IMG/VR virus record: IMGVR_UViG_3300026263_000447
Coordinates: 1 to 38,490 of that record
Length of the DNA stretch: 38,490 bases
Origin: a virus
Direction: 5' to 3' (one strand)
The translations under genes and the position numbers were made by a program. This document shows, one piece after another, positions 1-38,490 of the stretch. The notes under the pieces are model-generated. The model worked only from the letters and a program-made list of their open reading frames with translations, was not told the DNA's origin and made no database searches. Position 1 is the first letter of the stretch, and the number at the start of each line of letters is the position of its first letter.

Positions 1-84
1 CCCGACGTTGTAAAACTAATTGATGAGTCAGTTGAAAGAACTCTGAGAATTAGAGAAGATTGGATATTACCAGACCGATGCTAA
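1..84 (+). CDS. C-terminal end of an upstream gene, partial
   Basis: Frame 1 is open from the first base to a TAA at 82-84 and encodes the last 27 residues of a protein that begins outside the window, ending ...WILPDRC. The residues are a plausible charged helix followed by a short tail. The next gene's ATG at 78 overlaps this stop by 7 nt, which supports both being real and translationally coupled. No family can be assigned from so short a piece. Confidence 0.5.
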   Translation, partial: PDVVKLIDESVERTLRIREDWILPDRC

Positions 85-293
85 ACGAAGATAAAAAATA
101 CGCGCAAGTAACTAGATTAAGAATCGATCCAGCCCTGCTTGCCACTCAAAAGAGAATCTTGATGAAACTGATACAAGAAGCATCAGACAAATCAAGACCT
201 GACCTTGAAGGCAGCAGCCACAAGCACCCCGAATACGGCCTGTTGTGGGGGATTGTTGAGTTGTTGGATGAGATTGAGGATACTGCCAAATAA
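78..293 (+). CDS. Small hypothetical protein (71 aa)
   Basis: Unrecognised, charged, mostly helical 71-residue protein. A longer reading would start at a TTG at 60, but the ATG at 78 is preferred because it overlaps the stop of the upstream gene in the usual phage manner. The C-terminal half (LLWGIVELLDEIEDTAK) looks like an amphipathic helix. There is no clear Shine-Dalgarno. It is followed directly by the first C-run/G-run hairpin repeat, which probably marks the end of this transcription unit. Confidence 0.6.
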   Translation: MLNEDKKYAQVTRLRIDPALLATQKRILMKLIQEASDKSRPDLEGSSHKHPEYGLLWGIVELLDEIEDTAK

Positions 294-340
294 ATTTGCC
301 CAATTAAATAAATGTAAATAAATAAAAGGTTTTACTCGAC

Positions 341-405
341 TTATCCCCCCCCATACCCCCCCCGCGAACTTTCCTGGAATATTCTCGGGGGGTCTGGGGG
401 GTATG
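341..405 (+). repeat. C-run/G-run hairpin repeat, copy 1
   Basis: Left arm C8-ATA-C8 at 345-363, loop with the conserved word CCTGGAAT followed by TTCTCGG, right arm G6-TCT-G6 at 387-401. The arms pair over about 15 bp with one central mismatch (ATA against TCT). No U-run follows, so it is not a standard intrinsic terminator. It lies just upstream of a class A promoter, as copies 3, 4 and the decayed copy do. Confidence 0.9.
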
Positions 406-418
406 ACACATTTTGTTC

Positions 419-447
419 TGGACTTTTTCTGAAAATCATGGTCTAAT
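419..447 (+). promoter_or_regulatory. Class A near-leaderless promoter for the ArfA-like gene
   Basis: -35 TGGACT at 419-424, 17-bp spacer beginning TTTTCT, -10 TCTAAT at 442-447, then exactly 6 nt to the ATG at 454. It matches the other class A promoters (TTGACT-TTTTCC...). Transcription would start at or next to the ATG. Confidence 0.75.
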
Positions 448-453
448 TGCAAC

Positions 454-864
454 ATGAAAACAAAAGCGAGAGTCAACAAGGAAGGCTTTATGGGGAGCGC
501 ATCCCGCGAGCATAAAGTCAAGAAGGGAAAAGGTTCTTTCCGCAGGAGAACGAAACATCAGAAAAAAAAACTGGTAGGACAGCCTTTGTCCCACCCCCTG
601 TGTTATACTGTACGCATGATGATTAAGGAAGATAAGAGACAAGCTACTTACGAACTCTGGTTTTTGGGCGATGTGTTTAACTCACGGGTTAAGACTCGTG
701 AATCCTTTGACGCGCTACTTGAGGAAGCGCACGAGTGTTTGCAACACGCAGTTGAAGCCAAGCTTGTAGTGGGCGGTGTTGAGATCGTAGAGGTTAGCCC
801 AGACGGCAAGATTGTAGAATCGGTCTGGTCAATGAACGTCGATGAATTTGAGAAAAAAAACTAA
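454..864 (+). CDS. ArfA-like ribosome-rescue peptide, frame open into the next gene
   Basis: Residues 22-34 (KKGKGSFRRRTKH) closely resemble the conserved core of the alternative ribosome-rescue factor ArfA (KKGKGSYMRKGKH in E. coli), which places a basic tail in the empty mRNA channel of stalled ribosomes and recruits RF2. The start at 454 is supported by a class A promoter ending 6 nt upstream. The ArfA-like part covers about 40 residues; the frame then has no stop. It crosses a 9-bp inverted repeat (573-595) and a class B promoter and joins the next gene in frame, giving 136 aa in all. E. coli arfA also carries a hairpin inside its coding region, so that it is made from stopless mRNA. Whether the product here is short (nonstop) or the 136-aa run-on cannot be told. 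The family call rests on a short motif. Confidence 0.55.
   Translation: MKTKARVNKEGFMGSASREHKVKKGKGSFRRRTKHQKKKLVGQPLSHPLCYTVRMMIKEDKRQATYELWFLGDVFNSRVKTRESFDALLEEAHECLQHAVEAKLVVGGVEIVEVSPDGKIVESVWSMNVDEFEKKN
573..609 (+). promoter_or_regulatory. Class B promoter with operator-like palindrome, copy 1
   Basis: Inverted repeat GGTAGGACA (573-581), 5-nt loop, TGTCCCACC (587-595), then CCCCTGTG and a -10 TATACT at 604-609, 6 nt before the ATG at 616. No -35 hexamer lies 17 bp upstream of the -10. The palindrome-to-minus-10 distance (29 nt from TAGGAC to the -10) is identical in all three class B copies. Confidence 0.7.
616..864 (+). CDS. Small hypothetical protein (82 aa) from an internal start
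   Basis: Unrecognised protein starting MMIKEDKRQATYELWF. It lies in the same frame as the ArfA-like ORF, but the class B promoter ending 6 nt upstream of ATG 616 makes this an independent start; ATG 619 is an equally placed alternative. The composition suggests a small alpha/beta fold: a strand-like YELWFLG, a helix FDALLEEAHECLQHAV, then strands VVGGVEIVEV and IVESVWSM. It is followed after 12 nt by a further small gene. Confidence 0.75.
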   Translation: MMIKEDKRQATYELWFLGDVFNSRVKTRESFDALLEEAHECLQHAVEAKLVVGGVEIVEVSPDGKIVESVWSMNVDEFEKKN

Positions 865-876
865 AACAAAAAAATT

Positions 877-1053
877 ATGAAGATAGAAGATCAACAAGTA
901 AAAGTAGGCGACGAGGTTCGCGTAGGAATGCAACTAATGATAGTTGATGAAATCACAGAATTTGACACCGTGATTGTGATTGATCAAGACGGTGGAGAGT
1001 TAGAATTAACAGAAGACGAGATTGACGTTTATATTGACCGACAAAAGGTGTAA
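877..1053 (+). CDS. Small acidic hypothetical protein (58 aa)
   Basis: ATG 877 to TAA 1053, MKIEDQQVKVGDEVRVGM... The pattern of alternating Val/Ile with GDEVRVG near the N-terminus suggests a small beta-barrel of KOW or SH3 type, but no family is clear. It is very acidic (LTEDEIDVYIDR near the end). The ATG is preceded by an A-rich leader without a Shine-Dalgarno. It sits 12 nt after one gene and 5 nt before the next, so it is probably co-transcribed from the class B promoter at 604. Confidence 0.7.
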   Translation: MKIEDQQVKVGDEVRVGMQLMIVDEITEFDTVIVIDQDGGELELTEDEIDVYIDRQKV

Positions 1054-1058
1054 AGATT

Positions 1059-1469
1059 ATGAAAGACGAAGTACAAATTTATAGAAATCTCCATCGCACA
1101 GAAGAAGATGGAACACACGTTTACAGCGTAAAGAACGACAAGAATCACGTTGAGGATCACGTCACTGAAATTGCGTTAATCAATCCTAAGTTCCGTGTTC
1201 AAAAGGCGGGACAAAAGAAGGTGCGTAAAGAAGGAAAGAAGAACGTCCACGCTTACATCCAAGGAAAAAGGATGTCAGGCATAGGTCAAATCCTTCCTCA
1301 TGTTAGCGGTTGGAGGCAGGTAACTTATAATCCATACCGCGATGATCATTTTGTTTTAGCTAGTGATCACGAAACAGAAGTCGTAAACGCTGTTATGGTT
1401 CACATTGAAGATGGCAGCGTTTGGGCATTGAATCCAGTAACAACACCAAAGGTTAATTTAGAGATATGA
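1059..1469 (+). CDS. Hypothetical protein (136 aa)
   Basis: Unrecognised. The N-terminal half is basic and polar (residues 45-70 include KAGQKKVRKEGKKNVHAYIQGKRM), which would suit nucleic-acid binding. The C-terminal half (HFVLASDHETEVVNAVMVHIEDGSVWALNP) looks like a small beta domain. It starts 5 nt after the preceding stop and its TGA overlaps the ATG of the next gene, so it belongs to the 616-1606 transcription unit. Function cannot be inferred. Confidence 0.75.
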   Translation: MKDEVQIYRNLHRTEEDGTHVYSVKNDKNHVEDHVTEIALINPKFRVQKAGQKKVRKEGKKNVHAYIQGKRMSGIGQILPHVSGWRQVTYNPYRDDHFVLASDHETEVVNAVMVHIEDGSVWALNPVTTPKVNLEI

Positions 1470-1606
1470 ATAGATACTTTAAAATTAAGTGTGACGAACA
1501 TGGAGAGCCGTCCGAAGAGTCAATAGTGGAAATTTACCCTCCTTATGGGGTAGCTTTTTCCTTGGGAATATTAATTGGAATCACAATAACGATTATTATC
1601 CTATGA
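1466..1606 (+). CDS. Small single-span membrane protein (46 aa)
   Basis: The ATG overlaps the preceding stop (ATGA). A short N-terminal domain (MNRYFKIKCDEHGEPSEES) is followed by a hydrophobic C-terminal segment, residues about 28-46 (GVAFSLGILIGITITIIIL), long enough for one transmembrane helix running to the last residue. It is one of several tiny membrane peptides in this early region. No family recognised. The hairpin repeat copy 2 follows. Confidence 0.65.
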   Translation: MNRYFKIKCDEHGEPSEESIVEIYPPYGVAFSLGILIGITITIIIL

Positions 1607-1639
1607 AATTACCAATTTAAATAAAGCCAAATAAATAAA

Positions 1640-1718
1640 GTCTAACCCCCCCCATACCCCCCCCGCGAAAATACCTGGAATGTTCTCGGGGGGTCTGGGG
1701 GGGGCACGGAACTTGCTT
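1640..1718 (+). repeat. C-run/G-run hairpin repeat, copy 2
   Basis: Left arm C8-ATA-C8 at 1646-1664, conserved loop with ACCTGGAATGTTCTC, right arm G6-TCT-G8 at 1688-1704. The right flank CACGGAACTTGCT is shared with copy 4. The left flank is A+T-rich, with runs of AAATAAA like copy 1. Confidence 0.9.
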
Positions 1719-1726
1719 CAGGGAAG

Positions 1727-1735
1727 TTATTCACA
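1727..1735 (+). promoter_or_regulatory. DnaA-box-like nonamer
   Basis: TTATTCACA, a perfect match to the DnaA box consensus TTATNCACA, just downstream of hairpin repeat copy 2 and upstream of the gene at 1846. It is one of five in 3.5 kb. Confidence 0.5.
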
Positions 1736-1845
1736 ACGGTCTTTTTTTCTCGTATTCGGAGGGCTTTTCGTAGTAATCTTTTAGAAGTGGGAGGCACAAC
1801 GCCAACCATATTAACCACCGCAACAGCGGGGAAAGGAAATCAGAA

Positions 1846-2292
1846 ATGATTCAAAAAGAAAATGGTCGCTCACAGGCAAGTGAGACAAACGCAACCTTCA
1901 ACAAATTGTCCGCACATGGGTTGTTGTTGTTTGCAGAGTGGTATAACAAAAATGTAACCGTGATCGCGGAGGAATTCGCAAAAGGTTCTCACGATGATAT
2001 CGATCCATATAAAACCCTTAATGAGTTTGCGTTATGGTTGTACACGGAATATCCAGAGCGGGTTATGTTCTTAAATCGTCAGGTTCGTGCCGATCAGTTG
2101 TTCGACAGTATCAATTGGGCTGATCTTGAAGATTCGGCGTGTGATCCTTATGCAGGAACTAATCCAGTTATTACCAAGGCTATCGTTGATGACAATGGCG
2201 AACTGAGGGATATGACCAGTGAAGAACTGGACGAAGTAAACGAGCTATGCTCTGACGGTGTTCATGAGTGGTTCATAGAGCGTTATGCCTAA
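1846..2292 (+). CDS. Hypothetical acidic protein (148 aa)
   Basis: Unrecognised and strongly acidic, with several tryptophans. Helical segments are likely at residues 21-45 (FNKLSAHGLLLFAEWYNKNV), 58-75 and 130-148. The acidic, small, soluble character would fit a host-takeover protein or DNA mimic, but this is only a compositional impression. Unlike most neighbours it has a recognisable Shine-Dalgarno (AAAGGAAA, about 7 nt before the ATG) and a long leader. It is a single-gene unit closed by a strong terminator at 2300. Confidence 0.75.
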   Translation: MIQKENGRSQASETNATFNKLSAHGLLLFAEWYNKNVTVIAEEFAKGSHDDIDPYKTLNEFALWLYTEYPERVMFLNRQVRADQLFDSINWADLEDSACDPYAGTNPVITKAIVDDNGELRDMTSEELDEVNELCSDGVHEWFIERYA

Positions 2293-2299
2293 CAGAAGT

Positions 2300-2331
2300 G
2301 GGGGGCGAAAGCCCCCCCTTCATTTTATTTT
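2300..2331 (+). terminator. Intrinsic terminator
   Basis: Stem GGGGGGC (2300-2306), GAAA tetraloop, GCCCCCC (2311-2317), followed by a T-rich tract. It lies directly after the gene ending at 2292 and before a class B promoter. Confidence 0.9.
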
Positions 2332-2343
2332 AAGAATTTAACA

Positions 2344-2380
2344 GGTAGGACTGCGAATGTCTCACCTCCTGTGATACTAT
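2344..2380 (+). promoter_or_regulatory. Class B promoter with operator-like palindrome, copy 2
   Basis: GGTAGGAC (2344-2351), short loop, GTCTCACC (2359-2366), then CTCCTGTG and a -10 TACTAT at 2375-2380, 6 nt before ATG 2387. The palindrome is weaker here than in the other two copies, but spacing is identical. Confidence 0.65.
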
Positions 2381-2386
2381 AGGCAC

Positions 2387-2656
2387 ATGATTATGAACGA
2401 AGAACAACAAGCAAAAATCCTCCTCAACAACGAGGTCAAAGTCACCGACCACCGCAGTGAATTTTGGAACTGCACGGGTCGTGTGCGTAACGTCATGGCC
2501 GATGGCCGCACACTTGAGATTGACCTTGATTGGAGCGGCAAGACCGTTCTTCTCGACGTCACCCTTGTGAGTGAGATTCAAGAGTCAACACAGTTCGCCA
2601 AGACTGAACAAAGCCTTGGCCCAATCGCAAACCACTTGGTAAAGGATGGGATTTAA
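2387..2656 (+). CDS. Small hypothetical protein (89 aa)
   Basis: Unrecognised. The start at 2387 is set by the class B promoter ending 6 nt upstream; a second in-frame ATG at 2393 carries the recurrent ATGAACGA start context. Alternating hydrophobic residues (NNEVKVTDH, CTGRVRNVMADGRTLEIDLDW, KTVLLDVTLVSEI) suggest a small beta-barrel over residues 14-65, with a disordered C-terminal tail. It is the first gene of a unit that also holds two further tiny ORFs. Confidence 0.75.
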   Translation: MIMNEEQQAKILLNNEVKVTDHRSEFWNCTGRVRNVMADGRTLEIDLDWSGKTVLLDVTLVSEIQESTQFAKTEQSLGPIANHLVKDGI

Positions 2657-2658
2657 CC

Positions 2659-2715
2659 ATGTTAACCTTGATCATAGGAATGCTAGCGATAGCGGCGGTT
2701 CACAATTGGAACTAA
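2659..2715 (+). CDS. Possible hydrophobic micropeptide (18 aa)
   Basis: ATG 2659, 2 nt after the previous stop, encodes MLTLIIGMLAIAAVHNWN. It is almost entirely hydrophobic and could be a membrane-inserted peptide. It is too short for confidence from sequence alone; support is position (tight spacing on both sides) and the pattern of other tiny hydrophobic ORFs in this region. Confidence 0.35.
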   Translation: MLTLIIGMLAIAAVHNWN

Positions 2716-2719
2716 TTAT

Positions 2720-2893
2720 ATGAAGGATAAACTCTTATTTGATAAATGGTTTAAAGAGAAAAGGTCAGACATAGAATTATTATATGAGGACTATAAACAA
2801 ACACAGGACGGCACACCACCGTTAACCTATCATCAATTTGCGTTTGCGTTTTATATGGAAACAAAACATTTTGATAGTCTCTCTCTAAACTGA
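2720..2893 (+). CDS. Small hypothetical protein (57 aa)
   Basis: ATG 2720 to TGA 2893, MKDKLLFDKWFKEKRSDIELL... It is rich in Lys, Asp and aromatics and likely helical (residues 5-30). A possible second helix lies in TYHQFAFAFYMETKHF. No Shine-Dalgarno. It is the last gene of the class B unit starting at 2387 and is followed by the decayed hairpin repeat. Function unknown. Confidence 0.6.
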   Translation: MKDKLLFDKWFKEKRSDIELLYEDYKQTQDGTPPLTYHQFAFAFYMETKHFDSLSLN

Positions 2894-2906
2894 AAAAGGG
2901 CAATTT

Positions 2907-2950
2907 GGGGGACCCCCGCGAACATTCCTGGTTGTCAATCATTTTCTCGG
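2907..2950 (+). repeat. Decayed copy of the C-run/G-run hairpin repeat
   Basis: The core CCCCCGCGAACATTCCTGG (2913-2931) matches the left arm end and loop of copies 1 and 2, and TTCTCGG at 2944-2950 matches the right loop edge. About 10 nt of foreign sequence interrupt the loop and the G-run arm is missing. It still precedes a class A promoter. Confidence 0.6.
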
Positions 2951-3014
2951 TATTTTGATCGGCTAAATCTTTTGTCAATCAAAAATGATTCACAAGCTGT
3001 GAGTAAGTTTAGGG

Positions 3015-3043
3015 TTGACTTTTTCTAGTTATTGAGCTATATT
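3015..3043 (+). promoter_or_regulatory. Class A near-leaderless promoter
   Basis: -35 TTGACT 3015-3020, 17-bp spacer starting TTTTCTAG, -10 TATATT 3038-3043, then 6 nt to ATG 3050. Confidence 0.85.
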
Positions 3044-3049
3044 TACATT

Positions 3050-3286
3050 ATGAATATCACAGGGAAAAGAATCTTAATTGCCCCTAGCGACATTGCCACC
3101 AAACGCACCAAGGAGCGTATTAAGCAGCACGGCGAAAATGGCATTGCGCCTTTTAAGGTCGAGGATTGGCGGGGCATCAGTGATCAGAACATGAGTTTTC
3201 TTTTACGTGCTGATGATGGATGGTTCGGGTGGTTACATAAAGATCAGTTTGTGCATCTTGCGACCTTGATCAACGACAGAAACTAA
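3050..3286 (+). CDS. Small hypothetical protein (78 aa)
   Basis: Unrecognised, starting MNITGKRILIAPSD. The frame extends upstream to 3032, but that part lies in the promoter; ATG 3050 is 6 nt after the -10 box and is the real start. A basic segment (TKRTKERIKQHGENG) is followed by a tryptophan-rich part (VEDWRGISDQ, ADDGWFGWLHKDQF). A small mixed alpha/beta fold is likely. Single-gene unit: the next class A promoter begins 40 nt after its stop. Confidence 0.75.
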   Translation: MNITGKRILIAPSDIATKRTKERIKQHGENGIAPFKVEDWRGISDQNMSFLLRADDGWFGWLHKDQFVHLATLINDRN

Positions 3287-3289
3287 TCC

Positions 3290-3298
3290 TGTGAATAA
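3290..3298 (-). promoter_or_regulatory. DnaA-box-like nonamer (minus orientation)
   Basis: TGTGAATAA on the + strand, i.e. TTATTCACA on the minus strand, 27 nt upstream of the -35 of the class A promoter at 3326. Confidence 0.5.
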
Positions 3299-3325
3299 CT
3301 TTTTCAAGAAAATACCCTCTAGCCC

Positions 3326-3354
3326 TTGACTTTTTCCAGTAATTGGAGTACTGT
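3326..3354 (+). promoter_or_regulatory. Class A near-leaderless promoter
   Basis: -35 TTGACT 3326-3331, 17-bp spacer TTTTCCAGTAATTGGAG, -10 TACTGT 3349-3354, then 6 nt to ATG 3361. A-rich sequence just upstream (TTTTTCAAGAAAATA) resembles an UP element and recurs before the promoters at 3781 and 4973. Confidence 0.85.
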
Positions 3355-3360
3355 ATTTAC

Positions 3361-3654
3361 ATGATGAACGACATGATGCCAACAATCGAAGAAACCATCA
3401 CCCCCGACATCCAAGCCCAGCTAGAGCATGAGGAGTGGGAGCGTGGGAACGAAGATCGCGAACGCTGGGAGGCGACTGAGGCCGAGCATGGGCCGCTGTT
3501 GACCTCCGCTCAGTGGGGACAGCACCAGTCCGACATGAATGACCATATCGATTGGTTTCACGCTCGCTGGTGCGATAAGCAAGACGAGCTAGAAGAGCAA
3601 TGGGCTGAAGAGGCGGAGGTTGAAGCGTGGTTTACTGATGGGGTTTTAAAATAA
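3361..3654 (+). CDS. Highly acidic small hypothetical protein (97 aa)
   Basis: Very rich in Glu, Asp and Trp (for example EHEEWERGNEDRERWEATEAEH and EEQWAEEAEVEAWF) and probably all helical. The promoter fixes the start at ATG 3361 (MMNDMMP) rather than 18 nt upstream. Such acidity is typical of some phage DNA-mimic inhibitors and host-takeover proteins, but no family was recognised and this is inference only. Single-gene unit followed by hairpin repeat copy 3. Confidence 0.75.
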   Translation: MMNDMMPTIEETITPDIQAQLEHEEWERGNEDRERWEATEAEHGPLLTSAQWGQHQSDMNDHIDWFHARWCDKQDELEEQWAEEAEVEAWFTDGVLK

Positions 3655-3655
3655 T

Positions 3656-3735
3656 TAAAACTTATTCACACCCCCCAGACCCCCCACGAAGATACCTGGA
3701 ATGTTCTCGGGGGGTCTGGGGGGGGTATGAAACCT
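3656..3735 (+). repeat. C-run/G-run hairpin repeat, copy 3
   Basis: Perfect 15-bp stem: C6-AGA-C6 (3671-3685) pairs with G6-TCT-G6 (3709-3723), 23-nt loop carrying ACCTGGAATGTTCTC. The left flank includes a DnaA-box-like nonamer. Nearly identical to copy 4 across the hairpin. Confidence 0.95.
3662..3670 (+). promoter_or_regulatory. DnaA-box-like nonamer
   Basis: TTATTCACA abutting the C-run arm of hairpin repeat copy 3. Confidence 0.5.
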
Positions 3736-3780
3736 GCTTCAGTCCTCGTAAACTTTTTTTAGAAAAAACGCTCTGAGCCC

Positions 3781-3809
3781 TTGACTTTTTCCAGTAATTG
3801 GATTACCTT
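3781..3809 (+). promoter_or_regulatory. Class A near-leaderless promoter
   Basis: -35 TTGACT 3781-3786, 17-bp spacer TTTTCCAGTAATTGGAT, -10 TACCTT 3804-3809, then 8 nt (GTATCAAG) to ATG 3818. The spacer is almost identical to those at 3332 and 4979. Confidence 0.8.
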
Positions 3810-3817
3810 GTATCAAG

Positions 3818-4036
3818 ATGAACGAAGTAAAAGAAGCCAAAAAGTTGTGGGCGGTAATGAGAGAACCACGGTTAACACAGAATCAAATGTCAAACGTATA
3901 TCGGGCGGTGAGTACGAGCAGCACCTTATTTGAGGCGCAGCTAAATTTCCGCCACTATCAACACACTAACAGCGAAGGAACAACAGAAAGCCAATTCGTT
4001 GTATTAAGAAAAATTTTTGAGAAAGTTACAGCATAG
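3818..4036 (+). CDS. Small hypothetical protein (72 aa)
   Basis: Unrecognised and probably helical. It starts in the recurrent context TCAAG-ATGAACGA, 8 nt after a class A -10 box. Its last codons overlap the palindrome of the next class B promoter (4034-4052), so transcription of this gene runs into that promoter. No motif identified. Confidence 0.75.
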   Translation: MNEVKEAKKLWAVMREPRLTQNQMSNVYRAVSTSSTLFEAQLNFRHYQHTNSEGTTESQFVVLRKIFEKVTA

Positions 4037-4068
4037 GACAGCGGATGTCCTACCCCCTGTGGTAAACT
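4034..4068 (+). promoter_or_regulatory. Class B promoter with operator-like palindrome, copy 3
   Basis: Perfect inverted repeat TAGGACA (4034-4040), 5-nt loop, TGTCCTA (4046-4052), then CCCCCTGTG and a -10 TAAACT at 4063-4068, 6 nt before ATG 4075. It overlaps the stop codon of the upstream gene. Confidence 0.75.
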
Positions 4069-4074
4069 ACTAGT

Positions 4075-4359
4075 ATGAAAATGAAAATGAAACTGAATAA
4101 AGAAGAGCAAGAATTTATCGCTAAGAACATCACAAACTTTGACGTCGTGACAGAGATTGAAGTCAACGACATTGAGGTTCGTATTCATGGCGAACTTTTC
4201 AGTGGTGTTGGTAGTGCTGCGATTTATCGCACTAATGACATCAAAGCCATTTACTCACACACTCACGCCAAATGCGTGAAAGCTGAAAAGAAGCTGCGTG
4301 AGATTAAAAAGCTTGAAACCAATGCCAGCATGGCAGCTAGGATGGAGAACATAGACTAG
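4075..4359 (+). CDS. Small hypothetical protein (94 aa)
   Basis: Unrecognised. It starts MKMKMKLNKEEQEFIAKN 6 nt after the class B -10. A central beta-like part (VVTEIEVNDIEVRIHGELFSGVGSAAIY) is followed by a basic C-terminal helix (KCVKAEKKLREIKKLE). The G/A-rich turn may be a fold core. First gene of a unit with 4370 and probably 4606. Confidence 0.75.
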   Translation: MKMKMKLNKEEQEFIAKNITNFDVVTEIEVNDIEVRIHGELFSGVGSAAIYRTNDIKAIYSHTHAKCVKAEKKLREIKKLETNASMAARMENID

Positions 4360-4369
4360 TAAAAAAGAT

Positions 4370-4537
4370 ATGAACAACTGGACAAGCTACAACAGACAAC
4401 GGGCCGAGATTAATGAGCTCGCAGACATACGGCGCACAAAGAAGCACATTTACTATTGTGATCTTGTTATCTCTGCGTGTATTGGCGCAAGCCTTACCAT
4501 AATCGCTGTAATCGCTCACATGATGATAGTGGGATAA
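4370..4537 (+). CDS. Small single-span membrane protein (55 aa)
   Basis: ATG 4370, 10 nt after the previous stop, starting MNNWTSYNRQRAEINELADIRR. Residues about 32-54 (LVISACIGASLTIIAVIAHMMIV) form one transmembrane helix, with a basic segment (RRTKKH) just before it. This predicts a cytoplasmic N-terminus and a C-terminus at the outer face of the inner membrane. Its place in a class B unit suggests an early membrane effector, but the role is unknown. Confidence 0.65.
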   Translation: MNNWTSYNRQRAEINELADIRRTKKHIYYCDLVISACIGASLTIIAVIAHMMIVG

Positions 4538-4605
4538 AGCTGGACGTTATAAAATTATGAATATAGGTCGCTAGCTACCTTAGAAGTTAGCCCAAAACTT
4601 AAATC

Positions 4606-4782
4606 ATGATTGAATTAGGTATGGAAGTTGAGACATCCTGCGGGAGTGTTGGCCAAGTGGTCGCCTCTCCAAGGTTTGGCAAAGGCTGGCTAGTCCGTTT
4701 GGGTAGTGGCCGAGAGCTACGCCTTAAGGATGAAGAACTCAGAGAGGTTGACTTGCAAGGTCAGCTTTCTAACTGGGATTAG
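4606..4782 (+). CDS. Small hypothetical protein (58 aa), SH3-like
   Basis: ATG 4606 to TAG 4782. The pattern GMEVETSCGSVGQVVASPRFGKGWLVRLGSGRELRLKDEEL resembles small SH3-like or KOW-like barrels that bind nucleic acid or protein, similar in outline to the proteins at 877 and 5809. No named family assigned. A 68-nt gap separates it from the upstream gene and no clear promoter lies there. It ends about 80 nt before hairpin repeat copy 4. Confidence 0.6.
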   Translation: MIELGMEVETSCGSVGQVVASPRFGKGWLVRLGSGRELRLKDEELREVDLQGQLSNWD

Positions 4783-4847
4783 CCTCAAGCTTCTAAAGCG
4801 AGTAAGACTCGGCGCACTCTCAGCGTGGCAACAGAATGAGAGTCAAC

Positions 4848-4931
4848 TAAAACTTATTCACACCCCCCAGACCCCCCACGAAGATACCTGGAATGTTCTC
4901 GGGGGGTCTGGGGGGGGCACGGAACTTGCTC
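4848..4931 (+). repeat. C-run/G-run hairpin repeat, copy 4
   Basis: Perfect 15-bp stem C6-AGA-C6 (4863-4877) with G6-TCT-G6 (4901-4915), 23-nt loop identical to copy 3. The left flank TAAAACTTATTCACA is shared with copy 3; the right flank CACGGAACTTGCT is shared with copy 2, so the copies are mosaics of each other. Confidence 0.95.
4854..4862 (+). promoter_or_regulatory. DnaA-box-like nonamer
   Basis: TTATTCACA abutting the C-run arm of hairpin repeat copy 4. Confidence 0.5.
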
Positions 4932-4972
4932 TGGCCTTGAAAAACTTTTTTCAAAAAAATACCTCTGGAGCC

Positions 4973-5001
4973 TTGACTTTTTCCAGTAATTGGAGTACTT
5001 T
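4973..5001 (+). promoter_or_regulatory. Class A near-leaderless promoter
   Basis: -35 TTGACT 4973-4978, 17-bp spacer TTTTCCAGTAATTGGAG, -10 TACTTT 4996-5001, then 8 nt (GTATCAAG) to ATG 5010. Confidence 0.85.
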
Positions 5002-5009
5002 GTATCAAG

Positions 5010-5213
5010 ATGAACGAAGCAAACATAACAGTAAACGAAGCAGGAACCCACGCAATCATGAACACCAGCAAAGGCAACCCTGTCTTTACCGCACCGATTA
5101 AAGAGCTTCATTCTTTTGATGTTGACGGTCACGAAGGCGTTACAATGGAGGTTGTAGGGTGGGGCGAGTTTATATCCTACGATGATGGCGAGACTTGGCA
5201 GGATTGTGAATAA
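5010..5213 (+). CDS. Small hypothetical protein (67 aa)
   Basis: Unrecognised, acidic, probably beta-rich (HAIMNTSKGNPVFTAPIKEL, EGVTMEVVGWGEFISYDDGETW). It starts in the TCAAG-ATGAACGA context after a class A promoter. Its last codons and stop coincide with a DnaA-box-like nonamer. Single-gene unit; the next class A promoter begins 17 nt after its stop. Confidence 0.75.
   Translation: MNEANITVNEAGTHAIMNTSKGNPVFTAPIKELHSFDVDGHEGVTMEVVGWGEFISYDDGETWQDCE
5205..5213 (-). promoter_or_regulatory. DnaA-box-like nonamer (minus orientation)
   Basis: TGTGAATAA on the + strand, overlapping the stop codon of the gene at 5010 and lying 17 nt upstream of a class A -35. Confidence 0.45.
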
Positions 5214-5230
5214 CTTTCCGAGATTAGCCA

Positions 5231-5259
5231 TTGACTTTTTCCAGAAACTAGACTATATT
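5231..5259 (+). promoter_or_regulatory. Class A near-leaderless promoter
   Basis: -35 TTGACT 5231-5236, 17-bp spacer TTTTCCAGAAACTAGAC, -10 TATATT 5254-5259, then 5 nt to ATG 5265 or 8 nt to ATG 5268. Confidence 0.85.
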
Positions 5260-5264
5260 ATACC

Positions 5265-5483
5265 ATGATGAACAACGACGACCTCAGAGACCTAATGCCC
5301 ACCAGTGAAGAATTCTACGCCGATGCCAAGGCTGAGTTTGGCGAGGTGGTAGAACCCGACCAGCCCAAGGGCCAATGCGAGGATGCGCCTTGCTGCGGTT
5401 GCTGCGGCCCTACCTATGATGAGGTAGCCGACACCTACGCCGCTGATGCGTGGCACGACGCCCACGAATACCCAGAGTGGTAA
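5265..5483 (+). CDS. Small acidic cysteine-rich protein (72 aa)
   Basis: Unrecognised and acidic, with a cysteine cluster at residues about 38-47 (CEDAPCCGCCGP) that could bind a metal, and a C-terminal region rich in Asp, His and Trp (AWHDAHEYPEW). It heads a run of four small genes up to 6000 that lack further promoters, so it is the likely first gene of that operon. No family assigned. Confidence 0.75.
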   Translation: MMNNDDLRDLMPTSEEFYADAKAEFGEVVEPDQPKGQCEDAPCCGCCGPTYDEVADTYAADAWHDAHEYPEW

Positions 5484-5500
5484 AAAAATAAAAATTCAAG

Positions 5501-5719
5501 ATGAACGAGAAAAAGAAACCGACCTACAGAAACTACTCAATCCAGTATGCCGATGGTGGCTGGTCTGGTGGTAAGTACCGCAACGAAGAACACGCTCGCG
5601 AAGTAGCGCACCTCATAAGTCCTAGTCGTGAGATCGCAAAGGTAGAACAACGCAACCTGTTTTCGCCTGAAGTTGAAGAAGAACTAAGAAAAGAAAAAGA
5701 CGAGTGGAGGTGCAGATAA
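5501..5719 (+). CDS. Small hypothetical protein (72 aa)
   Basis: Unrecognised. N-terminal part PTYRNYSIQYADGGWSGGKYRNEEHAREVAHLI resembles small phage proteins with a strand-turn-strand-helix layout; the C-terminal part is a charged helix (EVEEELRKEKDEW). It begins with TCAAG-ATGAACGA, the same context as the promoter-proximal genes at 3818 and 5010, although no promoter lies directly upstream. This suggests the context serves translation. Confidence 0.7.
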   Translation: MNEKKKPTYRNYSIQYADGGWSGGKYRNEEHAREVAHLISPSREIAKVEQRNLFSPEVEEELRKEKDEWRCR

Positions 5720-5720
5720 A

Positions 5721-5807
5721 ATGAACGATATTAGAAAACATCTCGACAAGTTCGGCGGTTGGTGGATAATCGCACTAACAATAACACTAATTACAATTAA
5801 CCTTTAA
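5721..5807 (+). CDS. Membrane micropeptide (28 aa)
   Basis: ATG 5721, one base after the preceding stop, starting MNDIRKHLDKFGGWW. Residues 14-28 (WWIIALTITLITINL) are hydrophobic and may form a short transmembrane helix running to the C-terminus. It uses the ATGAACGA start context. The next gene starts 1 nt after its stop, which supports translation. Confidence 0.5.
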   Translation: MNDIRKHLDKFGGWWIIALTITLITINL

Positions 5808-5808
5808 G

Positions 5809-6000
5809 ATGAACGACATGAAGCAAGGAACACGAGTAAGCCACGAACGCAACCCGACGAAGGTTGGAACAGTAGTGGAGGACATTCACCCCAAGGCCCC
5901 TATATATGGATTGGTGCGCGTTAACTGGGATGATAACAACACAACCACGAAGATGCACAAGTTCACCTTGAAGGTCGTAAAGACAAACTGGTTACTCTAA
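5809..6000 (+). CDS. Small hypothetical protein (63 aa), KOW/SH3-like
   Basis: Starts in the ATGAACGA context one base after the previous stop. The pattern KQGTRVSHERNPTKVGTVVEDIHPK...GLVRVNWDDNNTTTKMHKFTLKVV matches the outline of small SH3-like barrels of about 60 residues found in many phages, in which a conserved Lys/Trp face binds nucleic acid or protein. This is fold-level inference from the residue pattern only. Last clear gene of the early cluster. Confidence 0.7.
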   Translation: MNDMKQGTRVSHERNPTKVGTVVEDIHPKAPIYGLVRVNWDDNNTTTKMHKFTLKVVKTNWLL

Positions 6001-6007
6001 AAAAATT

Positions 6008-6052
6008 ATGTTTTACCTTGGAATTATAGTCTTAGTGGCTATTTATTGTTAA
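6008..6052 (+). CDS. Possible hydrophobic micropeptide (14 aa)
   Basis: ATG 6008 encodes MFYLGIIVLVAIYC, entirely hydrophobic, 7 nt after the previous stop. Recorded because several tiny hydrophobic ORFs occur at the ends of the early operons (1466, 2659, 4370, 5721). Chance cannot be excluded. The following 170 nt are non-coding, with a C8 run (6060-6067) and a G6 run (6112-6117) that might be a remnant of the hairpin repeat. Confidence 0.25.
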   Translation: MFYLGIIVLVAIYC

Positions 6053-6224
6053 AAAACAACCCCCCCCTGTTTTTGAAAAAGTTTAGAGGTGTTTTTTTGT
6101 GTGTGGGTGGTGGGGGGTGCGTCTATATCTGCCCGACGCCTGAAGTTCCTAGTGATTTAATCGCGGGTAAATTTAAAAAAAAGTAAATATATATATTTTA
6201 CGGCCAAAAAAATCGGAGAGGGGC

Positions 6225-6252
6225 TTGATTTCACAGGTGCTTCCAATATACT
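6225..6252 (+). promoter_or_regulatory. Promoter of the glycan island
   Basis: -35 TTGATT 6225-6230, 16-bp spacer, -10 TATACT 6247-6252, 11 nt before ATG 6264. It lacks the class A spacer sequence. It is the only good sigma70-like promoter I see before the long gene string from 6264 to 19274. Confidence 0.7.
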
Positions 6253-6263
6253 TCCTTGTATAT

Positions 6264-6983
6264 ATGAAAACATTCATTTTTTGCACATCATATTTCGACA
6301 GCGAAGCAGACTACAAACATAGATATGCTAAATGGGCAGCTTACTATAGTAATGTAGAGCTAAGAAAAGATAAACCTATATTAATGATAGACGATGGCTC
6401 AGACCTATCCCTAATAGACGAAGAACATTTCGCCGTAATAAAAGCAGGAGATTTAACCAAGGATACAAAACTAGAAACAGAAAGAGTAAATTTAATATCT
6501 TTTGATGAGAGGGCTCCTCTCCACGAGAATGGTCAAGCGGCTAATTCGGCTGGATGGTGGAGAAGTTTCTTGTTTTCTCTTGAAATCGCAGAAAAACTAA
6601 ATTTTGAAAAAATAATTCACGTAGAGTCTGATCTTTACTTGATATCACATAAGATAAGAAAATTTATCGACGATCTAGAAGAAGGATGGACTTCTTTCGT
6701 CTGCAATAAATATCATTGGCCCGAATCCAGCCTACAAGTTATTTGCAAAGATCAATTTAAAGAGTTTCAGGAGTTTGGAAAAGACCTAGAAGAACTAGGA
6801 TTAACTAAAATCGACTCCATGAGAGGCCCCGCCGAGAACTTAATACCTTTTAGCAGTGTAATGGTTGGGTTTAATGGTTCTAGATATGGAGAAGCTTTAA
6901 CAAATCAGATGCCAGGTATGGATTACTTTGCCCAATGTAGAAATAATACTATAATTATACCAGAAACAGAAAGAAATGATTAG
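6264..6983 (+). CDS. Putative glycosyltransferase-like protein (239 aa)
   Basis: The start is taken at ATG 6264 (MKTFIFCTSYFDSEADYKHRY) because the longer frame from 6225 overlaps the promoter. The N-terminal strand IFCTSYF, a middle ILMIDDGSDLSLI and a central IIHVESDLYLIS (about residues 118-129), with an acidic triad in the DXD position, fit a GT-A type nucleotide-sugar transferase fold. No named family is certain. It is the first gene of the island and overlaps rmlA by 8 nt. Low-GC, A-ending codons resemble rmlA and differ from the early genes. Confidence 0.55.
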   Translation: MKTFIFCTSYFDSEADYKHRYAKWAAYYSNVELRKDKPILMIDDGSDLSLIDEEHFAVIKAGDLTKDTKLETERVNLISFDERAPLHENGQAANSAGWWRSFLFSLEIAEKLNFEKIIHVESDLYLISHKIRKFIDDLEEGWTSFVCNKYHWPESSLQVICKDQFKEFQEFGKDLEELGLTKIDSMRGPAENLIPFSSVMVGFNGSRYGEALTNQMPGMDYFAQCRNNTIIIPETERND

Positions 6984-7833
6984 AAAAGGAATAATTCTAG
7001 CAGGAGGAGCTGGTTCTAGGTTATTTCCGCTCACTAACAACTATCCGAAAAGCTTATTGCCCGTATATGATAAGCCAATGATTTACTATCCCCTATCTAC
7101 ATTGATAGAAAATGGAATAAATGACATATGTATCATATCTTCAGTCGAACACACCCCTAAGTTTAAAGAAATCTTGGGTGATGGTTCTAAATTCGGCGTA
7201 AACATACAATACAAAACACAAAGCAATCCAGAGGGCATCCCACAAGCCTTCACAATAGCCGAGGACTTCATTAACGACCAAAGCGTAGTACTTATACTAG
7301 GAGACAATGTTTGCAGCAACAGTAGCGTATTTAAAAGAGCTTTTAAAAACTTTAAATCTGGAGGAGCAGTATTCGGCTACGAGGTTACTGATCCAGAAAG
7401 GTATGGAGTAGTAGAATTTGACTCAAAAGGCAAAGCGATATCAGTAGAAGAAAAACCCAAAGACCCTAAATCCAACTTCGCAATTCCTGGAATCTATCTT
7501 TTTGACAAAAATGCAGTAAAAATAGCAAAAAGCTTAAAACCGTCAGCAAGAGGAGAGTATGAAATTGTTGACATGATTAAATTTTATTTAAATAAATCAA
7601 AATTAATAGTTTACAAGATGAATCGTGGATGCGCTTGGCTAGATTCAGGAACTTCAAGTAGTTTACATGAGGCTTCAGTTTATGTTGCGGTAATTGAACG
7701 TCGTCAAGGAGTAAAAATAGGCTGTCCAGAAGAAGCTGCGTACAAAGCGAAACTAATATCTAAAGCTAAATTCAAACAAATCATCGACTCGATACCAGAA
7801 TGCGAGTACAAACAACAGTTGAAAGACGTATGA
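6976..7833 (+). CDS. rmlA: Glucose-1-phosphate thymidylyltransferase
   Basis: Makes dTDP-glucose from glucose 1-phosphate and dTTP, the first step to dTDP-deoxysugars. The nucleotide-binding signature GGAGSRLFPLTNNYPKSLLPV is at residues 10-30, followed by LGDN near 108-111, VEEKPKDPKSNFAIPGIYLF and the C-terminal ARGEYEIVD and GCAWLDSGT motifs. Length of 285 aa is near the usual 290. It overlaps its neighbours on both sides by 4-8 nt. Its partner rmlB lies 12 kb downstream at the other end of the island, so the pair brackets the cluster. Confidence 0.93.
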   Translation: MIRKGIILAGGAGSRLFPLTNNYPKSLLPVYDKPMIYYPLSTLIENGINDICIISSVEHTPKFKEILGDGSKFGVNIQYKTQSNPEGIPQAFTIAEDFINDQSVVLILGDNVCSNSSVFKRAFKNFKSGGAVFGYEVTDPERYGVVEFDSKGKAISVEEKPKDPKSNFAIPGIYLFDKNAVKIAKSLKPSARGEYEIVDMIKFYLNKSKLIVYKMNRGCAWLDSGTSSSLHEASVYVAVIERRQGVKIGCPEEAAYKAKLISKAKFKQIIDSIPECEYKQQLKDV

Positions 7834-8741
7834 CTCAGACGGAACCAGTTAAGACAGCCGTAATCTATCATTACTATGACTATAATGACAACTTAGACTT
7901 CTTTTTGAAAAGCGGCGGTTTGTTAAATGATGAAAATTGTGATTTTTTCTTTATTTGTAATAAAAATGAGAATTTAATTCCAGAAGAGCTTACTAAAGGC
8001 TATTCCAATGTATACTTCTTGAACAGAGAAAATAAAAATTACGACTTTGGTGGATATGGGGAATTAATCTATAGCGACATCTTCGTAGAAGATAAATACG
8101 ATTACTTTGTTTTTGTAAATGAAACAGCATGTGGCCCATTCTTAACTCCTAGAGACAAAAAAAAGCCATGGTATCAACATTTTACGGATCGTATAGATGA
8201 AAAAGTAAAAATCTTTGGAGCTTCTGCAATTCCGTTTTTTGGTGGAGATTTTCAGCCTCACATACAAGGGTGGTGCTTTTGCTTGGATAAGGTGAGTATG
8301 AATATAGCCAAAGCTTCGGGCGTATTAGCTAAAGATGAAGACGAGATGGATAAAGCCAATATGGTCTTCAGAAAAGAAGTAAGACTGTCGCAAGTATTAT
8401 TAGAGAATAATTTCAATATAGATTGTTTTAATCCTCATTATACAGGGGTAGATTGGCAGGTGTTAGATTGGAACAACAAAGAAACACAAACGGTTAATAT
8501 CCAAGATTTTCCATATTTATTACTTTGGGGAGCCGATCCAGAGACAATATTGAAATCACTATCGGTAAGAAATGAATCGGGGTATCAGTGTTATGATCCT
8601 TTTGAAACTATTTTTATTAAAAGATCAAAGTTTCACCTAACTCGTACTACAGATGAGCTTTTTACTAATTTTTATGACAGATATAGATATTACGGCCAAT
8701 TTAAATCTTTGACAGAAGCTGCAAAAGCAAAACTATTATAG
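7830..8741 (+). CDS. Putative glycosyltransferase, RgpF-like
   Basis: The start is taken at ATG 7830, which overlaps the rmlA stop as ATGA; a start at 7800 is possible but lies inside rmlA. The 303-aa protein has the layout of proteins annotated as rhamnan-synthesis/RgpF-like or capsule glycosyltransferases: AVIYHYYDYNDNL at the N-terminus, VYFLNRENKNYDFGGYGEL and YDYFVFVNETACGPFL in the middle. These segments resemble the N(x)GxDxGG and VNxSxxGPF motifs of that group. Donor and acceptor are unknown. The assignment is by motif memory and moderate. Confidence 0.55.
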   Translation: MTQTEPVKTAVIYHYYDYNDNLDFFLKSGGLLNDENCDFFFICNKNENLIPEELTKGYSNVYFLNRENKNYDFGGYGELIYSDIFVEDKYDYFVFVNETACGPFLTPRDKKKPWYQHFTDRIDEKVKIFGASAIPFFGGDFQPHIQGWCFCLDKVSMNIAKASGVLAKDEDEMDKANMVFRKEVRLSQVLLENNFNIDCFNPHYTGVDWQVLDWNNKETQTVNIQDFPYLLLWGADPETILKSLSVRNESGYQCYDPFETIFIKRSKFHLTRTTDELFTNFYDRYRYYGQFKSLTEAAKAKLL

Positions 8742-8752
8742 TTACCATAAAT

Positions 8753-9523
8753 ATGACTACTGAGAAATTATTCGAAGACCTTAAAGTCTTTCAATCTTAT
8801 TTTTCTCCTTCACATAAAGGAGAGCTCATACCTGGCTTTGAACCCTTAGATGTTTCCATGAATCCTATACCCGATATGAGAGAGTTTCCTATAATAAGAA
8901 GCCTATATGAGGAGGGCCGTCATAAAGAGAAAAAATATACAGGTTTATTTTCTTGGAAGTTTTCTCAAAAAATGAAAAATTGTGATTGGGGTCCGTGCTG
9001 GGATAGTCTCGATTATTATCGAGAAGTTGAGGAATTTTTATTTTTCCATTCTAATCGTGACGTTTATCTTTTCAACCCCTTTGGCGGAGACATAGAAAAC
9101 CATGGTAATGTTTGGCGTCAAGGGGAGTGGTGTCACCCAGGTATGTGTAATATCGTAGAAACAATGTTTCGAGAGTTGTCTCTTGAAACTGATGATCCTA
9201 TTTTTGACATGAAGGACAGGGGGTCTATACTTCAAGAACAATATGGTCACGAAACTTATTCTATGTGTAATTTTTGGATTGGTAACGAAAAGTTTTGGGA
9301 TAGGTATATCCATTTTGTTGGTACGATTTATGACTTTATTAATAGTGATAGAATATCTCCCGATCTGAAGGAGGCGATACATAGAAATACTTTTCATGCT
9401 GGAGAAGGGAGCGTTTGGTTCATTCCATTCATAATAGAAAGATGCACGAGCACTCTTATTAGTTGGGATGACGGTATAGAGTCAATTGGTTGGGTCAAAA
9501 ATTGGAAAGCTCAAGCTTATTGA
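8753..9523 (+). CDS. Hypothetical glycan-cluster protein (256 aa)
   Basis: Not recognised with confidence. It has many aromatic and tryptophan residues: KYTGLFSWKFSQKM near residues 62-75, VYLFNPFGGDIENHGNVW near 103-120, and ETYSMCNFWIGNEKFWDRY near 165-185. The layout resembles proteins of unknown function in LPS and capsule clusters, often suspected to be glycosyltransferases. Codons end in T far more often than in rmlA, as do those of the next gene, hinting at a separate origin. Starts 11 nt after the previous stop. Confidence 0.6.
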   Translation: MTTEKLFEDLKVFQSYFSPSHKGELIPGFEPLDVSMNPIPDMREFPIIRSLYEEGRHKEKKYTGLFSWKFSQKMKNCDWGPCWDSLDYYREVEEFLFFHSNRDVYLFNPFGGDIENHGNVWRQGEWCHPGMCNIVETMFRELSLETDDPIFDMKDRGSILQEQYGHETYSMCNFWIGNEKFWDRYIHFVGTIYDFINSDRISPDLKEAIHRNTFHAGEGSVWFIPFIIERCTSTLISWDDGIESIGWVKNWKAQAY

Positions 9524-9528
9524 AAAAA

Positions 9529-10425
9529 ATGATAACATTACTTGGATCATCTGGATATGTGGGTCAAGCCTTTGTAAAGGAAATGACCAAAAAACAAATT
9601 GGGTTTCATGAGGTTAATCGTGATTTAATTGATTATTACGACTTAGAGACTTTAATTGATTATATTGGGAAATTTAATCCTAAATTTATAATTAATTGTG
9701 CTGGTTATACTGGCAAACCTAATGTCGATGCTTGTGAGAAAAACAAGGAGGAATGTTATAGAGCTAACGTTGAATTAGCTAAAAACATAGCTCTAGCTTG
9801 TTCTATAATGCGTGTTCCTTGGGGCCACGTTTCATCTGGTTGCATTTACACAGGAGATAAGGGTGATCAACAGGGGTTTACAGAAAAAGACCCTCCTAAC
9901 TTTTGTTTTAGCAAGAATAACTGTAGTTATTATTCGGGAACCAAGGTGTTGGGGGAAGAAATGGTAAAAGCCAATTCTGATGATTATTATATTTGGAGGT
10001 TGAGGATTCCATTTAATGAAGAAGATAATCCAAGGAATTATCTTTATAAGATGATGAATTATAATCAGCTTTTGGAAGCTGAAAATTCGGTTTCTCATTT
10101 ATCTGATTTTGTTAATTCTTGTTTAGATTTATATGAGAAGAAAGCGGAGTTCGGCATTTATAACGTTGTTAATACTGGATTTATTACTACTTCTTGGGTA
10201 GTCGAGAAAATTAAGGAGTTTACTGGGATGGAAAAAGATTTCATCTTCTTAAAAGACGAAGAGGAGCTTTATCAAATTGGGGCGAAGGCCCCAAGGTCTA
10301 ACTGCATTTTAGATAACTCTAAATTACTAGACGCAGGTGTTGAAATACGTTCTGCCGAGGAGGCCATGATCGACTCTATTAAGGGGATAAAAAAAAGCGC
10401 TACATTAGAAGGGGTAGATAAGTAA
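9529..10425 (+). CDS. RmlD-like NAD(P)-dependent sugar reductase
   Basis: Extended short-chain dehydrogenase with an N-terminal Rossmann motif LLGSSGYVGQAF (residues 4-15) and the catalytic Tyr135-x3-Lys139 (YSGTK). The middle part INCAGYTGKPNVDACE and SSGCIYTGD matches the dTDP-4-dehydrorhamnose reductase/NAD-epimerase family. The start at ATG 9529 is preferred over a longer frame from 9490 that overlaps the previous gene. It could reduce the 4-keto sugar made by RmlB, but no RmlC epimerase is present, so rhamnose is not assured. Its stop overlaps the next ATG (TAATG). Confidence 0.8.
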   Translation: MITLLGSSGYVGQAFVKEMTKKQIGFHEVNRDLIDYYDLETLIDYIGKFNPKFIINCAGYTGKPNVDACEKNKEECYRANVELAKNIALACSIMRVPWGHVSSGCIYTGDKGDQQGFTEKDPPNFCFSKNNCSYYSGTKVLGEEMVKANSDDYYIWRLRIPFNEEDNPRNYLYKMMNYNQLLEAENSVSHLSDFVNSCLDLYEKKAEFGIYNVVNTGFITTSWVVEKIKEFTGMEKDFIFLKDEEELYQIGAKAPRSNCILDNSKLLDAGVEIRSAEEAMIDSIKGIKKSATLEGVDK

Positions 10426-11546
10426 TGTTGCCTCTATTTAAAGTATTCATGTCTGAGACAGCGAAGAAAGCTGTTAACGAGGTTTTAGACAGTGGGTTTA
10501 TTGGCCAAGGTCCTAAGGTTGAAGAGTTTGAAAGCCTCTTAAAGGAGTTCATAGGTAATGATTATGTTTCGACTACTAATGCAGCTACTTCAGCAGAACA
10601 CCTAGCTTTGCGGCTGGCAAAAGGATTCGGAGTCGAAGACGGTGATGAAGTCCTAGCGTCTCCTCTTACGTGTACCGCAACTAATTGGCCCATCTTAGCT
10701 AATAACCTAAAGATCAAATGGGTAGATGTAAGCTCTGATAATCTTAATATGGATTTGGACGATTTAGAAAGAAAAATTACTTCATCAACGAAAGTCATCT
10801 TCTTGGTTCATTGGGGAGGTTATCCAGTAAATTTAGACAGAGTTGAAAATATAGTAGACAAAACAGAAGCTATGTATGGATTTAGACCTATAGTGATCGA
10901 GGACTGCGCTCACGCTATAGGAAGCTCTTTTAAGGGTAAACCTATCGGAAGTCACGGAAACTTCTGTACGTTTAGTTTTCAGGCCATTAAACACCTAACT
11001 ACAGGCGATGGAGGAATGTTAGTTTGCCCCAATAGTGAATACCATCGACGAGCTAAGCTTTTGAGATGGTACGGAATAGATAGAGATAGTAACAAAAAAG
11101 ATTTCAGATGCGAAGCTGACATTTCTGAATGGGGATACAAGTTTCATATGAATGATATCGCTGCAGCTATTGGTATAGAGAACATAAAAGAACTAAATAC
11201 GAATATCGATCTTCATAAAGATAATGCAAAATTTTACGATTTAGAGCTTTCTAATATAGATGGTGTTACTCCTATGAAGAGAGAAGAGGGCTCAGAATCA
11301 TCTTTTTGGATTTATAGCTTTTTAGTAGACAGGAAAGACGATTTTATGAAACATATGAAAGAGCAAGAGATCATGGTAAGTCAAGTTCATGAAAGGAACG
11401 ATATACATTCATGCGTTAAGGAGTTTAAGTCTCATCTACCTTCTCTAGATAAAATAACACCAAAACTAATATCAATCCCTGTAGGATGGTGGATTACTCA
11501 TGAAGAGAGAGAGTATATAATTAACAGTATAAGGCGAGGATGGTAA
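10425..11546 (+). CDS. DegT/DnrJ/EryC1/StrS-family sugar aminotransferase
   Basis: PLP-dependent transaminase (373 aa, normal length) acting on keto groups of nucleotide-linked sugars. Visible: the N-terminal GFIGQGPKVEEFE, the PLP-contacting VIEDCAHAIGSSFKG (Asp160) and the Schiff-base lysine in SFQAIKHLTTGDGG (Lys189). In this cluster the likely substrate is a dTDP-4-keto-6-deoxyhexose from RmlB, or an intermediate of a nonulosonic acid. The exact regiochemistry cannot be read from sequence. Coupled to the upstream gene by TAATG overlap; a strong ribosome site (AAAGGAGG) follows for the next gene. Confidence 0.92.
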   Translation: MLPLFKVFMSETAKKAVNEVLDSGFIGQGPKVEEFESLLKEFIGNDYVSTTNAATSAEHLALRLAKGFGVEDGDEVLASPLTCTATNWPILANNLKIKWVDVSSDNLNMDLDDLERKITSSTKVIFLVHWGGYPVNLDRVENIVDKTEAMYGFRPIVIEDCAHAIGSSFKGKPIGSHGNFCTFSFQAIKHLTTGDGGMLVCPNSEYHRRAKLLRWYGIDRDSNKKDFRCEADISEWGYKFHMNDIAAAIGIENIKELNTNIDLHKDNAKFYDLELSNIDGVTPMKREEGSESSFWIYSFLVDRKDDFMKHMKEQEIMVSQVHERNDIHSCVKEFKSHLPSLDKITPKLISIPVGWWITHEEREYIINSIRRGW

Positions 11547-11558
11547 AGGAGGAAACGG

Positions 11559-12239
11559 ATGAAAAAAAAGAAAAATTTTAATATAATTAAATATAATTTC
11601 GCGGAATGTATTAAAGATATTTTCAAGGTAGAAGACCTAGCTTATGTTCATGACTATTATAAATCTGACTACGAACTGTTTCCCGCTCCACAAGTAGGAA
11701 AACTAGCAAATGGGAAAATTAAAGGAACAGATCAAGGCACGGTATATCATGAAAAATATTATCAAGAGATAGCTGGTACTGATTTTTTTAATATATATAA
11801 AGAATTTGTAGCTAATGAAATTTATCCTCTTTTTCTTGAAGATATCCTCTTTCAAAAAATACCCACCTTTAGGGTTCAACTGCCGAATAACTTAGCTGTA
11901 GGAGGTTGGCACAAAGATAGAAACTATAATCACTCAAGTGACGAAGTAAATATTTTTCTACCCTTAACCGAAGCGAAGGACTCAAATACCATTTGGGCAG
12001 AAAGCGAAGAGGGCAAAGCTGATTATAAGCCAATGAACGCAGAATATGGAGAATATCACGTCTGGGAAGGAGCAAACCTTAACCATGGCAATAAGCAAAA
12101 TAAAGAAGGTAAGTGCAGGGTGAGTATCGACTTCAGAATTCTACCTTTTAGTAAGTATGATGAGTCTGCAATAAAAGAAAGTTATGGCATTGGTGCAAAA
12201 TTCAAATTAGGGGAATACTGGGAATTCTTAAAGATATAA
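11559..12239 (+). CDS. Fe(II)/2-oxoglutarate oxygenase, StrG-like
   Basis: 226 aa. A non-haem iron triad is visible: His118-x-Asp120 (GGWHKDRNY) and His176 (NLNHGNK), followed by an arginine (CRVSIDFR) suited to bind 2-oxoglutarate. The surroundings match proteins of the StrG type found in aminoglycoside and surface-glycan clusters. It may hydroxylate or oxidise a sugar or its carrier; the substrate is unknown. The Shine-Dalgarno AAAGGAGG 7 nt upstream of ATG is the strongest in the island, suggesting high expression. Confidence 0.75.
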   Translation: MKKKKNFNIIKYNFAECIKDIFKVEDLAYVHDYYKSDYELFPAPQVGKLANGKIKGTDQGTVYHEKYYQEIAGTDFFNIYKEFVANEIYPLFLEDILFQKIPTFRVQLPNNLAVGGWHKDRNYNHSSDEVNIFLPLTEAKDSNTIWAESEEGKADYKPMNAEYGEYHVWEGANLNHGNKQNKEGKCRVSIDFRILPFSKYDESAIKESYGIGAKFKLGEYWEFLKI

Positions 12240-12243
12240 GGCT

Positions 12244-12972
12244 ATGGTTAAAATTATTGCAGAGATAGGGTTTAATCATCTCGGTAAATTTGATATAGCT
12301 AACGAATATCTGGATATTTTATTGGAAACAGATGTTGACTGCATCACTTTCCAGATAAGAGAAAAGGAGCATCAACTAAAAGGTCCTCACAAATATTTTA
12401 GCGAAAAACAGCTTAGCTCCCTATTTTCAAGGATAAAAGCTTCGGAGAAACAAGTTGGGGTAGCTATTGCTGATATTGATTATATTCCTTTCTTGGAAAT
12501 GTCAAAGGTTGATTTTTACAAAGTGATTAGAAATGATATAACAAATAGACCCTTGTTGGATCAACTTAGAGAAACGGGCAAACCAGTCTATGTGTCAACT
12601 GGAATGGCTTCGGAGGAGGAGATAGAAAACTTCACGAGTTATTTTAAGGGAAATTTTAAACTTGTTCATACTCAATTGTCTTATTCGATAGAGGATTGTA
12701 ATTTGAAAAGTATACACAAAATGAAGGACTACGACCTAGAAGTAGCTTACGGACATCATTGCAGCGATAGATTGTCCATCTTTATGGCTTTATGTTACGA
12801 ACCATCTGATATATTTTTATATATCAAGGGAAACAAAGACATGGAATATCCTGACGATAAACACGCAATAGAAGTAGGAGCTATGAAGTCATTAATAACT
12901 ACGATTAGACAGCTTGAAAAAGCTAAGGGAGACGGAATAAAACAAAAAATGATTAACAAAATAGAAGCATGA
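12244..12972 (+). CDS. Divergent NeuB-like synthase domain protein
   Basis: N-terminal AEIGFNHLGKFDIANEYLDILL and middle VSTGMAS match the NeuB/SpsE TIM-barrel family, which condenses phosphoenolpyruvate with an aminohexose to form nonulosonic acids. At 242 aa it is short and lacks the C-terminal SAF (antifreeze-like) domain. The second half departs from the family: the usual GYSGH is AYGHHC and the ERHxT metal/substrate motif is not preserved (YIKGNKDMEYP). It may have another aldol-type activity or be an accessory to the canonical copy at 14248. Starts 4 nt after the previous stop and overlaps the next gene as ATGA. Confidence 0.7.
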   Translation: MVKIIAEIGFNHLGKFDIANEYLDILLETDVDCITFQIREKEHQLKGPHKYFSEKQLSSLFSRIKASEKQVGVAIADIDYIPFLEMSKVDFYKVIRNDITNRPLLDQLRETGKPVYVSTGMASEEEIENFTSYFKGNFKLVHTQLSYSIEDCNLKSIHKMKDYDLEVAYGHHCSDRLSIFMALCYEPSDIFLYIKGNKDMEYPDDKHAIEVGAMKSLITTIRQLEKAKGDGIKQKMINKIEA

Positions 12973-13616
12973 AAAAAGCATTAGTATTAGCGGGAAGCAG
13001 AGGCATCGGAGCAGGAATAAGCGACTCCTTGAGGGGAGTTGGAATCGAAGTGCAAGCGCTATCTTCTAAGGATTGCGATACTTCGGACATTTCCTCTATA
13101 GATAAAATAGGTCACAGCGATGAAGCGTACGATATTGTAGTTCTGAATACAGGAGGACCTCCATCTATGAATTTTTATGACATAAAACAAGAGGACTGCG
13201 AAAAGTACCACAATCAACTTTTTTATGGATTTTTTCGTTTATTACAGAATTTAAAAATAAATGATAATGGATATGTATTTTTGATATCTTCCTATAACGT
13301 GAAAGAGCCCGACGCAAAACTTATACTGTCGAACGCCTATCGTCTTGCTTTTATAAGCGTTTTCAAATGTCTAAGCAAGATGTTTGCTGAGAGAAATATA
13401 ACGACCATAAATATAGCACCAGGTCCAATAGATACAGATAGACTTAGAAGCTTAGTTTCGGACTACGAATCTTTAAACAAAAAAATACCCCTAGGAAGAC
13501 CAGGGGAAAGTAAGGAAATAGGTGATTTTGTAAAATCTATAGTTGAAAATAATATCAAATATATTACGGGTGTTACTATTAACTTTGACGGAGGGAAATC
13601 TAACTACGTATTATAA
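12969..13616 (+). CDS. Short-chain dehydrogenase/reductase with atypical active site
   Basis: Classical SDR fold of 215 aa: NAD(P)-binding GSRGIG (residues 9-14), VLNTGGP (57-63), ISSYNV around the catalytic serine, and a C-terminal NIAPGPIDTDR and ITGVTINFDGG. The usual Tyr-x3-Lys reads SNAYRLAF, so the lysine is missing. A subgroup of SDRs with SN-x-x-R at this place exists, so it may still be active. In the cluster it probably oxidises or reduces a hexose on the way to the nonulosonic acid. It lies between two NeuB-like genes and NeuA. Confidence 0.8.
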   Translation: MKKALVLAGSRGIGAGISDSLRGVGIEVQALSSKDCDTSDISSIDKIGHSDEAYDIVVLNTGGPPSMNFYDIKQEDCEKYHNQLFYGFFRLLQNLKINDNGYVFLISSYNVKEPDAKLILSNAYRLAFISVFKCLSKMFAERNITTINIAPGPIDTDRLRSLVSDYESLNKKIPLGRPGESKEIGDFVKSIVENNIKYITGVTINFDGGKSNYVL

Positions 13617-13619
13617 GTC

Positions 13620-14258
13620 ATGGTCTATTTCGTAATACCAGCAAGAAAGAATTCAAAAGGACTTCCGTTCAAGAACAGAACTCTCTTCGACCTTACTGCA
13701 GGTTCCATCCCAGAAGAGATGCGTCCTAAAACAATAGTAAGCACCGACGACGAAGAACTTTTAAAAAAAGCTAGTTATAATTACGGCTTTATTGCAAAGA
13801 GAAGACCGAAGGAGCTGTCTTTAGATAGTGCGACACCCAAAAGCGCCATGAAACACGCAACAGAGTCAGCTAACTTAAGCAAAGAAGACCTTGTTGTATC
13901 ATTGTATTTGACTTATCCAAAAAGAAATTTTGAAGACGTAGAAAAAGCCTTATCTTTTATGAAGAAAAATAAAGCTTCATCCCTGCTTTGTCGTAAAGAC
14001 CTCAAGACTCATCCTTACTTATGCCTCCATTCAAAAGAAGACGGAATACGAGGAGCGCAAATTATAGAGCACGATTTACACAGAAGGCAGGACTATCCAG
14101 AATGTTTTGAGATATGTCATTATATTTGCGCGTTCAAAGTTTTTGAGTTAGAAAACTTAAATAATAATCTATATAATGCAGATACGATATTTTATCCGAT
14201 AGGGGACAATTTAAACATAGATACTCCTGAAGATTTAGCAGAACTACATGAGAACTAA
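13620..14258 (+). CDS. CMP-nonulosonate cytidylyltransferase, NeuA-like
   Basis: Activates a sialic-acid-type sugar with CTP to give the CMP-sugar used by transferases. The CTP-binding signature IPARKNSKGLPFKN is at residues 5-18 (family form IPARGGSKGIPRKN). VVSLYLTYPKRNFEDVEKAL corresponds to the QPTSPLR region but is altered, so the base-binding details differ. The C-terminal FYPIGDNLNIDTPEDL is typical. 212 aa is slightly short for the family. Overlaps the canonical neuB-like gene by 11 nt, the usual gene pair for sialic-acid-type pathways. Confidence 0.85.
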   Translation: MVYFVIPARKNSKGLPFKNRTLFDLTAGSIPEEMRPKTIVSTDDEELLKKASYNYGFIAKRRPKELSLDSATPKSAMKHATESANLSKEDLVVSLYLTYPKRNFEDVEKALSFMKKNKASSLLCRKDLKTHPYLCLHSKEDGIRGAQIIEHDLHRRQDYPECFEICHYICAFKVFELENLNNNLYNADTIFYPIGDNLNIDTPEDLAELHEN

Positions 14259-15066
14259 AATTATAGCAGAGATAGGGATAAACCACAACGGTGATTTAAG
14301 TGTCGCAAAAAAACTGATTGATATGGCGATTCTTGCTGGATGTGATAGCGTTAAGTTTCAAAAGCGTAACCCAGATTTATGCGTTCCAGAACATCAAAAA
14401 AACCAACCAAAAAGTACTCCGTGGGGAGATATGACTTATCTTGAATATAAATATAGAATAGAATTTGATAGGGAACAATATAAAGAAATTTTTAATTATT
14501 GTGAGAGTAAGAACATTGAGTGCTTTGCCAGTGTTTGGGATGAGGATTCTGTTGATTTTATGCATGAGTTTTCTGATACCGCCAAAATCCCATCTGCTTT
14601 GATTACTAATTTAAAATTATGCGAATATGCAAGATGGAAAAATAAAGAATTATTAATCTCTACAGGTATGTCTACAGAAAAGGAAATAGAGCGGTGCGTT
14701 GAAGTCTGTGGTCCAGATGTAATTTTTCATACCAACTCCACCTATCCATCTCCTGTTTCGGAGCTCAATCTTTCATATATAACTTGGTTAAAGGAGAGAT
14801 ATCCTTATTCGATTATTGGATATAGCGGTCACGAATACGGTTTAACAACAACTTTTGCAGCCGTCGCGATGGGAGCTAAGTTTATCGAAAGGCATATAAC
14901 TCTAGAAAGGACTATGTGGGGGTCCGATCAAGTCGCTTCTGTAGAACCTGCAGGATTAATTAAAATGGTAAAAGGTATCAGGGATATAGAAAAAGCCATA
15001 GGAAAAGCTGGCCCACGAATCCTACTAAGTGGAGAAAAGGAAAAACGAAAATCGCTGAGGAAATAG
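14248..15066 (+). CDS. Nonulosonic acid synthase, NeuB-like (canonical copy)
   Basis: Condenses phosphoenolpyruvate with an N-acetylated hexosamine or bacillosamine-type sugar. Motifs in order: AEIGINHNGDLSVAKKLIDMA (residues 7-27), DSVKFQKR, ISTGMSTEKEI, NSTYPSPVSELNL, IIGYSGHEYGL and IERHITLERTMWGSD. All are intact, so the barrel active site looks functional. The 272-aa protein ends soon after the barrel and lacks the C-terminal SAF domain present in standard NeuB (about 340 aa), which normally contributes to the partner's active site. Which nonulosonic acid is made cannot be decided. Confidence 0.87.
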   Translation: MRTKIIAEIGINHNGDLSVAKKLIDMAILAGCDSVKFQKRNPDLCVPEHQKNQPKSTPWGDMTYLEYKYRIEFDREQYKEIFNYCESKNIECFASVWDEDSVDFMHEFSDTAKIPSALITNLKLCEYARWKNKELLISTGMSTEKEIERCVEVCGPDVIFHTNSTYPSPVSELNLSYITWLKERYPYSIIGYSGHEYGLTTTFAAVAMGAKFIERHITLERTMWGSDQVASVEPAGLIKMVKGIRDIEKAIGKAGPRILLSGEKEKRKSLRK

Positions 15067-15068
15067 AA

Positions 15069-15797
15069 ATGGACAAACAAAAACTAAAAGAACTAGAAGA
15101 GGACGGCTACACAATTATAAAAAATGTATTTTCCAACGAAGAGATAGCTGATTTTAGAGAAGCCGCAAAAGAGTATTTTGACAATAATCCATATCTTCAC
15201 TGGGGTAATAATGATACAGAAATAAAAAGTAAAATTCTTCCAGGTTGGTGTGATAACGAATTCTTAAATAAAGTTAAAGGAAAGAAGCTCTCGCAGATAG
15301 CAAGTCTTCCTAGCGATAAACGTATAGTTTCTTTATTAAATTATTTTTTCAAAGGAGAAGAATGGATTTTTATGAACGAAAGCGACCTTCATGAAAACGT
15401 AAATACTCCTGAGTGGCATAGCGATTCCATTAATCAGGTTACGGACTTCGAAAAAGAAAAAATTCTTAAGACCTGTATTCTTTTACAGGATCATTTAGAT
15501 GACGAAACGGGCTTATGGATGAAACCAAAGACTCATCTTCGCACGGACTGGAGAGACAGGGGAAGAGAATGCAATGACCTGCCAAGTAAATCAATAAACA
15601 GTGAGGCGGGGGATATAGTATTATTTAATCAATACGCAATCCATAAGGGTCAAGATGGTAATCCGAGCTACTACGAAAGATACAAAAGAAACAGATATTT
15701 TATGACTTTGTCTTTCGGAATAAATAACGAATACACAAAAACTCAGATGGAACATACAAGAGCTAGGCAACTAGACCAACAAAAAGATATGACTTAA
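15069..15797 (+). CDS. Phytanoyl-CoA dioxygenase-family oxygenase (PhyH-like)
   Basis: 242 aa, second Fe(II)/2-oxoglutarate oxygenase of the island but of a different family from that at 11559. Iron ligands: His117-x-Asp119 (PEWHSDS) and His192 (AIHKGQD). The N-terminal LEEDGYTIIKNVFSNEEI is typical of PhyH proteins. Such enzymes hydroxylate small molecules, including sugars and lipids. The substrate here is probably a sugar or lipid carrier but is unknown. It begins 2 nt after neuB-like and overlaps the next gene as TAATG. Confidence 0.82.
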   Translation: MDKQKLKELEEDGYTIIKNVFSNEEIADFREAAKEYFDNNPYLHWGNNDTEIKSKILPGWCDNEFLNKVKGKKLSQIASLPSDKRIVSLLNYFFKGEEWIFMNESDLHENVNTPEWHSDSINQVTDFEKEKILKTCILLQDHLDDETGLWMKPKTHLRTDWRDRGRECNDLPSKSINSEAGDIVLFNQYAIHKGQDGNPSYYERYKRNRYFMTLSFGINNEYTKTQMEHTRARQLDQQKDMT

Positions 15798-16483
15798 TGC
15801 ACTCGTATCTAAGAGAATATAAAGATAAACATAAAAAGCAATCTGCAGTTTTGTTTGCTTCTGGACCTACTTTAAATTTATATAAGCGCTCCATTATACC
15901 TGAAAAAAAATTTATAAGCGTAGGGGTTAATTCTGTTATTTTTAATGATTTAATAGAGTTGGACTATTATTTTTGCGGAGATGATCCAGAAAAAAAATAC
16001 GACAATGATCATCCCCACAGAAACCTTTGTAATCTTACGCAAGTTGAAAAAACGGCAAAAAAATCAAAGTCAGTTAAAACATTCTGCGTTGTTTCTATAG
16101 ATGGGCATTGGCCAGGTCCAAGCGGACTTTTGTTTTCTAAAGACGATGTAGCTAGAATGCAAGCAAACCCCATCGAATTGACATCTTCTTCTGGGCCGAA
16201 AAACTTTAGGAAAGACATAACCTCGGGACCGATGTACAACCATAGTATAGTTTTTCCTGCTATACAATTTTTGCTCTATACGGGCGTAGAGAAGTTATAT
16301 CTTGTAGGGCACGACCAAGGAGGTAAACATGCATATTTTTACACAGGCGGAGACGATTGGAAGGATGACCAAGTTTGGAACTGGAGAGAATTTAAACAAT
16401 TTAAAGAAGAAGAATATCCTCATGTCAAAATTATATCTGTTGAGCCAAGAGGGTTAAAAGGTTTTTTCGAGGACATGACGTGA
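15797..16483 (+). CDS. DUF115/MptE-like protein, possible sugar transferase
   Basis: 228 aa. SAVLFASGPTLNLYKR (residues 16-31) followed by FISVGVNSVIFN, LDYYFCGDD and, later, VEKLYLVGHDQGG matches the pattern of the DUF115 (MptE-like) family, which includes the Maf motility-accessory proteins that attach nonulosonic acids to flagellin. In a cluster with NeuB/NeuA genes, a role in transfer of a CMP-nonulosonate is attractive but is inference. Its stop overlaps the GTG of the deacetylase. Confidence 0.6.
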   Translation: MHSYLREYKDKHKKQSAVLFASGPTLNLYKRSIIPEKKFISVGVNSVIFNDLIELDYYFCGDDPEKKYDNDHPHRNLCNLTQVEKTAKKSKSVKTFCVVSIDGHWPGPSGLLFSKDDVARMQANPIELTSSSGPKNFRKDITSGPMYNHSIVFPAIQFLLYTGVEKLYLVGHDQGGKHAYFYTGGDDWKDDQVWNWREFKQFKEEEYPHVKIISVEPRGLKGFFEDMT

Positions 16484-17226
16484 AGGGGATAGTTTTTACA
16501 TTCGATGATGACGTAGTTTCTCACTGTACGGTGGTCGCTCCGATATTTCAAGAATACGATTACTCTTGTACTTTCTTTTTAAACTTTAATAGAAGCTTAA
16601 ATCTTTGGGGTGGAGCTTGCCCGACTATGACAGAAGAACAGATCGCATCTCTTTATGAAATGGGATTTGAGATAGGAAATCATACGTATTGCCATAGGCT
16701 AGCTACTGCAATTTCAAGCGAAGAACTAACGGATAGCATAAAAAAAGTTAACAGTATAATAGAGGAGTCCTATAGACAAGAAAAACCGTTAACATTTTGT
16801 TATCCAGCTTACGTATCAAACTCTTCTACCCGAGATACTTTGGAATCTTTGGGGTTTAGGCTTGCTAGGATAGGATATGAAAGAATGGAGACTGGACAGG
16901 AAGAAAAACAAAAATGGCATACATATAATCGTCCTAACACATGGAAAAGAAATCAATCCCACTATTACATTCCCAAGAAAAGCGATAGATTCGAGGTGAA
17001 ATGTTGTGGTTTATTTTGTCCAGATTACAATATTGAAAATTTTATAGAAGATATTAGTCTATGCCCAAAAGATGGGTATTGTGTTTTTACGGGGCATCTA
17101 TTTCATTCTAACGAGGAGGATAAGTGTTTTCAAGATTCTGTACCTATAAGTTTTCTAGAGAAAGCGCTGCGGCATTGCAGAGATAAAAACTTTGACGTCC
17201 TAAACCTGAAGGATTTACCTATATGA
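16480..17226 (+). CDS. Polysaccharide deacetylase (NodB-like, CE4)
   Basis: 248 aa; GTG start overlapping the previous stop (GTGA). NodB motif 1 TFDDD (residues 7-11; family TFDDG) and motif 2 His68-TYC-His72 are intact, giving the Asp-His-His metal site. CYPAYVSNS corresponds to the motif with the conserved Pro/Tyr. Removes N- or O-acetyl groups from sugars. There is no signal peptide, so it acts in the cytoplasm, probably on a nucleotide- or lipid-linked sugar rather than on peptidoglycan. Confidence 0.82.
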   Translation: MKGIVFTFDDDVVSHCTVVAPIFQEYDYSCTFFLNFNRSLNLWGGACPTMTEEQIASLYEMGFEIGNHTYCHRLATAISSEELTDSIKKVNSIIEESYRQEKPLTFCYPAYVSNSSTRDTLESLGFRLARIGYERMETGQEEKQKWHTYNRPNTWKRNQSHYYIPKKSDRFEVKCCGLFCPDYNIENFIEDISLCPKDGYCVFTGHLFHSNEEDKCFQDSVPISFLEKALRHCRDKNFDVLNLKDLPI

Positions 17227-17930
17227 AGTACTGTTATGTATCAAGTTTTTATTTTGGGTCAAGAAGAGTCTTTCCGCAGCTTTACGAAGAAGACAGATTG
17301 TTGTTCTTGAAAAAACATCTGTCGAAGCTTAAAAAGCTCAAGCATAACATTAGCCTAGCCGTATTTGTAATAAACCGAGCTGATGGTTTAGAGAGCATAG
17401 AGAAAGAAGCTCAAGAATTGATACTTCAATTCAAAGACATAAAAACAGATATAATCTTAAGAGATAATATTGATGGTTCTTATGGTTGTTGGGAAGACGC
17501 TTTAAAAAAACATTCTGAAGAATTTGATTATTGTTTTCTAATAGAAGACGATTATGTTCCTGTGAGTGATAATTTTGATAAAAAATTCCAAGAACATCTA
17601 AAGCGAGAAAAAGATATTTATGCTTGTCAGTTGTGGTGGAATGAGTTCGGAGGTTATCATGCGGGCATCTCTAATGGTTTAATTAAGTGTTCCGCTTTCC
17701 GAGAAAAGGGGGAATTTAGCTTAAATAGGAACGTACACTCTTATGGGCCAGCAGAGCATAATCAAATGAATTTTCTACGTAATTTTACTGACGATGGTTG
17801 GGCTGTTGTTGATATTTGTAAAAAGTATAAAAATTTATTTTTGAATTACCAAAATAATATAGTTTGTTATGGAAACGAGAAGGGGGAAGAGCTAATAAGG
17901 CCCATTCATGACAAAGTGGGAGAATGTTAA
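17223..17930 (+). CDS. Putative GT-A glycosyltransferase (235 aa)
   Basis: N-terminal CYVSSFYFG and a middle NIDGSYGCWEDALKKHSEEFDYCFLIEDDYVP, in which IEDDY is a good DXD-type metal/nucleotide motif at about residue 117. The layout fits a small GT-A transferase without membrane anchor. Donor unknown; candidates are the dTDP- or CMP-sugars made by the cluster. It overlaps the deacetylase stop by 4 nt (ATGA). Confidence 0.65.
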   Translation: MKYCYVSSFYFGSRRVFPQLYEEDRLLFLKKHLSKLKKLKHNISLAVFVINRADGLESIEKEAQELILQFKDIKTDIILRDNIDGSYGCWEDALKKHSEEFDYCFLIEDDYVPVSDNFDKKFQEHLKREKDIYACQLWWNEFGGYHAGISNGLIKCSAFREKGEFSLNRNVHSYGPAEHNQMNFLRNFTDDGWAVVDICKKYKNLFLNYQNNIVCYGNEKGEELIRPIHDKVGEC

Positions 17931-17933
17931 ACT

Positions 17934-18392
17934 ATGACAGATATAAGTATTAGAAAAATGATGAAGTTAGATGGCGAATTTGTTCTAGAGATTAGAAACG
18001 ATGATTCTACTAGGAGTAAACTACATAATAGTAGCAAATTTACCTTAGAGCAATTTAACAGCTTCTATGAAGCGAAAAAACCATATTGGCTTATTGCGTC
18101 TTGTAATGGGGAAGATTTTGGTTATTTCAGGACTGACCATGTGGATAAAGAGAATAAAAGCATTCAGGTGGGAATGGATATACACCCAGATAAACGGGGA
18201 AAAGGGTTGGCGAGGCCATCTTACGATAAGCTGTTTAGCTATTTAAAGAATGAAGGGTTTAAAATGGTTTGGCTAGAAGTCTTGAAAAGTAACGCTCTAG
18301 CTTATAGTTTATATAAAAAAATAGGCTTTTCAGAAACAGAAAAGTGTAAATATGGTGAGGATGAATCGATTCGAATGGAAAGGTCCATTTGA
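17934..18392 (+). CDS. GNAT-family N-acetyltransferase
   Basis: 152 aa, normal for GNAT. The acetyl-CoA loop is in GMDIHPDKRGKGLARPSY (about residues 78-95, motif R-G-K-G-L-A) and the C-terminal LEVLKSNALAYSLYKKIGF is typical. It likely acetylates an amino sugar, as PseH does in pseudaminic-acid synthesis or as related enzymes do on dTDP-amino sugars made by the DegT-type aminotransferase in this cluster. Exact substrate unknown. Confidence 0.85.
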   Translation: MTDISIRKMMKLDGEFVLEIRNDDSTRSKLHNSSKFTLEQFNSFYEAKKPYWLIASCNGEDFGYFRTDHVDKENKSIQVGMDIHPDKRGKGLARPSYDKLFSYLKNEGFKMVWLEVLKSNALAYSLYKKIGFSETEKCKYGEDESIRMERSI

Positions 18393-18407
18393 TTTCTTCG
18401 CTAAAAA

Positions 18408-19274
18408 ATGAAAAACCTAAAGATTCAAGTTATTCTTTTTTATTATAACAGGCCAAGCTTAGTCAAGCATATGGCCTTGAAGACAATGCTTGAGTCTGAT
18501 TATGATAATTGGGAATTATCTTTCGTGGATGATAGTAGCGACCAACACTCAGATGAAATTTTAGAAATATTTTTTGAAGAAAATCCACAATATAAAGATA
18601 AGAAAGACAGGGTAAAAATATTTAAAACTAACGATTCTATTGAAGAAAAAAAAGAAAGAGGAGAAGCGATATTTGGTTTAGTAGCTAACGACTCCATGCG
18701 GGAAAGCGACGCCGAAATAACTTTGATGTTATGCGACGACGATGGCGTCATTCATGACTACTTGTCAAAATTAAATTCTTATTATCTAAACAACCCAGAG
18801 AGAATCCATTCTTATTCTAAGGTCATTCCTTATAACCCACTAAAAGGAAGAAAAACAGAAGCGAAAAAGGGAGAGTGGGTGGAGGGTAACAGCGGTTTAG
18901 AATACAAAGAATTTTCGTTCATGCCAGAAAACTATTTAAATTGCCGAGGAGATAGCCCTCACGCAGAAAACAGCTTAGACTCTTCTCAGGTCTCATGGAG
19001 AAGGAGTAAAGCTATTGAAGATGAAGTTTTATTTCCTTACCCTAAAACATCTAATCTAGATGCCGTTATATATAATAAAATGGATAAAAAATGGGGAGAG
19101 TGTCATTTTAATGGAATTATCGGACAGTACAAAGCTTTCTGGGAAGGTCAAAACGCATATCGTCAAGATGCAGAAGTAGAGAAAAGGTTTAATCAAGTAG
19201 ATTTGTCCGCGCAAGAATTAGAGGAGTGCGGAAGGTCAAAGACTAAAACTTTGAAAAACGGTGAAACAATTTGA
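18408..19274 (+). CDS. GT2-family glycosyltransferase
   Basis: 288 aa. IQVILFYYNRPSLVKHMALKTMLESDYDNWELSFVDDSSD at the N-terminus is a standard GT2 start, and LMLCDDDG near residue 106 supplies the DXD motif. No transmembrane helix is evident, so it is a soluble inner-face enzyme. Ends 30 nt before rmlB; the gap is A+T-rich and may hold a second internal start site. Confidence 0.8.
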   Translation: MKNLKIQVILFYYNRPSLVKHMALKTMLESDYDNWELSFVDDSSDQHSDEILEIFFEENPQYKDKKDRVKIFKTNDSIEEKKERGEAIFGLVANDSMRESDAEITLMLCDDDGVIHDYLSKLNSYYLNNPERIHSYSKVIPYNPLKGRKTEAKKGEWVEGNSGLEYKEFSFMPENYLNCRGDSPHAENSLDSSQVSWRRSKAIEDEVLFPYPKTSNLDAVIYNKMDKKWGECHFNGIIGQYKAFWEGQNAYRQDAEVEKRFNQVDLSAQELEECGRSKTKTLKNGETI

Positions 19275-19304
19275 TTTTAAAATATATTAAGTTATTTTAA
19301 ATAA

Positions 19305-20258
19305 ATGAATTTGCTTGTTACGGGAGGTTGTGGTTTTATAGGTTCAAACTTCATAAGGGTCGCTTTAGATAAAGGAGGCGTTAAAAACTTGGTTAACGTA
19401 GACAAAATGACCTATGCTGCGGACGCTGAAAATACAAAAGAATTTGAAGATAGATCAGAATATTCACATGAAAATTTTTGCTTAACTGATTATGATAGGC
19501 TCTGGGAGACCTGCAAAGATAGCGACATAACTGACATAGTTCATTTTGCAGCGGAAACCCATGTAGATAATTCAATTAAAGGTTCTAAAGTTTTTATACA
19601 ATCTAACGTAGTTGCTACGCACTCCATACTTGAAGCGTGTAAAGACAGAGACATAAGACTTCACCACATCTCTACTGATGAAGTATATGGGGAAGTGTTT
19701 GGAGACGACAGATTTTCAGAAGAAAGCCACTACGACCCAAAAAATCCATACTCAGCAACGAAAGCTGCTTCGGATTTTTTAGTAAGGTCTTACGTTAATA
19801 CTTACGGACTTAGGGCAACCATTTCTAACTGCAGCAATAATTACGGACCTAACCAGCATGACGAAAAATTGGTTCCGACGATAATACGTAGCTTGTTAAA
19901 CAATGAATTGATACCAGTTTATGGACAAGGAGCAAATGTAAGAGACTGGATTTATGTAGATGATCATTGCGAAGCTATATGGTCGATTCTAAAAGAAGGA
20001 AAGATAGGCGATACTTACTTAGTCGGAGCAGATACAGAAAGAACAAACATGCAAACGATTACATCTATATGTGACTTAATGGAAAGAACAATTTCAAGCT
20101 CCATAAAGTTCGTAGAAGATAGAGCAGGGCATGATCTCAGATACGCAATAGACGGCTCAAAGCTTAAAGAGGAATTAAATTGGAAACCTCGTTACACTTT
20201 CTTAAAGGGGTTAGAAAAAACAATTACTTTTTACAAAAAAAAGTATAATTCACCTTAG
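19305..20258 (+). CDS. rmlB: dTDP-glucose 4,6-dehydratase
   Basis: Converts dTDP-glucose to dTDP-4-keto-6-deoxyglucose. The NAD-binding GGCGFIG is at residues 7-13, STDEVYGEVFG at 123-133 carries the catalytic Asp-Glu pair, and Tyr149-x3-Lys153 (YSATK) is intact. SNCSNNYGPNQ and YGQGANVRDWIYVDDH are family hallmarks. 317 aa against about 350 usual. Together with rmlA it gives the substrate for the RmlD-like reductase and the DegT-like aminotransferase. Confidence 0.93.
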   Translation: MNLLVTGGCGFIGSNFIRVALDKGGVKNLVNVDKMTYAADAENTKEFEDRSEYSHENFCLTDYDRLWETCKDSDITDIVHFAAETHVDNSIKGSKVFIQSNVVATHSILEACKDRDIRLHHISTDEVYGEVFGDDRFSEESHYDPKNPYSATKAASDFLVRSYVNTYGLRATISNCSNNYGPNQHDEKLVPTIIRSLLNNELIPVYGQGANVRDWIYVDDHCEAIWSILKEGKIGDTYLVGADTERTNMQTITSICDLMERTISSSIKFVEDRAGHDLRYAIDGSKLKEELNWKPRYTFLKGLEKTITFYKKKYNSP

Positions 20259-20282
20259 CTTGGGTGTATTATACAGAAAGAT

Positions 20283-21062
20283 ATGGCTAATTTAGGCTCA
20301 AAGGCTCATCAAACTAGAGCCGAAATCAAGAAAGAAACTCGTGAAGAAATAGAGGCGTCTCTCGAAGATCGGTTCGAAAACCCTAATCCGATAAAGCGAC
20401 AAATAAAAATTAATCAGCTTAATTGGACCGAAAAACAAAAAGAATTTTTTAAAGTAGCTCTAGATAGAGATACGAAAATAGTATTTGTTAATGGTCCTGC
20501 GGGTACAGCAAAGACTTTATTATCGGTTTATTGCGGACTTCAACTTTTAAACATGAAGGCAATCTCTGATATAATGTATCTTCGATCAGCGGTAGAGAGT
20601 TCGGATAGAAGCTTGGGTTTTTTACCAGGTAGCGCAGAAGAAAAATTAAGGTTTTATAATTTACCCTTCTTAGATAAGTTAGAAGAGCTACTGCCAAGTA
20701 GAAGAGCTTCAAAGCTAGAAGAAGAAGGTAGAATTTCTATGTTTCCAGTTAATTTTGCTAGGGGAATGAATTGGACGGCGAAATGCATAATTCTTGACGA
20801 AGCGCAAAACTCAACGATAAAAGAAATAGTTACTGTACTAACTCGAATGGGAGAAGGTAGCAGATGTTTTGTTATAGCAGACCCAATGCAAACAGACTTA
20901 AAGCATGAGGATAAAGCTCACGCTTTTGAAAAAATAATAAAGACCTTCTCGGATAAGGAAAGTTATGATATGGGAATCAAAGTATTTGAATTTTCTGAAG
21001 AAGATATAATGAGGTCTGAGCTAGTTAAGTTCTTGGCTAAAAAATTAAGACAAGTGAAATAA
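20283..21062 (+). CDS. PhoH-like ATPase
   Basis: 259 aa. Walker A GPAGTAKT at residues 71-78 and Walker B CIILDEAQN at 168-176, with the PhoH-type R-S-A-V-E and the GEGSRCFVIADPMQTD segment (sensor region). PhoH-like proteins are frequent in marine phages; some have RNA/DNA helicase or nuclease activity, but the role in phages is not settled. It starts after a 24-nt gap from rmlB and its stop directly abuts the stop of the convergent gene at 21063. Confidence 0.9.
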   Translation: MANLGSKAHQTRAEIKKETREEIEASLEDRFENPNPIKRQIKINQLNWTEKQKEFFKVALDRDTKIVFVNGPAGTAKTLLSVYCGLQLLNMKAISDIMYLRSAVESSDRSLGFLPGSAEEKLRFYNLPFLDKLEELLPSRRASKLEEEGRISMFPVNFARGMNWTAKCIILDEAQNSTIKEIVTVLTRMGEGSRCFVIADPMQTDLKHEDKAHAFEKIIKTFSDKESYDMGIKVFEFSEEDIMRSELVKFLAKKLRQVK

Positions 21063-22184
21063 CTATGTATTGCCCTGAGCAAATCTTATATTTTTTTTAA
21101 TCCTGTTCGTGTCACCTATAGGGACATTTTTATTTTCTCGCAAAACTCTTTCCCATATTTTTATGGCTTCTTCTTCGTGGCCAGCGTAGTAGGCGCAGAC
21201 GGCAGCTTCGTCTAAAAACCCCCAATCATAAATCCAGTGTATTTTAAAAAGAGCTTCTCTAGGTTCCTCGAAATCAAAATGGGATTTTGCAATTAAATAT
21301 CCTAAGCGAAACTGTTCTTTGACCCTGCAGTACTTAACTGATTCGTGTATAGGCTCAATTCTACTTCCGTCAAAATCATAAGCTTTTAATCCTGCTTCTA
21401 TAACTTTTTCTATAGGAGAGTTGAGTTTAGCTTTCATTCTTGTTATACTATACAAGGACTCAAAAATTTCCTGACTAAAGAATCCAAGCTTAACTCTCTT
21501 TTCGTAATACTCAATAGCTTTTTCAGGATTCCCTGAGTCTCTGTAGGATTGAGCTAAATAAAAAGTATACCTTGATATCATTTCGGAATCATTTTCTTCG
21601 GCTAAAGCTTTTTCGAGTAAGATAGCGTCTTTTTCGTATTTGTTTTCGTCTTCGCTCCTGTGTCCGTCGGTGTTTACAACGACCTTAATTCCTGATGTTT
21701 TTTCTATTGAATATGGCTCTTGGCAAGCTAGATATTCATGAAGGACTCCTTTGTAAAAAAAACCTTTATGGTTTTTAAAAATTAATTGCCTATAATAAAG
21801 AGTATCAGCGAAGAGAGTCTCTACTCTGTATAAATCATCCGTAAGAGACTTTTTGAAGTCTTCCACGTCAAACCCCGAGTCTAGAGAGATAACCTCGTCA
21901 GCGTCCATTACAAAGCAGTAATCTATATTGCTGTACCGTCTTAACTTATGTAGAGCTACATTTCTGTTGTGGGAAAAGTTTTTCCATGGTTCATGCGCGA
22001 ATTCGTATTCGATATTAAGTTCTGTTAGCTTTTTCGTGGCTACGCTTTTTGTGTTGTCGCATGAGCCAGTATCGACAATTAATACGAAGTCAACCAAGGC
22101 TTTAACGGAATCTATTAGGCGGGCGATTACCTTTTCTTCGTTTTTAACAATACAGCAAAGACCAATTTTTTTACTTTCGTTCAC
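21063..22184 (-). CDS. GT2 glycosyltransferase with TPR-like C-terminus
   Basis: 373 aa on the minus strand. N-terminal GLCCIVKNEEKVIARLIDSVKALVDFVLIVDTGSCDNT is the start of WaaE/SPBc2-type GT2 transferases; DYCFVMDADEVI holds the DXD motif near residue 94, and HEYL lies farther on. The second half (SRYTFYLAQSYRDSGNPEKAIEYYEKRV) is TPR-like. The GTG start at 22184 is 8 nt from a consensus -10, so the mRNA is nearly leaderless. It is convergent with phoH with no gap, and separated from the glycan island by it. Likely modifies LPS core or a phage component. Confidence 0.85.
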   Translation of the reverse strand: MNESKKIGLCCIVKNEEKVIARLIDSVKALVDFVLIVDTGSCDNTKSVATKKLTELNIEYEFAHEPWKNFSHNRNVALHKLRRYSNIDYCFVMDADEVISLDSGFDVEDFKKSLTDDLYRVETLFADTLYYRQLIFKNHKGFFYKGVLHEYLACQEPYSIEKTSGIKVVVNTDGHRSEDENKYEKDAILLEKALAEENDSEMISRYTFYLAQSYRDSGNPEKAIEYYEKRVKLGFFSQEIFESLYSITRMKAKLNSPIEKVIEAGLKAYDFDGSRIEPIHESVKYCRVKEQFRLGYLIAKSHFDFEEPREALFKIHWIYDWGFLDEAAVCAYYAGHEEEAIKIWERVLRENKNVPIGDTNRIKKNIRFAQGNT

Positions 22185-22192
22185 CTTCTAGA

Positions 22193-22222
22193 AGTATAAC
22201 CTCTAGCGGCGGGGTCAGTCAA
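22193..22222 (-). promoter_or_regulatory. Minus-strand promoter for the GT2-TPR gene
   Basis: Reading the minus strand: -35 TTGACT (22222-22217), 18-bp spacer, -10 TATACT (22198-22193), then 8 nt to the GTG at 22184. The spacer does not carry the class A TTTTCC word. Confidence 0.75.
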
Positions 22223-22242
22223 TTTAAGAAAAAGTGAAATTT

Positions 22243-22413
22243 TTAACCTTTTCTGTCGTCTAAAGCATCTAGGTGTTTTATCGTATCGTGGGCTAAATTG
22301 TTAATTTTATAGAAGATTTTCGAGAGTTCAAGGTTTGATGTATTGCAATGAGGGAGGGACAATTTCATGATTTCATTAATTTTTTGAATGATTTTGCCTT
22401 TTTGGTCATTCAC
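22243..22413 (-). CDS. Small hypothetical protein (56 aa)
   Basis: A GTG-initiated frame on the minus strand, MNDQKGKIIQKINEIMKLSL..., ending ...LDALDDRKG. The regular hydrophobic spacing (KIIQKINEIMKL, LELSKIFYKINNLAHDTIKHLDAL) is that of a two-helix hairpin or short coiled coil and is unlike a chance ORF. It lies upstream of the GT2-TPR gene in the same direction; its stop precedes that gene's promoter. The N-terminal Met-Asn-Asp matches many early proteins here. Function unknown. Confidence 0.55.
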   Translation of the reverse strand: MNDQKGKIIQKINEIMKLSLPHCNTSNLELSKIFYKINNLAHDTIKHLDALDDRKG

Positions 22414-22479
22414 ACATATATTTACACCTATTTAAAAATATTTTAATTTTTAATTATAAATTTTTAAACAAATAAAATA

Positions 22480-22875
22480 ATGCAAAAGAAATACTGTACT
22501 AAATGTGGTCAAGCCACTGAATACAAATCCGAAACTCCTTCTTTCTGCTCGAAGTGTGGTAATTCGTTTTCGGGAAAGAAATCTACAGCCACTAGATCAA
22601 CCGTAAGAGATAAATCCTCGCGCTACCCTAGCGAGGACGAAGATGAATTTGAGGAAAGCTCCAGTTTTAGCTCCAACATAACTTCGTTAGAGTTTGAAGT
22701 AGAAAAATTTCCAGCTCCCAATCCTACGATAGGCCAAGTAGCATCCCTAGGGCCGAGCGAAGCTAGCGATAAAGGACCGAAACAGCAGGAGGCTATAGCT
22801 CCAGTAGATGAAGAAAAATTCCTCAAAGATTTTCAGCAAGAGGCGGGTTCGATAAAGCGAAGAAACAATGGCTGA
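22480..22875 (+). CDS. Zinc-ribbon protein (131 aa)
   Basis: Residues 6-27 contain CTKCGQ...FCSKCGN, two CxxC knuckles of a short zinc ribbon. The rest is low-complexity: a Ser/Glu/Asp-rich stretch (YPSEDEDEFEESSSFSS) and a Pro/Gly-containing tail. The gene overlaps the sigma-like gene by 8 nt, so the two are coupled; a zinc-ribbon adaptor acting with the sigma-like factor on RNA polymerase is a reasonable guess but not shown. It opens the packaging/head module. Confidence 0.75.
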   Translation: MQKKYCTKCGQATEYKSETPSFCSKCGNSFSGKKSTATRSTVRDKSSRYPSEDEDEFEESSSFSSNITSLEFEVEKFPAPNPTIGQVASLGPSEASDKGPKQQEAIAPVDEEKFLKDFQQEAGSIKRRNNG

Positions 22876-23551
22876 GCCCAAAAAGTTTGAAGACTTTATA
22901 GAAGTCATAGACAAAGAGATAGTAAAGAGGAAACCGAAATGGAACCTTAAATCTCTTGCTTGGCTAGACTACGATGACGTCTCACAAATTATAAGGATAC
23001 ATATACATAAAAAGTGGCACTTGTACGATCAAAAGAAACCGATAGGTCCATGGCTTAACGCGATAATAGCTAATCAAATCAAAAACTTGATAAGAAATAA
23101 TTATGCTAACGTTTCTAGGCCGTGTTACAGGTGCGACGCTGCAGAGGGGGAAAATCTTTGTTTGATATATGAGAAACAATGCAATGCTTGTCCCATATTT
23201 GCCAAATGGGAATCCACAAAAAAAGATGCTTATAATTTAAAAATAGCATCCTCCCTAGAGCATCATGGACACGAGCTAAATAGTCGAGACTTGCAAGACA
23301 GCATGAATTTAGAGTCCAATATAAAGAAACTACATAAAGCCATGGAGGAGCAGCTAAAACCTTTAGAGTGGAGAATATATCAATTAATTTACATAGAAAA
23401 TAAATCAGATGAAGAGGTCGCAAAAATAATGGGCTATACAACTTCAGAAGCGAACAGAACCCCAGGTTATAAGCATATTAAAAATGTAAAAAAGTCCATT
23501 ATAGCTAAGGCTAAAAGAGCTCTAGACAAAAACAAAATAGATATTCTTTAA
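22868..23551 (+). CDS. Sigma-70-like RNA polymerase sigma factor
   Basis: 227 aa. Residues about 30-80 (AWLDYDDVSQIIRIHIHKKWHLYDQ...GPWLNAIIANQIKNLIRNN) fit sigma region 2, and 165-195 (LKPLEWRIYQLIYIENKSDEEVAKIMGYTTSE) fit region 4 with its helix-turn-helix. Between them is an insert with five cysteines (Cys86, 89, 98, 105, 108), probably a zinc site, unusual for ECF-type factors. Likely directs host RNA polymerase to late genes. Overlaps the zinc-ribbon gene and starts the run of packaging genes. Confidence 0.75.
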   Translation: MAEPKKFEDFIEVIDKEIVKRKPKWNLKSLAWLDYDDVSQIIRIHIHKKWHLYDQKKPIGPWLNAIIANQIKNLIRNNYANVSRPCYRCDAAEGENLCLIYEKQCNACPIFAKWESTKKDAYNLKIASSLEHHGHELNSRDLQDSMNLESNIKKLHKAMEEQLKPLEWRIYQLIYIENKSDEEVAKIMGYTTSEANRTPGYKHIKNVKKSIIAKAKRALDKNKIDIL

Positions 23552-23552
23552 A

Positions 23553-24635
23553 ATGAAACTCTCCGAAGAACAAAAAGAATTGATCCTTAACGAATGGAAC
23601 AGTAAACTCGACGACCCCCCATCTCTACTTACTCTTACGAAGATAGCGTTTCCTGACTTGGAGAAAGTAGATGGAAGGTGTAAAGAAGGTAAACTTGTTA
23701 AAACCTTCCTTGCAGAAAGTGGGTTAAGAGCAAGGCCAGCAAACGAATACAAGCCAAAACAAAAAATCAATTTAACAGAAGAGCAAAAAGAGTTCTGCGG
23801 TAATAACGCTTCGATGATGTCGTTCGTAGAGATAGCTAGAGTCTTATTCGCAGACGAATCCTTGAACAATTTAAGTCAAGAAGCTAAAGCGATTAAAGAG
23901 CATATAGACTCTTTGGGAAATTCTATAATCCCATTTGAAGATCATACTAGACAGGAATTACCAGATTATAAATCTCCCAAAACTCAAACGCAAGCCTTAG
24001 CGAAAATAAAAAAATATACCCCCGATGATACAAATCCTGAAAAGATAAGCCACAAGAAGAAAAAAGAAATAAGTAGCTTAATAGGCTATCTTAATACTTA
24101 CAGGTTTAATTATCAGATTAACACTTATTCAAATCAGACCTCTAGGGACCTTTTCGAGAGCAGCTTCATAAGGTACACCCACGACAAAGAAGACTTGTCT
24201 CAAGAGGAAGTGGATCAGTACATAGTATTATCTACAGAAGTAGTCATAGCTTCCCATATCCAAAGACGAGTAGAGCACTTGCAGGGGCTACTGGATGACG
24301 CAGCCGACGACACTGAAGGAAGAAGAATCTCTATGTCTTTAGTAGAAGCTATCAGCAGCGCTCAAAACGAATACAATCAATCAGTTAACCGACAACATAA
24401 ACTACTCGGAGACCTGAAAGAGAAAAGAAGCGATAAACTAAAAAACAAAATTAAAGCAAACGCAAGCATAATTAGCTTAGTCGAAATGTGGAAAGAAGAA
24501 GAGAATAGACATAAGATGATAAAGCTAGCTGAACTAAACAAACAAAAAGTCAAAAGCGAAATCGACAACCTGCAGAACATGGACGAATTAAAGGCTAAAA
24601 TTTTAGGATTAAGCGAAGAAGACGTTTTGGAATAG
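23553..24635 (+). CDS. Putative small terminase subunit / DNA-binding protein (360 aa)
   Basis: Not recognised by a signature; the call is from position two genes before the large terminase and from architecture. The N-terminus holds two similar segments, LSEEQKELILNEW...LTKIAFPD (about residues 3-32) and LTEEQKEFCGNNASMMSFVEIARVLFAD (about 74-101), each followed by a similar helix (KLVKTFLAESG, KAIKEHIDSLG), i.e. tandem helix-turn-helix-like repeats. The C-terminal third is a long charged coiled coil (residues 275-350). It is much larger than most small terminases (150-200 aa). Confidence 0.55.
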   Translation: MKLSEEQKELILNEWNSKLDDPPSLLTLTKIAFPDLEKVDGRCKEGKLVKTFLAESGLRARPANEYKPKQKINLTEEQKEFCGNNASMMSFVEIARVLFADESLNNLSQEAKAIKEHIDSLGNSIIPFEDHTRQELPDYKSPKTQTQALAKIKKYTPDDTNPEKISHKKKKEISSLIGYLNTYRFNYQINTYSNQTSRDLFESSFIRYTHDKEDLSQEEVDQYIVLSTEVVIASHIQRRVEHLQGLLDDAADDTEGRRISMSLVEAISSAQNEYNQSVNRQHKLLGDLKEKRSDKLKNKIKANASIISLVEMWKEEENRHKMIKLAELNKQKVKSEIDNLQNMDELKAKILGLSEEDVLE

Positions 24636-24636
24636 A

Positions 24637-25578
24637 ATGAAGTTAGAATGTAAAGCTTGCGATAAAGTCTTCGATAGCGAAAGGAGTCTACACGCGCATA
24701 TTAAAGCTCATGACTTAAGGGTAGTTTCTTATTACCAAAAATATTATCCTCGATATGATCTTTATAATGGTTCGATAATAAAGTTTAAATCTAAAGAGCA
24801 ATATTTTAGTCAAGACTTTAACAACAGAACGAACCAAAGAAAATGGATAGAGTCTCAAGATAAATCGGACGCAAAAAAATATCTCAAAAAGCTTATAGAA
24901 GAAAGAATTAAAACTAAGGAGATTTGCTTTTCTCCATGTCAAGTGGAGCTTAGAAGCTTACTTATACCATCCATAGTGTTTTACGAAAAATTTTTTGAAG
25001 ACTACTATGAGCTATGTCAGAACATTGGACTGAATAACAAGTATAGAAAGATCAATGAACTAATTGTAGCTAACGGTTATTCAGAAAATGAAGAATTGGA
25101 GATTTTTATAGACACTAGAGAGCAGATGCCATTGGATTTTAATTTTCCTTCAAAAGTAAGGACTCTAAAGTATGGAGACTACGCTTTGAGCAATAAGGAT
25201 ATAACTTGCAATTGTTACATAGAAAGGAAGTCTTTAGCGGATTTTATATCAACTATCAGCGTGGCAAATCACGATAGGTTTTGTAGGGAAATAGAAAGAG
25301 CTAAAGAAGATGATGCTAATTTAGTTATCCTCGTAGAAGATACTCTTTCTCACGCTATGTCTTTTCCTTTTTTACCTTACATCTCCAAAAAGATAAAGGT
25401 TACTCCTGAGTTTATATTCCATAAAGTAAGAAAGATGATTCAAAACTACGATCACATACAATTCTTATTTGTGAAAAATAGAGAAGAGGCTTCTCGGGTA
25501 ACTGAAAAAATATTCTTTTCTAAATGCGTTTACAAGGATATAGATTTGCAGCTAGCTTACGATAAAGGAATTCTATAG
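24637..25578 (+). CDS. C2H2 zinc finger plus ERCC4-type nuclease
   Basis: A C2H2 finger at Cys5, Cys8, His21, His25 is followed by a linker and an ERCC4/XPF-like nuclease at about residues 155-285: Asp159 in FIDTREQ, Gly180-Asp181 (KYGDY), Glu196-Arg-Lys198 and Asp202 (IERKSLAD), and the following RFCREIERAK and LVILVE. The GDx(n)ERKxxxD active site is complete. Located directly upstream of the large terminase (the terminase ATG follows the TAG without a gap), where many phages have an HNH nuclease that aids packaging. A role in packaging or recombination is inferred. Confidence 0.8.
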   Translation: MKLECKACDKVFDSERSLHAHIKAHDLRVVSYYQKYYPRYDLYNGSIIKFKSKEQYFSQDFNNRTNQRKWIESQDKSDAKKYLKKLIEERIKTKEICFSPCQVELRSLLIPSIVFYEKFFEDYYELCQNIGLNNKYRKINELIVANGYSENEELEIFIDTREQMPLDFNFPSKVRTLKYGDYALSNKDITCNCYIERKSLADFISTISVANHDRFCREIERAKEDDANLVILVEDTLSHAMSFPFLPYISKKIKVTPEFIFHKVRKMIQNYDHIQFLFVKNREEASRVTEKIFFSKCVYKDIDLQLAYDKGIL

Positions 25579-27411
25579 ATGTGGTATGCTCCAGAAAAAT
25601 ATAGGCAAGGAGACTCGTTCAATATGAACGAAGAGCTTCTAAAGCTTAAAGGAGAGCTAACAGACAAAGAAGCTAAAATTTCTTTAGCTAAGTTTCTAAG
25701 CTCTAACCTTTCGTTTACTACAGAATTGATTTCGGGAATAAGACTAGCTCCGTTTCAGGAGATAACCTTAAAAGGCATGATGAAGAGAAATTTCTCTATG
25801 TGTGTCTGGGGACGTGGTTGTGGTAAAACTTTTATAGCTTCAGTGTTTTGTTTTCTTCATTGTATTTTCAACCCAGAGACCAAGATACTAATCGCAGGAC
25901 CCACGTTTCGTACGGCAAGGTTTATATTCAATAACTTAGAAAAGATAGTTAACACAAGGGGTGCGGAGCTCTTACAACAAGCTTTTTGTACAAAACCTTC
26001 CAAAAGAAACGATCAGTATGAATGGCTTATAAATGGAGGGAGTATCACTGCGATTCCGTTAAGTGGAGAAAAGATTCGTGGTTTTCGCGCTAACATACTG
26101 CTTCTTGACGAGTTTCTATTACTTCCAGAAGAGATTATTAAAACCGTGTTGATGCCGTTTCTGGTTGCTCCACAAGACATGAAAGAAAGAATAAAAATAA
26201 GAGAGATGGAAGATGATCTAATAGATAAAGGGCTTATGAAAGAAGAAGAGAGGATGGTTTTCGAAAACAATTCTAAAATGATCGCTTTGTCTTCTGCGTC
26301 TTATACTTTTGAGAATTTATATAAAACTTATAAGGAGTGGTCTGGAAAAATATATTCAGAAGAGAGGGGGGACGCTACATATTTCATCTCTCAATTAGGT
26401 TACGAAGCTTTACCTGAAGAAATGATAGATAGAACCGTAATAGAAGAAGCTCAAGATGGAGGCTCTTCACATTCTTCTTTTTTAAGAGAGTACTGCGCTC
26501 AATTTACTGATGGTTCTGATTCTTATTTTAGCGCACAAAAAATGCACAACTGTACGATACCCGACGGAGAGCATCCAACCACTTTGATAAAGGGAAAAAA
26601 GAACAGTAGATATATATTGGGTATTGACCCTTCCTTTTCTAATTCTCCAAGCTCTGATTTTTTCGCAATGTCTTTATTGGAAGTGGATGAGGAAACTAAA
26701 ACGGGAACCTTGGTTCATTCTTACGCTGTGGCGGGTGGAGATTTAAAGGATCATATAAAGTATATGTTCTACATCTATAGTAACTTTGACGTGGAAATGA
26801 TATGTATCGATAACGCGGGATATCAGTTTATAGATAGCTGTAATGAATCCTCTTTCTTTAGGAAGAACAATATAAACATAAAGTTTTTTGATTTTAATAG
26901 CGATGCAGAAGGACAGAATTATATTTCAGAATGCGCCAAAGCTAAAAGAGCTTTAAATAAGCAAGATGGAGCTATATGTTTTAAGCAAACCTTCACCTCT
27001 AATTGGTTAAGAAAAGCCAATGAGCATCTGCAAGCATGTATAGACCACAGGAAAATATGGTTTGCGTCAAAGTGCTCCGCGAACGAATCTGAATTTACCA
27101 ATCAAACCTCTCAGTCTTTTGACATTAAATTAACGGGAGAAGATTCTAAGGGCGACTTAATTGATTCTCAAGATATATTAATTTATCAAACTAAAAAACA
27201 GTGTGCTCTCGTAGAAGTTAAAAGTACTGCAAAAGGAACTCAAACCTTTGATCTTCCTCAACATCTAAAACGCTCTACAAGCGCAAGTAGAGCAAGAAAA
27301 GATAATTATACGACTCTAATGTTGTCAAATTGGGCTTTAAAGTGTTTTTTCGATATAAAATCTCATAAAAACGAATCTTCGTCAACTTTTACCCCTATAA
27401 TGCTTGATTAA
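25579..27411 (+). CDS. Terminase large subunit
   Basis: Packaging motor ATPase and nuclease, 610 aa. Walker A GRGCGKT at 78-84, Walker B ILLLDE at 173-178, a coupling segment MIALSSASYTFENL near 233-246, and an RNase H-like nuclease: ILGIDPSFSNSPSSDF near 345, MICIDNAGYQF near 412 and GDLIDSQDILIYQ near 525, each with acidic residues. Start MWYAPEKYRQGD directly after the nuclease stop. A second in-frame ATG lies at residue 16. Followed after 29 nt by the portal gene. Confidence 0.95.
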   Translation: MWYAPEKYRQGDSFNMNEELLKLKGELTDKEAKISLAKFLSSNLSFTTELISGIRLAPFQEITLKGMMKRNFSMCVWGRGCGKTFIASVFCFLHCIFNPETKILIAGPTFRTARFIFNNLEKIVNTRGAELLQQAFCTKPSKRNDQYEWLINGGSITAIPLSGEKIRGFRANILLLDEFLLLPEEIIKTVLMPFLVAPQDMKERIKIREMEDDLIDKGLMKEEERMVFENNSKMIALSSASYTFENLYKTYKEWSGKIYSEERGDATYFISQLGYEALPEEMIDRTVIEEAQDGGSSHSSFLREYCAQFTDGSDSYFSAQKMHNCTIPDGEHPTTLIKGKKNSRYILGIDPSFSNSPSSDFFAMSLLEVDEETKTGTLVHSYAVAGGDLKDHIKYMFYIYSNFDVEMICIDNAGYQFIDSCNESSFFRKNNINIKFFDFNSDAEGQNYISECAKAKRALNKQDGAICFKQTFTSNWLRKANEHLQACIDHRKIWFASKCSANESEFTNQTSQSFDIKLTGEDSKGDLIDSQDILIYQTKKQCALVEVKSTAKGTQTFDLPQHLKRSTSASRARKDNYTTLMLSNWALKCFFDIKSHKNESSSTFTPIMLD

Positions 27412-27440
27412 AGTGTAATAAAGAATATACTTTTACGATC

Positions 27441-29384
27441 ATGAGCGAAGAATCTAAAAAGCCCGCAAAAAAAGCGGCTAAAAAAACAAGAAAACCTAGG
27501 GCTTCCGCTAAGAAAACTTCGACGGCATCCTCAGAAACAGAACCTCTAATGACCTTTGAGAGTTTTGCTTATGACACCACTCAAACGAGAAGGAATAAAT
27601 CTGCTGTAGTAAAGAGGACCGACAGATTTAAGAATATAGACGACGGACTGGTTCCTTATAGCTACTACAGTACCCCTTATTCTACTGGAGCGGGTAATTC
27701 AGATATAGATATACGGGATGCAGTTACCTTATGTCAGAAAGCTTATTATAACTTTGCTCAGTTCAGGAATGTCATAGATTTAATGACAGAGTTTTCTATA
27801 GGTACTTTATATTTCGAAGGAGAAAATAAAAAATCCAAAAAGTTTTTCGAAGAGTTCTTCGAGAAAATGGACCTCTTTTCCTTACAGGATAGGTTTTATA
27901 GAGAATATTTTAGGTCTGGAAATATATTTTTATATAGGTTTGAAGGCAAGCTGGCAGACGGAGACCTTAAAAAAGTAGCTAACGCTTATGGAGCTAATTT
28001 ATCCTTATTGACTGAAGGTAGACTTCCGACAAGATATGTATTTTTGAACCCAGCGGATATAAGGATGACAGGTACAGCTTCGTTCTATAAGGCTAGATAT
28101 TCTAAAGTTTTAAGCCCTTATGAGATACAAAGGATTAAAAACCCACTAACTGAAGAGGATCATACTATAAGAGAGTCTCTCGACAAAGAGACTTTGAAAA
28201 AAATAGATAGTGGAAATTCAAAAAAAGTATCGTTTCCTTTGGACTCAGATAGATTAGTCTCTGTTTTTTACAAGAAACAAGACTATGAGCCGTTCGCTGT
28301 TCCGATGGGATTTCCTGTTTTGGCCGACTTAAGCTTTAAGGATGAGCTTAAAAAAATGGATATGGCCATCGCTAGAACTATGCAACAGGCAATTCTTTTA
28401 GTGACTATGGGCACGGACCCAGACAAAGGGGGAGTCAATCAAAAGAACTTAATGTCTATGCAAAAGTTGTTTGAAAATCAATCTGTAGGAAGAGTGTTGA
28501 TAGCGGATTATACTACTAAAGCTGAATTCGTAGTACCTAAAATTGCAGAGCTAATGAGTCCGCAAAAGTATGAAGTATTTAATCAAGACATCAACATGGG
28601 CTTGAATAACATTTTAGTGGGAGGTGAAAAGTTCGCCAATCAGTCGAATAAAGTCGAAGTATTTTTAGCTAGATTAGAGGCTGCTAGAGAAACCTTTCTA
28701 AACTCATTTTTAATCCCAGAGATTAAAAAAATAGCAAGGTCTATGGGGTTTAGGTCTTGTCCCATGCCAAGGCTCTCTGAAATTTCATTAAAAGATGACA
28801 CTTTAAAAGATAAAGTATATACTCGCCTTTACGAACTCGGAGTTCTAAGCCCAGAAGAACTAATGGAAGCTCTACAGAGCAGCAGACTTCCCAAGAAAAG
28901 AGATTCTGTAGAATCTCAAAAAGAATTCTACAAAATGAAAGAGGATGGTTTCTATGAACCTATTATGAAATCAGGTTCAGAAGAGGGCGGTAGACCTGAA
29001 GGAACGGAAGGAATTAAACAAGAGACTCAAGAGGTTTCACCAATAGGAGAAGGAGAACAGTCTAAAGCTACCAATTTTAGCTTGAATAAGATAAAAGAAA
29101 ATATGATTTTAGCTCAAAAATTATCTACAGAAGTAGCAAAAACCTTGAGGAAAATGCATAAGATAAAGAGGTTTACTAATAAGCAAAAACAAGTATCTGA
29201 AGATATTTGTGAGATTATAATCTCAAATGAAAGCCCAGATAATTGGCTAAATAGCGTAGAAAAATACTGCGAATCACCCATTGACCATAACCCAGAAAGA
29301 GTTAAGGTTGTTCAAAATATAGCCTACGAGCATCAATTAGATGCTTATTTAGCTAGTCTTTTGGCGTCTAGTATGAAGGAGTAA
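27441..29384 (+). CDS. Portal protein
   Basis: 647 aa. Follows the terminase in the standard order. Central region DRFYREYFRSGNIFLYRFEG, YVFLNPADIRMTG and NQDINMGLNNILVGGEKFANQSNKVEVFLARLEAARETF is typical of portal crown/stem sequences. The first 35 residues are very basic and Ala/Lys/Thr-rich, reminiscent of histone-H1-like tails, and may touch packaged DNA. The C-terminal 150 residues are charged and helical. Ends 3 nt before the tubulin-like gene. Confidence 0.85.
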   Translation: MSEESKKPAKKAAKKTRKPRASAKKTSTASSETEPLMTFESFAYDTTQTRRNKSAVVKRTDRFKNIDDGLVPYSYYSTPYSTGAGNSDIDIRDAVTLCQKAYYNFAQFRNVIDLMTEFSIGTLYFEGENKKSKKFFEEFFEKMDLFSLQDRFYREYFRSGNIFLYRFEGKLADGDLKKVANAYGANLSLLTEGRLPTRYVFLNPADIRMTGTASFYKARYSKVLSPYEIQRIKNPLTEEDHTIRESLDKETLKKIDSGNSKKVSFPLDSDRLVSVFYKKQDYEPFAVPMGFPVLADLSFKDELKKMDMAIARTMQQAILLVTMGTDPDKGGVNQKNLMSMQKLFENQSVGRVLIADYTTKAEFVVPKIAELMSPQKYEVFNQDINMGLNNILVGGEKFANQSNKVEVFLARLEAARETFLNSFLIPEIKKIARSMGFRSCPMPRLSEISLKDDTLKDKVYTRLYELGVLSPEELMEALQSSRLPKKRDSVESQKEFYKMKEDGFYEPIMKSGSEEGGRPEGTEGIKQETQEVSPIGEGEQSKATNFSLNKIKENMILAQKLSTEVAKTLRKMHKIKRFTNKQKQVSEDICEIIISNESPDNWLNSVEKYCESPIDHNPERVKVVQNIAYEHQLDAYLASLLASSMKE

Positions 29385-29387
29385 TAA

Positions 29388-30557
29388 ATGACAGAAAACG
29401 AAAACCAACAAGAATCAAATCAAGAAGAGGTTTCTTCTGATGTCGTAAAGTCAATGTATGATGAATCATTCGATATCTCAATGGAAGATTTAATGATTCC
29501 CGACGTGCAGGAGGAAGCCACTAAAGGAAACATTGTTGAAGATAAGGTAGAAGGAGCTTTTAAGTTTTGCTTTTTGGGAGCAGGGCAAGGAGGCTCTAGG
29601 ATCGCTGAATCTTTTAATAAAAAGGGTTATGAACGAGTAGCTGTTATAAATACCGCAGAGCAAGATTTAAATACTATTAACGTAAAAAATAAGCTTTTGA
29701 TTGGAGAGGGTGGGGCTGGAAAAGACCCAGCGGTAGCAAAAAAATTATACCAAGAAAAAGAAAACGACATTTTAGATTTTATTCGTTATTCTTTCGGAGA
29801 AGAATTTGATCGTATTTTTGTATGCGTTGGAGGTGGGGGAGGCACAGGCTCTGGACTCGCTACGAGCTTAGTGGATGCAAGTAAGGAAGTTTGCGAAGCT
29901 ATGAAACTCCCCACTTCTAAGGTTGGCATGATATTGACTCTACCAAAAAATTCAGAAGGTAGGGGGGTATGCAACAACGCTTCGAATTTGCTAAGAGAGG
30001 TCATGGATCATGTGGATAGCGGAAAAATTTCGCCCCTCATTATAGTTGACAATGAAAGAGTCGCTAACCTATACCCAAATCTTCCAGTCTCTAAGTTTTG
30101 GGACGTTGCGAACGGAAGCACTTCTGGGTTGTTTCACCTTTTTAATCATACAGCTTCTAAAGATAGTACTTATTCAAGTTTTGACGCTAATGATTATAAA
30201 AATGTTTTAGACTCTGGTTTGATCGTTTTTGGAGCTTCACCAGTTAAAGATTGGCAAGATTCAATCGCTATCTCTAGGGCCGTTAGGGAGAATTTGAAGG
30301 GAAATTTATTGACGGGAGGTATCGACTTAAGCCAAGGTTCTACCGCTGGAGCAATTGTTATAGGAGGAAAAGAGCAGCTAGATAATATAAAACAAATGGA
30401 CCTCGACGATGCATTTTCTCAGTTATCTAGAATGTTGAAGCCAAATACTTTAGTTCATAGAGGAATTTACAGCGGTAATCAATCTGGACTTACTATATTT
30501 ACTGTAATCGGAGGATTAGGATTACCTCAAGAGAGATTAAAAAGTTTAGAGACGTGA
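29388..30557 (+). CDS. Tubulin/FtsZ-like GTPase
   Basis: 389 aa. After a 55-residue acidic tail, FCFLGAGQGGSRIAESF (residues 60-76) matches the first nucleotide loop and VINTAEQDLNT (87-97) the second. GGGGGTGSG (148-156) is the tubulin signature loop, followed by a third region VGMILTLPKNSEG. The domain after about 265 resembles the tubulin C-terminal half; a T7-loop-like GGIDLSQ at about 304-310 keeps the Asp. Tubulin-family phage proteins (PhuZ, TubZ) form filaments. Unusually, this one lies between portal and lysis/head genes. Whether it polymerises is unknown. Confidence 0.82.
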   Translation: MTENENQQESNQEEVSSDVVKSMYDESFDISMEDLMIPDVQEEATKGNIVEDKVEGAFKFCFLGAGQGGSRIAESFNKKGYERVAVINTAEQDLNTINVKNKLLIGEGGAGKDPAVAKKLYQEKENDILDFIRYSFGEEFDRIFVCVGGGGGTGSGLATSLVDASKEVCEAMKLPTSKVGMILTLPKNSEGRGVCNNASNLLREVMDHVDSGKISPLIIVDNERVANLYPNLPVSKFWDVANGSTSGLFHLFNHTASKDSTYSSFDANDYKNVLDSGLIVFGASPVKDWQDSIAISRAVRENLKGNLLTGGIDLSQGSTAGAIVIGGKEQLDNIKQMDLDDAFSQLSRMLKPNTLVHRGIYSGNQSGLTIFTVIGGLGLPQERLKSLET

Positions 30558-30603
30558 GTAGCGTTCTCTGGAAAGTAAAGGAAAATAAACAGGAAAAAAA
30601 GTT

Positions 30604-30807
30604 ATGGCAGATAATAATATTAAACCAGGTTGGAAAACTACCGAATTCTGGATTACAGTCGTCGTCTCGGCCTGTTCTCTATTGTGGGGAGCAGATGTGC
30701 TAGACCCAGAAGCCGCTGGTACAGCTAATAAAATCTTCGGATTTGTAGTCGCTGCACTTAGTAGCCTTGGATACTCTGTGTCCAGAGGTATGGCGAAAAA
30801 GGGCTAG
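30604..30807 (+). CDS. Holin-like membrane protein (67 aa)
   Basis: Two hydrophobic segments, residues 13-30 (TEFWITVVVSACSLLWGA) and 42-60 (NKIFGFVVAALSSLGYSVS), separated by an acidic turn, and a basic C-terminus (RGMAKKG). This is the profile of class II-type phage holins. Starts with MADNNIKPGWKTTEFW, common in such proteins. A Shine-Dalgarno-like AGGAAAAAAAG precedes it. First gene of a compact lysis cassette inside the head module. Confidence 0.75.
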   Translation: MADNNIKPGWKTTEFWITVVVSACSLLWGADVLDPEAAGTANKIFGFVVAALSSLGYSVSRGMAKKG

Positions 30808-30810
30808 TCT

Positions 30811-30990
30811 ATGTGGGTAGCCTTTATAAAGGCCCTGTTAGATTGGCTTACCGCGCTCGTTAAAGAAGACACTAAGGCGAGCGACGCCGACGGCACACCT
30901 AAGTCCCTAAAGGACAGGTGGCGAAGAAGGATAGAAGAACAGGAAAAAAAATCCAAAGAAAATGAAGAAGACATTAATACTTCTGAGTAG
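30811..30990 (+). CDS. Possible inner-membrane spanin-like protein (59 aa)
   Basis: ATG 30811, 3 nt after the holin stop, starting MWVAFIKALLDWLTALVKED. The N-terminal 18 residues are hydrophobic or amphipathic and could anchor it to the membrane. The remainder is highly charged and helical (KDRWRRRIEEQEKKSKENEED). The C-terminal 29 nt overlap the lipoprotein gene in another frame, as in Rz/Rz1 pairs. It is shorter than known i-spanins, so the assignment is tentative. Confidence 0.5.
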   Translation: MWVAFIKALLDWLTALVKEDTKASDADGTPKSLKDRWRRRIEEQEKKSKENEEDINTSE

Positions 30991-31180
30991 TTTTTTATTT
31001 TTTGTAGGCTGTGGTTCTACCAGAGTAGTATTTGTTGATACTAGCTCTGACCTTGTAAGAATTGGTCCTAAGGTAGAAGGTAGAGTTTACATAATGAAAA
31101 ACGGAGAATGGGTCCTCTCTAAGAGTAAAGTAAAAATACCAGAAGGCTGGTACGCGGGAGGTCTGCCCAGAGAAGAATAG
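30962..31180 (+). CDS. Small lipoprotein, candidate o-spanin
   Basis: 72 aa. Signal peptide MKKTLILLSSFLFFVGCGS with a lipobox ending at Cys17, so the mature protein of 56 residues is lipid-anchored, probably in the outer membrane. The mature part VVFVDTSSDLVRIGPKVEG and the closing KIPEGWYAGG resemble short lysis-cassette lipoproteins of other phages. Overlaps the candidate i-spanin gene out of frame. Fusion of the two membranes at the end of lysis is the inferred role. Confidence 0.7.
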   Translation: MKKTLILLSSFLFFVGCGSTRVVFVDTSSDLVRIGPKVEGRVYIMKNGEWVLSKSKVKIPEGWYAGGLPREE

Positions 31181-31203
31181 TTTTTTTAAAAAAACATAGG
31201 CAG

Positions 31204-31233
31204 TTGTCAAGAAGCTTCATCTTTTGGTGTATT
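31204..31233 (+). promoter_or_regulatory. Possible promoter for the C39-like lipoprotein gene
   Basis: -35-like TTGTCA (31204-31209) and -10-like TGTATT (31228-31233) at 18-bp spacing. TGTATTTACAT also occurs at the start of the gene at 3361. The start of transcription would fall about 5 nt before ATG 31245, inside the terminator hairpin described next. Confidence 0.4.
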
Positions 31234-31259
31234 TACATTAAGGGATGAAGCTTTTTTTT
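31212..31259 (+). terminator. Terminator hairpin overlapping the next start codon
   Basis: Perfect 10-bp stem AAGCTTCATC (31212-31221) with GATGAAGCTT (31244-31253), 22-nt loop, followed by a run of T. It can end transcripts from the holin/spanin genes. The right arm contains the ATG (31245) of the following gene, so upstream transcripts would hide that start, whereas transcripts begun within the loop would not. Confidence 0.7.
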
Positions 31260-31793
31260 ATATTTTTATTAATTAATTTAGCTACTGGATGTGGTTTGCT
31301 TCAATCTATATCTGAGAATTCTCTGTACTGTAAAGAGAGAGCTATGGCAAAAGACCCTCTTCATGTTTGGAGTTGTGGGCCAGAAGCTTTATATGACGTA
31401 ATTCATTATATGAAAATAGACCCATTTGTAACGAGGGAAAAAATTAGCAACCACATACAGACAAGTAGCATTTTGCCGATAAGAGGAGCTCTTTCTATCT
31501 TTAATGAAAAAGCTAGAAATATAACTTTTCCTCAAGAGATGCTGGGAGTATTAAAAGTATATAACATATCTGCAATCAAGAAAAAGAGCTTAAACGAAAT
31601 AAAGAGAAATGAATCTGCTATTGTTCTGATAAGAGACAAGAATTCGCTTTTTAGTTATCATTGGATTTTTTACCCAAAGCATTCTCTTCGGCGTATAGGG
31701 AGTTTTTTTGGTGTAGATTCTACAGATATCGTAAGTGTCTACATATTAAAGAATAATAATGATGATTATTTTCTTTCTAACCACCTACCATAG
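31245..31793 (+). CDS. Lipoprotein with C39/papain-like peptidase fold
   Basis: 182 aa. Signal peptide MKLFFIFLLINLATGC with lipobox LATGC (Cys16). The mature part contains HVWSCGPEALYDVIHYM (Cys44), which matches the catalytic-cysteine motif of C39-type bacteriocin-processing peptidases (DCGPAAL...), and YHWIFYPKH (His139) fits the catalytic histidine. The protein is small for a full C39 domain. It may cleave a cell-envelope protein or peptide during infection. Its 3' end overlaps the convergent gene by 28 nt. Confidence 0.65.
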   Translation: MKLFFIFLLINLATGCGLLQSISENSLYCKERAMAKDPLHVWSCGPEALYDVIHYMKIDPFVTREKISNHIQTSSILPIRGALSIFNEKARNITFPQEMLGVLKVYNISAIKKKSLNEIKRNESAIVLIRDKNSLFSYHWIFYPKHSLRRIGSFFGVDSTDIVSVYILKNNNDDYFLSNHLP

Positions 31794-32419
31794 TACAGCT
31801 TGGGCCAGCTAAGTCTCATTTCGGATTCCACTTCTCCCTGCCAGAGTTTACTTTCTTTTGGAGTGTTCATTTCAAACCCTCGTGGTTTATGCCACGCTGC
31901 TTTCTTTATAAATTCTAGTGCGTCGGCTGTTCCCCATACTTTTTGATTTGGCCAGTGACCAACGCCGTTTTTTATTGGTCCAAGGGCCTTATAAAGCTCG
32001 TTTAGAGTAGGTTTATCAAAATGAATAAACGGAATACGTGATGGGACGCATTGAGGAATATGGACGGGGTTAAAGTCAGACATTTTGATTGGCGGTTTAT
32101 AATGTTCGATGTGTTTGTATCCAACTATCACTTTATTTGTCTTATAAGTTCCATCGTCAGGAACATAATCTTTGATTATTGGGACAGGTGGGCGATAAGG
32201 ATAATGATGGAAATAAACCCGATCATCAGCAGTCTGAAGGATGATTCCTTTAGCGGAAGGAGAGTCGTCGAGCACGAACCTAATTGAGACGTTATTTAAT
32301 ACAGTTCCGTCTTTGAATGCAATTCGTGGCATACGATAGCGCGTTTTATCAGTGTTAAACTGAGCAATGCATACATTAGTCAACAGGATTAAGATAAGTA
32401 CTTCAGTCAGTCTTTTCAT
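31766..32419 (-). CDS. Secreted hypothetical protein (217 aa)
   Basis: Minus strand, against all neighbours. Signal peptide MKRLTEVLILILLTNVCIAQ with likely cleavage after CIA. The mature protein is Pro/His/Tyr/Trp-rich (VYFHHYPYRPPVPIIKDY, KHIEHYKPPIKMSDFNPVHIP) and unrecognised. Base composition is more GC-rich than the surrounding head genes. It has its own class A promoter. Antisense position, own promoter and export signal mark it as a likely moron, perhaps changing the host envelope. Confidence 0.7.
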   Translation of the reverse strand: MKRLTEVLILILLTNVCIAQFNTDKTRYRMPRIAFKDGTVLNNVSIRFVLDDSPSAKGIILQTADDRVYFHHYPYRPPVPIIKDYVPDDGTYKTNKVIVGYKHIEHYKPPIKMSDFNPVHIPQCVPSRIPFIHFDKPTLNELYKALGPIKNGVGHWPNQKVWGTADALEFIKKAAWHKPRGFEMNTPKESKLWQGEVESEMRLSWPKLYYGRWLERK

Positions 32420-32428
32420 TATGTATAC

Positions 32429-32457
32429 ATTGTATTTCTTTTCTTGGAAAAAGTAAA
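32429..32457 (-). promoter_or_regulatory. Class A promoter on the minus strand
   Basis: Reading the minus strand: -35 TTTACT (32457-32452), 17-bp spacer beginning TTTTCCA, -10 TACAAT (32434-32429), then 9 nt to ATG 32419. The TTTTCCA word directly after the -35 is shared with the early-region class A promoters. Confidence 0.7.
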
Positions 32458-32509
32458 GCTTTTTTTTACTTGTATTCTTTTTTATTTAAATTAAAATTAT
32501 TTATTTTAA

Positions 32510-33073
32510 ATGAAGTCTTTTAAGTGTATTAATGTTCGCGTGAGTTCTGAAGACCTAGAGAAAGAAAAGGAAAAGATAGACCCTCAAGAGAGGGCTATTT
32601 TATACTCTAATAACCTCTTAAAGGCTTTTGACGGTAAAGCTAATGAGTTTAATGAGCTTCACGAACAGAAAGTAACCCCCAGTCAAATTAAATCAGTTTA
32701 TTTAAATGCTGTTTCTCTACGGCTAAACCCAGATGTTAAAAACCTATATGCTTTCGCCAGAATAAATCTTTTTTTTGACATGCTTACTGGTAAGGAAGCT
32801 TTCCTGACGGGCGTCTATCCTCAATCAGAACCTCTGGAGGAAAAGACTGTAGGTTTGGTGTTTGAACTCGTTGATGTTAGGAATATTAGTCGGGGTAAAG
32901 AAATAGAAAAACCTATAGATTTTTTTGAGCAATATTCTATGGTTGAAAATCATTTTTCTCAAGCAAGGGAAGACCTAGTTAAGTATGATGTTGATTTTGT
33001 GTTAAGTTCAGCAGATGACGAATTGTTCTTAACTAAAAATAAAAAATGCAACTATTTATGGGAGATTTTATGA
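32510..33073 (+). CDS. Hypothetical head-module protein (187 aa)
   Basis: Unrecognised. MKSFKCINVRVSSEDLEKEKEKIDPQERAIL suggests a strand followed by a charged helix; the middle NLYAFARINLFFDMLTGKEAF is hydrophobic and helical. Soluble, no signal peptide. It restarts the + strand head genes after the moron and ends in an ATGA overlap with the protease gene, so it is probably a structural or assembly protein. The ATG lies directly after an A+T-only tract (TTATTTATTTTAAATG). Confidence 0.65.
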   Translation: MKSFKCINVRVSSEDLEKEKEKIDPQERAILYSNNLLKAFDGKANEFNELHEQKVTPSQIKSVYLNAVSLRLNPDVKNLYAFARINLFFDMLTGKEAFLTGVYPQSEPLEEKTVGLVFELVDVRNISRGKEIEKPIDFFEQYSMVENHFSQAREDLVKYDVDFVLSSADDELFLTKNKKCNYLWEIL

Positions 33074-34587
33074 AAAAACACGAATATACTACATCTTTTA
33101 GCTCTACGGTTAAACCTTTAGTATCAGAGCAGAAGGATGAAATTTTAGCAATAGCAAGCCTAGAAGAGATTGGAAAATTCTTGCCAGAAATTGACACTGA
33201 CAAAAATGTGGATTTATTGCCAATTGCATTTAACGCTTGCGTCGTAAATAGAGCTAATAAGAATGGCGATGTGATCGATGCAAATACTGCAATTGATGTA
33301 TATGGGTCATTTATAAACAAACCAATTAACATAGAACATAATAGAGAGAGATTAATCGGAGTTATCTTAACTGCTGGATTTAGTGAGTTCGGTACAGATA
33401 TTCCGATAGAGGCAGAAGAGGTAGTTGAAAGGACTGATCCGTTTAATATCACTCTGGGAGGAGTGGTTTGGAAGGCTGTAAACTTGGAATTAGCAGACAA
33501 AATAGAAGACTCAAGCGATCCTTCTAGCGAGAGTTTTATGAAAGTTTCAGCTAGTTGGGAGCTTGGTTTTACTGATTATGAAATAGCTATAGTATCTGAA
33601 GGAAAAAATATAGCGGACGCTGAAATTGTTTCTGCGGAAAAAGATGTAGACGCATTAAAGCAATACCTTAAGGGCTTTGGGGGTTCTGGAGTACTTGAAG
33701 ACGGAAGAAGCGCGTATAGAAAAGTCATCAATGACGTTGTTGCTCTTGGTATAGGACTAACAGTAAACCCAGCCGCAGACGTCAAAGGGTTAATAAGTCC
33801 AAAAACGATTAAAGAAGATAATCAAGAAGAATTTCTGGAAAAAGAAGCCAAATCATCCGAATCGGAGGAAAAAATGCAGAAAACAGAAAAAAACAGTTCA
33901 CAAACTATGGAAAAAAATGTAGCAAATAACAAAGGTAAAGTCATGAAAATTAATAGTACTAAAGATATTTCGGACGAAAACCTCCAAGAGCTTACAGCCT
34001 CTCACATTGCGGAGTTGATTGAGTCAGAACTCAAGACGGCTTCAGAGAAATACGCTGAAGAAAAACGGGAGGTTGAGACTCAGCTCCAAGCTGCTCAAGA
34101 TCAGGCGACAGCCCTTGAGGAAGACCAAGAAAAGCTCAAGGCAGATTTTAACGCTGTTAAAGAAGAGTTAGAGAAACTTAACTCTGAAATAGCAGCGAAA
34201 GAAGCTGAAGATAAGTTTAATCAACGCATGTCTATGTTCGATGATACTTACGAACTTTCAGATAAAGATCGTGAAGTTATCGCCTCCGAACTAAAAGATA
34301 TGAACGATGAGACTTTCGAAGCTTACGCCAGTAAAATGGCAATTCTTCTGAGTGCGAAGAGCAAAGAGCAAATTGCTAAGCTGGAGGTTGAGAAATCTAC
34401 AGAAGAGCAAGAGGCTAAAGCTTCAGAAGAAAACAAAGAAGCTTCTAACGAAGTTTTAGAAGAAGCTATTTCTCAGGCCGAAGAGGAGAAGGAAGAGATT
34501 CCTGCGTCCGCAGAGGCATCTGAGCAAACTGTATATGACAAATACAAACAAGCTTTTGATATCGACCAGTTCGACGTAAAGCTTTAA
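33070..34587 (+). CDS. Prohead protease fused to scaffold
   Basis: 505 aa. The start at ATG 33070 overlaps the upstream stop (ATGA) and has a Shine-Dalgarno (GGGAG); earlier ATGs at 33046 and 33058 lie within the previous gene. The N-terminal half has the layout of T4 gp21/herpes-like prohead serine proteases: candidate catalytic His90 (KPINIEHNRERLIGV) and Ser160 (SFMKVSASWELG), spaced as in that family. From about residue 269 on it is an acidic, Gln/Glu/Lys-rich coiled coil typical of scaffold. It precedes the decoration and capsid genes. Catalytic residues are inferred by pattern. Confidence 0.75.
   Translation: MKKHEYTTSFSSTVKPLVSEQKDEILAIASLEEIGKFLPEIDTDKNVDLLPIAFNACVVNRANKNGDVIDANTAIDVYGSFINKPINIEHNRERLIGVILTAGFSEFGTDIPIEAEEVVERTDPFNITLGGVVWKAVNLELADKIEDSSDPSSESFMKVSASWELGFTDYEIAIVSEGKNIADAEIVSAEKDVDALKQYLKGFGGSGVLEDGRSAYRKVINDVVALGIGLTVNPAADVKGLISPKTIKEDNQEEFLEKEAKSSESEEKMQKTEKNSSQTMEKNVANNKGKVMKINSTKDISDENLQELTASHIAELIESELKTASEKYAEEKREVETQLQAAQDQATALEEDQEKLKADFNAVKEELEKLNSEIAAKEAEDKFNQRMSMFDDTYELSDKDREVIASELKDMNDETFEAYASKMAILLSAKSKEQIAKLEVEKSTEEQEAKASEENKEASNEVLEEAISQAEEEKEEIPASAEASEQTVYDKYKQAFDIDQFDVKL
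33874..34587 (+). CDS. Nested scaffold protein from an internal start
   Basis: In-frame ATG 33874 (residue 269 of the protease gene) is preceded by a strong Shine-Dalgarno GGAGG at 33864-33868 with 5-nt spacing. This would give a 237-aa protein consisting of only the coiled-coil scaffold region, MQKTEKNSSQ... to ...FDVKL. This is the arrangement of lambda C/Nu3. A second internal ATG at 33943 also has an upstream AAAGG. Confidence 0.6.
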   Translation: MQKTEKNSSQTMEKNVANNKGKVMKINSTKDISDENLQELTASHIAELIESELKTASEKYAEEKREVETQLQAAQDQATALEEDQEKLKADFNAVKEELEKLNSEIAAKEAEDKFNQRMSMFDDTYELSDKDREVIASELKDMNDETFEAYASKMAILLSAKSKEQIAKLEVEKSTEEQEAKASEENKEASNEVLEEAISQAEEEKEEIPASAEASEQTVYDKYKQAFDIDQFDVKL

Positions 34588-34611
34588 TTTTAAATACGGA
34601 GAAAAAATATT

Positions 34612-35163
34612 ATGGCAGTAACATTAAGACCATTTAGAGATTACGACGAGAAGGATGTAATTAACTTATATCACTTCTCGGGATCAATCCCTGCAACCAA
34701 AGGACTTTTGGTTAAGATTCAGGGCAACGGGTGGGTCTCGTCTGACGAGATCGCCATGCTTGGCAGTGTCGGTAATTCTTACAGCAATACAGTTTCAGAA
34801 CGCTATGGCGTTGAGGCTGCTGTAACAACTGCTGGCGCGGCAGATTCCCCGATGGGAATGATGCTTTTCGATGTTAAGGAAACTGACGAAAACGGTGAGA
34901 AACTTGTATTTAATCCTCGCAAAGCTGCGGAGATGGATATTGTTTTGAGCGGACAAGCAGTTCCCGTCGTTACTAGAGGAATATTCCTTTATAGCGGAAC
35001 TCAACTAGCGTCTGACGCCCCAACGGCTGGACAAAATTTGTACTGTGGTGCAAACGGTGAAATTATCACTGGCAACCCAGGTAGTGCTAATACCAAGGTG
35101 GGACGTGCTTTAGGCACGAAGGATAGCGATGGAGTTATCCTGATCAGCCTTGATTGTAGCTAA
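34612..35163 (+). CDS. Head decoration protein
   Basis: 183 aa, soluble, beta-rich, between scaffold and capsid, the usual place for a lambda gpD-like decoration protein. MAVTLRPFRDYDEKDVINLYHFSG at the N-terminus, a variable middle and a Gly/Ala-rich NTKVGRALGTKDSDGVILISL near the C-terminus, as in several decoration proteins of marine phages. Shine-Dalgarno-like GGAGAAAA 8-9 nt before ATG. The call relies on position and length. Confidence 0.65.
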   Translation: MAVTLRPFRDYDEKDVINLYHFSGSIPATKGLLVKIQGNGWVSSDEIAMLGSVGNSYSNTVSERYGVEAAVTTAGAADSPMGMMLFDVKETDENGEKLVFNPRKAAEMDIVLSGQAVPVVTRGIFLYSGTQLASDAPTAGQNLYCGANGEIITGNPGSANTKVGRALGTKDSDGVILISLDCS

Positions 35164-35188
35164 ACTACTTTTACTGGAGAAATTTAAA

Positions 35189-36307
35189 ATGAGATTAACT
35201 TTAAAAGAAACCCCAGAACAGGTGGAGCTCATCAAAGCGATGGGTTCTAGAAACCAAATTGTAGCTAGAGAAGCTAGTGAGGCGTTCGCCGCCTTTTTAG
35301 GGCCTGTAGTTCAGGAAGTAATTCAGCAAGCAGGTACTGCTGGCGCGATTTACACTGACGCTCCCTATGACGAAGACGATAGCCCAAGCTACCCTCTAGA
35401 CTTGTATTACAATGAGAGTAAGAACTTCATCACTGTATGGAGTCAAAACGTAGCTGGAGGTATGCCCAGCTCTCACGTTGAAGGTCTCGAAGAGTTGAAA
35501 ATCGCCACTTACCGTTTGGATAGTGCGATTTCCTTCAATAAACGTTATGCTCGTCGTGCTCGTTTGGACGTTGTAAGTAAAGCTGTAGAAAGAATGGCTC
35601 AAGAAGTTCTTGTTAAGCAAGAGCGTAACGCTTGGGCTGTGCTTCTTAAGGCTTTAGCCAATGCTTCTACTGGAGACAGTAGCTTGACACACTGTATTAG
35701 TGAAGTTACTACTAGCGGATTCTCTATGGTCCTTATGAACCACTTGTTGGTTCGAATGAAGAGGATTAATGAATCTTTCGCTGGCGGTACAGCCGCTAAT
35801 CCTTACAGTCGTTTAACCGACTTGTACTTGAGCCCAGAGAGAATGGGAGACATTAGGAACTTCGCTTCTCAGCCTCTAGATGCTGCTGTTGGATTGAATG
35901 TTCCAAACAATGTTCGCGAAGATATCTATCGCTCTGCTGGAGCTTCAGAAATCTTTGGAGTAAGCCTTCATGAGATGATTGAGCTTGGTGTTGGACATAA
36001 GTACAACACCCTGTTCGCCACAATGGGCGGCTCTTCTGGTAACTACGACGATGTTGACAACAACTCATCGCACACTTCCTTTGATTCTTCCGCTGACGAA
36101 CTTATCGTCGGCCTAGACAATAGCAAGGGTGCGCTCGTTCGTCCTATCGCAAGAAGCGCTGAAACAGGCTCTACATTTACTGCTCTCCCAGATGATCAGT
36201 ATAACATCACTAGAGCTGATAAGGCTGGTTTCTACGGTTCGCTTGAGGAGGGTCGTGTTTGTATCGACGCTCGGGCAATTGTTGGACTTAACCTTAACGC
36301 TTCGTAA
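35189..36307 (+). CDS. Major capsid protein
   Basis: 372 aa from ATG 35189 (MRLTLKETPEQVELIKAMG), chosen because it has a Shine-Dalgarno (TGGAGAAA); the longer frame from 35150 overlaps the decoration gene. Residues 25-70 form the helical arm followed by the E-loop-like part; FNKRYARRARLDVVSKAVERMAQEVLVKQERNAWAVLLKAL is a long spine-helix-like stretch, and a C-terminal beta region with AIVGLNL follows. GC content and codon use are more even, as expected for a highly expressed gene. It is followed by a strong terminator. Confidence 0.85.
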   Translation: MRLTLKETPEQVELIKAMGSRNQIVAREASEAFAAFLGPVVQEVIQQAGTAGAIYTDAPYDEDDSPSYPLDLYYNESKNFITVWSQNVAGGMPSSHVEGLEELKIATYRLDSAISFNKRYARRARLDVVSKAVERMAQEVLVKQERNAWAVLLKALANASTGDSSLTHCISEVTTSGFSMVLMNHLLVRMKRINESFAGGTAANPYSRLTDLYLSPERMGDIRNFASQPLDAAVGLNVPNNVREDIYRSAGASEIFGVSLHEMIELGVGHKYNTLFATMGGSSGNYDDVDNNSSHTSFDSSADELIVGLDNSKGALVRPIARSAETGSTFTALPDDQYNITRADKAGFYGSLEEGRVCIDARAIVGLNLNAS

Positions 36308-36328
36308 GGGTTCAGTAAGACTAAATTC

Positions 36329-36355
36329 AACCCCCCAATTTTGGGGGGTTTTTTT
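36329..36355 (+). terminator. Strong intrinsic terminator after the capsid gene
   Basis: Stem AACCCCCCAA (36329-36338) with TTGGGGGGTT (36341-36350) around a minimal loop, followed by seven T. Ends the scaffold-decoration-capsid unit. Confidence 0.95.
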
Positions 36356-36408
36356 ATTCTCTTTTCGGGGTAAGTTGTGTATGCTAAGATGAAGGGAAAA
36401 AGGATTTT

Positions 36409-36810
36409 ATGAAAGAAAATAATAAAAAACCAAAAAAGGCAAAAGCAACTTCGAAACGTTCTAAACCCAAAAAGATAGAAGAAATGTCTCAAACACATGG
36501 AAAAATAGAGAACTTTGAGCCTAATAGTTTAGATCAGGCTTTAGGAGATACTGGAGAAACCAGATACGGTCACTTGGACGAAGAAAAATATAACGAAGAA
36601 ATAAGCTTAATGACAAAATCAGAGCTTTTTTCTCACGCCTCAAAGCACGGCATTATTCCAATTGATAATAGAGACCAGCTAGAAAAAAGACTTTTGAGAG
36701 AATTTAACAAATATGTATTGTTATTCAAAAAACCTCACCATCGAGAAGACCCGATCAGGATGGAAAATATTTCACTAGAAGCCAAAAAAATTCTAGAAGA
36801 AGGCAAATAA
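36409..36810 (+). CDS. SAP-like DNA-binding protein (133 aa)
   Basis: A very basic N-terminus (KKPKKAKATSKRSKPKK, residues 6-22) precedes an acidic linker and, at about 66-96, MTKSELFSHASKHGIIPIDNRDQLEKRLLREF. That segment follows the SAP/HeH pattern (helix, G-hydrophobic turn, helix with R-L) of DNA-binding motifs. Located after the capsid gene, where head-tail connector or head-completion proteins lie; binding of DNA at the head vertex is plausible. Shine-Dalgarno AAAAAGGA before ATG. Confidence 0.6.
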   Translation: MKENNKKPKKAKATSKRSKPKKIEEMSQTHGKIENFEPNSLDQALGDTGETRYGHLDEEKYNEEISLMTKSELFSHASKHGIIPIDNRDQLEKRLLREFNKYVLLFKKPHHREDPIRMENISLEAKKILEEGK

Positions 36811-36847
36811 TAGAAATAATAATCTTGAATATGTGTAATATAAATAA

Positions 36848-37189
36848 ATGGCTACGAACTATGATTTTAATGTTACGCAGGGAACAGAATTTTACATCAG
36901 ACTTAAGCTAAAGGATTCCTCAGGAAGTGCTATAGACCTAACTAATTATTTTATTAGCGGTAAAGTAAAAAATAGATACGGAGATTCTGATGTTCTGTAT
37001 GATCTAGCTCCATCTGGCGTAACCAACCTGTTAACGGGGGGTTGCGTCGATGTTCTTTTAAAAGGGGCGAGTACGTCTACTGTTCCAGTAGGTCAACATT
37101 CTTACGATATTGAAATATATACCGCTCAGGGCTACGCGGACAAAGTGGTCTATGGGAACTTTAACGTTTATCCCGAAATAACCACTTAA
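36848..37189 (+). CDS. Fibre-associated hypothetical protein (113 aa)
   Basis: ATNYDFNVTQGTEFYIRLKLKDSSGSAIDLTNYFISGKVKNRYGDSD follows the pattern 'F-D-V-x-Q-G-x-x-F...D-x-x-G-x-x-I-D-L-T-x-Y' seen in small beta-sandwich proteins upstream of tail-fibre genes in many phages, similar to the N-terminal domain of BppU-type baseplate proteins. It is probably a structural piece binding the fibre. The start lies directly after TATAAATAA. Followed after 7 nt by the collagen-like gene. Confidence 0.65.
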   Translation: MATNYDFNVTQGTEFYIRLKLKDSSGSAIDLTNYFISGKVKNRYGDSDVLYDLAPSGVTNLLTGGCVDVLLKGASTSTVPVGQHSYDIEIYTAQGYADKVVYGNFNVYPEITT

Positions 37190-37196
37190 TTTAATA

Positions 37197-38490
<1,294 letters not shown>

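Follow-up and report, generated by a model that had tools for sequence, protein, structure and literature searches.

A TubZ-like tubulin encoded beside the portal gene in a family of uncultured tailed phages

The tubulin gene and its setting in the head module

The window analysed here is a 38,490-base virus fragment. At positions 29388-30557 (plus strand) it carries a gene for a TubZ-like tubulin/FtsZ GTPase of 389 amino acids, as judged from the open reading frame, Pfam and PDB searches, and an AlphaFold model. A sequence-only reading had described the product as a tubulin/FtsZ-like GTPase with all three nucleotide loops, and this description was borne out. PF00091 (Pfam Tubulin) was matched with an E value of 2.6e-15 and 57.6 bits against a curated cut-off of 33, with weaker matches to the TubZ-like C-terminal and Tubulin_2 families, and the assignment to the FtsZ/tubulin superfamily is far above chance. 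When solved structures in the PDB were searched with the single sequence, TubZ (4ei7) ranked first (2e-16) and FtsZ next; with a profile of 41 family members the match to 4ei7 rose to 6.5e-22. The AlphaFold model had a mean pLDDT of 86, exceeding 90 across most of the core (residues 55-389), and the two-domain fold, central helix H7, and acidic T7 loop were recognized using the model, VIA-align, and the family alignment. Structural ranking of the model, a check proposed with the sequence-only reading, placed Bacillus TubZ first (Z 36.7 at 2.2 A, and 36.4), followed by CetZ2 (34.9), c-st TubZ (about 31.5), and FtsZ (about 31).

The nucleotide-binding motifs, all on the plus strand, were located by sequence and alignment and comprise the T1 loop GAGQGGS(R) at 29577-29597, the T3 loop GEGGAGK(DP) at 29703-29723, and the T4 tubulin signature (G-box) GGGGGTGSG at 29829-29855, which is kept in 80 relatives. 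The T7 synergy loop FDANDYKN (30180-30203, plus strand) supplies the acidic residues D266 and D269, both invariant in 80 of 80 sequences. Core residues of the GTP loops were invariant or nearly so when the 80 relatives were aligned, the invariant set being G64, G66, Q67, G69, N88, G108, G109, G111, G150-152, G154, and G156, together with D221 and N222. A lack of conservation of the GTPase residues among relatives had been named at the outset as grounds for abandoning the assignment; the residues proved to be conserved and the assignment stands. Because the GTP loops and both T7 acidic residues are essentially invariant, the protein very probably hydrolyses GTP and polymerises.

Ahead of the core lies an acidic, disordered N-terminal tail (residues 1-57; 29388-29558, plus strand), a feature already pointed out from the sequence and present in every aligned member, where it spans 44-76 residues with a median net charge of -12. 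In the model the first 45 residues are mostly disordered. A Tyr and a Pro are invariant in the aligned tails, which also share a DISxPDIxxP-type motif, given in full by the family alignment as Y-x(n)-D[IVL]S[LMI]PD[ILM]xxP (residues 24-38; 29457-29501, plus strand). A strict pattern for the core of this motif matched 118 of the 162 tubulin ORFs in the fetched loci described below and none of the other ORFs. The C terminus is short, with 6-27 residues past G376 across the family and an 8-residue helix finishing the model, and the C-terminal tail used by PhuZ and TubZ is almost missing. The partner-binding end seems to have moved from the C to the N terminus.

The upstream neighbour (27441-29384, plus strand; 647 aa) gave zero matches in Pfam, PHROG, and PDB sequence searches, and sequence comparison showed distant similarity to Slashvirus portal proteins. 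Its AlphaFold model was of moderate confidence (pLDDT 61), yet portal and connector chains filled the top 50 entries of the structural search, the best with Z 14.4 over about 230 residues, and on this predicted fold the gene is a portal gene. The spacing of 3 nt between the two genes given in the sequence-only reading was accurate, the portal gene ending at 29384 and the tubulin gene beginning at 29388. The ribosome-binding site of the tubulin, AAGGAG (29376-29381, plus strand), falls within the last portal codons, an arrangement that suggests translational coupling.

The rest of the head module is likewise on the plus strand. The terminase large subunit (TerL; 25579-27411) was identified by profile matches, as was the gene directly before it (24637-25578), conserved family-wide, which fuses a C2H2 zinc finger with an ERCC4-type nuclease. 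Downstream of the tubulin are a holin-like small membrane protein (30604-30807) and a small lipoprotein, possibly part of a spanin (30962-31180), both named from appearance and together looking like a lysis set; a probable prohead protease/scaffold (33046-34587), named from appearance and place without a profile match; a head cement/decoration protein (34612-35163; PF09956); and a probable major capsid protein (35150-36307), named from its place without a profile match. With terminase and portal upstream and lysis-like and head-like genes downstream, the tubulin lies inside the head module. The initial placement of the gene between portal and lysis/head genes is thereby upheld by fold for the portal and by profile for the cement gene, the only one of the five downstream candidates with profile support; the others are placed by appearance or position.

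Several further genes were recorded. A weak sigma-70 region 2 match at 22868-23551, near the head operon, may represent a phage late sigma factor. Beside the lysis-like genes, 31245-31793 encodes a lipoprotein with a CGPEAL motif like that of papain-like/C39 cysteine peptidases, and 37196-38488 encodes a tail fibre protein with collagen repeats. A long sugar-nucleotide/glycan cassette (6225-21059) contains NeuB, a DegT aminotransferase, RmlD, GDP-mannose dehydratase-like enzymes, and an acetyltransferase, with PhoH at its end; its content suggests phage-encoded synthesis of a sialic or pseudaminic-type sugar.

Portal linkage and accessory status across relatives

Relatives were collected by profile scans of a viral contig collection, which returned 143 and then 256 matches, the best 80 being taken each time; the family therefore has at least 256 members. 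In total, 162 loci were fetched, representing 108 distinct tubulin sequences. The gene-neighbourhood survey called for in the sequence-only reading found the portal on the tubulin's strand and upstream of it in all of the best 80 relatives of the first scan and in 161 of the 162 fetched loci. The two genes were within 200 nt of each other in 127 loci (89 of 107 distinct cases), and about a sixth of distinct cases had an intervening gene; inserted genes were found at 18 of 85 portal-tubulin joins versus 44 of 85 TerL-portal joins, counted over distinct cases. The lone exception, L144 (1967-5354), has the order TerL-tubulin-portal and a longer tail that keeps the motif. Since tubulin and portal are still neighbours there, their adjacency has outlived a rearrangement. 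No downstream gene was common to all fetched loci, leaving the portal as the only invariant neighbour.

Tubulin distances correlated with those of the portal (Spearman 0.49) better than with those of TerL (0.29) or the ERCC4 protein (0.19), although the distances are saturated and the closer tracking of the portal is suggestive only. Between the window and locus L003, non-synonymous change was 0.055 for tubulin, 0.111 for portal, and 0.094 for TerL, with synonymous sites saturated. Most of the 161 portal linkages are inherited and are not independent events, which makes the adjacency count weaker evidence for contact between the two proteins.

A genome scan for a host of the tubulin family found none; its only match, on the archaeal contig L084, was an ordinary archaeal FtsZ and was rejected as a family member. 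On the longest contig carrying the tubulin, of 116 kb, lambda-type tail genes are accompanied by genes for sigma factors, DNA ligase, PhoH, and RIIA/RIIB. A tmRNA gene that encodes its own tag peptide is also present (L231:10829-11256).

A scan with a portal profile recovered at least 593 portal relatives. A locus was counted as lacking the tubulin only if at least 4 kb of sequence followed the portal, and by this rule 31 distinct portals lack it. Among these phages, 20 longer records, themselves fragments, were searched whole and contained no tubulin-family gene, while positive controls were found. On the portal tree the presence/absence label requires 5 changes, compared with 21 for shuffled labels, and it follows that gain or loss of the gene is rare but has occurred. 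At L095 and L141 an inserted structural protein is followed directly by a holin-like gene, and L004 has the tubulin between the two. The spot after the portal takes very different inserts at L120, L139, and L140, including minus-strand cassettes. No portal domain separated carriers from non-carriers; only single columns did so, and these are confounded by ancestry. Because phages with closely related heads do without the gene, the tubulin appears not to be required to build such heads and is best regarded, from the sequences compared, as an accessory and not a core head-assembly factor. The role at the time of head assembly first suggested for it is accordingly divided: the link to the portal held, including at L144, and a need for the gene in head assembly did not.

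Proposed role and alternatives

The function favoured here is that of a filament positioning procapsids, packaging motors, or DNA. The tubulin would be made together with the portal, late in infection, from the head operon, and would form dynamic filaments in a GTP-dependent manner. Its acidic tail may bind another phage component, with the portal/packaging vertex or the procapsid as the likeliest candidates, and the filament could then position or move procapsids, or unite them with the DNA concatemer. Efficiency of packaging or assembly would be raised without the gene being essential, comparable to capsid traffic on PhuZ filaments. Taken as a whole, the reading of the protein as a tubulin that polymerises with GTP, forms a family of its own nearest to TubZ, is made with the portal, and positions procapsids or DNA is put forward tentatively, at a little short of an even chance. 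The narrower mechanism, in which ordinary tailed phages without a nucleus use a portal- or packaging-coupled cytomotive tubulin to move procapsids or DNA during head filling by way of the acidic tail, is possible and is held with distinctly more reserve. The wider reading is weakened by the occurrence, in the sequence at hand, of closely related portals and terminases without the tubulin, by the lack of a portal domain marking carriers, and by the genes inserted between portal and tubulin in some loci.

Several of these observations would also suit a late cytoskeleton that makes no contact with the portal and either centres the phage DNA or replication zone or arranges the virions ahead of lysis. 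The site beside the portal would then reflect a spot that accepts inserts and offers suitable late expression, consistent with the variable stretch after the portal, which holds different genes in related phages, and with the gain or loss of the tubulin gene as a whole (L095 and L141 versus L004). Insertions seldom part tubulin from portal, however, the swap at L144 keeps them adjacent, and the conservation of the tail motif is suggestive of a specific partner; this explanation is unlikely, though it has to be reckoned with. Head-operon position beside the portal and an acidic tail that could serve packaging or docking are also compatible with a virion component, in which the tubulin fold would sit in the portal vertex or be packaged in the head, with GTP as a switch and no filament. 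Such a role is improbable, as the acidic T7 residues, whose action is on the adjacent subunit of a protofilament, are invariant and point to polymerisation, and related heads manage without the protein.

TubZ is the closest solved structure, and the named proteins nearest in sequence are plasmid replication/TubZ-like proteins; both observations favour a TubZ-type partition motor, by which the phage genome, maintained as a plasmid-like prophage, would be segregated. Conservation of the portal alone as a neighbour argues against such a motor, as does the lack of iterons around the gene, of a TubR-sized gene directly upstream, and of a long C-terminal tail, and we consider it quite improbable. 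Interference with host FtsZ, raised in the sequence-only reading, found no support. Block of host division is frequent among phages, and the protein belongs to the FtsZ superfamily, so that co-assembly with host FtsZ or its poisoning could be envisaged; but an inhibitor has no need of a complete GTPase site, the structural-operon position suggests late expression, the sequence is closer to TubZ than to FtsZ, and the complete GTPase, T7 loop, and operon together argue for a filament of the phage's own. An anti-division role is thus very improbable.

If a filament positioning procapsids or DNA is the correct reading, the data suggest that a large group of uncultured tailed phages of ordinary size uses it in head assembly or filling. 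In the literature examined, bacterial filament-based capsid transport is described for nucleus-forming jumbo phages; should a similar job be done here, where the largest contig is about 116 kb, spatial organisation of virion assembly would be far commoner than thought. Natural presence/absence pairs among close relatives provide a built-in comparison.

Comparison with known tubulins

TubZ of Bacillus plasmids and Clostridium phage c-st, the filament of type III partition, shares with the portal-linked tubulin a common fold, the nucleotide loops, and the FDxxxF/Y T7 loop. It differs in its surroundings and its ends. The plasmid relatives have a gene of 108-112 aa directly upstream of the tubulin, whereas no TubR-sized neighbour is conserved in the fetched loci, where the portal is directly upstream instead, and no iteron array (tubC) was found in 29200-31300. 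The portal-linked protein has the N-terminal acidic tail and a short C terminus, and it lacks the long C-terminal tail through which the tubulin of TubZRC systems assembles and binds its adaptor. Likewise, the FtsZ-type C-terminal peptide (FtsA/ZipA) is absent, and the setting is a phage head operon, not chromosomal division.

PhuZ of the nucleus-forming jumbo phages 201phi2-1 and phiKZ is, as here, a phage-encoded and accessory tubulin. Its filaments carry capsids, the role proposed above for the portal-linked tubulin, and it is non-essential (PMC13282480) and similarly patchy, being present in only 66.2% of chimallin phages (PMC10299810). By sequence the relation is very weak (hhalign 44%), PHROG 4733 (PhuZ) being matched by 2 of 41 members with a best E value of 0.0053. 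The phiKZ TubZ assembles through a C-terminal helix and knuckle and has no notable N-terminal extension (PMC3678025). The PhuZ gene lies away from the portal, that of 201phi2-1 sitting among unknown and virion genes. A search with the 201phi2-1 chimallin gave zero matches in 10 carrier contigs of up to 116 kb, with the positive control found, although these contigs may be incomplete and a single query may miss distant chimallins.

Bacillus phage G gp138, a putative FtsZ-like protein, was the only tubulin that tblastn recovered from the phage collection (25% identity); it has no N-terminal tail, lies among nucleotide-metabolism genes, and groups with plasmid TubZ-like proteins, apart from the portal-linked family. 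The best viral match in the structure library was A0A6J5RW92 (FtsZ Cell division GTPase, uncultured Caudovirales phage), with 28% identity. The sequence-only reading placed known phage tubulins with replication or partition functions, which is only roughly right, gp138 and the 201phi2-1 PhuZ being departures from it. A resolved tree linking the family with PhuZ, FtsZ, and TubZ was not obtained, as the branches are too long, and no prior report of portal-linked phage tubulins was found in the open literature searched. The portal-linked tubulin is a separate family from PhuZ in a different genomic setting. Phage tubulins as such were already known; what appears to be new, judged from that literature, is a family of this extent linked to the portal, bearing an acidic N-terminal tail of docking type and found outside nucleus-forming phages.
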